A DNA stretch of 64,000 nt from Calvatia gigantea. Its lineage: Eukaryota > Basidiomycota > Agaricomycetes > Agaricales > Lycoperdaceae. The stretch is from assembly GCA_025093985.1 (NCBI GenBank), contig JACAAK010000014.1, positions 620,001 to 684,000 on the forward strand. The letters are read 5' to 3'. The translations under genes were made by a program, and so were the position numbers. Positions within the stretch are counted from its first letter, which is position 1. Every line of letters begins with the position of its first letter. Shown here in pieces: positions 1 to 64,000 of the stretch. The notes under the pieces are model-generated. The model was not told the DNA's origin. It searched no databases and saw only the letters and a list, made by a program, of their open reading frames with translations.

Positions 1-1444
1 ACCCCCCTGATCTATAGTCTCCCCACGCCGGAAGCGAACTCGACTTCCCCTTTCCACTAGGGTCACGTATACCGGCCAAACGTTGGGCCACCTCTTCCAT
101 GGTCAGCCTTCCGTCGGGATCCGAACTCCAGCAATCTTCAAAGAGCCGCCAAAGAGGTCCTGTTCCTGGCGGTTCGGGATCTGGATATTTGGGCGTCGTT
201 CCCTTACTATCATTACTATAGAGTAAGTCGGGTTCTCGAACTACACCATCGAATGGTCGCGTTCCAGTCCAGATCTATAAGTCGCTTGGTAAACATTAGG
301 TAGAGGGCCACATCCGAACATACCTCGTACGACGTAAGTGCAAAGGCACAGACGTCACTGGCCTTGTTTGGATGAATTCCATCTTCAATAACAAGTTCTA
401 CAGCCTGATAATGTCGTTCTTCCCGTGGTTTAAAAATAGATTTCTCTTCAGCTATCATGAGAATCTCAGGATAACCGAAACCGCTGATAACGGGATGCCC
501 GTCGTTGTGGATGAAAATTCGGGACTAAGCCAATTAAGAAGTTATCAGCCCTAGTGTGATGAGCCAAATAATCTGCGCACTGGTTCAAGGTCTCCATGTA
601 TGACTTGCATCCGATGGAGGTATCGCAAACCTTCAGAGACACCGTTTATCTGTACGAAAAAAGTTGATTCCTTCCAGAAACAGCCTGAAGACAGACGTAC
701 CATGGACAGTCTGGTGTTCACTTCGGCGCGTCTACCGTAGTGGGATAGGGTCCCGTTGAAGCAGTAGGAATAGACAATAGCAGGGCAATCAAGTTGCCAG
801 GATTCGAACGACAGGCCAAGAAACTCAAGGACATTGATGTGGTGTAATTGTTGCCAAGTTGGAGCTTTTTGAATCAAATGCTACATAATTTATTGGTTAG
901 GAGAAATCGCTGAAATCGCCGGTACAAACCTCTTTGACCTCGTCCTTTTGATCCACGTGCAGAACTTCGATGAAGACCTTCAGTTGTCCAGGTGACTTCC
1001 TGGTCTAGAATAAAAATTCTAGAGTACACTTGCCTCCATTTCAGTTTTACCAGTTTCTGCGAGATATCCAACGGAACAGTTTTCACGAAATGGAAAATCC
1101 TTTCGTTCATGAATGAGACCACTGAGGTTCTAGGACATTTCAGTTTTATAAGAAAACCAAACCATAAGCCGAGGAAGTATACCTTGTGCCGGGTCGGCCT
1201 TTGGGTAATGCCTCTCAAGCTCATGTCTACCCGCCTTGCCTTCTTTACTTCTTGTAGTTCAAGCCTTGCCTGGACTTGAGCCATTTCGACCTCAAAGACT
1301 TCCTGCCGTTCCGCTGACATTGTTGCGATATATCCAGCCATATCACCTGAGCAACCTGATAAAGTAAAAGAGAGTCACAAAACATAATACACGTACGTGA
1401 TACAAGTGTGAAAGGTATATGATCACCTAGAACCCCGCTGGAAC
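1..1444 (-). CDS. TKL-family pseudokinase, copy A (3' end beyond window)
   Basis: Kinase-like gene read leftward and cut by the window edge. An upstream exon at 1397-1444 encodes GVLGDHIPFTLVSR. The next begins at 1341 with the family signature MAGYIATMSAERQE, a charged helix. Later exons give an N-lobe, a W-QL-H-NVLEFLGLS stretch, HGDLEP, then the C-lobe block SDVCAFALTSYE and the terminal W-LFEDCW. Three core residues are gone: the beta-3 Lys is Glu (VFIEVL), the Lys after HGDL is Glu, and DFG is GFG (ISGFG). Open frame and splice sites are kept, so this looks like an expressed pseudokinase, not a dead gene. The second intron has a GC donor (AG|GCAAGT, at 1033). No clear ATG is seen upstream of 1444, so the start is unsettled. 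It is a close duplicate of copy B at 19.8-21.2 kb. Confidence 0.72.
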
Positions 1445-1590
1445 CTACGTGCACGCCAAGGGTTAGCGCAGGGTTAAGACCAGGTACATATGGAGGCTAG
1501 TCACGACTTGCCTGTGGGGACTTGACTCGATCCTTTATTCCCCTCTCTTAACGACTCGGAGCTTGCGGGACTAATGGGCTCGGAAGGGTA
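1..1590. repeat. Segmental duplication, unit 1 (matches 19745-21300)
   Basis: This block and 19745-21300 are the same unit in the same orientation: pseudokinase A or B, its upstream flank, and about 90 bp of the 3' end of the gene upstream. The copies stay alignable through introns and intergenic DNA, so the duplication is recent relative to the rest of the family. The unit ends inside the last coding stretch of the upstream gene in both places. Confidence 0.75.
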
Positions 1591-4500
1591 GTCTAACTTC
1601 TCATAAGACGAGTCAACAGTCGTCCTTTCTACCAGCCAACTCTGTGGTGGTTCGAAGGCTTGAACATCTCCGGTTTCAGCCATCGCGTGAAGGGTACCCG
1701 CCTCTTCAGGCTTGGGGAACGGGGTAATGTGGGTACTTTCCCATATTTGCGCCCCAGCAGTGGTTCCCTCCCCTGGATCATCCAGCTCACGGAGATCTCG
1801 GGAGCATTCATGCGCAGTGCAGCGCTCCGTTGGACTTTTCCCAAACCCCCAACAGCGGCGGAGTAATGGCCAAATCCACTCCACCGGACGGTAGACTTCG
1901 TGGTCGCTAAGTTTAGGCTCCTCTGACTCCTTGTTGAAAAATGTGGTAGAAATCTGGGCCACGTTCCAGTGGTGGTATGGCTTGATTCCACTCACAACCT
2001 TTACTGGAAGTTCAACTCGTGGCGATCGAACGACAGGACATGTGGCGTACGTGCAAAATGACCATCCCAAGGCTGTAAACGTCGGCATATTTTGTTAGAA
2101 GCTGGTTCCTGCCCTCTGGAGGAGCCAGCGCTCCAGAACTTTTCGGTGAGGGAGGCGAGTTTAGAAGCACCTCTGGTGCCGTATATCTGAATTCTGGTGT
2201 TCGGTGATAGATGAAGGAGCAGATAGGGATGCTTACCGGGGTGTCGTGTAAAAACTCCCTACGAGTTCTTCAATGCCCTGAATCCTTCTTTGTCCAAAGT
2301 CGGATATTTCGGGTATTGGTTGGCCTCGTTTGCCTATGTGTATTAGTACATTGTTCTGCTTGCTGTAGGCACGCTCCGTATTCCCAAGCAGCAGATAAAC
2401 GCACTGGTGTAAGGTCCCCATGTATAATGTCACAGGAATGCAGGTAGGCCAGACCACTGGCGATTCCGGTCGACTAGTGGTTGTTTGGTTTACAAGCCAA
2501 GACGATAAGAGACGGGACGTAACAACGTACTAATAGTCTACGGTTTGGATTGGATGTTTGGAGGAAATCCAGAATATTTCCAGCAGGTCTGAGGGGTGAT
2601 ACAAGTGCAGGTAAAGCCTCCGGTTTGTCGACATAAAGCCCGAAGAATGGAAGAACGTTGGGAAGAGGTTGGGCCCTTTGCCATGTATCGGCCTCTCTCT
2701 TAAGTCTCTACGAAAATCACACATCAGTATCGAAACTCCAATATGCCCGTGTCCCGCATACTCTTCTCAGGATATTCATCTCCTCGGGTTGGTTGTTCCT
2801 GCCTTGCCGAAAAATCTTGATCGCGAGCTGGAGAACGGGGAAAAGGTAAGGGGGGGCATTATAGGACAGGCGAATGGGTAAATGGAGGTACCCTTTGGGT
2901 TTGGCTCTTATCAACCCAACGGCCCAGCCAGATATCCGAAAAGGCGCCCGAATCGTATTGAGATTCTAATTTGACGTGTTGCTCCGTCAATAAAGTTGGA
3001 ATGCTTGCATTGGAGAGAGAGCCTGTAAAACGCCCTTCAATAATGCGCAACGTCACGGAGACATGGAGGAATTACCCGGCGTAAAGTATGTCGCGTTTGC
3101 TAATCCCTAAGATCAGAAACGACTTGTCAAACGAAAAACCAGAGAAGTGACTAATATGTCAACCCACGATGTTATCATCGTTCAGGTCCTCATCCATGAA
3201 GTGCACTTCCCGCCGATGAGCTTCCTTCCCTTTGACCTTGCCACTGTGAATGCTCAAGTTTGCTATTAAACCAAAGGGAACCTGGGCGTCCGGTAGAGAA
3301 GTCTGTATCTTCTCTGCCCCGCCAGATGCGCCTCCATCGTCAGAACCTTCTCCTTTGGGATCAACCTTTTCATGCGGGGGACCTCCCAATTCATTGTCGG
3401 GCCCGCCTCCCTCCTTTCTTCGCGGTCTCGTAGGTGCGATTGAGCCGACAGTGTTTCCAGCATCTGGTGGATGAGACTGTAGCCAATCTAACCAGAAATC
3501 CCGACCAGTAGGGTCCCAAGGAGGAGTTTCCCCAAGGTCAGGGGCTTTAGAGGGTGGGGCAATAAGGTTGGGGTCAGGAAGCTGGACTTTATCAGCGGTA
3601 AGTATTGTAACGTGAGCGAAATACATACTTGCTTGAGGAGCGATTCGATGAGAGCATCTTTCTGTCTGATTTGATCGAGTAAATACTCGCGTTTGCTAAA
3701 TGCAAGGCGTGTTAACAAGTGCCGGAACTGGAGAAAACGAAGACGAATTGATGGGGAGGAGAGAAAAGAGACCAGCACAGGGACGGTAAGTTTAAAGGTT
3801 GTGATGAGGAAATACTTCGGGAGCTCGTCCGGAATTCATAACGAGTCCGCACTCCGTGGCGGAACGCCAGGAAAGGAACAGGGATAATAAACGGGCGACA
3901 GAAAAATTATCAAGAATGAAAAACTTTGGCGGGACAAAAAGCGGATCCACCTACGGTGGCGCGCCTCTCGGCTTGCGACCTCCCACAACACAATCATGAC
4001 CACCGTTCTTACAACTTTTACACGTGTCTTCGCCGTCCGGAAAGTCGCACTTCATCTGTAAACTGAGATCAGTATGATCCCTCATGCGAAAGACGAGCTA
4101 GTAGGTGGGATCCACCACTGAGGGTTGAGTGATTATCCTATTGGAAAAACCCCAAGATTATCAAAGGGCGTAGCAGGCACAGGTCCGAGCGTCCAAGTGA
4201 AAGACGATGGGAGAACGCCAAGGACCATGGGGCTCACACGACCACCTGACTCATGGGAGTAACGATACCCCATGAAACGAGATGGGGACCCTCTGAGGGA
4301 ATTTTGAGCTGTCAATTGGAGGAAGGCACGAACCTTGAGTGTTTTGCAGCGGGTGCATGCGCCAGCTCTATGGTCACATGTACACAAGTGACAAGTGAGG
4401 TTGGTCATTAATCGGGCGCGCAACCAAGCCGTGGTCAACCGAAACAGGGCGTTTTTTGATTCGCGAAGGGGTGCAGCGAAGATGATGTTCAGGAAAGTAT

Positions 4501-5835
4501 TAGCAGCGGATAGACAGGTTTACAACGAGGCAGTGTGAGCAGGATTCCGGGACAACCCAATCCCGGGTCGATGATTTGGTCGAAGTGCAAGGTTACATGA
4601 CGGTAATGGGGCATGGAGAGTGTCAATGTGTGGTGTAAAAAAGGAGGGGGTTTGGAGATGGAGATATTGAGGACAGAGCAGTGGGTCAGCGAGGATATCA
4701 CGAGTATGAGAACATATGATAGCCACACGGATCGAACAAATTGTGTAATTGGAAATATTAGGCATGAAAGCGATTTGATGGGGGTAATGTGGGCATTTCA
4801 TCGAAAATTGTGGAGGGAACAAAAAAGCGCAACCCGTTCCCCGAATCATGGGATTTCATAGGAGCCGAATTTTGAGTGGCATGAAGGCGAGATGAGCGGG
4901 GGGTTTGGGGAAATTTTAAATTTCGTGGTTAGAGAAAGCCGATCTCCAAAGTCAACTACATACCGGCTTCGCTTTCCTCCACCCACATTTAGACCTGCAT
5001 CAATCCCCCCGCTGAACTCCTCAGTTTCCATCTGGACGTTGGTGTGTAATCGTTTGGGCTGCCCTAGTGCTGACGTTTGGGTATTTTCTGGTCAGCTTGA
5101 AGAACGAATACACGGACCACTAGGGTTGTGATGTTGATACGTGGACTGCTGCTGCTGCGCACCCCATTGCAACTGGGTAGATTCTGGAGTACTCGTGTAA
5201 GAGAGGATGGAGGGATCAGGGGAAGGGTAAGGGAAGGTTTGTCGGCGAGCGGGAGCGGAAAACGTCGACGCCAGCACAGAGTCCCCCGCATTAAGTTCCG
5301 AATCATAGTAAGGGCCGAACAGAGTACTTGGTTGTGGCTGCTGCTGATGCGGCTTCACCATCGACGGGGTGATGATGCCGGTGGACTCAAGGAATTCAGG
5401 AGAGAGATAGACTTGACGGAAGTTGGGGTCCAAGCTTACGTCTCGCCAATGCTGCTCGGTGTTGACGCGGGTCCATTGCTGATGCTGTTGATCCCCATGG
5501 CTGGCCTGCGGCTACAATAAACTATAGTGTCCGTAGAAACTCGTAATAGGCCTTACCGCAGACGACGAGACCGAGGGACCTGCAATCGGGTGTTGGACCG
5601 GTGCCGGGGTCGGAGCCTGGTCTGGCCGATCGCTGGGATGAAGGGAGTCTACGGGAGCTTGAATGCCCCGACCTATACCAGCCAATGGGTCAGTCGTTGA
5701 AGAGGCACGTGTGGGCTCTCTCGTCTACATACCCCCCTCTTGCTGGTGTGTGTGGGGCACTTCATGCTGAGTGTTAGGCTGCTGAGCATCCGAGGAGTTG
5801 CCTATGTCGGGCACGCCGGTCCCTGATGAGCGCAT
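1501..5835 (-). CDS. Zn2Cys6 regulator fused to a protein kinase domain
   Basis: Long multi-exon gene. Exons at 5835-5733, 5672-5557 and from 5511 encode a Gln/Pro/Ser-rich leader. The Zn cluster is split over exons 4367-4334 and 4055-3954: ACTRCKTLK then MKCDFPDGEDTCKSCK, spacing C-x2-C-x6-C-x8-C-x2-C-x6-C, ending HDCVVGGRKPRG. The next exon (about 3698-3627) gives the usual coil KREYLLDQIRQKDALIESLL. An acidic linker follows (QVPFGLIANLSI, then DDNIV|ANATYFTPG and LLTEQH) as in basidiomycete Zn2Cys6 factors. Where the fungal transcription-factor middle homology region should begin, the frame runs into a kinase: SGAFSDIWLGRW, LAIKIFR (beta-3 Lys), KREADTW (alpha-C Glu), GLAYLHS-DIIHGDLTP, NNVLI, ISDFG, ADVYSLGM and W-LLRRCW. 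All key catalytic residues are present, so an active nuclear kinase is likely. Joins keep phase except one uncertain junction near 5115. Last residues are ...QVPTGKS. Confidence 0.7.
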
Positions 5836-5869
5836 AGCGAAGTAGATCGGAGTTTAAGCTTTTAAGAGT

Positions 5870-6170
5870 GGGCGGGACAGTGGGTAATTAGAGAAGCTCT
5901 AGGGCGTCCGAAGCATCACACTGTACCGGTGTGGTCCGAAGTTGGCCTGCAACGTGCAACGATAACGACGGAGGGGACGTTGTTGAAGTTCTCAAAGCTG
6001 TAGGATGTGGTCCTTTAAGGAGGTCCTTATCTGTTCTCTTCCCCATAGGCTTTAAACTTTCCCACGAAACACCCGGTCCAGGGGAGGCACCAGTACTCAA
6101 GCTCTCAAGCGTTCCGAACGTTCATATCTCGTTCGGTCCGTCAAGTTCAATTACACCAGCTAGATAATGA
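5870..6170 (-). promoter_or_regulatory. 5' flank of the Zn2Cys6-kinase gene (repeated segment)
   Basis: The DNA upstream of the fusion gene start at 5835 is shared with 9890-10205 (upstream of the broken paralogue) and in part with 23380-23560. The tail with the CAATTACAC stretch is common to all three. This is probably the promoter and 5' UTR carried along with each duplicate. Weak open frames in it align poorly at protein level, so it is treated as non-coding. Confidence 0.4.
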
Positions 6171-6179
6171 CTAGATATC

Positions 6180-6345
6180 GTAAAATAAGATTCAACCAAC
6201 AAATCCAACGTCCCTCAGTTTATTCCATGGGTCAACGCCAACTGCTGTCGCCCTTGTATGGCAACATATAATAAATTGTGCGACTCTGAAGAGACGTATC
6301 TATCAGTACTCCACACGACCTCGCGTCCCAGGGGTCCGGAGGGAG
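6180..6345 (-). pseudogene. 3' relic of a NACHT-family gene
   Basis: Read on the minus strand this piece encodes a run like SLQSRTIYYMLPYKG, matching the last residues of the NACHT genes at 23.6, 30.9 and 32.1 kb (consensus ILVDTSxQxxTxYYVLP). The rest of the gene is absent. It lies immediately upstream of the fusion-gene flank, the same order as at 23380-23700, where the intact NACHT 1 ends. It is a leftover of an older NACHT to Zn2Cys6-kinase gene order. Confidence 0.6.
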
Positions 6346-7328
6346 AGTGATGATCCAATTCAGAAATACCCAAGATTACCATGGGGATTACCAGGGGGCA
6401 TAGTGGGCCCAAAGCCAAGCATCAAGCAAAAGGCAGTGGGAGCACGTCAGGGGTCATAAGATTCACACGGCTGCCTGACTCATGGAAGTAACGACGCCCC
6501 ATGAAACGAGGTGAGGACTCTCTGGGAAAACTTTGAGCCGCTAACCAGCGGTGGGTACGAACCTTGAGTTTTTTGTAGCGACGGCATGCGCCAATTTTGT
6601 GGTCACATGTATGTACGCAAGCAATACGTAAGGTTGGGCCATTAATCAGGTGCAGAACCGGGTCGCGTTAATCAGAACAGTGTGTTTTGATGTTCGTGAA
6701 GAGGTGCAACAAAGATAACGTCCGGGAAAGTAATGGTATCGGACGGACAGGTTTATAACAAGGCAGCGTGAGCAGGAATCCGGGACGACCCAATCCCAGG
6801 TCGATGGTCCGGTCAAAATACGAGGTTACATGACGGCAATGGGGCATGGAGAGCTCAATGTGTGGTGTAGAAATAAGAGGGAGTTAGCAGATGGAGAAAT
6901 TGAGGGCGGGGCAATAGGATCACCGAGGGTACCACGAGTATGTAGAGGAACACACAATAGCCACACGGATCGAACAAATTGTGCGATTGGGAATATGAGG
7001 CATGAAAGCGTTCCGAAGGGGGGAATGTGGGCATTTCGTCGAAAACAGGTCAACGCACCATTGCGGAAGGACAAAAGAGTGGCGCCCGTTCCCCAAATTG
7101 TCGGATTTCGTAGGAGTCAAACCAGTGGCATGAATGTCAACAAGGCGAGATGTGCAGGGGATTTAGGTAGATTTGAAATTTCGTGGTTAGAGAAAGCCGA
7201 TCCCCCAAGTTAACTACGCACCGCCCTCGTTCTCCTTCACCCACACTTAGGCCTGCCAATCCAACATCAATACACCCGCTGGACGCACCGGCCTCCGAAG
7301 GCTTAACTGCAGTATCTGAATGATTTGG

Positions 7329-7343
7329 GGAGGCCATGTCAGT
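7329..7343 (+). repeat. 15-bp target-site duplication, left
   Basis: GGAGGCCATGTCAGT occurs here and again at 9062-9076, exactly flanking the inserted element. Continuous sequence across one copy restores the alignment with the uninterrupted paralogue near 5040-5070. Confidence 0.8.
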
Positions 7344-7708
7344 TTGTCCGGAGGGACGTAAAACACTCCGCAGGGATAGCGTTAGTCAGTGCAGCTGTGG
7401 TCAGTTGACTACTAGGGGTGCAAACTGATCCACCTAGGAGGTGTGGACCTCTGTTGGTTAACATAAGTTGTAGCAGTCCGGCAATGCGTTCGGAGCAAAG
7501 AGCTAACACTCGCTGCTGCTTCAGTCGTCAAGCTTCCTGAGTCACAGCTGGCGCATTTTCTCCAATATTCCATGATCTCTGTCCACTGTGCGACGAGGTC
7601 TATGGTCAACCCGGAAGGGTGCGAAAGCATAGGAGACGATAAGAGAGGGATATTGTTCAAATAACAAGCCGACCGTAATGGACAGGCCACCCTCCACCCC
7701 AAGGGGGT

Positions 7709-8417
7709 GTGGAGACTGCACGTCGGCTGCCTTCGGAACAGCACCCAACGAGCATCTCACACTAATCAGTCCGCCCTCCGAAGATTTCGTCACCCCGACC
7801 ATTCATCGATCCGTCGTCAATCCGCTTGTTCCTCGCTCACTACACAAACCGTCCATTTCGCCTGCCATACGTCGTGTTTTAGACCACTACCCGCTTTAAT
7901 AAAATTTCACCGCACATCTTTCTCGTTATTGACATTTTTTTCTAATTCAGACTCTTCGCCTCCGTAGTTGCACATTCACTCGTTGTGTTTCAAAATTTCA
8001 ACATTTTACCACAGTTCCCTAGCCTAACCTTCATTATACTAACTCAACACATTTGCTATACAGATTCAGTATTTGTAGGTAACCGTAGAAATTGAACACC
8101 GGACAAGTTGTCTACAGTATAAATACAGTCGAGCCAGTAGAGGCTCAACACCTAGTAATTGGATACCCAATTTTCACTCTCGAAGTCTCGCTCTGAATTG
8201 TCTCAGCTCTGTCTCTCGTCGTCGGTCGCTCTCTTGTTGACTCCCGGTCCACGCTTGCTCTGAACTTTTGTCTTCAACAACGCCGTCGCTCTCGCCCCTC
8301 GTTCTCTTGTGTTCCCGGCCTCTGTCTCTCTTTTCCTGGACCCGGTTTCGAAGCCTTGTGACTGACGGACACAGTCACACCCTATTTTCGTTGAACCGCC
8401 GCCTCATCTCTTCAGGG
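7709..8417 (+). repeat. Dispersed repeat R1, copy 1
   Basis: Aligns along its length with 12999-13765. Shared marks are CACGTCGGCTGCCTTCGGAA, the downstream TATAAATAC-like box (8119 here) and a C/T-rich segment with CTCTTGTGTTCCCGGCCTCT. The TATA-like box followed by a pyrimidine-rich tract looks like a promoter plus 5' UTR. In copy 2 the repeat leads straight into a GNAT acetyltransferase. Confidence 0.55.
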
Positions 8418-8682
8418 GTCGTTAGTAGGGATAACTCTAACTCCAGTAACAGTCTGCCCTGAAAAAGGGTTTAGAACTTTCTGTTATAACCACACTGGTA
8501 GCAGCCCCTGCGAGACATAGAGCCTTAACACTTATTACGCGGATCCATACAAGTGCGAAAGTACTCGAATGAAGCGGGTGTAAGGTAACGGGAGGGCGTG
8601 GCAGCTGGACCATAGCAGATTCTACAGAGAATGTACTATCTGGCTTGAGAGGACAAAATCCTATGTCAGTGCCAATAGGCGC

Positions 8683-9010
8683 TTAGGTTGTATCCACAGC
8701 GGATGAGAGGTTGTAAGCCTCATCTAGGGGTATTATGCCTTCAAGGGGCCCCGTAGCTGGGCATTGCCTCATGGCTATGTGTGGGAGCCAGTCCCACACT
8801 TCATTCTTTGACAGTATTCCTTTCTCACCTACTGTACTGGGGGTTGTCTGGTACCCGTAGTACCTGCTCTGTAGTTTAAATCCGGGGAATGGGGTGAGCT
8901 TTGGGGTGTACCCTGGCAACTCCTCTGCAATCTGGTAGGACTCAGATGGGGGGCGTCCTTCCCTCGCGATGACACCGGCTCTTATTATAGGGACTGTAGG
9001 GCAGTAAACA
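8683..9010 (-). other. Open frame of unknown origin inside the retroposon
   Basis: The minus strand is open over about 109 codons and reads like protein (blocks VYCPTVPIIRAGVIAREGRP and KNEVWDWLPHIAMRQCPATG) with no ATG upstream. It runs against the poly(A) orientation of the element. It may be a captured gene fragment or part of an unrelated element; I do not recognise it. Confidence 0.3.
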
Positions 9011-9061
9011 CGTTATGTAGTGACATAGGCCTTATAGAAACGTTGATCTAAAAAAAAAAAA

Positions 9062-9076
9062 GGAGGCCATGTCAGT
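9062..9076 (+). repeat. 15-bp target-site duplication, right
   Basis: Second copy of the direct repeat described at 7329-7343, directly after the A tract at 9050-9061. Confidence 0.8.
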
Positions 9077-9879
9077 GCGTGGTGGTCCGAGCCGCCCCAG
9101 TGCTGGCATTGGGAAATTCTGGTCGCCTGATGAGAAATTGCCCTACCTGATGCATTTGGGTCACTAGGATTTGGTTGAACATATAGGGGCCGCTCCCCCC
9201 ATTGCAGATGGCGATATACCCCAGCATCCTCGGGGGAATGGAAAGAGGAGGGCCCAATGGAGGCTTCCGAGAGAAAGAAGGCTGAGGAAAATACCGACTC
9301 CGGCATAGAGCCCGCCGTATTGGATCCTGAATCAATAAACGAGTCGGAAAGGTACCTTGTCGCGACTGCTGCCGATGTCGGGCCGGCCCCGGAAAGGTGA
9401 CGACGTCAGCAATGGACTCGGAGGAAGAATGGGCTTGACAGAGGTTGGAGTATGAACTCACGTCCTGCACATATTCTTGCTGCTCGATGTTGGCGTCGAT
9501 TCGTTGCTGAAGTTGTTGGCTCCCAGCACTGGCCTGAGGCTGCAGTGAACCATGTTGCTCGGAGGAAGTCACAGTATTTCCAATGACGGACGATGAAACC
9601 GAGGAACTCGTAATCGAATGTTGGGCCGGTGCCGAGGTCGAGAGCTGTTCAAGCTGATCGTTGGGATCAAGGGAGTCTGCAGGAGCTTGAATGCTCTGAC
9701 CTATATTAGCCAAACAAGCCAGCCAATTGAACGATCGTGCGGTGGGCTCTCTCTGTCAACATACCCCCTTGCTGGTGTGTGTGGGGTGCTTCATGCTGAG
9801 TACTAGGGTGCTGAGTGTCCGTAGAGCTGCCCGATCTGGGCACGTCGGCCTCCGATGAATACATAGCGAAGCAGATCAC

Positions 9880-10205
9880 AATCTGAGTGGGTGCCCAGTG
9901 AGGAATTAAAGTACCTCTAAGGCATCCAAAACATTAGACCGTACTGGTGTGGACGAGGAAGAGGTCTTGGAGGAAAACTTGAAAACTTGGACCCAGCGTG
10001 CAACGATGTCAACAATGTCGAACATCTCACAGCTGTTTATGGGTCTCTGAAGCGAGAGAGGCTCCTCTTCTCCATCGGCTCTTGAACTTTCCCACGCGAA
10101 CAGAGCGAGAAACACCGAAGAAACACCGTTCTTCCGAAAAAAAGTTTCCCTCAAGATCCCAAGAGCCGTCGATACCTAAGTAAATCAATTTCAATTACAC
10201 TAGTG
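9880..10205. repeat. 5' flank of the broken fusion paralogue
   Basis: Homologous to 5870-6170, with a shared TGGTGTGG stretch and the AAACTTTCCCACG and CAATTACAC blocks. It ends near 10205, where similarity to the other copies stops. Confidence 0.45.
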
Positions 10206-11092
10206 GTAAAAGATAACAAACTATCGCTAGCCCAGAACCCTCATCCTAACGGCTGATGTGAGAGGATAATGAACGTCGTAGATCGAAGGATCTAAAATAA
10301 GAAGTAAATCTCAGTCTTCGTAGAGAACGAACTGAGGTGTACATCCTACTTGGTAGCAAAAATAACCTGCGATTATGTAAGGAAAGCGATGCCGCAAACA
10401 TAGTCAACGGAAATGGTAAACAATCAGTCAATTTTCCGAACTTAGTTCATAGGGCCATTTCTACAACAACGGCGAGGTAGCGGGAAGAGCTTGGAGCGAT
10501 TCAGCAGCGCGGTGTTGTCCACGAGTACGGGGCTGCACTTTATCTGATGACATCCTATTGTCAATATGCGATGCCATCGGTTACAACGCGTGGATACGCA
10601 GGAAAAACGTAGAGGAAGAAAAGGATGAAGAATGTCGCGGTGGACGTACAAATGAATAGGGACAGGACAGAGTGTCCCAATGGACATAAAATCAATGGGG
10701 TCGCGATGGACTGTGTGATAAAGTCTCGATGGACAACGGTGGTTTGATGTTGTGTCGCAATGGATCACAAAGGTGAATATATGCAGAAGTTGTACAAGGC
10801 GTGGTACTCGCCAGTCGATATATGCGACGTATATACAGGACGTGAAGCCAGACAGAGTATATGCGCGAAACTAAAACGCGTAATGGAAAAATCACAGTCG
10901 AGAAGACCCAAAAAAAAGTGGAAGCCCGTAGGCTCACCGATATCACGTATAAGGTTACTCACGTATTCACATGACACTGGGTGACCTCGGCGGTCTATTC
11001 GAGACAGATACGCGTATCGTAGTAATACAAGAGAAAAGGGAAAGGTGGAAAGTCGAAGAAGGATGTAAGTCTGGCGGAAATGGATATATACC
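10206..11092. other. Gene-free stretch before the fold-back element
   Basis: No gene is supported. Minus-strand frames contain loose repeats of HRD/HCD-like words caused by imperfect TCGC(A/G)ATGGA repeats (10560-10770). No splice-consistent gene could be built. Confidence 0.5.
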
Positions 11093-11093
11093 G

Positions 11094-11823
11094 CCTAAGA
11101 ATACCGAATAACCGGTCTTATTAGAGGGGTATTACCATAGCTGGTACCCCTCTAATTAGAGCGGTTTAGCCCTTTTCCCTCACAGGACAGAAATTGGGCC
11201 CAACTTAGTACGAAAATCTTGTACGAGAAAGTACTCCACTGAGCGGCTACCAGCTAAGCTCCCGGATGCCGTTGTCCATGACACCTAGGCTCCTCCCTCA
11301 TTGTTTCCCGCCATCACCCCGCCCTTCCCACACCTCCCCTGCTCACTGGGCCCCGTCGTTGCCGCCGTTATTGCTGCCACTGCCACCCCACCAGTGTCCC
11401 CACCACCATCACTGCCCAATCACGACGGCACATCCCAATCCGGCTCACGGATCATTTGTGGATGCCCCTGCCCAATTTTCCCGCGCCCTTGTCAACACTG
11501 TCTTCAACGATGAGCTCGAGTATCCCTACCAGATCCCACTGATTTGGTGCAATTAATTTGATGTATTAGATGTATATAGTATGGGGTGTGGGATGTACAA
11601 TAAAATAATTGATTAATCAGTGAAAATGAAGTGTTTTAAGTGCAGAAGTGTCATCACAAGAACCTTCTGCACAGGAATACACCGCCGTGTTCTCACTGGA
11701 TACTTGCCTGATTCTGGTAGCTATTTGTATAGGCTATCAGGATATACCAGACCGCCTTCCATGGGATAGGGTAGAGGAGTATAATGGCCATGATAGTGAT
11801 GAAGCAACCTTTCTCAGTATTTC
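11094..11823 (+). repeat. Inverted-repeat arm, left
   Basis: Reverse complement of 12161-12890. It starts CCTAAGAATACCGAATAACC and carries a nested small palindrome near the tip (TAGAGGGGTA...TACCCCTCTA). Confidence 0.85.
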
Positions 11824-12160
11824 ACTTATATCTTCTTGTATGTTTTATCTTTTTTGATTATAAATACCTTTCCAGAAAGACGGGTTAGGTAGGAGTAAAA
11901 TGCAATAAGTCTCATAGAGATAGATCGAGTTTCTGAGGAGTTATAGATGAAATAAGACAGGATTTCATGACAGATCAATGTGAGGATCATAACACACCTT
12001 CATCTTTGATGTTCACGTCACCTTCAGCACTATTTTCCCCATATCTTTTCAATGCCTTGGTATATCTACAAACGAATTTTTGTGCTCAATAGGAGCTGTT
12101 TAACTGTATTATAATACAAAGGGAGGTGTAGAGAATAAATTTATTTGTAAAGGTATGACG

Positions 12161-12890
12161 GAAATACTGAGAAAGGTTGCTTCATCACTATCATGGCCAT
12201 TATACTCCTCTACCCTATCCCATGGAAGGCGGTCTGGTATATCCTGATAGCCTATACAAATAGCTACCAGAATCAGGCAAGTATCCAGTGAGAACACGGC
12301 GGTGTATTCCTGTGCAGAAGGTTCTTGTGATGACACTTCTGCACTTAAAACACTTCATTTTCACTGATTAATCAATTATTTTATTGTACATCCCACACCC
12401 CATACTATATACATCTAATACATCAAATTAATTGCACCAAATCAGTGGGATCTGGTAGGGATACTCGAGCTCATCGTTGAAGACAGTGTTGACAAGGGCG
12501 CGGGAAAATTGGGCAGGGGCATCCACAAATGATCCGTGAGCCGGATTGGGATGTGCCGTCGTGATTGGGCAGTGATGGTGGTGGGGACACTGGTGGGGTG
12601 GCAGTGGCAGCAATAACGGCGGCAACGACGGGGCCCAGTGAGCAGGGGAGGTGTGGGAAGGGCGGGGTGATGGCGGGAAACAATGAGGGAGGAGCCTAGG
12701 TGTCATGGACAACGGCATCCGGGAGCTTAGCTGGTAGCCGCTCAGTGGAGTACTTTCTCGTACAAGATTTTCGTACTAAGTTGGGCCCAATTTCTGTCCT
12801 GTGAGGGAAAAGGGCTAAACCGCTCTAATTAGAGGGGTACCAGCTATGGTAATACCCCTCTAATAAGACCGGTTATTCGGTATTCTTAGG
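12161..12890 (-). repeat. Inverted-repeat arm, right
   Basis: Mirror copy of 11094-11823. Similarity ends abruptly at the CAGTATTTC boundary on the spacer side in both arms. Confidence 0.85.
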
Positions 12891-12998
12891 TGATATATAC
12901 ACTATCGTTAGTGTTTGTCAACGTTAATCCAGACTTACACATTTGGCCATAAACAGGTCCGATGTGGATAACGAATTGAACTGCGCTGAGTGATATCA

Positions 12999-13765
12999 TA
13001 TGGAAACTGCACGTCGGCTGCCTTCGGAATGGCACCCGACGAGCGTCTCACACTAATTGGTCCGCCCTCCGAAGATTTCGTCACCCCGACCATTCATCGA
13101 TCCCATCTCCGATCCGCCTATCCCTTGACGAGGCCACCCCATTCGGCACGTAGACTGTCGCACTGTTCGGTCCAGACCCTCCTCCATTTTATAAAATATC
13201 TACTTCACCTGTTTTCGGTACCAGTATATTCCCCATAATTCACAACCTTTCGCCTCCGTCGTTCCACATTCACTTTATCTCGACATGTCTTATTCATCAT
13301 GACAGACGTCCAACTCTAGGACGTGTTTCAGAAGTTTTGTATATACTCATCTGCGGTACGCTAGCCTAACCTCTATATTCGCTAACTTAGCACTTTTCGT
13401 ACAAGTTGGACAGCCTTAGATTACCGTAGAACACCGGACCTCCTCTGTAGCTTAAATACGGTCGAGCCAGTACTGGCTCGACACCTAGTAATTGGATACC
13501 CATTTTCTCACTCTCGAAGTCTCGCTCCGAATCATCTCAACTTTGTCTCTCGTCGCCTATTGCTTTTTCGTTGACTCTCATTCCACACTCGTTCCGAGCT
13601 CTTGTCTTTGACGACGCCTCCGACGCTGTCACTCTCGCCCCTCGTTCTCTTGTGTTCCCGGCCTCTGTCTCTCCTTTCCTGGACCCGGTTTTGAAGCCTC
13701 GTGACGGACGGACGCAGTCACACCTTATTTTCGTTGAACCGCCGCCTAATCTCTTCAATCACTTT
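12999..13765 (+). repeat. Dispersed repeat R1, copy 2
   Basis: Diverged copy of 7709-8417 in the same orientation. It begins just outside the fold-back element and ends shortly before the GNAT pseudogene, so it may be that gene's original promoter region. The copies are not LTRs of one element, because the DNA between them is explained by the Zn2Cys6 paralogue and the fold-back element. Confidence 0.55.
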
Positions 13766-13827
13766 CCCGCAATGATTCAGTTCGACAGCTCCGAGATCTG
13801 AACGTAGAACGTTGAACTACGACGGTC

Positions 13828-14569
13828 ATGCCAGACCCTAAAGAGAGCCTTTGCTTTCCCGTTCCCCCAACTCTCGAAAACGCTCGCCTCAAACTTGTAC
13901 CATGGGACCCTTCACTCCATTCATCTTACCACGTTTAACAAATTAGACCTCATCCCGAGCTGTTTAACTATCTACCCCTCGGTCCATTTAGTTCTCGCAA
14001 ATCGTTCGATTCCTGGTACAAAGAGGTGATCCAAACTAAGCATACCCAGATGTTCGCCGTCTTTGGCAAGACCCAAGCGAGTAACAATGAGCAGTTTGCA
14101 GGGATAATAGGCTTGCTCAACACCTCATCGGAGCACCTCTTAGTCGAAGTTGGGTTCTTAAGCATCCTTCCTGCCTTCCACCGCACGCACGTCTCGTCCA
14201 ATGCGGACGGCCTTTTCTTGAACTGGCTGTTGAACGTTGAACCCTCCTATCCCCACCTCCGGCCCGCTAGATGGTCGGACAGGCTCGGGACTGCGGAGAG
14301 TTTATTGGAGTGCGAACACACTTAGTGCCAGAAGTATTGCACTAGCCGAAAAAGTCAAAAGGTTGGGGATGAAACTTGAGGTCATCTTTCCGTGGGATCG
14401 CGTTCTATCTGCTGATCGCGTTAATTTCACAAAAAAGGAGAAAGTGGGGGAAGGGGATCCTCGGGAAAAGCATCCTGGAAGAGATACGGCACAATTAGCG
14501 ATCTGTCGGGATGACTGGATTACCGATGGGAGAGAGAATGTCGACAAGGTCATGCAGAGGATTAACTGA
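13828..14569 (+). pseudogene. GNAT N-acetyltransferase, inactivated
   Basis: From the ATG at 13828 the frame reads like an acetyltransferase of the ribosomal-protein-acetylating type: ENARLKLVPWDPSLHS, then ELFNYLPLGPF, SWYKEVI, FAGIIGLL, VEVGFLSILPAFHRTHVSS, and in a shifted frame GLRRVYWSANTLSARSIALA with the terminal AICRDDWI-GRENVDKVM. The order matches fungal GNAT enzymes. An in-frame TAA at 13936-13938 and a frameshift near 14270-14290 break it. A shorter product from the ATG at 14026 would lack the N-terminal third. Confidence 0.72.
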
Positions 14570-14829
14570 GAAATGCGGTTGGTAATCATAGTAAATTTAC
14601 GTGTAAAGCCCACCGGCCGGTAAATGCGCTACACAAGGTGAACTCTAGATCTTTTCCGGCCAATCACGGCTTGCCTTCGACTACCGCGGAAGATCTCGAG
14701 ATGCCATTATTAAAATGACGGTGCATGGCGTAATAAGAGGATCACCCAGCTGACCGATAGGACAGGACAGTTCTCTCTCCTGCCACCCTGAAAGAGAGAA
14801 ATGGCGACAGGTGCTTTCGCCAAGTATAA

Positions 14830-15784
14830 ATCCTGCTTTATGGAATCAGCAGAGGGGACAGAGATCTAAACCGATGCAGCTGGGAATCGTTCTCCGTCTT
14901 CTCCGGTCATCGTTCTGGTTCATGGGTTATCTCAGATTTGTGATCAAGGCCGCATTTGATCCTATCTCCCGGGACCCCAAATGGACCACGGGTACGTTTT
15001 TGGTGGGTCCACCTTATGGTGTTAAGGCAGCGTAGCCGAGCACTGTGAGGAAATAACACCTCCGATATGATGCCCATGGGCATGGTAGAAGCGGGAAGCC
15101 AATGATTGATGAAGCATGGGAGTCCGGGCGAACCCCAGAGGATTTCGAAGCTGTATGCAAAGATTTCGATGTCAAGAAAGCATTCGTCCAAAGATGGAGT
15201 GTCGGATGTACGTCAAGTTATGTACATTTCGCTCAGAAGAAAGATCTCACCTTTTTCAGCTTCACATTTTGTGGATATCTCGACCTATGATACCTCAGTT
15301 ACCATCTCTGGTCCGATTAATGTGGCAGACGCGGTGTACCTTGAACCGTCCACGATCTGACGCACTATTAACCACGACAACTTCGGGATCGTCAAAAACC
15401 TGGTTGAGCCACCTTCTGTCTATGCTTTTCAGCAGGTGGTGCTCGACTTCCTTCATCTGCTCCCACTGGCAGAACACTACTCCAGAAATGTTCCGGGTTT
15501 TGTTGGAAGGATTCCTCCAGCTGCACTCAGTAGCTGCGAAATTGAATGGTCGGTCTCAAAACCCGGAGAGGCTCCCGCAGGAGGCACGAAAAAGTATGCT
15601 AGTTATGATCAGTGGTAAGGACAAAATACTGTATGGTGAGGGCTTAAAGGGTGTAATTCAGGAGTTGTGGCGGCAGCAGTGCGAGTATAGTCACTTGGAA
15701 GAGGCTGACCATATGCCATGAGCCTCTTGCCCGGAGGCCTTCAGGGACACGGTGTTGAGATGGGTGGGAGCCAACCACTCCTAG
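14830..15784 (+). pseudogene. Alpha/beta hydrolase, inactivated tandem copy
   Basis: Degenerate copy of the intact gene at 16722-17718. Recognisable pieces appear in all three frames: VIKAAFDPISRDPKW, DEAWESG-PEDFEAVCKDF, and a nucleophile region reading RWSVG where the good copy has GWSLG. Further downstream come a VTISGPINVA-like block, a GKDKILYGEGL block and ADHMP. Several frameshifts and stops separate them, so no working enzyme is made. Confidence 0.75.
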
Positions 15785-16721
15785 AAATGTTACGCAATAC
15801 AACTTACATCTTTACCTCATTGTCGTGCAGCACCCCACAACAATGTTAGGTCCAAATCCCCCAAGGAGAAGCGACCAATGGGCCGCCAAGAAATATTCAC
15901 AAGACAGGCTGCCGGTGTATGGCGGTTTGAGCGGCTAACATTAGACATTTTTGGATAGGCTTACTTGCAGTCGGAAATCGGATGTGGAGGTCTCTCCCGA
16001 CGTAAACCTGATCCTACAACCCTAGACCTCTACCCTCACCTTCCCATAGTCTCTGCTTGTACAGTACACATACCCTCTTGTGGACTCCTAAGAATACCCA
16101 TCCTTTTGTGTGGTCTGTGGATGTTTGCGTATTTAGTTAGCTCCGGGGCTTGGGCGGCCGAACAGATTGGGGTACTATAAATAAACAACATCGTCAAACC
16201 ACACCACCCTAATTATGAACCTCTGTTCTGTACTTTTTTCTTTAACTTCCGTTGGATATAGGTGGTGCGTAGATTAGTTTATCTATTCAGAACCAAAGTA
16301 CGATAGTTCAAGGCTGGTCCCCACCGGCCTTGATACCTCAAACTTCCACTCCTAGGCACACAATCCTGCACACACAGTTTTTCTCACTTACGTTCGAAAC
16401 CTCATCCCGTCAGTCCGGTTTCACCAAATGCAGCTCTGATAATGGCGGCTTTTTGTGAATCAGATGATTTCACCACACTCTCCGATTCTTGGTACTTCCG
16501 ATATCCCAATGCGTTAGTCCCTGTCTTGCTTATTCAAGTCATACTTTACCGCCACGACGCCTGTGGCAATTTCGGCAATGATTAATTCAGTGGTACGATA
16601 CCGGAACGCAAGGAACGCGCGTATTTGCGTCATGTATTGGGATAGGATGTGCTCGAGTATAAGTGGCGAAAGGACGAAAGACTTCCATTAGATCTCCTAC
16701 CTTCGTACAATATTGAACACT
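15785..16721. other. Intergenic stretch
   Basis: No gene supported. It holds the 3' flank of the dead hydrolase and the upstream region of the intact one. A C/T-rich patch lies at 16330-16420. Confidence 0.4.
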
Positions 16722-17718
16722 ATGAATCTCGAAGGCTACACCAAGTATCAGCCTCGCTTCGTCACCTCGGCGGATGGGACGCAGATATGCACAGATGCAG
16801 CTGGAAATCGTGCTGCTGGTCGCCCAGTCATTGTGCTGATCCATGGCTTCTCTGTCATTAAGGAGGCTTTTGACCCCATGCTCGAGGACCCCAGATGGCT
16901 TCATAATGCCTTCCTGGTAAGTAAGGCTTTTATATCATATGAAGGTGATTCAACCGTTCCTCGTTTTTTGTGATGCAGATTCGCTATGACACTCGAGGGC
17001 ACGGGAAGAGTGGGAAGCCGCTTGCAGATGAAGCTTGGGAATCCCGGCGCATGTCAGAAGACTTTGAAGCTGTTTGCAAAGAATTCGGAGTTCAAAGAAC
17101 GTTTGTCTTGGGTTGGAGTCTTGGAGGTATGACCAGCATCAAATCTTCACTCGTACAGACGCCAATGATCATGATGACCTATAAGCCGCGCATCTCGCTG
17201 ATATCGTGACCCATGCCACATCTATGGAGATTGCCGGCCTGATTAACGTTGCGGGTCCTGCGTATATCGATATAACACTTATTGGGCGCGTCGCCAAGCC
17301 AAAAACCATGGTAATGTTAGGAACACTTGCTCAACCTCCCTCAGCGGACGCTTTTCAAGAAACTGTCTTGAATTTCGTTCACTCATGCTCCGGTGTCATG
17401 TCTGAAGATCTCTATCGAAAATTGCTTGAAGGTGTCCTTCTGCAACCGCGGGCAATTGTTGGCGGATTGATCACTCGAAAACAAGACGTGGAGATATTCC
17501 TGCGGGAAGCAAGGGAAGGGAAGCTGGATACATTGGTGGTGAGAGGGGGGAAAGATGAATTGGTCAATGGGGAGGAACTCGAGGCAATTTACAAGGAGTT
17601 GGGTTGGAAGAAGTATATATTAAAGCATCTGGACGAAGCGGACCACCTTCCATGGATTTCGAGTTCGGAAGAGTTCTGTAACACGGTGCTGGGGTGGGTG
17701 AAGGAACATCACGAATAA
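16722..17718 (+). CDS. Alpha/beta hydrolase fold protein
   Basis: Three exons, 16722-16916, 16979-17126 and 17186-17718, splice in phase to 291 residues. The N-terminal half has the HGFS oxyanion region and the RYDTRGHGKSGKP strand-loop typical of the fold. The nucleophile elbow is GWSLGA, completed across the second intron. The acid is probably the Asp of GGKDELV and the His that of ADHLPW, so the triad is intact. Signal peptide and membrane segments are absent, so it is probably cytosolic. Size and motif order fit the epoxide-hydrolase/haloperoxidase-like branch, but the substrate cannot be read from sequence. An ATG at 16713 is an alternative start. A dead tandem copy lies just upstream. 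Confidence 0.85.
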
Positions 17719-19025
17719 TGTATTTAAGACCGATCGGTGGGTGACAGAGCTGTTAGGGGTCTGAAATAATCGTGATTGGCTGATCATCGGGAGATACCGT
17801 GCACTGCCCAGAACTCTTTGTGCTGGGCGCGTTTATCATAGTTACTTGGCGCTTGCCCTGGACCTGAACTGCTCTGTTTTATTAATTTACGGCTTTCCGC
17901 ATCCATCCCCAGACACCTAGACCTGGTTTTGAGTGTTTCTTGCATGGATTGCCTTTAATAATGTTTGAGCATAGATGGTTCCATCCTTCCGTGCATCACA
18001 CTTCACACAGTACTAACATGTTCTCCATTGAGGAAAACGCTCAAGGGTGGACCGCCGAACGTTTGCCCATTAACTAAATCCATTCCAAGATACTGTCTTT
18101 TTTAGAAGGTGGGTGGTGGCGGTGCCAAACTTCCTTATCTTGCCCGTCACTCGGCCATGCTAGCGCCAACTTAACGGGCGCTCACGGGTTGAAGGGTTGA
18201 AGGGCTGCTGTTAGCGCTCATCAAGCTGGCGCTTAAGTAGAAATGGTGTTACAAAATGCCCGCACCAAATTCAATATTTCTCTTGTGGAGGTCGGATGGC
18301 ACTTGACACTGAAAAGGTCACATACGCGTCCTCCTCCCACTACACCACTGAGTCGCCGATGACACCGTTCATTTCCGTGAACAATGACCAAGACGCCGAC
18401 ACCGAAAACACATTTCCGAGCCATCCAAAAGTCCAAATCATATTTTTAAATTCGGAAGTCCCGACCACGGAAGCTCCAACCTCCGAAAGTTGAAACCCAC
18501 CATCCCGCTCGTACCGTTCATTGGTGACCTCTCGGACCGCCTTTCTATTCATGCTTTCCATTCCCTCGTAGTCCAGAACTTCGTAGAATGTGCTTCCGGC
18601 CCGTTTTCATCCCCACTCAGTATGTTTTTCTTTGTTCTCTCTTTAAAAAATTTACATTTTACTCTTTGTAATACACGCGCACAGGCCACTGTTGCCCCCT
18701 ATAAAACCTGTATACTACACTGTAGTCAGGTAGCTACGATTTATCCAGTTTTCTATCTCTTGAAACCTTTGTCTCTATCTAAATCTATCTAATCTATCTG
18801 TTTCTCTCATCTCGACAACTCAAACGTCTCGTATTCGCAAATGCGACCTTCCAAACACTCGGAAATCGCTCTCGCCACCTCTCTGGACTCTCTGTTCGTC
18901 ATTCCGAAGCCTCGGAACAGCTGTGACTTCCCTTCCGTCGTGCCGCACTCTCCCTGATCTGTCTCTATCCCTTTCCCTAACCAACCCATATTCTCTGTCG
19001 AGACCAACGTCAGACGGACACTGTC
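17719..19025. other. Intergenic stretch
   Basis: No gene supported. A CTATAAAACC box at 18700 followed by a C/T-rich tract (18770-19020) resembles a promoter and 5' UTR for the small frame at 19026 and is loosely like repeat R1. Confidence 0.35.
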
Positions 19026-19490
19026 ATGCTCGCTACCCTAGCCGTAGCCCTCCTCTTCGCTCTGTCGCTCATTCATTATCCTGGTTTTTTTCCTGACGCC
19101 CCGCCACGGACTGTGGACCTGTTACGGGTTCCGGACGGGCTCCCAGGGTATTCCCTCTCACGCTTTATTATGTGTTGCCATGCAAGGGACAGAAACGTTC
19201 ATGTAGCGGGGGAGCCAGAACGATGCGTTATGCATCAAGAATATTTAAGGTGGAATCAATTGTCGAAAACAAGATTTTGTCTTGTCTTTGGTGTGGGGTT
19301 TTTAGAATTAAAGTCGCAGTTATCACTATTTTTGGCCATTCCTTCGAAAAATAACAGCTTCTCGATGCCTGTATTCATATGCCGAATCGTACATGTGTCA
19401 AGGAGAACCATGTCATATGACTTCGTAGGGAATTCAAGCATCGTGCTACCAATCAGAATTGTTGTGTCCCTTGAAGGGAATTTGGAGTAG
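19026..19490 (+). CDS. Possible small secreted or membrane protein
   Basis: A 154-codon frame whose first 20 residues (MLATLAVALLFALSLIHYPG) look like a signal peptide or anchor, preceded by a TATA-like box and a pyrimidine tract. The rest shows no domain and no conserved motif, and may be non-coding after an unrecognised intron donor. Low confidence. Confidence 0.25.
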   Translation: MLATLAVALLFALSLIHYPGFFPDAPPRTVDLLRVPDGLPGYSLSRFIMCCHARDRNVHVAGEPERCVMHQEYLRWNQLSKTRFCLVFGVGFLELKSQLSLFLAIPSKNNSFSMPVFICRIVHVSRRTMSYDFVGNSSIVLPIRIVVSLEGNLE

Positions 19491-19744
19491 GGTCAATTTT
19501 GTATTCGCGGAACGGAGGCAACATTCTTCCAGGGCCGCAAACCTCGCGATATCCGACGGTCGGCTCACGAGATCTCGAGGTATGTTCATGAGATCGGGGT
19601 GAGGATGGGGGTCCTTCAAGTAAATAATAGATCGAATGCAGAATTTGATGGGGTGTGTCATTGCACCGTTCAGTGAGAATAGACCGGGCCCTGTTCACAT
19701 CCGGTATGTCATACGGAGTCCCTGTGGTAAGATACTCGGACGAT

Positions 19745-21300
19745 GGATAGCTAGGGATATTTGTAGGACTTCCCCTTTCCACTAGGGTCATGTATACTGG
19801 CCAAGCGTTGGACCACCCCTTCCATGGTCAACCTTCCATCGGGATCTGGGCCCCAGCAATCTTCAAAGAGCCGCCAAAGGGGTCCCGTTCCTGGTGGTTG
19901 GGGGTCTGGATACTTGGGTATCGTTCCGTTACTATCATTGCTATAGAGCAAGTCGAGATCTCGAACTACGTCGTCGAATGGTCGCAACCCAGTCCAAATC
20001 TATAAGTTGCTTAATAAATATCAATTCATGGGGGCACATCCAAGCGTACCTCATACGACGTCAGCGCAAAGGCACAGACATCACTGGACTTGTTCGGATG
20101 AATGCCATCTTCAATAACGAGCTCTACAGCCTGATAACGACGTTCTTCCCGTGGTTTATATATAAATTTATCTTCAGCTATTGTGAGAACCTCAGGATAA
20201 CCAAAACCGCTGATAGCGGGATGCCCGTCGTTGTGGATGAAAATTCGGGACTAAGTCAATCAAGGGAGTCGTTAGCCTCAGCGTGATGAACCGAATAATC
20301 TGCGCACTGGTTCAAGGTCTCCATGTATGACTTGCATCCGATGGAGGTATCGCAAACCCTCAGAGACACCTTTTATCTGTGCGAAGAATATTGATCCCTT
20401 CCAGAAACGGCTGAAGACCGACATACCATGAACAGTCTGGTGTTCACCTCGGCGCGCTTACCATAGTGAGATAAGGTTCCATTGAAGCAGTAGGGATAGA
20501 TGATAGCAGGGCAACCAAACTGCCAGGAATCGAATGATAGGCCAAGGAATTCCAGGATATTGGCATGGTACAATTGCTGCCAGGTCGGAGTTTTTTGAAG
20601 CAAATACTACGGAATTGATTGATCGGGTGAAATAGCCCGAAATCACCAGGACAAACCTCTTTGACCTCGTCCTTTTGATCCACGTGCAGAACTTCGATGA
20701 AGACCTTAGTGTTTCAGGTGACTTCCTGGCCCGGAATAATTCTAGAGTACACTTGCCTTGATTCTTGTTCTGCCATCTTCGGTGAGATATCCAATGAAAC
20801 AGTTTTCACGGAATGGAAAATCTTTCCGTTCGTGAATGCGACCGCTGAGATCCTGAAACATTTCAAGTTTTGTAAGAAAACCCAATATCAGAAGTCAAGG
20901 AGGCATACTTTGTACTGGATCAGGTTTTGGGAAATGCGCTTCAGGCCCACTCCTGCATGCCTCGCCTTCCTTATTTCTTGTAATTCAAGCCTTGCCTGGA
21001 CTTGAGCCATTTCAACCTCAAAGACTTCCTGCCGTTCCGCTGACATTGTGGCGATACATCCAGCCATATCACCTGAGCAACCTGATAAAATAAAGGAGAA
21101 TTACGGAGCACAAAACACGCACGCGACCCAAGTGCAAAAGGTATACAATCGCCGAGCACTCCACTGGAACCCATGTGCACTGCGTTAAGGGTTCGTGCAG
21201 GTTAGAACTAACATTATATGGGGACCAGTCACTACTTGCCTGCGGGAAGTTGACGCGACTCCTTACTCCCATCCATTAATGGGTCGAAGCTTTTGGGATT
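19745..21300. repeat. Segmental duplication, unit 2 (matches 1-1590)
   Basis: Same orientation and content as unit 1: pseudokinase B, its upstream DNA, and the terminal codons of the upstream gene. Here that gene is the intact REG1-like gene, so this is probably the parental context. Confidence 0.75.
19751..21174 (-). CDS. TKL-family pseudokinase, copy B
   Basis: Near duplicate of copy A and complete here. The ATG at 21174 opens MGSSGVLGDCIPFALGSR; the next exon begins DMAGCIATMSAERQE. Next come an N-lobe exon (DLSGRIHERKDFPF) ending at a GC donor (20756), the exon with VFIEVLHVDQKDEVKE, a GLSFDSW-PAI block, HGDLEP, FIHNDGHPAISGFGYPE, SSDVCAFALTSYE, and the terminal LWRLFEDCWGPDPDGRL. The beta-3 Lys is Glu, the catalytic-loop Asn is lost (SRIFI in place of xNILI) and DFG is GFG, so phosphotransfer is not expected. 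Frame and splice sites are intact. The stop near 19751 is set by the last kinase frame; a continued frame downstream could extend it. Confidence 0.75.
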
Positions 21301-23014
21301 GACGGATTCGGAAGGAGGGACTGGCGCTTTAACAGACAAATCAGCGGCCGCCATCCCAATATCGCCAACCCTGGGGGAGTCTGGGGGCCAGGACTTCTTG
21401 GCTTTGGTGTACGGGGCTAACTTGCGCCGTCGTCGGCGAAAAACACCGCCGTCCAACGACGCGGGAGCAGAGGTTGTCGTTGTCGCTGACGGTAACAATG
21501 AAACAGATTTTGACCGTGGACGTGCCCTTTCCTCCGAGCTCGGGGTCAATGGGCTAGCACGCCAACGGGTAAAAGGCCGACTTTTGATTGCACTGTCGTC
21601 TGAGTCGGAATCGCTGTGCATAATGTTCCCATCGGGATGACGACGCCGAGGATGTGCACCATTCTGAGTGGCTAACCAGAGAGGGTCACTTCCGTCAAGC
21701 AAATTATATTTTCGATTCTCTTCGTAACTAAGAGAAAAATGGATATAGTTGGTCAGGACTTTAAACAATGAAAAGAGCGCTGCATACCTATCATCGTCAT
21801 CCCAATTCTCATCATAGCTCTCGTCGTCATCTTCATCCCACCCTTCATTATAGCTCTCGTCATCATCACCCGTATTCTCAGTATAGCTCTCACTATCATC
21901 TTCGTCCAAGTTCTCAGTAGAATATTCATCGTCATCCCCGTCCCACTTCTCAGTATAGCGCTCATCGTCATCATCCCATTTCTCATTGAAGCTCTTGTCG
22001 CCATCACTATCTTCTTCTTCGCCATCAGGCCCATACGGACCCGGATAGCCACTGAGGCCCAACTTTCCTTTCTTTCTTGACCGGGGGTATTTGTCTATAG
22101 GTTCCCAATGCTCGACGAAAGCATTGAAACCGACGCGCTTCTTCGTTGATGTCTGTTTGCTGCTTCCACTTGGACTTGAGGCCGAGTCCTGTGGCAAGGA
22201 ATTTCGGACTGCTCCTGAGGTGCGTACCGTCGACGTTGAGTGGCATGAGGATAATTGGGTGGGCGTAGTCTCGGGTGGTACGCGGGGAGGCGAGTCCTTG
22301 CGGAAAATATACGACAGACCCCAGCGTGTAATATAACTATCGCTGTTCGCACGTACAAGGGCAGGTCGTTTGTGGCCTTCGGTGGTTTTGGGGACCTCCT
22401 CTCCGGAGGCAGAGTTTGAATGAGTATGTTTTGGCTCGGCCTCGGCCTCGGTTAATCTCAATATAGGGGGTATTTCGGAAGTGAAAAGTTCGTGGATGCC
22501 ACGGCGCTTGAGAATGGGTTTTATGTAAGGGGTTCGGGGACGATGTGTTCCAGACGGAAGGGCAGAGTGGAGATCAAGTTGGTTATGGGCGGAGGCGGGA
22601 TTGCCACTATCCATTGTGCCTTGCACTATCCGCGGTGGAGAGGTCCATTCGGGCGCTGTGTGCAACGGACCATAGAGCCAGGTCACGTCAGCCTCTTTCA
22701 ACCTGAGAAATGATACATGATATGAGCAGGTAGGTCTGGGAAAAGAGTGGATCTGACCAGTTCAGGGTCTCTGGGGCGATGGCCTTGAGTTTGTTGCGCT
22801 GCTTCCACCATATCCGCCAGCTGGCATTTTCGAGACGAACGCCATTGAAGGTTTCGTTCTTCTGATGGGTCATAATTCTCCAGGACCACCAGAGATCCTC
22901 CTCTTGCCAGTCATGGGAAAGGTAGTCGACCTGGCCGAGGGGCATGATTGTGATATTATGATCCGGTATCGCATTTGTGTTGGCCGGCACGAGGGCCGGA
23001 GGGTAATTGGCCAT
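21232..23014 (-). CDS. REG1/REG2-like PP1 regulatory protein
   Basis: Three exons, 23014-22758, 22702-21788 and 21727-21232, join in phase to 555 residues. The N-terminal part carries the family block: VDYLSHDW, DLWWSWR, GVRLENASWRIWWKQRNKL, PETLNWLKEADVTWLYGPLH, a strong match to REG1 (DUF1752) proteins that target protein phosphatase 1 in glucose repression. About residues 235-250 hold KKRVGFNAFVEHWEPID, an RVxF-type PP1-docking site in the position of the yeast one. An acidic repeat region follows (21790-22010), with about seven imperfect copies of DDD-SYTEN-W. The tail is Ser/Pro/Arg rich. The last 28 residues resemble the end of the Zn2Cys6-kinase protein at 1501. Confidence 0.82.
21790..22010 (-). 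repeat. Acidic in-frame repeats in the REG1-like gene
   Basis: Imperfect 30-45-bp units encode Asp/Glu-rich repeats, each with an aromatic pair (for example DDDESYNEGWDED). They lie between the PP1-docking site and the second intron. Such tracts are prone to length change. Confidence 0.6.
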
Positions 23015-23379
23015 GGGGGAGGAGAGGAAGGGGAGGGGAACGAAAGGAAAGGGGAGCAGTCACAGAATCCAACAATCAGATCAAATCCTGGATTTCCAGA
23101 TAGTGGGCGAGCAACGTCAGGTAAAAAAGGGTAGTCTTGGTCAGTAGAAGGGTGCCATACATGGCCACGGATTCAAATCAAAGAAAAATATTGTAAATAT
23201 TTATGAAGATGACCCCAACCCTGTTCCAAATACCCAGAATTATCAGCTACATCATTGAGCTAACAATCTATAGATTCCCAACTATTAACCTATAGATCTA
23301 TGTAAATCACCTATCTATATCAACCTATGTGTAAAGATATTTCCTTCAAACTGACCCAGAGGCCTTGAGCTTGCTCACG
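23015..23379. other. Intergenic stretch, AT-rich
   Basis: Upstream region of the REG1-like gene. 23180-23330 is AT-rich with repeated CTATAGAT/CTATCTAT words. No gene. Confidence 0.4.
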
Positions 23380-23575
23380 TGAGCAAACGAGAAACACCCT
23401 CTCCCGAAAAAGAAATACGGTTCCCTCAAGATCCCAGGAACCGTTAGTACTTCAGTGCTCAAGCGCTTATATCTAGCTCTGTCCGCCAATTCCAATTACA
23501 CAAGCTAAATAATGACTATATATCATAAAACAATATTTAGCCAACAAATCCAACGCACATCACTTTCTTCCACAG
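23380..23575. repeat. Relic of the Zn2Cys6-kinase 5' flank
   Basis: Matches 6060-6200 and partly 10085-10205 (GAGAAACACC, TTCCCTCAAGATCCCA, CAATTACACAAGCTA). It sits directly after the stop of NACHT 1, the mirror of the arrangement at 6.1-6.35 kb. The fusion gene itself is absent here. Confidence 0.55.
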
Positions 23576-23579
23576 TGAG

Positions 23580-26040
23580 TCAACTATTATCGCCTTTGTG
23601 TGGCAACACATAATAGACGGTGTGGTTTTGAAGGAACGTATCTACCAGTATTCCACACGATCTCGCGTCCGAGGGTCCCAGAATGATCGCGGCGGAGAAA
23701 CCATTCTTGTGCAACATAAGATCATTGGAAAGTTCAGAAAGCGACCCTGGTTGTTCCCTGGTTGAGAAGAGTCTACTCGGACCAACTCGATCCTTTCAGT
23801 CCCAGTTATCACTTACTTCGCAAGGATGAAGAGGCAGAAGACACATACTAATGTTTGAGTGAAAGCCTGATCGGTATACGCTCTGAACGTTGTGAGATGA
23901 CCGCCATCGTCCTGGCGTACATCTTCGATCTTGAAAGATATCGCTCTTTCATCGATCCAGCTGTACTGTGGATCAGAAACATCGAGGTCCCGCAGAAGAT
24001 TATGGTTCCGAAGGAGAGTGTTCCCCTAAAAAAAGCCCGTCGATAAATTATTTTCGGCATGCCAAGGAATTAACCCACCTCTCGTGCAACCCAGTCTAAG
24101 AATGCGAGAAATCGGTGAGGAACGTCGGGGAAAACATAACCATCTACGAGCTTATGAAGGTGAATTTTCTGTATGATCTTGATAAGTTCGGCGGGGTTTT
24201 TGTCGTCAGATAGAGCTTCATAGTGAATCCCGAATATGCACAGGTGAGAGGGACAGGGGAGGATGTGGTGCAGGAAAACCCGCCGGGCGTTCTCCCAAAT
24301 GTTAATCCTGAACCTCTTGGCCTGGTCAGCTGTCGAAGTCCAAGCGAGTCGTATTGCCGTTAGATGAGGGACAGCTACATGGAATAAGTGAGCAAGCGTA
24401 ATATTACAAAACCGCTAGCGACGCACGTAGAGACTGGATTTCTTGCAATACACGAAAGTGGCAATGCCACAAGTCCGCCACAATTTCCTTCGTGTCAATC
24501 CAAAAATTCTCCGAATATTCACGGTTGGCGAGAAAACGAGCAAAGGAATCATGAAAGAATCGTATCGGTGATGTAGTAGCTTCTTCGAGTTTTGGAATCT
24601 CCATCAATGAATGCAACCGAGACAAACATGCATACGCGACGTTCTTCTTGATATCCAGAATATTGCATAATACCCAGAATGGAGTAGAATCCCGCGTCCA
24701 AACCCCAAAACCACGCGGCAATAGAAGGAATCCCAATATCCTTCTGGCCGTACGGTAATGATCTGTAGGCACAGACTGCAAAATTTGCGTGTAGATACGA
24801 TGGATGTCGGCCAGAGGGTCCTTATGAAGGATGGTAGCAGATGATTTGTGGTCGATCACCGAAAGAACAGTCTCGAATTGGGTCATGGGATCGGCGATCT
24901 CACGGTCGTCAACGAAATATGCAATTGCGGATGCAAGGATGAAAAGGCCCGATACGGTACGAAGGAGAACGCTGAAATCGTTCTCCTCGGGCCACGGTAA
25001 CGGCTCAATCGTATCGTAGTCCTCTTGGATATCGTCGAACCGGCTTCGCAAAAAGTACTGAACATCTTTGCGAGCGTCATCGGATTCAACAGGGATCAGG
25101 AGCTTCGCAACGTGGTCTTGAAGGTGTTGATACTTCTTGAACGTACGGACCAAATGTTGTTCGGGGCGGCTTGTGATGATCCAGACCAATGGTGCGGAAG
25201 GGTGATTCTGTGTGAACTCGATGATAAGTCGTATGATCCTTTCCTGAGACTCTGAACTCTTCCCACAATACTGATCGAGTCCATCTATCAAGATCGGTAG
25301 CGGGTGCAAGGTCTGCAGCACCCGCCTTCGACCAATGGGTTCGACAATCAATGTCTCGAATTGCTGTTCCATACTTTGTTCCACAAGCTTCGGGTCATGA
25401 TCGATTTGTTCTTTCACATAAGCCAAGTAGGACGAATCCTTAGTAGCCAGCCGATAAGAGATGGTAATCCACACCCGTGAATCATCATCGTGAGTTGTAG
25501 GGGCCACCTTTGGGGACTGGGAGAGGTGGACGACAGGTGAGGGAGGGAAAAATAATGTAGCGCCCAATCGCGCGTTCCTTGCCTCTGTCTCTGCTAGAGT
25601 TTGTGCGATAGCAGATTTCCCAACGCCCGGCGGTCCACAAATCCAGAGAAACTTTTTCTTTGGATGTGGATTACATAGAAGATCACGAACTTCCGCAATC
25701 ATGTCCGATCGAGTGCCATCATAACAGCGTGGAGGGGGGTCACGGGCAGAAGAGTTGTGCTCAACACCAGACATTGCATGCGCTGCCAACCATTTCAGGG
25801 CTGGGTTATCTGGTCATTTACTGGCGAAGTAGTTAGGGTGGGCCTAAACTCACCTGAGGATCCTGGATGGCCAACCTCGATTCGTTCAACCATGAATGGG
25901 TTGTGAATGGAAAAGTTGCGGGCATACTTGAACATTGACCCCTTGGCAGGTCCACCTTCGGTTTGATAGGTCTTATGTTTTAATGCAGGGCAACCCAGTA
26001 GCTGGGCCGGACTCACTTGAACTTGTATCTGTCTCTCCAT
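23580..26040 (-). CDS. NACHT NTPase (NLR-like), NACHT 1
   Basis: Five exons, 26040-25854, 25800-24427, 24374-24079, 24025-23849 and 23792-23580, join in phase to 748 residues. After a 60-residue leader comes ALKWLAAHAMSGVEHNSSAR, the usual entry to fungal NACHT domains, then Walker A GPPGVGKSAIAQ (about 117-128), Walker B LPILIDGLDQ (about 230-239) and the sensor WIITSRPE (about 269-276). The helical part (RRILGFLLLP, FFHDSFARFL) is typical of Agaricomycete NACHT proteins. There are no WD40, ankyrin or TPR repeats. The C-terminus is instead a module shared by all copies here (AYTD, PSRLFSTRE, YYVLP). A signalling STAND ATPase is expected; no N-terminal effector domain is recognised. It lies downstream of pseudokinase C on the same strand. 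Confidence 0.85.
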
Positions 26041-26425
26041 AGTGGGGGAGGCGATGGTCGAGATCGTACATGATAGTAGTCGTGGGAAGAATGCTGAAGC
26101 AGAGGTCTGAAGATCTGATGGACGAAGCGAAGCCTGTGAAAGTCAGGTGGCGGGTCGCAGGGTCCGGCGGAACCTCGGACTAACGTTCACTCAATGCCCA
26201 GCGCTCAGCGCTCACCCTCCGTATGCCGCTTGGTAGAAAGGTAGAAATCCATTTTCTTCTTGAGCCCCAGAAAGATGCTTAGCTCAGCGTTTTCCTGGGA
26301 CTCACCCAACATTATTGGGCGAGCCTCTAGGAAGGGACCTTCTGAGTTTGTCCGCAGACTGTTTCTATTGGTACTTGAACCATGCTTCTGATCTGGAGTG
26401 ACAGGAGATGAATAGAAAACAACGG
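26041..26425. other. Intergenic between pseudokinase C and NACHT 1
   Basis: Only 385 bp. A minus-strand frame (26429-26205) is open but overlaps the pseudokinase C terminus in another frame. A palindromic GAGCGCTGAGCGCTGGGC-type patch lies at 26200-26220. Probably the NACHT 1 promoter. Confidence 0.4.
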
Positions 26426-28054
26426 TCACTCTGCAGGAATGGGTAGGTGTGCTAACTCTTGTACAACTGTCTTCATCCCCAGCCTTTCTTCAGGTATACT
26501 CTTCCAACAACGCTCGAGAATCGCCCAAAGAAGGTCTGTTGCCGTTGGTGCCGGATCCGGATAGTTGAGCCTTGCCTTCCCATTAACGACACTGAGAACC
26601 AAGCTTATGTCTCCGTTAATATCGTAGAACGGTTGTAGCCCAGTCCAGATCTGTGAGGTATTGGTGAGGGTCACAATTATTGGGATGTTGTGGAAATTAT
26701 ACCTCATAAGATGAGAGCGCAAAGGCGTAAACATCAGTAGCATTGTTCGGTTCAACTCCTCTCAACAGCTCAGGGGCTTGGTAACGATAGTTCCCGACCG
26801 CCTTGATAGCGGACCCACGTCGTTTTAGCACTCTAAAATAACCAAAGTTACAAAGAAATGGATGACCATCCTCGTCAATGAGGATATTTGACTGAATGAA
26901 TCGACGCAAAGTCAGCCTTCGCCATTGACCGGAACCACAATCCGCGCACCGGTTCAAGATCTCCATGTATGACGTCCTGTTGATGAAGATATCGCAAGCC
27001 TTCGGAAACCCCCCTAATCTATAGAGGGAAGGTGTCACACTTGTTTGATCTCTGGAAGGATGGACCGATGGGCCACGCACAATGGACAACCGTTTATCCA
27101 GCTCTGGGTGCAACTCGAGATAGTCATTCACTGCCTCTTGCTCGTGATAGGGAGTAATAAGAGCGGGACATCCGAATCGTCCATGCTCATGCGATAGGCC
27201 CAGGAATCTCAAGACATTTGGGTGACGCAAGTTCTGCCAAACCATGGTTTCTCGGATTAAGGACTATGCGAGAAATCAGTCGAATAGTTTGCTCGGCCCT
27301 CGGGAAACGGTTTGCCTTTCTGATCTCTTCTACCACACCCGCGTTGTTTGGCTTTCGTAGAACTCTGATAGCAACCTTGGGTGACTATAGATTTCATGGC
27401 AAGGATTACGCTCCACTCACTTTGATTACTTTTTCATTGTCCTGTATGAAGCTTCCAGAGTAGATGTCAGAGAAACCATCAGAGAAAGGTTCAGGCCCTT
27501 CATCTCATTGGATGTGACCAGTAGGATGCTCTGGAGACATCTCCGGAAGGGAGGAAAGCTGGAGGTAGATCCGTAAGGATCCCGGACAATAAATCCAGAA
27601 ACATACCTCGCTTGAGCGAAGGTCAAATGATTTTGTCCGAGTAACAATCGGGCAAGGAGTAGGAGGGTATTCAGGGAATTCTTCAGCCCGGTTTTGAGCT
27701 GCATTTTGTTTGGTGCTCTCTGCATGTCCCTCTGACTGCCTCGCTCTCCGTGCTTCTTGCAGCCGAATTCGTGCTTGTATTTGAGCCATCTCCAACTCGA
27801 AGGCTTCCTGCCGCTCTGCCGTCATTGTCGCAACATACTGGGCCATATGACCTGAAGTAATCGTTCACAGGAGTGAAGCACAGGGGCTGATAGACCTACG
27901 TGATCCTAGGGTGAAAGGGGTATGGTCACCCAGAGCTTTGGCAATATCCACACTCCCTTCCGGGATAACGACTAACGCCGTCAGAACCAAGTATAACAAT
28001 GCTCAGTCTCGACATACCAGTTAATGATTGAGGCGATTCATCGTTCTCAGGCAT
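26426..28054 (-). CDS. TKL-family pseudokinase, copy C
   Basis: The most readable N-terminus of the family. The exon from 28054 encodes MPENDESPQSLTG, the next SVDIAKALGDHTPFTLGS, the third HMAQYVATMTAERQEAFELE, all in phase. The N-lobe has PFSDGFSDIYSG as glycine loop, then VAIRVL: the beta-3 Lys is Arg. The exon with QNLRHPNVLRFLGLS follows, then GLRYLHQQDVIHGDLEP, SNILIDEDGHPFLCNFG (DFG changed to NFG), YRYQAPELLRG, ATDVYAFALSSYE and the terminal LWAILERCWKSIPEERLG. HGD Asp and the Asn remain but the Lys and the DFG Asp are lost, so little or no activity is expected. One intron probably uses a GC donor. It is divergent to NACHT 2 and just upstream of NACHT 1 on the same strand. Confidence 0.78.
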
Positions 28055-28563
28055 GGTCAATCTCCAAGCCTCCGGAGCTGAGACAGCCAGTAGAACCGTG
28101 AGTTGTTACCCGTGACCAGCACGAGTTAGCCCCTCACGGTCAAGCATCGCTAGGTCCAGCAGCCTCACATAGTGCGACAGTCACTTGTACTTGCTACTGC
28201 CATGACAGGGCGTCCTATAAAGCGTTTCAAGCTGAAATGGGGCCGACGTCGGCAGGAATCGTTGATGTCGTCAATCAACTCCGGCATTGCGGGGGAGGAT
28301 GATCACCTGTCTGCGGGAACCCCCGCCTAGGAATCCACGACACAGCGAATTCCTATGGGCGACCCACTGACCAGCAGTAATGCCATCATCGCTGGTATGT
28401 CCGAATCTCTGTTGTTTCTCATCAATCACTGACCGGTATAAACCACAACCGCAAGATTCCCGGGCTCTGTGGCGAGTGAGTTTGGTCAATAAGTTGAACG
28501 TTCTATATACTGAAAATATCTCCTTGGAGGCATTCAACATGGCGGTCTTTTCCAGGCTGGCAC

Positions 28564-30930
28564 CATGTTCCCTTACGCCCACAGCTGCACGTTCAACAAC
28601 CCACTGTTTGTCGACATGCAAACACCTTCGGGCAGGTACTGAGCTACCCCCAATGTGCTCACTATTAATGAACAATCGGATGATTCAGGCTCAGAAGCTT
28701 TGAAATGGCTGCAAGCGAATTCCATGACTGGTGTCGAACATAACTCCTCCGCTCGCGCTCCACCTCCAAAATGTTGTGTCGGTACCCGGTCTGGCATGAT
28801 CGCTGAGATACATGATCTTCTACGTCGCCCGGGTCCAAAGCAGAAGCTCTTGTGGATCAATGGGCCGGTGGGTGTTGGGAAAACCACGATTGTGCAAACT
28901 CTTGCAGAGAGTGAAGCGAAAGATGCACGATTGGGCGCTACATTGTTTTTTCCTCCGTTACCCATGGTTGAACATTCTCAAATGGCGATCACTATTCCTA
29001 CAACCCATAGCGATGACTCGCGAGTGTGGACTACCATCTCCTATCGATTAGCCACCAAGGACCTTTCATACTTGGCTTACGTGAAACAGCAATTAGACCG
29101 CGATCCGAAGCTCGTGGAACAAAGTATGGAACAACAATTTGAGACGCTGATCGCCGAGCCCGTCGGTCGGAAAGGGCTGATCCAGGCCTCGCACTCGCTG
29201 TCCGTTTGGTTAGATGGACTGGAACAGTGTTGTTGGAGGAACTCTCATTCCCAGGAACGGATCCTGCGGCTCATCATCACCTTTGTTCAGGAGTATCCTT
29301 CATCTCCTCTAGTTTGGATAATCACAAGCCGCCCAGAGAGGCACTTGGTCCCCATTTTCGAGAAGTACATACACCTCAGGGATCATATTAAAGAGCTTCG
29401 CATTCTCGTCGACTCTGATGACTCTCGGGGGGTTGTTCAGCTCTTCTTGGGACGAAAATTTGACGACATCCAGAAGGAATTCGACATCACCCAACCATTG
29501 CCGTGGCCTGAGCAGAACGATTTTAACGTTATTCTTCTTGCAGTGTCCGGTCTTTTCCTCTTCGCGTCAGCAATTATACAATTCGTTGGAGATCGCGAGA
29601 TTGGCGATCCCAAGGCCCGATTTGATTCCGCCCTTTTGGTGGCGACTCTCAACCACCTGATATTGTTCCCCAGGAGAACCCTCTGGCTCCCGTTCACAGG
29701 ATGTACACAGAGGTTCTGCAATCCATGCACCCGAACCATTACCCGATAACCAAAAGGATACTAGGGTTCTTTTTGTTGCCCAGTGGCTTTGGGGATTGGA
29801 CTCAAGATTCTACTTCGTTCTGGGCTTTGTGCAACATCCTAGGCATCAGGGAGAATGTTGCATATAGCTGCTTAGGTAAACTGTATTCGCTGGTGGAGAT
29901 TCCAAAACGTGAAGATGCGGCCACGATGCCGGCCCGATTCTATCATAACTCCTTCGCCCATTATCTCGCCAATCGCGAATATTCCAGGAAATTTTGGATT
30001 GACACGAAGGAAGTCGTGGCGGACCTCTGGCAGTGTCACTTTCGGGCACTGCAAAAGGCACAGGTTGAAGGTACACCCTATTGAGCTTGCCAATTCCCTC
30101 CACTGACATGTCCCTTCTTGTGTCACTCGTAGGTCGTTCAGCTCCCAATCTGTCGATGATAGGACTGGCTTGGTCCTCAACTTCCTCAGATATCGAAACC
30201 TTCAGGAAAATTATCTGGGAGAACGCTCGGCGAGTGTTCTTCCATCACCTCCTTCCTTGTCCTTCTAATCATTGTGGATTCGGACTTCACTATGATGCAC
30301 TCTCCAACACTGATAACCCGCCTGAGCTGATTGAGGTTTTCCGAAGGATTCACTTTCATAACCTCGTGGATGGCTATGCATTTCCCGATGTCCCGTATCG
30401 ATTTTTAGCATTCTTGGATTGGGTTGTGGGCGAGGTAAGCCGTTTTCACACTTATAAAATCATTAAGGGGCGTATCTGTTATAGGGTCAAGCTCGCCTAC
30501 AGAGAGATGGTATTTTGCAGATGTTTGACCTTGTAGACCTAGAGTACACTTGGATTGACCGAAACACGGCATCTTTCAAGATCCAGGACACTCGTTTAGT
30601 CGATGGTGGCCATATTGTCACATTCAAAGCGTACACAGACCGGGATTTAGTCCAATCAACGGTGCGAGCCTTCGCAACTTCTACTTATCTCAACGGAACG
30701 CTAACGAGACTCGGCTGGGTGGAAAGGGTGGGGTTGATCCGAGCCGACTCTTCTCAACTCGGGACACGCCAAGGTCGTTTGCTCAGCTGTTAGGTGATCT
30801 TACGTTGCATGAGAATAATTTCTCCATTGCGATCACCCTGGGACCTAACAGCGAGGAGCAGTGTGTGATCCTGGCCAATACGTCTCTCCAGGACTGTACA
30901 TTCTATTATGTGCTGCCTTTACGCCCATGA
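28564..30930 (+). pseudogene. NACHT NTPase with frameshift, NACHT 2
   Basis: Paralogue of NACHT 1 with the same exon plan: 28689-30070, 30133-30434, 30485-30661 and 30727-30930, the middle ones identical in phase and nearly so in length. Walker A GPVGVGKTTIVQ, a degraded Walker B (LSVWLDGLEQ) and WIITSRPERH are present, as are RRILGFFLLP-like helices and the C-terminal AYTD/PSRLFSTRD/YYVLP module. A one-base shift near 29635-29642 separates DSALLV from the GDSQPPD frame, and the leader exon (MFPYAHSC, 28564) does not join exon 2 cleanly. It may be a recent pseudogene, or the shift may be a sequencing error. A possible upstream exon lies at 28220-28395. Divergent from pseudokinase C. Confidence 0.7.
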
Positions 30931-31106
30931 CGGTCACTGATCATAGAGTAGGACAGTAGGTGTTACCCCTGTGGTGTTCAATGGTAAAAATCGTGGACAG
31001 AAGGCCACCTGTAGGCCCCGTCCTGTTCCCATACGTTTTCCTATTCCTCAGCCTGTTAGCTTTCGATATGTGTTCAAGTAGTTGGATACAACCTCGATCA
31101 CGGCGT

Positions 31107-31190
31107 AATTAAATTTCCCTGGCCAAAAAAAGACCGATAAAGCGGGAAGACCTAGACAAGAGGGCCGAGCCTAGAGCAAGAATTTTCCGA
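31107..31190 (+). pseudogene. Fragment of the MFS transporter gene
   Basis: About 85 bp aligns in the same orientation with 36181-36272, inside the MFS gene (shared words AGACAAGAG, AAGCAAG, ATTTTCCGAT). It has no start, splice site or frame of its own. Directly after it (31203-31260) lies a piece resembling the AYTD segment of the NACHT C-terminal module. Confidence 0.55.
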
Positions 31191-31576
31191 TTATGATGAG
31201 TGTTGAGACGGTGGTGATCATGCCATCACGTTTATAGCGTGTACAGACCAAGGAGGCAATGGTGTGTTGCCGGAACATCCATTTTTATTTATGCCGACGG
31301 ACCGCTAACGAATTTTTTTGGAAGGAACAACGTTTCCGAGTCCTCGGTGATTATCAAGAAAATTCCTACATTTCTGGAGGAGGACCGCTATTTTATCGTT
31401 TTCTCATGTGCCAATGGAAAAATACCTAAAATGCCAGAGCACGGCGCCTAACGCTAGAGCTCTATGTCACGTGTGAAATGCTGAGGAGGAGCTCTGCATT
31501 TAAGTACGTGCGAAATGAACAGACGGCTCTCCCTCTCACGCGAGCCCTATAAACCCTTCCACTTTCAATTCTTGCC

Positions 31577-31840
31577 ATGAAGGGACTAAAATCATTATTG
31601 AGCCGGCATAGCAAAGAACCATCCGCTCCGTCCGTCAGGTCCAACGTCCCAGAGGAACAAACTCATACCTACCCAGGACCTCTCGGTGAACCCGGTGCGA
31701 CACCACGGATGCCCGTGTACCACCAACCAACCACCATCAATTCCGCCATCCCTGGTATGCATAACTCTCTGTTGACTCCTCCATTCACTAATTGATGCAT
31801 GTAGTCGCAGCGCTCCCGGGCTCGATGACAAGTAAGTTTG
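31577..31840 (+). pseudogene. 5' fragment of a NACHT-family gene
   Basis: MKGLKSLLSRHSKEPSAPSV opens a Pro/Ser-rich leader ending at a GTATGC donor. Its end and the following small exon align with DNA upstream of NACHT 2 (28370-28480). The copy breaks off near 31900 and no ATPase exon follows. It may show what the true first exon of the family looks like. Confidence 0.45.
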
Positions 31841-32101
31841 GTCGTATGGTCTAATGACCAATATTGAAAGTACCTCCTTTGAGGTGTCATTAACAGGTCT
31901 GAGTTTGGGCTGTCTCTTTAACGTTTTAACTATCAGTCGATCTGCGGGCTGTCGAAGTGGGTGGGACAGGTCGGGAATCGCCGGCCTGCCAAATAGTTCT
32001 GGGTGGATCTTACTTCACACTTGTGAGAAGTCGAAGCTAGATATTGGAACTTCTCGACACTATTGTTATTGTACATCACATACGACATGCACTATCGTAT
32101 C

Positions 32102-33606
32102 TTATAATTGGCAACTCCTGTGCTCGTGGGGTAATACATAATAGAGTGTGCGATCCTGGTGAGATGTATCGACTAAAATCGCGCATTGGTTCGCTTTCAC
32201 AATCCCCAGGATGATCGCTATGGAGAAGCCATTTTCATGCGCCGTGAGATCACCCAATAGCTGGGCGAATGACCCAGGTGTCTCCCTAGTTGAAAAGAGC
32301 CGGCTGGGATCGACCTCACCCTTTCCACCCAACCAAGTTGCATTAGGGCTCTATTAGATTAGTGAATGTTCGGACAACACGCACCATCGACTCGTTTAAA
32401 TCTCGGTCTGTATACGCTCTGAACGTAACAGTATGGCCACCAGCATCTAAATGCGTGTCTTGGATCTTGAAAGATATCGCATTCCGATTGATCCAGGAGA
32501 AATTGTGATCTACAACGTCGAACGTCTGCAACAAACCGTTTGACTGGAGGGGAGCTCGGCCCTAGAACGAAGATATTCCTTTGATCATTTTCCATAAAAA
32601 CACGAAAATGGGCTCACCTTGTGTACAACCCGATTCAAGAACGCCAAAAATCGATAAGGGACATTGGGAAATACATAACCATCCACAAGATTATGAGGGT
32701 GAATCTCCCGTAGAACTACAATCAGCCTCGACAGGCTCCCGAAGTCGGTGGGTGCTTCAAAGTGGAGTCCAAGCGTACAGGGATTGGAAGGACAAGGGAG
32801 AAGGTGGTGGAAAAAGACTCGTTGGGCATTCTCCCATATCTTGTTCCTGAACCTTTTATCATCTTCAGCTGTTGAGGGCCAAGCTAGTTGTATGGCAGAT
32901 AGTTGCGGAGTTAAATGACCTGCAAAATGGCGCGTGGCAGAGTAGATAAACAAAGGGATAGATGAAGCTCATTTTTGCATACCTGAAACCTGTGTCTCCT
33001 GCAACGCGCGAAAGTGACATTGCCACAAGTCCTCCACGGCCACTTTCGTATCAATCCAGAATGTCTCGGAGTATTCACGATTGGCGAGATAGTTGGCGAA
33101 AGAATCATGAAAGAATCGAGCGGGTGATACTGTATCTCCAAAATTTGGAACTTCCACAAGCGAGTGTAGTTTATCCAAGCAAGCATACGCATCGCTCCCC
33201 GCGATACCGAGGATATTGCACAAGGTCCAGAGCGAAGTAGAATCTCGCACCCAACCCCCGAAGCCGCAAGGCAGTAAAAAGAATCCCAAAATCCTTTTCG
33301 CTATTGGGTATTGGGTTTCAGGCACAGATTGTAAAACTTCTTTGTACATCTTGTGTACGCCAGCCAGAGGGTTTTCCTGGACACCGGGGTTAGGTGAGTC
33401 TGAGCGCAACACTGAAAGGGTAGAGAGGAAATCATGTTCGACTCCGGGTATGGAATGCCACTGTAGCCATTGCAGAGCTTTCGGGGCTGAAATATTTGGT
33501 CATTCAGTAGTAAGACCCAAGAAGTGGCTCAGGACCCACACGAAAGTGTCTGCATGCCAATCATCACAGGGTTGTTGAGTATACAGCTGTGGGTGTAAGG
33601 GAACAT
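32102..33606 (-). CDS. NACHT-family protein lacking the ATPase core, NACHT 3
   Basis: Five exons, 33606-33540, 33486-32983, 32919-32618, 32561-32385 and 32320-32102, join in phase to 422 residues with no stop. Exon phases equal NACHT 1 and exon 4 is the same length (177 nt). The leader (MFPYTHSCILNNP) and ALQWLQWHSIPGVEHDF match the others, but the next residues are already LSTLSVLRSDSPNPG, which in NACHT 1 lie about 300 residues later. Walker A, Walker B and sensor are therefore gone by one clean in-frame deletion. The helical part (KRILGFFLLP, RFFHDSFANYLAN) and the C-terminal AYTD/PSRLFSTRE/YYVLP module are complete. It may act as a regulator, scaffold or decoy. Divergent from kinase D. 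Confidence 0.8.
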
Positions 33607-33737
33607 GGTATCAACCTGGAAAATCCCCCCATGTTGGAGTGAGAACAGAACATCACCTCAAATCTCCAGTGCTTGTAAATAGTGACTGGGCACATGGGCT
33701 GTTTTAACTTGCACTAATCCTGCCTACAGCATATACA
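33607..33737. promoter_or_regulatory. Short bidirectional intergenic region, NACHT 3 / kinase D
   Basis: At most 236 bp separate the NACHT 3 start (33606, leftward) from the kinase D helix start (33842, rightward), less if the upstream kinase exon at 33738 is used. A shared promoter is likely. No clear TATA box is seen. Confidence 0.4.
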
Positions 33738-35605
33738 AGCGCCAGTGGGATTATCGGCAATGATGTATCTTTTCCTTTGGGACCGCGTATGTCTACTGTG
33801 TTCACAGTTGTTCTTCACACTTTCTCAGTTGCTTAGGCTATATGACTGGATATATCGCAACCCTGTCAGCAGAACGGCAGGAAACCATTGAGATGGAGTT
33901 GGCGCAAGCTCAAGAAAGGTTGGAACTACGAGAAAGAAGGAAGGCAGGGCAAGCAGAGACGATTGCCCTTATAGCCGATGTCCCGTTAGCAGCTAGCTTG
34001 GCCGCTGAAACCATGGTCCAGGGAGCGCAGAGAGAGGCCTCTCGGGCTATAGCGAGTGGCAGTGAGCTCAAAGGCCCGGAAAGTCGAGAACTCCTCCTTC
34101 AAATTCTTGGGAACCTATCAGAAATGCAGAAGCTAGTTGAGCTTCACCGCGCTGGAGGACCGGAGGCGAGGAACCTGATGGAAAGCGGCCAAAAGGTGAC
34201 CGGACATACCCTTCCCCAATGTCATCATATTCTCAAGGTCGCTTGCCAGATTCTGAGGGAAATGCAACTCGAAGCTTCAGGACAAGTAACCGGGGATGGA
34301 GGATATCAATCCTCCGTCGCTTCATCCCCGTTAATTCCAAATAAACAAGTAACCGTTCAGCGATACCTGGATATGCAACGAGGTCTTGCTACGCTACGTC
34401 GCATGACAGCCATTCTTCCTCCAGATAAGGTTTTGGATGGTTCTGTCAGAAAGCTGGATAACCTCCCAATCAGCGGGGGACCCTCCAGCGACTTCTGGCG
34501 TGGTATTTGGCTGGAGCAGGAAAAGGTAGCTCTTAAAAGTATAAGAAGAGTCAAAGTCAATAAGGGGGCCATACAAAAGGTCACTTAACGGTTCCGAATG
34601 CCTCCTTCCGTGATGTTGATCCCTTTGTTGGTAACAGCTTGTCCGGGAAATTGAGGCGTGGTCAAAGCTCAACAATAAGCACATACTTCAATTTTACGGC
34701 ATAGTCACTGACCTGGACATAAATATCTACATGGTAGTTATCCAGCTTTACACAGGTATGGGTAGTCTTAAAGTGATCTTCAGGTGTCCCCTTGGCTAGA
34801 AAACGGTGATGTTCTCAGGTAGGAATTGCGCGTTGCAATGGGAAGTTCACACTGACAAGGATATTAGATATACGGAAGGGCATCCCAAGGCGAACAGGTT
34901 GGACTTGGTGGGTCTATTTCACAATAAACTTTTGAGCGTCTATTTGACATTACCTAGATACGTGGAGCAGCTGAAGGCATGCAATACCTCCACTCAGAGA
35001 ACATTATTCATGGAAATTGTAAGTGTTATTTATCTTGCTTTATCACAAATGTTTACCCGAAAATTAGTCAAATGCGTGAGTCGGCAGTCATATACCGTGA
35101 AGTTCAACAACTAACTTCAACAGGCCAATATCCTGGTTACAGCATAAGTGAGCTTAACTTTGGGTTCAGGGTGACCCTTTGGAGTCAACGTTGCGACAGG
35201 GAGACGCTTGCATCAGCGACTTCGGGATGACCAGGCTACTGGATGATGTGATCGGCTCAACAGCTTCACTTGCATCGACGTTACCCCATTCGTCTGGAAA
35301 CTTGCGCTGGATGGCACCCGAAATCCTCGATGGGAATGAAGGAGCATCTAAGGAGTCTGACACATACTCTTTCGGCATAGGCAGTCTTAGAGCTGTTAAC
35401 GAGGAAGCACCCATTCCCTGAATACAGGACGGACTCTGCCTGTTCTTCGTGCCAGTGCTGGTGAGGGCTCAGCTCAAGCGGCCGACTTGAGCACGTTGAG
35501 TGGCTCGGGGACGGAATGTGGGCCCTAATGCAACAATGCTGGTCATGGGAGCCGAGCTCACGGCCTACAATGGAAGTGGTGGTGATAGAGTTGCAGAAGA
35601 TGTAG
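33738..35605 (+). pseudogene. TKL-family kinase, copy D, frameshifted
   Basis: An upstream exon (GIIGNDVSFPLGPR) is followed at 33842 by MTGYIATLSAERQETIEMEL and a helical region much longer than in the other copies (about 190 residues). The N-lobe keeps VALKSIR (beta-3 Lys) and REIEAW (alpha-C Glu). The catalytic loop is HGN: the proton-acceptor Asp is Asn. It is completed by an 8-nt exon (35068-35075) giving HGNFKCANIL. ISDFGMTRL, LRWMAPEIL and DTYSFGI follow. An extra G at about 35380 then breaks the frame of LELLTRKHPFPEYRTD, and at least one further disruption precedes MWALMQQCW and RPTM at the end. Loss of function is recent, or part of it is sequence error. Confidence 0.7.
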
Positions 35606-35897
35606 TTCTGTTCCCGGCTACAGTTCCCGTTGGTTATACTCTGACATATAACGGGATCCAATGTTTAAAGCGCGCTGCCCTTTTCACATTGTTCAAGGGC
35701 CTAGGAATTCGTGATCTTGATTGAGACTTCTCCACAGGAGTGCAATCGCCATACAACATGGAACATGAGAGTCGTTGTGTACATATGGCATAAGCATACC
35801 ACAGGAGATCCAAGAAAGCCTACTCAAACTGGTTGAATGCGAATTCATTATGGGAGCATGTAATTAAAACAACAAAAAGGAAAGTCTAAGATCTACA
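35606..35897. other. Boundary between accessory and conserved blocks
   Basis: No gene. It contains the 3' flanks of kinase D (rightward) and of the MFS gene (leftward). Repeated families of the left compartment are not seen to the right of this point. Confidence 0.5.
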
Positions 35898-37525
35898 TCA
35901 CCCTTTCTTCGCCTTCAGACTGTGCCACAACACAATAAACATAGCCATCCCAATCCCAATCAACGCAATCTCCACCCCCGTGTAATTCATCATCCCAACT
36001 TTAACCCCACTCCCACCCCAAATAGCGCCCGAAACACGTCCAGTATACATACTATACTGAATCGCCAACGACAACCAACTATTCCAACTCGGCGGTAACT
36101 GTTTACTCAACAAACTCACTGGCACCGTACTCGCTATATTAAATCCGAGCGCAACAGCCCACCAACACATAAACATACTCGCATAATTAATCTTCCCCGA
36201 CCTTAGAAGCGACAAAAAGACTAATAAGGCGGAAAGACCGAGACAAGAGCCTAAAGCAAGGATTTTCCGATCTTCGATGCGGCGGATGAGGAAGATGTTG
36301 AGGATGAGGAAAGGGAAGGCTGTTATACCGCCTAGAGCAATGAAATTGCCAGCGGCGGTGGGGGACCAGTGGAATTGGGGGGTGTCGGCACCGAAGACGG
36401 GGAGGTTGGATTCCCAGGCGCCGAGGATGAAGAAACAGGTCATGGCGAACCAGCACATACATGCGAGGACGCCCCATTGGGAGGGGGACATGTGATACTT
36501 TTGCCAGAAGCTGAGTTTGGGTTGTGTTGTTGTGTTGGGAGGTGGGCTGGATGGGTCGGCGTGTGAGGTAGAAATTATTACTTGGTCCTTTGGTGAATCG
36601 GCCTTCTCGTTGGGGGGTGTGCTGGTCGTGGGTGGAATTGTTGGGAAGTCGGGGTATTTAGCGTCGTCTGGGATGTCGACGTAGAACACGCGAACGCAGA
36701 CCCAGAAGCAGCACCATACGCCCGCCATAACCCATGCAGGACTAGTGTAGCCGTTAAACACAGAATTCTTGAACCCGACTTTGTATAGCAGGCCACCAGC
36801 GAAAGGGCCGAGGCTCATACCGAGTCCTTGGCCCATAACAAGGAAACTTGCGAGTGTGGTACGTCGACGAACGCCGACAATGCGGGCGTCTGAGCAATAG
36901 CGTTTGCAGTACATCCACATTGTAAATCCAAAGCCATTGACCATTCGACCAATTAAGATGAGATAGAGAAAATTAGCCCGGTAAGCGCAGCCGTAGAGGA
37001 TATGGCCGAGAATTGAAGGCTGCACAGCTGACGTTGAGAGGAAGTGCATATTTACCTGTTAATATTCCAAGAATTAGCGTTTTGTGAATATCGAGTACCA
37101 TCACCGCCCACTTACCACCGTCGTACCGTAATAAGGGAATTAGGGTAATGGCAGAAACTACAGTTGGTATTCCAATTACCACACCAGAAAAAGTAGAATC
37201 ACCACCGAGGTGATGCGCATATTCATTGGACGAGGAAACGATGATGAAGAATGAGACCTATGAGATTGTGTCAGGTTCGGGCGGCTCCTAGTCAGATCCC
37301 ATCAAAGAAGGGAAGGGATGTGGCGCTGACCTGTAGAAGAAGGTTGGAGACGACGACGATGACAAGTGACGAAGTTTTGGGAAGCTTGAGCTCCTCGGGG
37401 TCAACTAGAGTGTCATCGCTGGAGCCAGGACTAGGTCCGGTCTCGACTTCTGCTACTGGTGTGTTCGTAGGAGGCACATTTGGCACTGCTGCTGCTTGCC
37501 CCGGCTGCATTGATTGATAGGTCAC
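35898..37525 (-). CDS. Major facilitator superfamily transporter
   Basis: Three exons, 37525-37331, 37257-37116 and 37027-35898, join in phase to 488 residues. Hydrophobic helices alternate with short loops: SSLVIVVVSNLLLQ, FSGVVIGIPTVVSAITLIPL, FLYLILIGRMVNGFGF, and after a charged central loop a second half with WGVLACMCWFAMTCFF and FIALGGITAFPFLI. The first-half loop RIVGVRRRTTLASF and GQGLGMSLGPFAGG fit the MFSD8/CLN7-like branch with an organelle-membrane role, though most homologues are annotated only as general MFS. The ATG at 37525 precedes a Pro/Thr-rich cytosolic tail. The exon 2-3 join gives RYDGAVQPSILGHILYG. A relic of this gene lies at 31.1 kb. Confidence 0.85.
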
Positions 37526-38458
37526 GTGAGGAACGGAAAAAGTACGGGGAAATTCGACGACCGAGGAGTTCAGTCGAGGGGCTGAGGACGACTAGGTGGC
37601 AAAGAGCTCGCTTCGGGGTGTAGTGGGTGGGGGTGAAAGGAGGGAACTTGACTACCTGCGGCCGGGTATTTGTTCCTTCGTTTACGGGGATACTAAATAT
37701 ATGGACGGACAACCGCAAATGCAAAACCGTAACGCCGATAAATCAGACAACCAAGAGCGAGTCAACAATCAACGCCCGGTGTTGCCGACGTGATTTATAT
37801 CCGAATGCTTCCCAGATGGCGGATTGCCGATATATATGAGAGACGGGAACAACGGGTGTTCCTGACACATTTTGTTTCAAGACCTGTGGCTCCAAAGAAA
37901 TATTATGCCCGCCTCAGGCGATAAGATAAAAGTGGTAATCACACTTCATGAATCATCTAGTGATTGATGTGAAGTTCTGAAATGGACTAAAAATCTCATT
38001 TAGAAACATGTTGGACGGTGGCCATGTGGTCGGGTGCGTAAGCATCACCGTGACTGTGCGCTTCAAAGAGATGGCCGAGTGTTCGCAATGCAAGCCAGTG
38101 CATTCTTAAACGTAATTGAAATTTGGAGGCCGGCGCTATCAAAGACATTACTGATGCCTGGATCACCTTCCCACCTTGGGCTGACACTATGCGTCGGGTG
38201 CCCCGGTGCTGGTCTCCGCAGCTGTTAAATGTATTTGCAGACATGCATCGACGCAATGGCGAGGAGGGACAGAGGGGAGGGGAATTTCTGGAGGGATTGT
38301 GAGTCAGGAGGGCCCGGAGGTAGCCCAAAAAGGAAAGCAGTGCTACGGTGCCGGCCGTGTAGTGTATATTAGGGGCGAGGTGAGGCCACAGCTTGACTTG
38401 CTCTCTTTCCACAACCAGGTCCTCACCGTGTCCAGCAAATAGAACTATTGAGTGAGCC
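37526..38458. other. Divergent intergenic region
   Basis: Separates the MFS gene and the FHA gene, which are transcribed away from each other. A minus-strand frame (38461-37996, MAHSIVLFAGHGEDL...) is open for 155 codons without introns but shows no known domain and overlaps the FHA start. I regard it as unproven. Confidence 0.4.
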
Positions 38459-41025
38459 ATGATGATTGACGATGATATCCAGTATCTGGGCTCCAATATC
38501 AGCCCAAGAATCCCCCACAATTATTTGCAGCGCACCGTTACTGGTATGTCCTTATCGCTATCATTGTTTCCACCGTCTAATGTAGTGCACAGGTGTCGCA
38601 CTGCACATCGAGAAGTCAGACAGTAACGATGCCTATATGCTAGCGTTCAATAGAGACAAATTATCCACTGTCCACATCGGTCGTCGACCGGGCACCGAGA
38701 TAGAGTCTCGGACCCTGGAACAGGAGAAGGGCAGAGCCATGTTCCGCTGTGCGGTCGTGAGTCGTAAACACGCAAAGATTGCCTTCTCGGACAGTGGAAA
38801 TGTATGCGCTATCCCTTCCACCAGCCCTAGTCCAAGGCTCGCTAACAACTTTTAGGTATATCTCATCGATCTCGGCTCTCACCACGGGACACATGTCCGT
38901 AAGCCAGGTGAAACTTCGTCGAGGGCATTGGAGCCTGAAGTCCCGACACCTCTCTCTGACGGAGACATTGTTACTTTCGGGAAATCTGTCGGCAGGAACG
39001 AAGAGATGGTCAGACCTGTCGTTGCTCGAGTCGAGTTGCGATACGGCGGTCTATCTCCCACCTCCATCAAGCCTTTAGTAGTTCCTGACATCTCTCCCTC
39101 GACGAGCAACAAGTCTCACTCTGGCCGATACGGTCTCCATTCTCCCTCGTCCTCTTCATCTGACGATGCCTACAGCGTTAGTTCCGACATATATTCAGAC
39201 ATTGAGGAAATTCCACCTCCGGTTCCCGCACCACCTGTTCTTGTTTCACAACCGGAATCACAATCCAAGACCGAGTCTCACCTCAATCGTGCCATCGAAG
39301 TTTTGAAACGTCTCTTACCACCTACCTCAATCCCTTCCATCCCGTCCCTCCCTCCCCAACAACATAACGCCTCACCCCGTCTCGAAGAACAATCACCCAT
39401 CCATTCCCTCTCTCCATCGCCACCTGCCTCCATCGCCGGTGCTCTTTCAGACCTTCCCCCTCTTTGGTCTATCCAAGGCAATCACTCTTCTCCTTTTTCA
39501 CTTCTCCCACGGTACCCTTCCATCTCCAGTATCGACCTCCCAGACGACTTTTTCAACCTTCCTCCGTTCAATCCTCCCCATCTTAGCGACATTGATAACG
39601 ACAACGACCACAACAGCGACAGCGACGACCATAACAACCGTGAACTATCAGAATCTCCTATGGACCTTGCAAGCCCTTCGCCTCCGCCCCCAGGCCAGGA
39701 ATTCCATGTGATCGGTGCATGGTCTGATCGATCATCGTCGTCGTCCTCGGAATCGGAACCCATCGCTACCCCAAAAGACACTGTCGAGCCTGAAAATGGC
39801 AATGCTGCGGAAGTGTCTTCTTCAGCACAGCAGCAGCCGGAAGGAAGCCGTGAGGCTGAACAAGGTTTAGCGAATAACAGTCTTCCTTCCCCTTCTGCAC
39901 CCACAATGGAAAAGGAGAAAGAGAAAGAGAAAGAGAAAGAGAGAGAGAAAGAGAAAGAGAGAGAGAAAGAGAAAGTACCAGAGAAAGAGGTGATATATCC
40001 GTCAATATTCATTACGGCCGTTCAATACGAAGAACTCAAAACCAAATACAGCAAGGTCCAGGTATGTCCCTCCACCCATTCTCACACTACTTTCGATCAC
40101 AAACTAACAATATACATTCGACTAGAACGAACTTGAGACCTTCCAAGCGCAACAACGGAAGTACAAAGCTAAATTCAACACCAACGTCCACACCGTTACT
40201 GAAAAATTCCACGAACTCGAAGACAAGTTGGGCGACATGAACGCGCAGTACACTCTCTTCAACGATCAGATTGAAGGTGTCACGCATGGCGATATACCTG
40301 ACCTCCAAGCCCAGATCGATGATTTGCAAGATCAGAAGGATACAGAACGGTACGACCTTGATGAGTTGAGAAAGAGGGTTGGAGGCGTTGAGGATAGGAT
40401 GGACGAAGTCGATCTGGAGCGGGCGGAACAAGAGGGAAAGGATATGGAAGTGGAGGTGAAAGAGATGGAAGCATTGAAGGAGGAAAAGGAGAAGGTTCAG
40501 AAGTATGTTGATACGTTGCAAGGTCTTACTGAGGGTACGTGTTCCGCTACGTTGGCTCGGTGGTTGTTCCTTAGGCTCATGATCTGCCTTATAGAAATGG
40601 GAACGCTACGGACTAAGACGGAGCAGGCGGTCACAGCCGAACTCGAATCCCTTCGAGAACTTCGTGCCTCAATCCTCGAGGAGGTTTGTGCTTCACTCTC
40701 TCATTCTCCTTTTCCTCTACTCACAATAGTTCGTGATTAGGTCGCCACATTAAAATCACTCAAACGAAAACGCAGTATTAATGACCAAGGCCTCGAAGAC
40801 GTCGAATATGACGAACCAATTCAGCTACATGTGCCTTCAGATGTTGAAGATCAAGCCATGTCACCCAACCCGTGCGACATCGATTGTAGAATCGACCAAC
40901 AACTATTGCCTGATAGACCGCACCCTCGCAAACGCGCACGTAAATTCATGTCTGTCGCTACCCAGACTGCGACTGCTATTACAATGGGTGCTGTCGCTAC
41001 CTGGGTCGCTTTGGCATTCGCATAA
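38459..41025 (+). CDS. FHA/coiled-coil/tail-anchored protein, SLMAP-PRO45 type
   Basis: Six exons, 38459-38543, 38593-38801, 38856-40061, 40126-40534, 40595-40683 and 40741-41025, give 760 residues in phase. An FHA domain occupies about residues 30-130: HIGRRPGTE, CAVVSRKHAKI, DLGSHHGTHV. A long Ser/Pro-rich disordered region follows, then EKEK/EREK runs, then a coiled coil (LEDKLGDMNAQYTLF, DLQAQIDDLQDQKD, EVKEMEALKEEKEK). The last 25 residues (SVATQTATAITMGAVATWVA...) form one hydrophobic helix at the C-terminus, a tail anchor. This order is that of SLMAP, Sordaria PRO45, Neurospora HAM-4 and yeast Far9/Far10, the membrane-bound FHA subunit of the STRIPAK complex at the nuclear envelope, ER and mitochondria. 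Homology is inferred from architecture. Confidence 0.8.
39905..39980 (+). repeat. GAAAGA-type simple repeat inside the FHA gene
   Basis: Purine-only tract coding alternating Lys-Glu and Arg-Glu. It stays in frame and probably extends the coiled coil. Prone to replication slippage. Confidence 0.7.
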
Positions 41026-42057
41026 ATCCCTCGTGTGTTCGCAATGCGACGTGATGCGAGTTGTCGTAAATTTTTGGTTTTGGTTCGTGGATTTTCTCTT
41101 TTATAACTTCCTGTCGTCCCGTTGTATTACTACTCTCACTGTTGTACCCCTCCCCCTTTTTGATACTCTGGACATCTCCCTCCTTTCCTTCTTTTTCTAT
41201 CCTTTCCATTCACCTCTTTCTAGTTCCCCTCATTCTTCTGTCTCTGTATCGGTAAAGCCGTACAAGTGTAAAGCGGGCCCCAGGAGCCCGCAGGTTTGTT
41301 CACCCTTTATTCCGAAGGAATATCCCCTAGCCTGTTGTATGTATTATTCAACATCTCTTTGTATGTACCAACGCCTCCAGGGCGGTTATAGGCATTATTG
41401 CAATATTATGGTAGTCGATGGCCACATAAATCGGGCTTGGACTGGGTCGAGCGCACAGGACAAAAACCTTCACGAAAGCGTTTGTAGAACACCCGACATA
41501 GCGGTCATTGCATTTCTATAATGAGTTTTGATTCCTACACAGGTGCGCCGCATGCCGGATGCCGAGAGTGGATGACCATCCGCAGCGTTTAGAAAATCAG
41601 AAAAATTTCTAAACCCTATCCAGTTTGAATCGGGAATATCTCCAAAGAGTGAACGGTCGTTCACTGTCGGAACGGACTTGAACAAACATGCCCTAATATT
41701 TTACACCTCCAGAGCGCGACCTGGGTGGGGACATGTTTTGATTCCTGTAATTCAATCTTCGGGTCAGGTAGGGTGGGTGTTGGTCCGGAGACGTCATACG
41801 ATGGCTGAAATTGGTGTATCGCTGGCGACATCGCCCGCGTAATCGAATCGCCGAATCTCGGGCTCCCGGAGGGTAATTAAATGTTTTGTTACACATAGCG
41901 AGCAACGCACGGCACCAACGTCTTCACTCGCGAAAACAGCTCGAAAGTAACATATCCCAGCAAGCAAGTCGAACACAGTAGAGAAGGAAAAAAAGGCACT
42001 CATCACTTCGAGCCCCATATCAACACAACACCCCCCCACCTTTTCGCAAGGACGCGT
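41026..42057. other. Intergenic, two converging 3' ends
   Basis: 3' flank of the FHA gene (pyrimidine-rich, 41090-41250) and of the Nup gene. A short hairpin GGGCCCCAGGAGCCCG lies near 41276. No gene supported. Confidence 0.4.
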
Positions 42058-45000
42058 TCACATTGACAAAACTCTAAACGGATCCGATCCCCCACCTTCC
42101 AAACCCGCTAGAACAGCCTGCCTCACTGCGCCCAAATAATCACTCAACTTTCGTCCGCCTTCGTTGATAAAGTCTTCGTAAACCCTGTAGCGCGAGTCCG
42201 CAACGATATTCACTAGCTCAAGTGCGCTCTTCAAGTTCCTAGTAAGGGGGAGGAATTACGTGAGTAATTGAGGAGGGGGAAAACTAGGGGTATTAGATGG
42301 GTCGTGCACGTACTCCGGGATAAAAGACCTTGAAGAAACGAGGAGTGAATGGAGGCGGATAATGAGCTCCGGAACATATATCTGTCTGATGCGAACGAGT
42401 TCCCGACGCCTTTTTTCGCCTATGGATTGCCAAATTTTAATCATGCATGTCAGTTCTGTTACGTTGTGCGCATCCACCGAGAAACTCACTACCACTCTGT
42501 TCGTCCGTAACCAGCCATTCGGAAGTAAGTAGCTTCGTAATTTGATCATACGCTTGATCAATCAACCCCTAAACATATATCCACAACATAAGTTTCCCTC
42601 CCACACAATATCAGAACTACCCACTCTATATTCATCTAACCACGCAGTATGTTCTTCTTTACTCATCCCTGGCACGTGTGCGGCCTGACAATCCACGACT
42701 TTCTTCAGCGTCTCCCAAATCAAGAAGAACTGTCTATAGTGCAAGTACTCCGTCGCTCGGTCTTCGGGCTCACTTATAGATGCCAGTTCAGGCGGAACCA
42801 TCTCTAACAGCGTCTGTGCGAGCTGCACTCGACCCGATGCTGTGACAAAACAACGCAGCGTTGAACGACAGTGTCAACTGGTTGGGGAGAGGGAGGTAGA
42901 TTGGGGGAAAGGGGGCGTACCCAAGAAATATCGCAAGATGACATTGGCCTGTTCAAGAGCTGTGTCGTATGTGGTATCCAAGAAAGTCGTCCACTCAATC
43001 GACCGAAGCAGGAATAGTTCGCCTTCCGTCTCGGGAGGTTGAAGTGCGATAAGTGATGGAAGGTTGCCTTTTAGTGCCGGAAGAATCTATGTCCCCCGAG
43101 TTGTCCTTACTTGAGCAATGGATCGATTTTTCGAGAGAGTAGGGGGGTACACACCTCGAATGCTTTCTCGATGGTCCTCTCGGCAGTGGCGACCGCAACA
43201 CGTTCCATGTCTAGTCCGTGATCCTTCGCACGTGTTAAAGCCAGCCGACGCTCGGCGACATCTGCGCTGAGAACTAGAGATACGAGGAACATCGCATAAC
43301 GCTCAACTGCATTGTCACCCAGAGCGCTTGCGTACATTGCAATAAGGTCACGTTGCCCCGCGTCCTAGTTATTTTTTATTTTTATAAAAGTGAGTGTTTG
43401 TATGTGGATTGGGAGGTGAGGGAAGCAGTCATGCGAACCTCCAAGACTTGAAGATACGATTCTAGAATGACTTGCGTTGCGAGCGGTGGGACTGAAATAT
43501 CGATCATTTGGAGATAGAGGCATAAATGCGCGAAGAATCGGCACATAGGTGCATACCTATAGTATTGTCAGCACATATGCACACAATAGAATTCCTGGGA
43601 CTGACTCGACGGTATCACGACCATAAGAACCATCACTCAACCCGCTGGCAAAGGCCTCCAACAACTGCGACGTCCGGTTAAGGATAATGTACAGCTGAGA
43701 GAAGTGGAACGCATGGTCAGCAGGAGACCTAACAAATAAACGTGTCTGTTAGTACCCTAGTAAGAGACAAGCTCGGACGCGGGTAGATACCCTTCAGATA
43801 CCACCACTCCTTTCAGGCTCTCCAGGGTCTCGGTGACTTCATCAACCCATTCCCGCTCTTCGCGTTCTTCATCTTCAGGTGACATATCCTTGACGCCTTT
43901 CTCGACAGCCTCCACTCCACCATCCCAAAAGCTGCCCCCGAGTTTTGTCAATTCCATCCTCTGCTTCTCTTCGCACATGACGCTAATTTGGGCCCAAAGA
44001 TGATCCTCCCATGTTCGACAAGCGGATTTTAAGACCGTAGATGTTTGGGGCGAGGGCGCAAGGGCGGCGTAAAGGACGCGTTCGCTTTCTGAGAGAGATG
44101 GCTAGGAAGGGAAGAGAAGAAAGCGCGTCAACACAAAATACCAGTCATAAGAGTAGCGGGATGTGGACATACGTTGAGAGCGGCCCGTGTACATGACGTT
44201 TTCCATAGCTTGCGGTTGAGGTTTCCCTGCCAAAAGTCAGATTCTTCTCCCTCATCTTCATCTAGCTCGTCGCGGGGCTTTGTTGCTGAAGTAGTGGGAA
44301 TAAGAAGGTGAAAATTTCCTGCATGTGATGAATTGAACGTACACAGTGCTTTCCAGTTGAACAACAACGATCCTCGGATACTAGCAGCCCGCCATGGCTG
44401 GTACGCCTTCCGGCATAGCTCAACGGCTTCCTCCAGCTGTCCAGCACGAATATATCCATATAACGCCTGGACCAAGCTTCTATCATAACTCTTCCCCGCA
44501 ATCATCAGAATCGTTACAACAAAGAAAGATGGAAGAATGTGGACACACTGCGTCATCAAAGGCTAAACTCTTGCCTTCCTCCCTATTCACAGCGTCCGGA
44601 TCCATTTCCCTAACCAATCCATCCCGATTATTCCCCATCCGCAACGACTGCATCACGCTGTGTTTTGTAAATTTCCAGTAACCTGTATTGGCCTCGGGCG
44701 CGGGCGGTAGTGGCGCTGTATCCTGTAACCATTCACGTACAACAACCAGTTCTGCGAAGAGTGGGGATGCGTCCATGAGAGCTTGGGCGATGGTAGCGGT
44801 AGGTGTATACGGATTTTCTGTGAGGAGATCTCGTGGGGTTTTCTTTGTTGGAAGTTCAGTCTTCCGAGCACTGAGGAAACGAGAAGAAAATTAGCAGGCT
44901 GGGTGTGAGGCAGGTAGATTTACAGAAGAAGTTACGCACGGCATAACAGCTTGCAGAAGGCCCCAGGTATTCATCTCCAACCTCAACAGTTCCAGCTCTT

Positions 45001-45233
45001 CGTTAGTCACTTGGCCGTCGTGCGCTTCTTCATATTCGGCAAATCTATGATGTATCGTCACACAAATCTCAAAGAATAAATCGGAGTAATTCATCAACTC
45101 ACTGGTCCTGGCATAACTGTCGTAAACGTGGTGCAAGGCCTACTTCGGGGTCCAACAACGCCTCGAGGTCATCTTTTGCAGACTGACATATTGAAAGGAC
45201 CTCAGCACAAGATCGAAACAACGGGTCCGACAT
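42058..45233 (-). CDS. nup84: Nucleoporin Nup84/Nup107
   Basis: Multi-exon gene from the ATG at 45233 (MSDPLFRSCAEVLSICQS) to TGA at 42058. Conserved blocks in order: ELLRLEMNTWGLLQAVMP, the DRSLVQALYGYIRAGQLEEA helix with CRKAYQPWRAASIRG, WQGNLNRKLWK, RTWEDHLWAQI, HFSQLYIILNR, MCRFFAHLCLYLQM, RYAMFLVSLV, SIEWTTFLDTTYDTALEQAN and VRLAQTLLE-like. The C-terminal signature is RRELVRIRQIYVPELIIRLH, VADSRYRVYEDFINEGGR and AVLAGLEGGGSDPF. This is the helical solenoid of Nup107/Nup84, a core subunit of the Y-complex of the nuclear pore needed for pore assembly and mRNA export. The gene is cut into many small exons; not every join was verified. Its upstream neighbour, SAC3, also works at the pore. 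Confidence 0.88.
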
Positions 45234-45540
45234 TGTTGGTCGCCGGCTCCTGCAACTTGTTTGTTGGATGATGTCACACGAACAACTAATACTCGTGACA
45301 TGGCGCGAGGTGTCACGCGAAGCCCGAAGACACAATGGACGGTAGTGGGCAAAGCAAAAAGTTGTATCTTTGAAATAAATATGCAAAACTTGGTAATACA
45401 TGCCAGTGCAATGAAAGAGAGCTACAATTAAGAAAAGGAACAGGAGTTGGAGGTATGCTCTAGGTTCAGAATCCTGCCAGTGAATAATCGCGAATCCTCA
45501 AAAGTTTTAGGAGGAAGTAACAGCCTCTTTGATCTACCTA

Positions 45541-48500
45541 TCATGAAAATGGAGTAGAAGGAACACCTTTCCCAGGCGAAGCATATTTTCTCTTCACATC
45601 CCTTGTCAACGCACGCAACATGGCGACCGTGACCTTCGCCTGTGGTGACCCAGAAACCGAGGGAGGGATCGACGCAGGAGCGGGCGTTTCGGTTGTAATG
45701 CTGGAAATACTCAGCGATGAAGAATGATATCGACCATTCATACGTGGTGTAGCTGGTGGGCTTGCGTCGGCCGCAGTGGAAGTGGTTGAAGGGGTCATTT
45801 TGAGCCGCTTGGTTTCTGGTCTGTACCACAACCGCAAAGGTAATGAATAAAACTAGGTTCTTGACAAAGGAAAGCACTAAAAACGACACGTACGAAGCAC
45901 TCTCAGTTTCCTCCGATTTTTCTCTCCGTTTCGGTGACCTCCGCACGCTCATATTCAACGCTAAGCTTAGACTTGTTTGGAGCGGTTGTATCGAGGCTTC
46001 AAAGAGCTCCGAAGCGGCTTTGAGGTCAATGATGGGTATGTATTGCTTGTCTCCGGATTTGGTATTCGTGTGTTTTTCGGTGCGGAGGACCGTGAGCTCC
46101 AGGAGGTGTTGGATGAATGTGCGGGCGGGGAATTCTATTGTGTAATGGTTGTGACTGTGAGTATTGGTGAGACTAAGGGCAATGTGGAGCAGACCTTGGC
46201 CAATGTTGATGTGAGATTGGAGGTCTATTGCAATTGGTTCTGTATCGCCATCAACGTTGGTGCGTGATAGCCATGTCAACGCGGTTTCGTATGCGGTCCT
46301 ATAAGCGGAATTCATGAATATATCTCAGGGGGGATGTCAAGAGAATGGGCGTACTCGCTGTCGTGCATGGAAGTGATGTCGAAGTTTGGAAGAAGATCTT
46401 GCTTTTGTTTCGATAACACCGCAGATACCAGAGCACCCATTTTGTTCAACATGATCATTGTCGCTTGAATAAGGTGCCCGTAGAGGTACCAGTCAACTAC
46501 CACTAGGGTCAGCCGTGTTTCGATTACAAGACTAGCAAGCTTACAATATCCGTTGACGGAACAATTATCCAGCCATTCAATGAGGAAATGGCTAAAATCT
46601 TCTTCGAATGTCCTGAAGATACCTATCCGAGAGGTCAATATAGCCATGGCACAAACAGTAAAGTTGGAGGAGCGTACCCCGGATAGTCAGCGACTTCACC
46701 AGTCGACCCTCAACATCTAATTTGAGTGTCCGCAACACTCTTTCGAGCACAGAGTCTAGATTCGTCGTCGCTGTAAGCCCTAGCGTAGCATACCCGGCTA
46801 GGATCGACTCGTTTTTGTATTTCTTAACCTACGCTACAGCATCAGAAGTGTCGCAGCAGACGCAGAAGCGGAGAATAAGGATATTCACCACATTAAGGAA
46901 GTCGGTCGGGGGTTCTTGTGGGTGATCTCCGGTGCTCCAGTTCAGTATTAGCAATGAGGGCATGTAGTGACGTTTTGGAGAAAGAGCGTCTATGGTATCT
47001 CGAAGCCGAGAACAATCATCAAGGATACAATATTTTCTATGGGTCCAGGTATCAGTTTACAGAGCGAAGTATAAAAGTCGGGAAATGCGCACTTTTCAAT
47101 GTCGTCCTGAATACGATCCGTGGGTGTGCACTCAAACACAATCAACCCCGTGTTCCAATCCTCTTTTGCTTTTCCCTTCTCCTTCCAATTCTTCTTTCCT
47201 TTGTCCTCGTTGACTTGGAAGGTATCCGAATCGGGGAACAACGGAATTTCAAAAATGGTCTCCGAAGCCCACTGACCTGACTTCGGAACGTCGAACTTGC
47301 GCTCCAACCAGATTGCGGAGCTATCGCTTGCAGGGTTGAGTGATAACCACACGTTCCATGGTTTTCTTATCTTTATCTTCGAGTGGACGTGTGTACGGAT
47401 CACGTTCAGATAGGATCCTTGTGCCCACAGTTGTTTATTTTCTTCTTGGTTCTAGCGAAAGAATCCACGTCAGTCGCGTTCAACACAACACGGGTGCAAA
47501 CGCACCTCTTTCAACCTCCTAGCGATTTCCTCATCCGTTCTCGGCTCCTGATAATCTGAGATTCTCTTCTTCCTCTGCCTCTTCTTGCTTGGTGACCCAT
47601 CCCTTCTTCCCTCTACCATACTCCTAGATTCTGCCGACGGCACCCGTCTTCGTTTCTCTGCAGCCCCCACGCGCGCCTCTTTAAGTGATTGAAGGGACTT
47701 TCGTGATTTGAGCTTGGCGCGATAAGCATCAGAATGATCAACGGCTTCGGCCCAAGCTTTTATATCAGCCAATTTCCTCTTCCACTTCACCCAAACCTTC
47801 TTCATGACCATCTTCTCCTCAAACGCCCACGCTTTAGCTCTCAACTCCTCGCGTGTCGGGACTACACTCGTTTCTACCCCCTCCGCTTCCAACTGAACCG
47901 CCCCTTTTGACGTTGATGTTGGTGTTGACCCGGATGGTATAGGCCTAAGGGGGGCTACAGCCGTAGTTACAGTTTCGGGCACTTCCAAGCCCTTTCCTCT
48001 ATCCTTCTTCAACAAAGTGGATGAAAGTAAACTGCTCCCAGCCCTGTTCAAGGGCACCCTCCTTGGCGAGGAGAAATTAGTCACAAACCCCGAATTCGAC
48101 GCACTTGGAGTCGACAGCATCTCCAATGGACTCAGTATCCCAGACGACACAACCCCACTCGTTTGCGGCGTGATAGGCGAAGCCACATTACTCTTGAAAG
48201 ATCCAAGCATTGGGTTCGGTATTGCCATACTCGCAGAAGGTGTCGATGGCAAGGATACCGGGCCATGCTTTTTCAGAGGTGGAGGGACTGTAGGCGAGTC
48301 GAGGATGATCGTTGGCTCTGACTGGAGAGGCCCAGGCGGAGGTGTCGGTGGTATTGGTATTGGTGGGGAAGGAGCTGTGGGCGGAGGCGTTGAAACGCCC
48401 GTGTTTATTCTCAGGGGAGGTGTGCTGGACTTACGTGATCGGAGATTGAGAGCTGTGTGGATAGAAAATGCGGAAGGAGAGCCGTTGGATGCACCAGGGG

Positions 48501-51023
48501 GTGCATCGGGTACCGGAAACATCACACCATTGGTAGCGGGTGCGATGGCAGGAGGTGTCGCGATCGTAGCCGTAGCATGCGTCCGCGATTGGTCACCAAA
48601 AAATGGAGTAAACGCCGGAGCTGCAGGGTTCAATGAAGGCTTCGCTATCGAAGGAGTTGCGTTGAAAAAAGAAGGGAATTTGTTGCTAGACCCGGGCTGA
48701 GGTTCGGTTTTCGAGAGAGACGAAGGTACCGGAGACGTCCCGAAGAAAGATGAGGGGGGCGGAGCTTGGGCTGGCAAATTCGACGTCCCGTTGATTTGAG
48801 GTTGGAATGGATCTAATTCATCGCTGTCAAAAAAATCGACTGATTCATGCAGCGGAGAACGTACTAGCGCCAAACGCAGACCCCCCAAGAGATGAGGATG
48901 GCGACGGCTGCGATGGTGGTGGCGTTTCATTTATAGAATCCCTGAGCGGGGCAGTGTCAGCTAAGGAGTTGCGTGCAGGTTGCGGGGTTGGCCCTGTATT
49001 CCTGCCCAATGTAGGTGCGTTTGCCAAGGCTCCGAATACCGGTTGCGGAGCCTGTACCTTCTCTGCTCCAGCAGCTGGTTCTGTTGGTTTCGGCGCTGAT
49101 GAAAATACAATCCCACTTCTGAAGACTGACGTTGGTTGTGAAGACGTAGTCGCTCCAAATGTGCCACCTCCGAAAACGTTAATTGTCCTATTTGAAGCAT
49201 TTGCGAGGGAAGCGAAAGCAGAGGTCGATCCTGATGGCGCAAGTTGCGAGGGTTTGGTGCCAAAGAAGGATGGTTGTCCAGCCGAGACTCTGAAAACGCT
49301 CATAGGTGGTACGGACTGAGGTGGAGGTCCTTCCTCATATGGTTGTTCTTCTAATTCGTCCACCTCCTCGAACCCTCCCTCTTCCTCATCCTCCATACCA
49401 TCCATCTCCAGATCACCGCCAACAGGATAAACAGCCTTCCCATCAATGATATCGGACAGGCCCAGCTCTCCTCGGATCGCCTCAATATCCTCAATAGTGT
49501 CTTTCCCGAACAACCGTTCCAGGATACACGCCACCAAATAAATCATCACCACACTCCCTTGCTCCCGTAATACACCAGCCAACTGACCAAATATCTGCAT
49601 TCCTTCTGCATCAACAACAAGTGCAGAGGTTTTGGATATGGGTGCACTTCTTTTTTGAACGTGGAGGCGGAATTCAGTTGTGAGTTTGAAAACAGGGTGC
49701 GATGTTATGTGGCTTGGTACCTCCTCGTGGCGTTCCCTTTGGTCGCGTATGTGAATGAGTCGGTGGTAGACTCGCATTTCGAGTTCTGTTGGCGATTCAT
49801 AGCGGCCTCGTTGTTCTTCATAAAATTCTTTTAAGCTTTGCAAGGCTGGCATATATACAGTCAGTTAAGAAGGTGGAAGGGAGAAGAGGACGAAACAAAC
49901 TATTCATAAGTTGTTGCTCCTCTAGAGCAACTGAAAATCCTGGCTTGTCCTTTTCAAGGTGTAAAGCAAGGATATGAAAGCGGGCACAACGGTCGTGACA
50001 CTCAATTGCTATAGGACCGGACTCGTGTTGCATTGTGAAGTCATTACGAACGGCCCGGGAAGCGGTCGCGGATGAAGGTGTGGGTTTGCGAGAAACCGCC
50101 ACGAGGCAAGAGGTCGTGAAACAGGTAATCCAGAGTTTTCTGGATGTCCTAGTCAGCGATTGCCAAAGAAAACCTGTAAATCACTCCAATCACCTTGAGA
50201 ACTTTGGGCGGTCGCAAGTCTGAAGGAAGAGTCTTGTCACCGGCGGCCCGTTCATACATTTTGACGGCTCGCTTGTGATTAACGCGCTTGGTGCCCGGAA
50301 TCTTGAAAGTAGATCAGCGTAGATTTAGATACGGGATTTAAGCAAAGACAGAGCGTACAGTTTCCCATTCGAACAAATTGTTTTCCCTCTCTCGCCTGTA
50401 CCGTTCAAACCGAGGACACATGTCCAGACATGTTCCAACCATGGTGATAGCGTCCTCCAGGCGCTTCGGTACGAGCGGGTCGTCCATTTTTCCCTCTGCA
50501 ATAGCCTTCTTCCTCTCGGCTTCCCGAGCCTTTACCAGCTGATTGGACAAATGTCAGATTCATAAAAACCACAAAGTGGCCCACGGACCTCTTGGTAGAA
50601 GCGTTCCCGTTCCTCCTGCGTTTCAAGCTCGGGTTCATTGATTTCCGGAAATTCAAAGTCTGATGCATCTAGCTCATCGTTGACATCGTCCTGAACATCC
50701 TCCATTTCCTCCTCAACGTCCGTCTGGACGTCGGATGCCTCGGTCTCCATGACCCCCACCGGCCTCGCTACAACATTATTTCTTAGGGTCTGGTTCGGAA
50801 ATTTACGAACGCCCCTTCCCCGTCCTCGTCCCCTAGGTCCTCCACGTCCACCACCTCTCTCCCACCGCTCACCATCCGCATGACTAGGTATGCTTGAAGC
50901 ACTCCCCGACGCGGCGTCCGCTGCGTTCCATTGTCTGTTACGCGAGTGTGGTCGGCGTGAGCCCGTAGGTACGTTGAAAGCTGCGCCTCGTATCCGAGGG
51001 CCGTGACTGTGGATGGTGGTCAT
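45541..51023 (-). CDS. sac3: mRNA export factor SAC3/GANP
   Basis: Thirteen exons: 51023-50589, 50538-50359, 50301-50194, 50148-49901, 49845-48865, 48812-47506, 47451-47093, 47036-46889, 46828-46678, 46622-46545, 46502-46355, 46298-45894 and 45820-45541, about 1608 residues. All joins agree in phase except one base in exon 4. An Arg/Gly-rich start leads to the SAC3/GANP signature MVGTCLDMCPRFERYRRE, then HKRAVKMYER, TLDYLFHDLLP, FIRDR, RAVRNDFTMQHE and IECHDRCARFHI, VYHRLIHIRD and SKTSALVVDAEGMQIFG. Next come FG-type repeats (SFFGT, AFGA, VFGGG), a charged CID-like helix (VWVKWKRKLADIKAWAE) and a GANP-type C-terminal domain (NVWLSLNP, AIWLERKF, LLILNWS). It is the TREX-2 scaffold linking transcription to pores. 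In exon 4 a one-base insertion at 50059-50064 shifts FIRDR against RAVRNDF. Confidence 0.85.
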
Positions 51024-51219
51024 CGAGCCCAGCGCCGGTCGCACCCTCCGAACAACAATCCTCAAAGCCAAGCATGTGCCTTTGTTGTCTATCACCCCTA
51101 ACTACAAATAAGATAGCTTGCATCAGCTTTGGAACCAAACAGACTGGGTTGATATCCGCTCCACACCGTGAATCCGCACGTTGAGCGCTGTTCCGCTCGG
51201 TTTTTTAGTTTGGTTCCCA

Positions 51220-51517
51220 ATGTCAGACGAAGCCATTGGGATTTGTATTACCGCATGCTGTCAAATATGCGCTGGTTGTCTTCTTGACTTCATGTCCATT
51301 CGTACGTCGACATCGGTTTGTAGTTACCGGGTCCCCTGCTGATAACCTTGCAGGCCATTCATGCACCAACATTGCCGGCTGTTGCTCCGGCTCGAATAGC
51401 GACCATACTTCACGAGACGAAGAGCGACAGCCCTTAATTGCCGAGACAGAACAACCTCGGCAACAACCTCCCATGCTCGTGGCTTCAAACCCTATACCAG
51501 AACATCCAGGTTCATGA
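51220..51517 (+). CDS. Small Cys-rich protein
   Basis: Two exons, 51220-51301 and 51354-51517, join to 81 residues: MSDEAIGICITACCQICAGC at the start, then HSCTNIAGCCSGS and a charged Gln/Pro-rich tail (EERQPLIAETEQPRQQPP). Cys come as CC and CxxC pairs, enough for metal binding or lipid attachment. There is no signal peptide. Short proteins of this layout occur widely in basidiomycetes without known function. Divergent from SAC3 with about 200 bp between starts. Confidence 0.6.
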
Positions 51518-51673
51518 TGCATTGTACATTACGAAAAGGTGTGTCACAGGTCGCGCCGACATAGGATAACACAGTCATTAACCTTACTGTAGTTGCATAT
51601 TTCTTAATCTTCCATTTTACCCCCGAGTTCTGCTGTAATATGCCTGTTGAATACAGATCCCCAATAACGAACA

Positions 51674-52170
51674 ATGGCACTCACTATCTCGGTTCCGCGA
51701 GCTATGCGAAGCAACTGAGGGGTCAACGCTTGTTTTCACTGTTGCAAAAGATACTCACAACATATCAGAATCGTTAGATGAAGTAGCCTCGTTTGATCAA
51801 TGTGAGTCCACGTCCTAATCATACATTCTCAAGTTTCTGAAGTGTCACATTTCCGAAGCTCTGTTATTTGGAACGCTTGGGCCTCCCCAATACCACCCCG
51901 TCTCTGACTGAAAATCCCGTGATCCAATTGACCAAACTCCGCCAATACACTTTTACGAAAAGCAGAAAGCAGAGAAGACCTCGAAGCTCAAAGGGCACGA
52001 GGACCGCTTTGCTGCCGTACAGGCATCAATCGCGAGGCCCTCATACGCAGGTTGCACGATCTTTTTTTGCACAGGCACCCTTCAAATCATACGACATGTA
52101 CCCACAAACTGGATTAACCGGAAGCAGCTATCCGCAAATCGCTCTGGTGGCCTCTGGCCTCGCCGTGTAA
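51674..52170 (+). CDS. Possible small gene, unidentified
   Basis: An ATG at 51674 (MALTISVPRAMRSN) and a later 100-codon frame rich in Arg/Lys (51868-52170) might be exons, with a GTGAGT donor at 51800. Two frames look equally plausible for the second part. No domain recognised. Confidence 0.2.
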
Positions 52171-52504
52171 TAAATAACCAACTACAGTACCGTCCCTGAG
52201 GTCTACCTATCCAGTCATCTATGGGTCAATGATCTCGAATCTGGACGTCGTTGCAAGTTCAAGCCAGGGCCCATCTCGTATCCAACTCGGCACACTACTC
52301 GCATGTGGCGAAGCCAGAGATGGGACGCAGGGAAGAGCACTCCGCGAAATGTCAGTGAGAGATGGTGGCATCAAGGGCAAGTCTTCCTCGGGGACCGGTA
52401 GACATGGTAGGGGGGCTTCATATAGCTGGATCCCCAAAGATCGAGGTGGCCGATTCTGCCTGCCATGAAAGAGGTGCCGGTGTTTCTTCGTCGGCCGACT
52501 CTTT

Positions 52505-53733
52505 CTACCATCTCCCAGACCTGGTCTCCCTCTCCTCGTCGCTACCATCCGCCTCGAGCAGACGTTTGATACCTCCAGGTCTCGTCATCCTCAAAATTTC
52601 TACTGGTTCTGTCAAAAACCGATCCTTAAATGGTTCCACGATCCAGTCACTGCTCCCCTTCAAAATTTTCTCCGGGTCTGCTTGTGGCACCAGAATTTGT
52701 ACAGGCACGCACAGTTTCGCTCTTGTCATCAAACCAATCCTCCGACTTGGGCTTTCCTTTTTCAAAACCCCAAACACACGCTCCGAACAAAACGCCTCCC
52801 GATTCTTTATTCTCTGCTCCCTTTCCTTCGGGTCTTTGGGTAACTCCATCACATTATGCATTGCCGTTATCCGCAGTTCACCCTTATCGGTTACGAGCAT
52901 ACTCCCAGCGGAAGGGGTATCCAGTATCCACCCCATCTCGTTCAGCACATGAAGGGATTTGAGCACGAGCGCCTCATCATGTAGTTCTAGATGTCGGCCT
53001 TCCATGGGTTCAGTCATAATTCCGACGATATTCCCATCGTCATCGATGACATGACCCAAAACGTCATATGTCATGTTTGTGTCTTGCAGCCGCCGGTACG
53101 CTTTCATTGCGCGATCCAAGAAATGCATATCCCGATCCATCCAGACCTTGTACACGTCTGTGCCACCACCAATCAACGTTAAACTTTCACCAAAGTCAAT
53201 GTGTGATGAGGTATGATACTTACCAACCTCGCGCCCTTTCCACTTCCCAAAACGAAAGTCGAGTGGTCCATACTCGTCGAACGAGATATCCCTTTCGTGC
53301 ACCAATCGCGCCCAGGGTTGCTCCTTGATCTTATATCTATCCACCTCCTTATGTCTTTGTATGAAGCGGAGAAATTTGTGTTTCCTGGACCGGTTCATGT
53401 AGCACCAGTTCTCGCCTCTGTCCGACCAGTCAACTGCATAGAAGTAATTTTGCTAAAGCCATCGAAACATTAATCAGTATTTTGTTCCACCCTCCAAACG
53501 AAGAAAAGATCGATCTGATCTTCGGGGGAAGAACGCAACAAGAAGGACCCACAATTTCCTGAATCATGATCAACTACGTTCAACGATTCAAACTCCTCCC
53601 GCTTAAACTGGATCGTAATCTGCTTCTGTCCCCTCATAAATGTCAAAAAGACCATCCCGTCATATGTGTCCGCGCTCGTATACCGCACGAGCTCGTTAAT
53701 CCGTTTCTTATAAAACTCTCTCGGAATTTCCAT
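52505..53733 (-). CDS. Divergent kinase-like protein, unidentified
   Basis: Two exons: the ATG at 53733 (MEIPREFYKKRINELVRYTS) runs to about 53450, then QNYFYAVDWSDRGENWCYMN at about 53455 down to the stop at 52505; about 400 residues. I know no named family. From residue 170 on the pattern resembles a much-altered kinase: a long helix (RAMKAYRRL), strands around a hinge (DVLGHVIDDDGNIVGIMTEP), a helix (LVLKSLHVLNEMGWILD) and MLVTDKGELRIT where kinases have xNILV-DG-xKIxDFG. Catalytic Lys, HRD Asp and DFG are absent. The N-terminal 90 residues look like an independent beta-rich domain. No signal peptide. Confidence 0.6.
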
Positions 53734-54774
53734 TATCGCGCCGCAAAGTCTGAGTCTGAGTTCCAAGTCAGAATATCGTTGCCCCTCTCTCGCAAAAAAA
53801 GCTACCGAAATGAAATGGGAACAGAGAATTGAGGGTTTGTGGGCGTAGGGAGAATTTGAAGGAACGCTCGGAACCCGGGGAGGCGGATGGAGAAAGCGGA
53901 ATGGGGGGCCAGGCGGATTTTGTGGGCGTGAGCCTCGCTGGTTGAGCGTGGTTGAGAACCCGAAGGGGATCACCTGCGCATCTGCTTCTTACATATAAAA
54001 CGGCTGCGGACATCCTTTGTTCCTTTTGTTCCTCGCCTCATGCATCTGATGGGATATACGAAAACGCGCTCATGGCCGGAATCTGAGCCATGTTCTATCC
54101 TTGGCCTAATCACCAAAACCCTGACAGGGGTTTGAAAACACAATTTGTGCAAACTTCACGCACCCATGGACCTTGGTTGTCTTATCTACAGAGCAAAACG
54201 ACTGTCTCGAGTGGGCCCAGAACTTCTTAACAGACACGATGGCATATGTTGTGAGTAACCTGCAAATGACAATGGACTCAGGGTTATTACGTCTTCATGC
54301 TGCTTCTGTGCTTATCCGGCTCCAATTCAACAGCGGAAAGATGCGATTGTATTGGGAACAAAGACATGGGTAAACATTCTTGCATGCGCAGAAGTTGCTT
54401 TTGTTCTAAAAAAAAAAAGCGCCCGACTCGGGGATGCAGTACATATTTGGATAAGATGGAAGGTAGTGCCGGTCCTTCTCTTGGAATTAATTGACGCAAT
54501 TCCAATATTCGGATGTAGTACTTACAATACCCGACATACTCTACCATATGCGCTATTATAGCCATTTTTGTATATCCAACAGCACGCCCACAAAGCTTAT
54601 TATCGAGCATTATTCAGCTTTCACCAGAAGCTGGTGCTGACTGTGGTAACTCCCAGATATGACCCGGCCCTGATGCACCAAACCTTCCAGTCACTGGGCT
54701 ACTTTGATCTATTCCCAGGCTCAAGCGATCAAGCGCCCAAGTTTGTCATGTCCTCCCTGTCCTGCGGTAGGTAT
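53734..54774. other. Intergenic stretch
   Basis: No gene supported; short frames on both strands lack splice logic or domains. An A-tract lies at 54409-54418. Confidence 0.4.
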
Positions 54775-55462
54775 GTAGCGTGAGAAACTCCTGGTGAAGT
54801 TAGTAACAGAGTTATTCACTGGTGGCCTACCTGTGAGTTACTCGCAGTGTGTTACTTACATGTGAGCAAGTAAGTGTTATTAACAGGTGATTAATAGTTT
54901 CTCACAGTGCGAGAAAGCGATTAACTGTGAATAACTCATGTTTTGTTACCTGAAGCCTACGTTTATCCCAATAAATGTTGTTGTTTTCTGAGCTGTCCTC
55001 TGAAATGTGTGCAAAGAGCAGCCACAGCAAGCGGAACCGGTTGAAAGGTTAGCACTAGGTGTATCTCAGTTCTGTCAAGTATTGTCAAAAGTTCGTCACG
55101 CCTGCCGTCAGAACCAATGTGGTCGATTCAGTTGGGAGATCAATAGTCAGAAGTTGAGGGTTATCAACAGTTTTGTTGATGTTCTCTGATGGGTCCTCTG
55201 GGCTTCCATTGAACATTAGTTGACCTTGACTTTTTGACAAGTCATAAACGAAATGCAGGATCGGCAAGGCTTGGGACAGATGCTTTTTTTTTTTTTGGTG
55301 ATTTCCACATTTGTATGATCTTTAACGACGGCACCAGCGCTTACGACTTACTCACAGTCTCTCGCCAGATGCGATTTGGGCTCGAGTTACTAACTCGTTA
55401 TTAACGGGTTATTAACTTGCGAATAACTACCCTGCGAAAAACTCGGGACTTATTCACGCTAC
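54775..55462. mobile_element. Candidate small inverted-repeat element
   Basis: GTAGCGTGAGAAACTCC at the left and its imperfect complement at the right (55446-55462; 9 bp perfect, 13 of 17 overall) face each other over 688 bp. Both ends are rich in GTTATTAAC-type words in inverse order. A poly(T) run lies at 55284. No transposase and no clear target duplication. MITE-like, low confidence. Confidence 0.35.
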
Positions 55463-55731
55463 CTTAGTCCTGCCAGGCCGTGAGGCTTCACTAGCACTAC
55501 TCAACTCAGAAGTATCAAGGACTAATAATATGGCATCTATACTCAACCTGCCGTTCTCATTCACTCGCGCGACAGTGTCCCATCCGCGTGGTCAAACAGC
55601 ACGAATCCTCCAAACCACTCGATGGCCGAGAACACACTAATCTCATACTTTCCCATCAGACTGAAGGGCCCTTTCACTGACCATGAGCACGGCCGGAGCA
55701 ATCCACCAAACCACCTGCAGAACAAAAGTAT

Positions 55732-55809
55732 GGGGGCACCGCGGATCGAACGCGGGACCTTTAGAACACTCGCTTCAGTCTACTGCTCTCCCAACTGAGC
55801 TATGCCCCC
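55732..55809 (-). tRNA. tRNA-Phe (GAA) with a 6-nt intron
   Basis: The minus strand folds as a full cloverleaf: acceptor stem GGGGGCA/TGCCCCC, D-stem GCTC/GAGC with AGTTGGGA loop, T-arm CCGCG-TTCGATC-CGCGG and variable loop AGGTC. The anticodon loop is CTGAAG...T, anticodon GAA, with an extra CGAGTG after position 37, the canonical intron site. Without it the tRNA is 72 nt plus the discriminator. The anticodon stem has one mismatch (G27-A43). Confidence 0.92.
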
Positions 55810-57879
55810 TTTAAACCCCTTGAAAGTCATCGGATTAAGTTTTTCAGATTCCTGACATTCTCGCTACACAAACATTCGACGGACTCAGTGCGCACAAATC
55901 TTACTCGCCCGTTCATGGTCATTAAGTTTTCATTGGACGTATTTTCAACATTCCTTGCCCTGGATAAAGAAGTGATTGAAGAAGTACTGCAAGTATTGCA
56001 TCCAATCGTAATCCAGTGCCCTCAAGGATAATGCTGGAGGCTCCGCGATTATGTCTGGTTCATTTCACTTCAATTTCGACCTCGATGCCAATGCGCCATA
56101 GACCCGGGTTGACCTGCTATCCTAATTCTTGTCCTCCAATATCGGATCCAGGCGCATGGGTTGCGGCATCAGCGGCAATGCGTACGCTGATGCAACGAGT
56201 TCTTTGCAATTCAACGGTCGTGCACACGGAAAAGTACCTCGCGCTCATCTGAGAAAGGGGGTGGCTAGCCTTCTGATTTAGGTACGGACTGTCAAATACA
56301 ATGGTCGCCGCTTTCTCGCCAGGCCATATATCAAGCCGCCTCAATTACTAAACGAAGCTATGAATCTCTTCACTCTATCCAACCCCCATTTATATATGGA
56401 CCCCAAAACTGGGACCTCAATCTTAGCAAAAAGAATGCAACGCTGGGGAAGTGCACGGCATTCGCTCGCACGCCCTCATTAGTCGACCTCGGTTCTTATC
56501 AGTTGTTATGCGGGAGTTATCCGGATTACAAGTCCACGTCTTCTTCATGTGAATTTTGGTCCTTTCTAACAAAGTGTGGCCTAAACGAAGAGGTCCACCA
56601 TTACCGTGCTCGTTTGTAAAAAAAAAAGGTCGTTTAGGGGAACGTGAATCGATCTGTTATCGACATCTAGTACTGCCAGCAATCCCATCAGCGTCCGGGT
56701 GGAGAAGCGTGCGTGGAAGTCTGCTACTGACGTCGCAGATATTATTCGCCATCGTTCTCGGTTGGCCACGGGCTCGTCTGTTTCATCCCCCCCAATCACG
56801 CGAAGAAGTTGAAACACATGTATTGCGGCACGGTGCCCACTACGACCTTTCATAAACAGTATACGTGTAGCTCAGAATCCTGGGCCCAGCAAAATGACCC
56901 CGCATGTGTATTCATTCTTTTCTCGTCATTCGAACCCCGGTACCCATATAGCCCACCCCCAGTATTATCCGACACCACAATGCTCCACACCTGTATCATT
57001 CATAACCGTTCCAACTAGAACGCCTTGCCCCGGGATCTCGCGCCCTCAAGTCCCCCCTGTACTTATCTACTATCTAGGAATGTCTGATATTTTCTGTATC
57101 CCGTAAAGGGTGGACTAAATTTGCAGACACTGTAGTACAATAAGATGGTCACAGAGTCCAATAGATCAGACCATCAAGATCACCCCATCTTAAGCGTCGA
57201 AAACTTGACTTACCGCCACCCCCGCCACATAATTCTGTCCCCTCCCATTTGTTGTGGTTTTTCTGTTGCTTCTCCGAATACTCGAATCTTTGGGTTGTTC
57301 GAAACACTAGGCGACGTTGTACTCTCGTAGATACAATGGGCTCGCCCTCAAGCACTCGAATCCTTCGACGACACTATCCAGTTTCGGCAATGAGGGGTAG
57401 TGCAACCAATGGGCGGTTTGGACTTGGATGTGGACTCAAAAAAAAACAATGGTTTGCAATCCCTGGGTGTTAAGTGAGTAGAGCCCTGGGTAAACCTTTT
57501 GGCCGTCCTTGCCATGCAATCGAGCTGGAATGAGCATGGAGCTGTTCCAAGGCGTTTGGCGGACAACCTTTGTATCATGCGTGACTTGAGTCGATCATAC
57601 TAAGTGGGAACATATATGCCTGGATCCTAAAGGTGTAGTACTGAGGCCCCTTGTCACACGCAAGTATCGCATGTTGATTATGAAACTTAATTTAGTGGCA
57701 ACAAAGAGACCGTGTTTCTAAACGAGTGTAAGTAACGAGCGCGATTTATAACGCAATACCACAACCAGTCCATAGTCCATAACATTAGAAGTGCAGAGAA
57801 CACATCACACAGTGAATGACGACAAATTTCAGCTGATTCAACCAGGAGCAATATATGGTGGGAGGCAGCCTGGGGAACC
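55810..57879. other. Intergenic stretch
   Basis: About 2 kb without a convincing gene. Some 60-100-codon frames occur on both strands (for example 56117-56344 minus), with no domain or splice-consistent partner. Confidence 0.4.
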
Positions 57880-60468
57880 TTAACACCGTTGCCATATCTT
57901 GACGTAGTCACTGCCAAACGATTTAAGTGATTTAGGTCCACAGATAGCACGCATAACGAAATGTGCACTTACACGACAAGTGAACGATCTTCCGGATTAT
58001 CCGACCATGTCGGTAGCCATTGATCCCTCGCACGCCAAAAGTCACCCATTGCGGCTAAAAAATATGAGGATAATCAGTGTTGTTCCATAGGGGGGATGAA
58101 ATGGAATTGAGTGCCATGTCCAAGAGTGAAAAATTTCCGACAGTCATATGAAGTTGGACTCGAAGATTGAAACACTCACTGCTTGAGCCATCAAACCAAG
58201 GTTTTTCCCCGCTACTATCAGGGAACCAGCCATTCGTTCCTCCGACAGCGACGTTCATGATGAGATAGAACGCTGATAGACCAATTGGATTTTCCCGAAT
58301 ATGAAACATCGCAGACGAGTTGGAACAAAGGAAAGAAGGCCGGAGTTAGTAGGTGATGCGTGAATGTGACAAGAGGGGTTGAAAGACTGACGTTGATCGA
58401 AGGGCGCGCCTTTGCTTCCGTCCACCCACGGGTTGGTCAACACCACTGCCTCTGATCCATTCTGTGCAATTCGGGGAAAGTCGCCCTTGTCCCAAAATGA
58501 CTTTTTGATCCTGAGATCCAAGAGGTGGTGCAGCCTCGTGTCAACGTAGATGCGACTGTAAATCGAGCGTCAGGAGAAGGGGATCCCGACTAAAGGCATG
58601 AACCCCTCTGAGTGCAACGTACATGAAGTCTTCGGTCCATTCCAGGGAGTAGGTATGGAAGTCGTCACCGTAGCTATTTCGACGTTGCGACCACCAACCG
58701 TAGGTTTTCCAAACACGGTTTAAGAGAGGGGTCGGACCCCAATTGAGTGCGCCACGGACGTAATTGCTTCCTCTGTTCTCGCAAAGTTAAATGTCTGAGT
58801 CTGAAGATGACAAGCAGATAAACTTACTGCTTAGGATATCGAAGGCCGTTTCCACGAGCTTCCATGATATCAATTTCCCCTACACGAAGAATTGAGTTAA
58901 TATGGCACATCGGTGGATTTCAATTCCGTTGAAATTTTGGGTCCGGTTATCGCGTTTGAACAGGATAGATCCAACCCTCCCCCAAATTTCGGGGGCCAAG
59001 GCTTGAAGAGGGGTAACCGTGGTGGGATGGAAGCCAGGAATCAAAAAAAACTTACCACTTAGTGGCCAAGATCCATACTTGTTGTCCACAGGAAGCATCC
59101 AAATTGCCGGCCAGAGCTAGAAACAGGTGTTAGGGGGCAGATACGAGGGTCAGTTTTTGCGTAAATGACATTGTGGTACCACACTAACCCAATCCCTGGA
59201 AGAGAAGAAAGCAAAGTAAAGTGTTAAAAGGGTAACAGACAATATGCATTTTACCAAACTGACCCCTTCGGAATTTTAGCCCTGACCTCCACTCGACCGT
59301 ATTTGATGCTAGCGGTCTTCCTGGTGCTGATTCTAGCGCTTTGTACGGGATTGATAATCTGACCAGTAGTCGAGTTACTAATAGCGGAACAAGCTTTGTA
59401 GTATCCTTCGACATCGAAGGGTTGATCAAGGCCGATGTTACTGCTGTTGGAGGATTGCGGAGTTGAAGCGGTATAGCTGATGCCTTGGGTGACGTTGAAA
59501 GTGCAGTCCGTGATGTTGAAGACTGTACTATCCACAATGGCGTCCATACCAATTGCATCGGAGGTCAAGGTAGGGGTGATGTAAAGCCGCCCATTGCGTA
59601 CATTCGAATTATTTTGTGAAGATGTTGTCATTTCGAATTGACCATTTCTGTTCAAAAACCCATTTCAGTATCTACAAGATTGTAAAATGTGTATACTTAC
59701 CCGAAGCCGCTCATTTCTACCTCGCGGAAGAACTTGCCATTCTCTCCGAAAACCCCTTCTGGGGAGTCGAAGTTCTCATCCATAACTAGGCACAAACCAG
59801 ACTCAAGGACAAGGGTATCGTTCCAGGCAACCCAACAACGAATGGCTCCAGCTGCGACTCCCAGAAGAATCACGCCGTAAGTCAAGAAATAGGCGACCCG
59901 AGCATATGGATCACGTGTAGAAATCCAAGGCTTCTCGACAGGGCCTCGTGCGGCGAGCATCGTAGACTTCGGGCGTTCTCGTTGTGATTTAGCCGTGGAA
60001 GGTCGAGCAGAGCTGTACATTGTAAGTGGACGTGACTTTGGGGATGCAAAGCTCTCCCTTAGACGACTCGACGAAGCGGTACCGGGTCGACTGCCGTACA
60101 AGGAACCCCGAGAAAGGTCAGCGATGCTCGTAGAGACCGAGTGCATTCCGCTTTTTGGGGCAGAGAGAATGGAATCTGAGGACATAGTATGTATGTGTTG
60201 AGCTGGAGGAGTTTGAGGGGATGATTGGTCCAGGGCATTGAGGCTCGTAGCGCTCCCAGGTGGTGAAAAAGGATTCGATGTAGAAAATGGCATGGCCGCG
60301 AGGAGTCGCAGGTGGAGAATCTCCGTAGGAATATGTACTTGAGAGTGTTCGGGAAGAGGTCGGTCTCGAGTGAGTAGTCCGCCGTTGAGGCTGAGAGGTT
60401 ACGAAGTTGGGCTGGGGCGGGACGAGCCTGTCCTCCTCCTGGATGGAGTCCGTAGGATTGTGGGCCAT
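57880..60468 (-). CDS. kre6: Beta-1,6-glucan synthesis GH16 protein, KRE6/SKN1 type
   Basis: The N-terminal cytosolic Ser/Pro-rich tail is followed by one membrane helix (VAYFLTYGVILLGVAAGAI) and a lumenal GH16 domain: a Golgi/ER type-II protein. Blocks: MDENFDSPEGVFGENGKFFR, NGRLYITPTL, TASIKYGRVEVRAKIPKGDW, LWPAIWMLPVDNKYGSWPLS, the catalytic GEIDIMEA (ExDxxE), YVRGALNWGPTPL, FHTYSLEW and LIMNVAVGGTNGWFPD. The last exon (57910-57880) gives VDYVKIWQRC, the usual family end. A 7-nt exon (59195-59189) encodes the GDW between two introns. The frame from the ATG at 60468 (MAHNPTDSIQEED) is shifted by one base from the main frame near 60295-60330; the ATG at 60293 is the alternative start. Confidence 0.87.
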
Positions 60469-62706
60469 GGCGGTCGAGTGCGTAGAGAATATACTTGATA
60501 GCCTATATCCACACCCTAGCTAGCCAGGGAAGCGGAGCGTTGGATGTGAAATTATAAGATTCACAGGAATTCATCATTATGATGTTGTCGGCCCAGTTGT
60601 GTCCAACTGCCTTGCCGTTCCTGACCTCAAGGTCTGTAACTCGTGGGTGGGAATTGACCGGTTCAAAGGCCAGATCGATTCAGCCTTTCTAGATGCCATC
60701 AACTATCAAGATAGCGTTAATTTTTGTGGCTTATCTGCGGCGTCTAGGGTCCGCGGCGCTGGAAGATTCAATTTGTTATGTTAACACCGCAAGAGACTTG
60801 TTCAGCTCACCGGACAACCGATAAAGTTCGCTTAGAAATTTGAGGATGCGCAACCTCTCCCATTCCTCGAGACGGACCGAGGGAGGTTTTTGATAAAAAT
60901 AGCTCGACGGCTGTGATTCGATGTTTAGGCATGAAGGACGCAACTTTGTGATGGAGTGATCGATGATTATCCAAAATGGTCATAGATGTATTTCGGAAGA
61001 TGGATATTTGTTCAGGGGTGTGTTCAAGCCGAGAAGCTTTTTCTTATCACGTGCACCGATGTCAAACTGAGTTCTGGGAAATTACGGCTTGTAGCTCAGG
61101 CAATTCAGAAGGATTGTTTACATTCCAAAATCTTGCGTGCCTTGGGGTATCCGGATTCAGGGGAATCCCATTGCCAGTATCTTTTCTTCTTGTTCCAAAC
61201 ATAAGCCATCTTGTAATCCGAGAATATGCAGTCCCGTTTGATAATCAATACAATGTGGTGTCACGGTGACTTCAAATGGGTAAGATGGGAATGGGTAAGA
61301 TGGGGTGGGTTCCGTCGCTGAGGGGGGGGTGGCCTTGAGGCTTAGAGCCCTGGGCCTGAAGCTTGAGGTTTGAAATTTGAAGGGTCGGGTGGGCTTTAGC
61401 TTGAGGGGTAGGCAGAAGTGAAGCATGTCATGAGCTTATTTGATCTCAACAGGATATCATGATTATTGTTGGAATAGTTTGATCGGAAATATGGAAGAAG
61501 AATCCAAGGGAATCCGATGGCGCCGGGCAGCCAGGATTGAAGTGGACGATAGCAGGCCTTAGAAGAGATTGACAAGGTCAATCAACATCGATAGCGGAGG
61601 GAAGGAAAGGCCGGTAATGTTCTGAATGCTCCTCACTTCGAAAACGAGGCGAAGCCGAGAATCACCACACCACCTAGAATATTGGGAGCCTGGGCAATTA
61701 ATGATTAATGATTAATGACCAACGACCGCTGGGAGCTTTGCTACGATCACGCGAAGACACGGAAGTTTTTGATTGGAGTCACACCTAATCAACTTGTACG
61801 AATCTGTGCTCACCAATATTTGGGATCAATCGAAAGTGCTTGATCCTCGATGCTCGCGCATGGCATGAACAAGGACAAGACTGATGTTCGTGATGTATGG
61901 CTGATTGGACCCGACGCCTCCCACATGTTGAGTGGATGACGGCTGTTCAAATTGACAGGGACGTGATAACCTGGATATCCTGTACTTGGCCTCGACGTTT
62001 CGCATCATGTCGCGTTCAGACCGACAGGGTGTTGGTTCATCGGCAGAAATAACGGGTCGATGCGGAGGCACCATGGTGACGACGCTATTGCTGATGGGCG
62101 ACTATCAACACAATTCCGTTAATCGAGGAAGGTGAAAACCCTTAGAACTCCGCTAAATGGAATACTCACAAGGAATAGATGAACCCACGAGTCGGACTTC
62201 AGATCAATCAAAGCATTCTTCACCTTTGGTCCACCCATTCTTTTGATGCTTCTCAATCTGCCGGGGAACAGGTCTCACAGAGCGAGCGCCACGCGGTCCA
62301 CCTCAGCATCCGGTCATACGGTGGAGGGAATGCGGACCGAGTGAACATGCACCCCATCGACCAATGCAGCATTGTCCCTGATGTTTGACCTGTCATTCAT
62401 GCCTGGAATTTTCATTAGACATTTTTGTGTTCCGTTGGGGATCTCCAGTCACAGGAATGAATACGAAACTCGGCAAGCCTCCGAGATCTCCCACAAGAAG
62501 AGGGGGTGCTAGTTTCGGGCCTGATGCCATCGCTTGCGGCCACCGACGTCCAGAAGCCCATTCAATGGATGAAACCCCATTTGATGGTCCTCTTTTAAGC
62601 TCTCGGTCGTCAATTGTGATTCTTTTGGGTCTCGACTACCAGTGTTCGCTATCCTATTCTACACCCTAGGCTTTCGACTACCCCTCTCGTTGGCCATCTA
62701 ATCACG
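60469..62706. other. Intergenic stretch
   Basis: About 2.2 kb with no supported gene. It holds G-rich simple repeats (GGTAAGATGGG, 61275-61330), three tandem ATTAATG units near 61700, and the promoters of the flanking divergent genes. Several 60-95-codon frames have no recognisable content. Confidence 0.4.
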
Positions 62707-64000
62707 ATGGAGTACGACTCCTTTGACGCCATCCTACATTATGTCTTTCGCTCGGTGCGCTCACCGAGAAACCATTTCAAGTACTTATCTGCTTGCTCAC
62801 ATTTAAATCCATTTCCCAGACTCAAGGCGATGCATGGTTTAAGCCTTCGGAGGAGAATGTTTCTGCAGGTGTTTGCATACGGTTAGAGCCAGGCGAATTC
62901 CGTGTCTTCCCATACGAAAACCCCTTCCTCGCGCCCTTTGAGGAAGCTGTGCGCGGGCTGAACCCTCTGGTGGCCGTTAAGGTGCGAAGTGCAGCCGTAC
63001 ATTCTGCATTGGCAACTGTGTGAGTGCCTATTCTGTTATCTGCTTCCTTTGACCTCTCAGTCCGTGGTATAGTGCGGAATGATGCATCTGCAATTCATGT
63101 CGACATAGGAACCCGCATCCAAATCCTTGACACCGTTGCCCTCCTACCGGATGCTGAAAAGGAACAGTGTGGTGCATTCATTGTAAGTTTCCGTGACGGG
63201 AATGCGTATACTTTTTGCTGAGCAAGTCCTTGTTCAGCGAGATGAACGTGTTCTCGTTGTGTGGTCGGACGATCTTGATCACATTGTTCCCCTCTGTCGC
63301 GAGTTCAATGAGAAGATAATGAAGTTTCTTTGGCGCTCAAGATCAACCACCCATTCTGTGTCTACTTCTGTGTCTACCTCAGTCGCTCCTTCGACAACTG
63401 CATCTGGTGTCTTCCTCAATGAGAAGTCCCCACAACCTCCAGCTCCTGCCGCCATCACTGGAGCAGTTGCCGTCGCCGCAGCAGAAAAAGCGAAGGAAAC
63501 AGCCGAAGAAAAGAAAAAGTCCAAGCCATGGAAAATCCTTGGGTGGAGTTGGACTTCCTCCAAACCGGACGTTGACGACCTCGAAAAAGGGCCCAATGGA
63601 CCGGATCCTCGTCCCATCCGACTGTTTGCTCCCGTATACGGCGGCCTTGGTGCCGGACTTTCTATTTGTGAGTTGCAGTAGTTTTGTGTTCAGCTGGCCT
63701 GGGCCTTACGGGAATGAAAGTCTTCATTGCTAGTGGACTTTCCATCCTCCTAGCAGAATTCAAGCTCGACCATAGCTACGCGCGGTTTGCGTTATTGGCT
63801 ACAGCACCATTCTTAGTCTGTGTGTCACTTGTAAGCCGTTGACCGCGCACCAGAGTATAAGTCCTCATTCTTGTACTTCCGCGCAGTTCTTCGCATTACA
63901 GATTGTGGGCAATATTTGCATGTTGTGAGTCTCCTCTGCTCTTTTGGTTGTTTGATTATGCGCTTACCTCGATCATTCAACGTGAAGGATTGGTCCAGTG
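62707..64000 (+). CDS. Membrane protein, probable type-2 glycosyltransferase (N-terminal part)
   Basis: Starts at 62707 (MEYDSFDAILHYVFRS) and leaves the window. Exons 62707-62754, from 62820, from about 63073, about 63221-63669 and later ones encode a soluble domain: TQGDAWFKPSEENVSAGV, FRVFPYENPFLAPFEEAV, VAVKVRSAAVHSAL, VDIGTRIQILDTVALLPD, VLVVWSDDLDHIVPLCREFN. An Ala/Lys-rich linker follows, then membrane helices (FIASGLSILLAEF, FALLATAPFLVCVSL, FFALQIVGNICML). The soluble block resembles the N-terminal domain (DUF7928) of basidiomycete GT2/chitin-synthase-like proteins, from memory only; the GT2 core would lie outside the window. The exon 2-3 junction near 63019-63073 does not fit a canonical splice in frame. 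Confidence 0.55.

What the first reader, a model, noticed from the sequence alone, without database searches (positions are those of the whole stretch)
1501..5835. Zn2Cys6 regulator whose transcription-factor middle region is replaced by an active-looking kinase
Seen: a complete Zn2Cys6 cluster, coil and linker splice in phase, and exactly after LLTEQH, where such factors begin their middle homology region, the frame continues as a kinase with Lys, Glu, HGD, Asn and DFG all present. Inference: exon shuffling made a DNA-bound kinase that could phosphorylate chromatin or transcription proteins at its target genes. A partial paralogue at 6.4-9.9 kb shows the 5' half existed before the local duplication.
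Basis: partly seen in the sequence, partly recalled or inferred. Interest (0 to 1): 0.85.

Follow-up and report, generated by a model that had tools for sequence, protein, structure and literature searches.

The report
Mushroom priB regulator fused to kinase
In one gilled-mushroom genome the DNA-binding half of a developmental gene regulator (priB) is joined in frame to an almost complete protein kinase, so it may encode a kinase that sits on DNA, though it has not been shown that the gene is expressed.

Summary
On the minus strand, exons 5-16 (4367-1501) splice in phase into a Zn2Cys6 cluster, coil and linker continuing as a kinase (TF half Zn_clus 22.7 bits, cut-off 21; kinase half Pkinase 1.3e-25). 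The TF half is priB, a mushroom developmental regulator. The same contig holds an apparently complete priB and a stand-alone relative of the kinase. Eleven introns match these parents. The switch lies at 2976|2975, inside an exon, after LLTEQH: in-frame breakage and joining, not intron-mediated exon shuffling. None of 120 listed priB relatives (131 hits) carries a kinase domain. The kinase frame has no ATG between the junction and its first upstream stop. Zn cluster and coil are constrained, the first linker half is not. Weak points: two in-frame stops in the 5' exons (5512-5514, 5092-5094) need introns priB lacks; the last kinase intron needs an AAG acceptor; no RNA. A downstream ATG (5030) would still give the whole Zn-cluster kinase. 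Best reading: a dimeric, DNA-tethered kinase derived from priB, expression and activity untested.

The parts
5673..5835 (-). exon 1 (5835-5733, ATG MRSSGTG...) and intron 1 (5732-5673)
   Evidence: GT/AG, CTGAC branch-like site 16 nt from the acceptor; region conserved in priB and in the partial copy
5557..5672 (-). exon 2 of the low-complexity N-terminal region
5512..5556 (-). doubtful 45-nt intron 2; if not spliced its end is an in-frame TAG (5512-5514), where the partial copy has CAG and priB CAA
   Evidence: no branch-like site by the pattern (two introns shared with the parents, 3075-3023 and 2050-1999, also lack one, so this is weak)
5163..5511 (-). exon 3, Q/S/P-rich
5088..5162 (-). doubtful 75-nt intron 3 needed to remove in-frame TGA 5092-5094; the aligned stretch of priB lies in an open frame
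4964..5087 (-). exon 4; contains in-frame ATG at 5030 (METEEF...) that would start a 636-aa protein with the complete Zn cluster
4334..4367 (-). exon 5, first half of the Zn2Cys6 cluster (RAGACTRCKTLK)
   Evidence: 34 nt and same splice sites in genome priB L038:4363-4396
3955..4055 (-). exon 6, second half of the Zn2Cys6 cluster (MKCDFPDGEDTCKSCKNGGHDCVVGGRKPRGAP)
   Evidence: Zn_clus 22.7 bits on the TF half against cut-off 21, 20.6 on the whole model; 6 of 6 Cys as in priB
3629..3695 (-). exon 7, dimerisation coil (KREYLLDQIRQKDALIESLLKQ)
   Evidence: coil plus the stretch before it keep 22 of 24 columns conserved in >=90% of priB rows
3168..3581 (-). exon 8, linker
   Evidence: 414 nt, priB 420 nt, one 2-codon gap
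3076..3106 (-). exon 9, GLANATYFTPG (priB GVANETYFMPG)
   Evidence: 31 nt in both genes
2976..3022 (-). TF-derived part of exon 10, ending LLTEQH
   Evidence: identity to priB 5, 8, 11 of 15 nt in the last three bins, then 3 of 15
2892..2975 (-). kinase-derived part of exon 10 (VKLESQYDSGAFSDIWLGRWVDKSQTQR), glycine-rich loop; fusion point 2976|2975
   Evidence: identity to stand-alone kinase L037 10, 9, 13, 9, 12 of 15 nt after the point; 84 nt in both
2762..2827 (-). exon 11, beta3 Lys (LAIKIF)
   Evidence: 66 nt in both
2531..2707 (-). exon 12, alphaC Glu (READTW)
   Evidence: 177 nt in both
2405..2473 (-). exon 13, catalytic loop IIHGDLTP
   Evidence: 69 nt in both
2237..2355 (-). exon 14, catalytic Asn and DFG
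   Evidence: 119 nt in both
2051..2186 (-). exon 15, APE and DVYSLG
   Evidence: 136 nt in both
1999..2050 (-). last kinase intron; must end at AAG (1999), since the CAG five bases earlier would be followed by TAA; the stand-alone kinase has CAG here
1501..1998 (-). exon 16, end of the kinase (ERCTAHE) and a C-terminal tail of about 90 residues, stop TGA 1503-1501
   Evidence: tail longer than in the stand-alone kinases aligned
6386..9952 (-). partial, decayed copy of the 5' half (ends within the intron after the first Zn exon; second Cys of the cluster is Tyr)
   Evidence: 75% and 73% DNA identity to 4156-5006 and 5450-5934; for the Tyr; lacks the same N-terminal stretch
7344..9061 (+). poly(A)-tailed insertion in the partial copy with a 15-nt target-site duplication (7329-7343, 9062-9076) and a nested LTR-like repeat near 7698-8418

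Best explanation
The locus is a fusion gene. A duplicate of priB, lacking about 550 nt of the N-terminal coding region that priB has today, broke inside the exon that precedes its middle homology region and was joined in frame to a small stand-alone kinase gene just inside that kinase's start (shown by sequence). The predicted product keeps the Zn2Cys6 cluster and coil and swaps the regulatory and activation part of priB for a complete kinase. The inferred mechanism: it binds priB-type sites as a homodimer, or as a heterodimer with true priB through the conserved coil; two kinase domains are thereby brought together, can activate each other, and phosphorylate priB or nearby transcription and chromatin proteins, while the protein competes with priB for sites. 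Shown: architecture, junction, parents, open frame from the Zn cluster to the kinase end under the splice model, uneven constraint. Inferred: expression, start codon, DNA binding, kinase activity, targets.
For: Pfam: Zn_clus 22.7 bits on the TF half (20.6 on the whole model, cut-off 21), Pkinase and PK_Tyr_Ser-Thr far over cut-off. Parents in the same genome: priB pieces at C6:1,088-1,094 kb covering P0001 residues 1-722 with gaps and a 343-aa kinase at C6:523.67-525.04 kb. 5 + 6 introns at the same positions and phases. Identity switch at 2976|2975; a 102-nt junction probe matches only itself in the genome. 523 codons from Zn cluster to kinase end without a stop under the splice model; neutral P(no stop) falls to 0.05 at about 0.054 substitutions per site, simulated 0.08 at 0.05 and 0.007 at 0.1. 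Pairwise dN/dS by ML: kinase 0.24/0.68 over 291 codons without gaps, TF half 0.30/0.85 over 232 codons, Zn cluster plus coil 0.15/0.69. Zn cluster and coil keep 32 of 36 highly conserved priB columns, the linker block HNPYL..SP 5 of 14 (Fisher p 3.5e-4, a contrast chosen after seeing the counts). No ATG in the kinase frame between the junction and its first upstream stop.
Against: No transcript. Two in-frame stops in the 5' exons need introns that priB does not need. The last kinase intron depends on an AAG acceptor; with the CAG that corresponds to the paralogue's acceptor the kinase would stop after DVYSLGMVILH. The TF half evolves much faster than true priB (terminal branch 1.47 against 0.11), so constraint is weak and may predate the fusion. 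The missing N-terminal stretch includes priB's basic KKRKRGKR. No orthologous fusion was found in another species, so nothing shows that it has persisted.
Confidence: 0.47

Rival explanations
1. A young, non-functional chimera: two genes were joined by chance, the product is not made or has no role, and the locus has begun to decay.
For: In-frame TAG 5512-5514 and TGA 5092-5094 in the 5' exons; the last kinase intron has lost the paralogue-type CAG acceptor in frame; relaxed TF half; the neighbouring 5' copy is decayed; no second species; low pairwise dN/dS could have been built up before the fusion.
Against: Under the splice model no stop or frameshift in 523 codons and 11 parental introns kept; constraint is concentrated in the Zn cluster, coil and kinase. 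These allow decay only if it is recent (about 0.05 neutral substitutions per site).
Confidence: 0.36
2. Two separate transcripts: a truncated priB-like protein and an independent kinase that happen to lie head to tail.
For: Without splicing of the 3167-3107 or 3075-3023 intron the TF frame ends at once.
Against: Kinase frame has no ATG upstream of the glycine loop before a stop at 3074, no AATAAA/ATTAAA/AAATAA in 3168-3023; the stand-alone kinases carry their own ATG 11 (P0135) or 26 (C6:524 kb) codons before the homologous point, and that part is replaced by TF sequence here.
Confidence: 0.07
3. The useful product is a Zn-cluster plus coil protein without kinase, from retention of the intron at 3167-3107 or 3075-3023, acting as a competitor of priB; the kinase is a passenger.
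For: Zn cluster and coil are among the best kept parts of the TF half; retained introns give immediate stops.
Against: Kinase half shows dN/dS 0.24/0.68 and a 291-codon alignment without gaps, and its chimera branch is only 1.6 times that of the stand-alone paralogue (0.38 against 0.24); not what a passenger would show unless the fusion is recent.
Confidence: 0.08
4. Assembly artefact joining two loci.
For: Both parents lie on the same contig.
Against: The coding parts differ from each parent by about 27-30% of bases and the junction probe finds only itself; a misjoin of these loci would reproduce their sequence.
Confidence: 0.02

Closest known systems
priB / PRIB, Zn2Cys6 developmental regulator of mushrooms (Lentinula edodes and other Agaricomycetes)
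   Same: Zn cluster, coil, linker and intron positions; sources name P0017, P0019, P0021 and P0026 priB. PMC3953639 (passages seen) describes L. edodes PRIB as a Zn2Cys6 factor most transcribed in primordia and early fruiting.
   Different: The Fungal_trans region (PF04082, in 118 of the 120 listed relatives) is absent and replaced by a kinase; about 550 nt of the N-terminal coding region of the genome's priB has no counterpart.
Small stand-alone Agaricomycete kinases (C6:523.67-525.04 kb; P0135; Leucocoprinus P0136-P0139)
   Same: Catalytic residues, HGDLTP-type loop (also in P0135, P0139, P0140), six intron positions of the C6:524 kb gene.
   Different: These six are 313-343 aa with kinase domains only; here the start is replaced by a DNA-binding region and there is a C-terminal tail.
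FslK, fungi-specific kinases related to tyrosine kinases (PMC3937382, abstract and passages seen)
   Same: Both Pkinase and PK_Tyr_Ser-Thr profiles match; the paper describes expansion in Agaricomycetes.
   Different: Membership not tested by tree; the paper reports that only 16 of 241 FslK members have additional domains.
Arabidopsis WRKY19/MEKK4, a WRKY-NLR-kinase fusion (PMC4759884 and PMC9528084, passages seen)
   Same: A transcription-factor DNA-binding domain and a kinase in one polypeptide; the present gene also lies some 20 kb from two NPHP3_N/NACHT-type ATPase frames.
   Different: Unrelated domains, an NLR as well, a plant.

Membership tests
Zn2Cys6 DNA-binding domain | Six Cys with the binuclear-cluster spacing | tested here: met
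   Cys at residues 5, 8, 15, 24, 27, 34 in both chimera and priB; PF00172 22.7 bits on the TF half, 20.6 on the whole model, cut-off 21; the genome's priB scores 17.7 and P0017 18.8
Zn2Cys6 DNA-binding domain | Sequence-specific DNA binding | not testable with these tools
   needs an assay
priB transcription factor | priB-type Zn cluster, coil and linker with homologous introns | tested here: met
   the linker block HNPYL..SP is mostly lost (5 of 14 conserved columns)
priB transcription factor | Fungal_trans / middle homology region (PF04082) | tested here: not met
   absent from the model and a whole-genome search with P0001 puts no piece beyond residue 204 near 622 kb. So it is not filed as a priB factor.
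Protein kinase | Pkinase domain over cut-off | tested here: met
   PF00069 90.7 bits (cut-off 31.7), PF07714 82.3 bits (cut-off 23.1)
Protein kinase | Catalytic Lys, Glu, Asp (HxD), Asn, Asp (DFG), APE | tested here: met
   all present in the spliced model and aligned with stand-alone relatives; the Thr in HGDLTP is shared by P0135, P0139, P0140
Protein kinase | Phosphotransfer activity | not testable with these tools
   needs an assay
FslK kinases | Placement in the FslK clade | not tested
   no FslK reference set was loaded

The most novel reading that the evidence does not exclude
A promoter-tethered kinase made by giving a kinase the DNA address of a developmental regulator: a priB-derived dimer that lets a kinase act only at priB target genes or on priB itself. 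Given NACHT-type ATPase frames and kinase relatives nearby, it could also be an integrated-decoy type immune protein in which the priB half is bait.
Probability: 0.3. Interest if true: 0.78.

Novelty: new variant of a known kind. Interest (0 to 1): 0.55.

Why it matters
Enzymes that modify chromatin or transcription proteins are usually recruited to genes by separate factors. A natural protein that carries the DNA address and the kinase in one chain would be a direct way to test what local phosphorylation does at a developmental target set, and it shows how the middle region of a Zn2Cys6 factor can be replaced in one step. Even if it is not functional, it is a clean, two-parent record of a mid-exon, frame-preserving gene fusion with relatives of both parents still on the same contig.

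Tried and rejected
First gene models had wrong splice choices (15-nt intron 1, a 3-residue loss in alphaC, one extra Gln in the catalytic loop); comparison with the kinase paralogue and P0135 led to the model. Searches used the earlier variant of the kinase part and a variant still lacking the three alphaC residues; Pfam was repeated on the corrected halves.

I first read LLTEQH as kinase-native, because stand-alone kinases have RLSDKD or KLSEKD there (note); the priB exon and base-by-base comparison reversed that. I suspected loss of a catalytic Lys (HGDLTP instead of HGDLKP); three relatives have the same Thr, so it is not a defect of the chimera.

Assembly misjoin and two-gene readings were tested and disfavoured. 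A second Zn_clus-kinase gene in this genome: none of the 19 Zn_clus places lies within 10 kb of the 150 PK_Tyr_Ser-Thr rows listed, compared by eye; weak, since 138 of 353 kinase candidates were scored and the chimera's own split exons appear in neither list. PRIB binding consensus (recalled from memory, from no call): 4 matches with up to 3 mismatches in the window, 5.67 expected by chance, none between 5836 and 6386 upstream of the gene. Literature: seven searches with terms on Zn2Cys6/Zn_clus with kinase, kinome, FunK1, TF-kinase fusion and WRKY19 and two on priB; no title or abstract listed names a Zn-cluster kinase fusion. Apart from passages of seven papers the texts were not read, and only open-access papers are held. 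The TF relatives' search listed 120 of 131 hits; 11 were not shown.

Full report
What is there. The window is C6:620001-684000 of an unnamed 45.95-Mb genome in 77 contigs. Over its N-terminal half its priB is 83% identical to that of Macrolepiota fuliginosa and 79% to that of a Leucoagaricus, so it is probably a member of the Agaricaceae. On the minus strand a gene runs from 5835 to 1501. Reading all frames and comparing with relatives gives sixteen exons: an N-terminal low-complexity region, a Zn2Cys6 cluster split over two exons, a coil, a linker, the short exon GLANATYFTPG, and then an exon that starts SLSNASIPTLLTEQH and continues VKLESQYDSGAFSDIWLGRW as a kinase. Pfam finds Zn_clus (22.7 bits on the TF half, 20.6 on the whole model, cut-off 21; the genome's true priB itself scores 17.7) and Pkinase / PK_Tyr_Ser-Thr (1.3e-25 and 4.4e-23 on the kinase half).

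The two parents. The TF half is priB: 131 proteins match it, 120 are listed, several are named priB by their sources, 118 of the 120 carry the Fungal_trans domain and none carries a kinase domain. The genome has an apparently complete priB at C6:1,088-1,094 kb (I did not build its full model) and no middle-region fragment near the chimera. The kinase half belongs to a family of small stand-alone kinases: a 343-aa gene with seven exons in phase lies at C6:523.67-525.04 kb and P0135 (342 aa) is 61.5% identical. Tree of ten kinases: chimera, this paralogue and P0135 form one group with support 100/100; end branches 0.38, 0.24 and 0.19.

The junction. Exon lengths from the first Zn exon to the junction are 34, 101, 67, 414, 31, 47 in the chimera and 34, 101, 67, 420, 31, 47 in priB; from the junction on they are 84, 66, 177, 69, 119, 136 in both the chimera and the stand-alone kinase. 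Eleven introns are therefore shared in position and phase; the acceptors of exons 12 and 14 were picked with the relatives in view. In 15-nt bins the chimera matches priB at 9, 5, 8 and 11 positions up to base 2976 and at 3, 3, 7, 5, 4 after it; it matches the kinase gene at 3, 3, 5, 7 before and 10, 9, 13, 9, 12 after. The last nine TF-side bases, GAGCAACAC, are identical to priB. Both parents have a similar short stretch here (LIEQH against LSDKD or LSEKD), so the point is certain to within a few codons. The break is inside an exon of both genes. This is frame-keeping joining at DNA level with introns retained, not exon shuffling through introns and not retroposition.

One gene or two. From the junction the kinase frame runs upstream for 32 codons without ATG to a TAA at 3074, and no poly(A) signal of three common forms lies in 3168-3023. 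Stand-alone kinases have their ATG 11 (P0135) or 26 (C6:524 kb) codons before the homologous position; the chimera has TF sequence there. A complete kinase can therefore only be made through the TF exons or an unknown exon.

Is it maintained? From the Zn cluster to the end of the kinase there are 523 codons with no stop under the splice model; simulation gives P(no stop) of 0.08 at 0.05 neutral substitutions per site, 0.007 at 0.1 and 0 of 600 at 0.2. Pairwise dN and dS (ML) are 0.24 and 0.68 for the kinase half and 0.30 and 0.85 for the TF half; counting by NG86 gives 0.22/0.92 and 0.26/1.09. Within the TF half the Zn cluster and coil (68 codons) give 0.15 and 0.69, the first half of the linker 0.62 and 0.83 and the rest 0.25 and 1.37 (ML). 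Against 120 priB rows, columns conserved in at least 90% are kept in 10 of 12 (Zn cluster; the genome's priB keeps 11), 22 of 24 (coil and the stretch before it), 5 of 14 (the HNPYL..SP linker block), 4 of 6, 7 of 7, 6 of 7 and 1 of 6 (last block; that alignment is poor there, the pairwise one has 6 of 15 identical). So the DNA-binding and dimerisation parts are held while the linker block is not; the contrast was chosen after seeing the counts. The TF half as a whole has evolved fast (branch 1.47 against 0.11 for priB), and selection before the fusion cannot be separated from selection after it without an orthologue.

What speaks against it. The 5' exons are the weak spot. Relative to priB and to the partial copy, the chimera has TAG at 5512-5514 (CAG and CAA in the relatives), and it has TGA at 5092-5094. 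Each can be removed by a GT-AG intron of 45 or 75 nt, but priB is open through the aligned stretches. Neither proposed intron has a branch-like site by the pattern, but two introns shared with the parents lack one too, so that counts little. A second weak spot is the last kinase intron: the stand-alone gene uses CAG before GTCGTC, whereas in the chimera the CAG at that place is followed by TAA and only an AAG five bases later keeps the frame. A shorter protein from ATG 5030 would avoid the two 5' stops and still hold the entire Zn cluster, coil, linker and kinase (636 aa), but no promoter evidence supports it. About 550 nt of priB's N-terminal coding region, with KKRKRGKR, has no counterpart in the chimera. 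No RNA was available.

The partial copy. 6386-7262 and 9478-9952 match 4156-5006 and 5450-5934 at 75% and 73%. It ends in the intron after the first Zn exon, has Tyr for the second cluster Cys and carries a 1.7-kb insertion with a 15-nt duplication that itself holds an LTR-like repeat listed in 40 other places. Without the insertion, about 470 nt separate its two matching blocks against 443 in the chimera (coordinates), and the frame continues into GCIDVGLAG as in the chimera, so it lacks the same stretch and is a duplicate of the chimera's 5' end or of its precursor.

Mechanism. Most likely, if expressed, the protein forms dimers through the coil, binds priB-type sites and presents two kinase domains there; dimerisation is a common way to activate kinases (established knowledge). 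It could phosphorylate priB, with which it may heterodimerise, or nearby proteins, and it lacks the part of priB that normally regulates transcription, so it should also compete with priB. None of these steps was tested.

Known or new. Passages of PMC3953639 describe PRIB as a primordium-abundant Zn2Cys6 factor. PMC3937382 (abstract and passages) describes an Agaricomycete-expanded kinase lineage in which 16 of 241 members have additional domains. WRKY19/MEKK4 of Arabidopsis (passages of PMC4759884 and PMC9528084) is a known TF-domain and kinase fusion that is also an NLR. In the searches listed in Tried and rejected I saw no Zn2Cys6-kinase fusion named, and no priB relative listed has a kinase domain. 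I call it a new variant of a known kind: a domain fusion with a pairing not met in these searches.

Noticed in passing
window 7344-9061, TSD 7329-7343 and 9062-9076: Poly(A)-tailed insertion with a perfect 15-nt target-site duplication inside the partial priB copy; it contains a nested LTR-like repeat (about query bases 355-1075) with 40 other places listed at 81-95% identity, several of them in pairs about 7.2 kb apart.
   Followed up: partly
window 42-1587 and 19767-21315: 1.55-kb segment repeated at 82.6% identity, reaching into the 3' end of the chimera; it also matches C6:617.7-619.2 kb in pieces of 81-86%. It holds a kinase-like stretch on the minus strand (581-877).
   Followed up: partly
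window 11085-11834 and 12150-12899: 750-bp inverted repeat at 99.2% identity with a 315-bp spacer.
   Followed up: no
window 24407-25813 (-) and 28643-29746 (+): Two NPHP3_N/NACHT-type ATPase frames, with kinase-like stretches between them at 26745-27012; looks like a fungal NLR and kinase neighbourhood.
   Followed up: partly
window 33764-34588 (+): Open frame holding MTGYIATLSAERQE with a long helical-looking part followed by a kinase-like start (SGGPSSDFWRGIWLEQEKVALKSIRRV); the frame at 874-1374 (-) holds a similar MAGYIATMSAERQE. No Pfam match in the first frame.
   Followed up: no
C77:2,208.9-2,211.4 kb (partly in L039): A second priB-like Zn-cluster factor with middle region in this genome (56% over the Zn cluster to the chimera, 49% over part of the middle region to P0001).
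   Followed up: no
C6:1,088-1,094 kb (L038): The genome's priB has a very long open N-terminal frame (533 codons stop to stop) with a Q-rich part and KKRKRGKR, missing from both window copies.
   Followed up: partly
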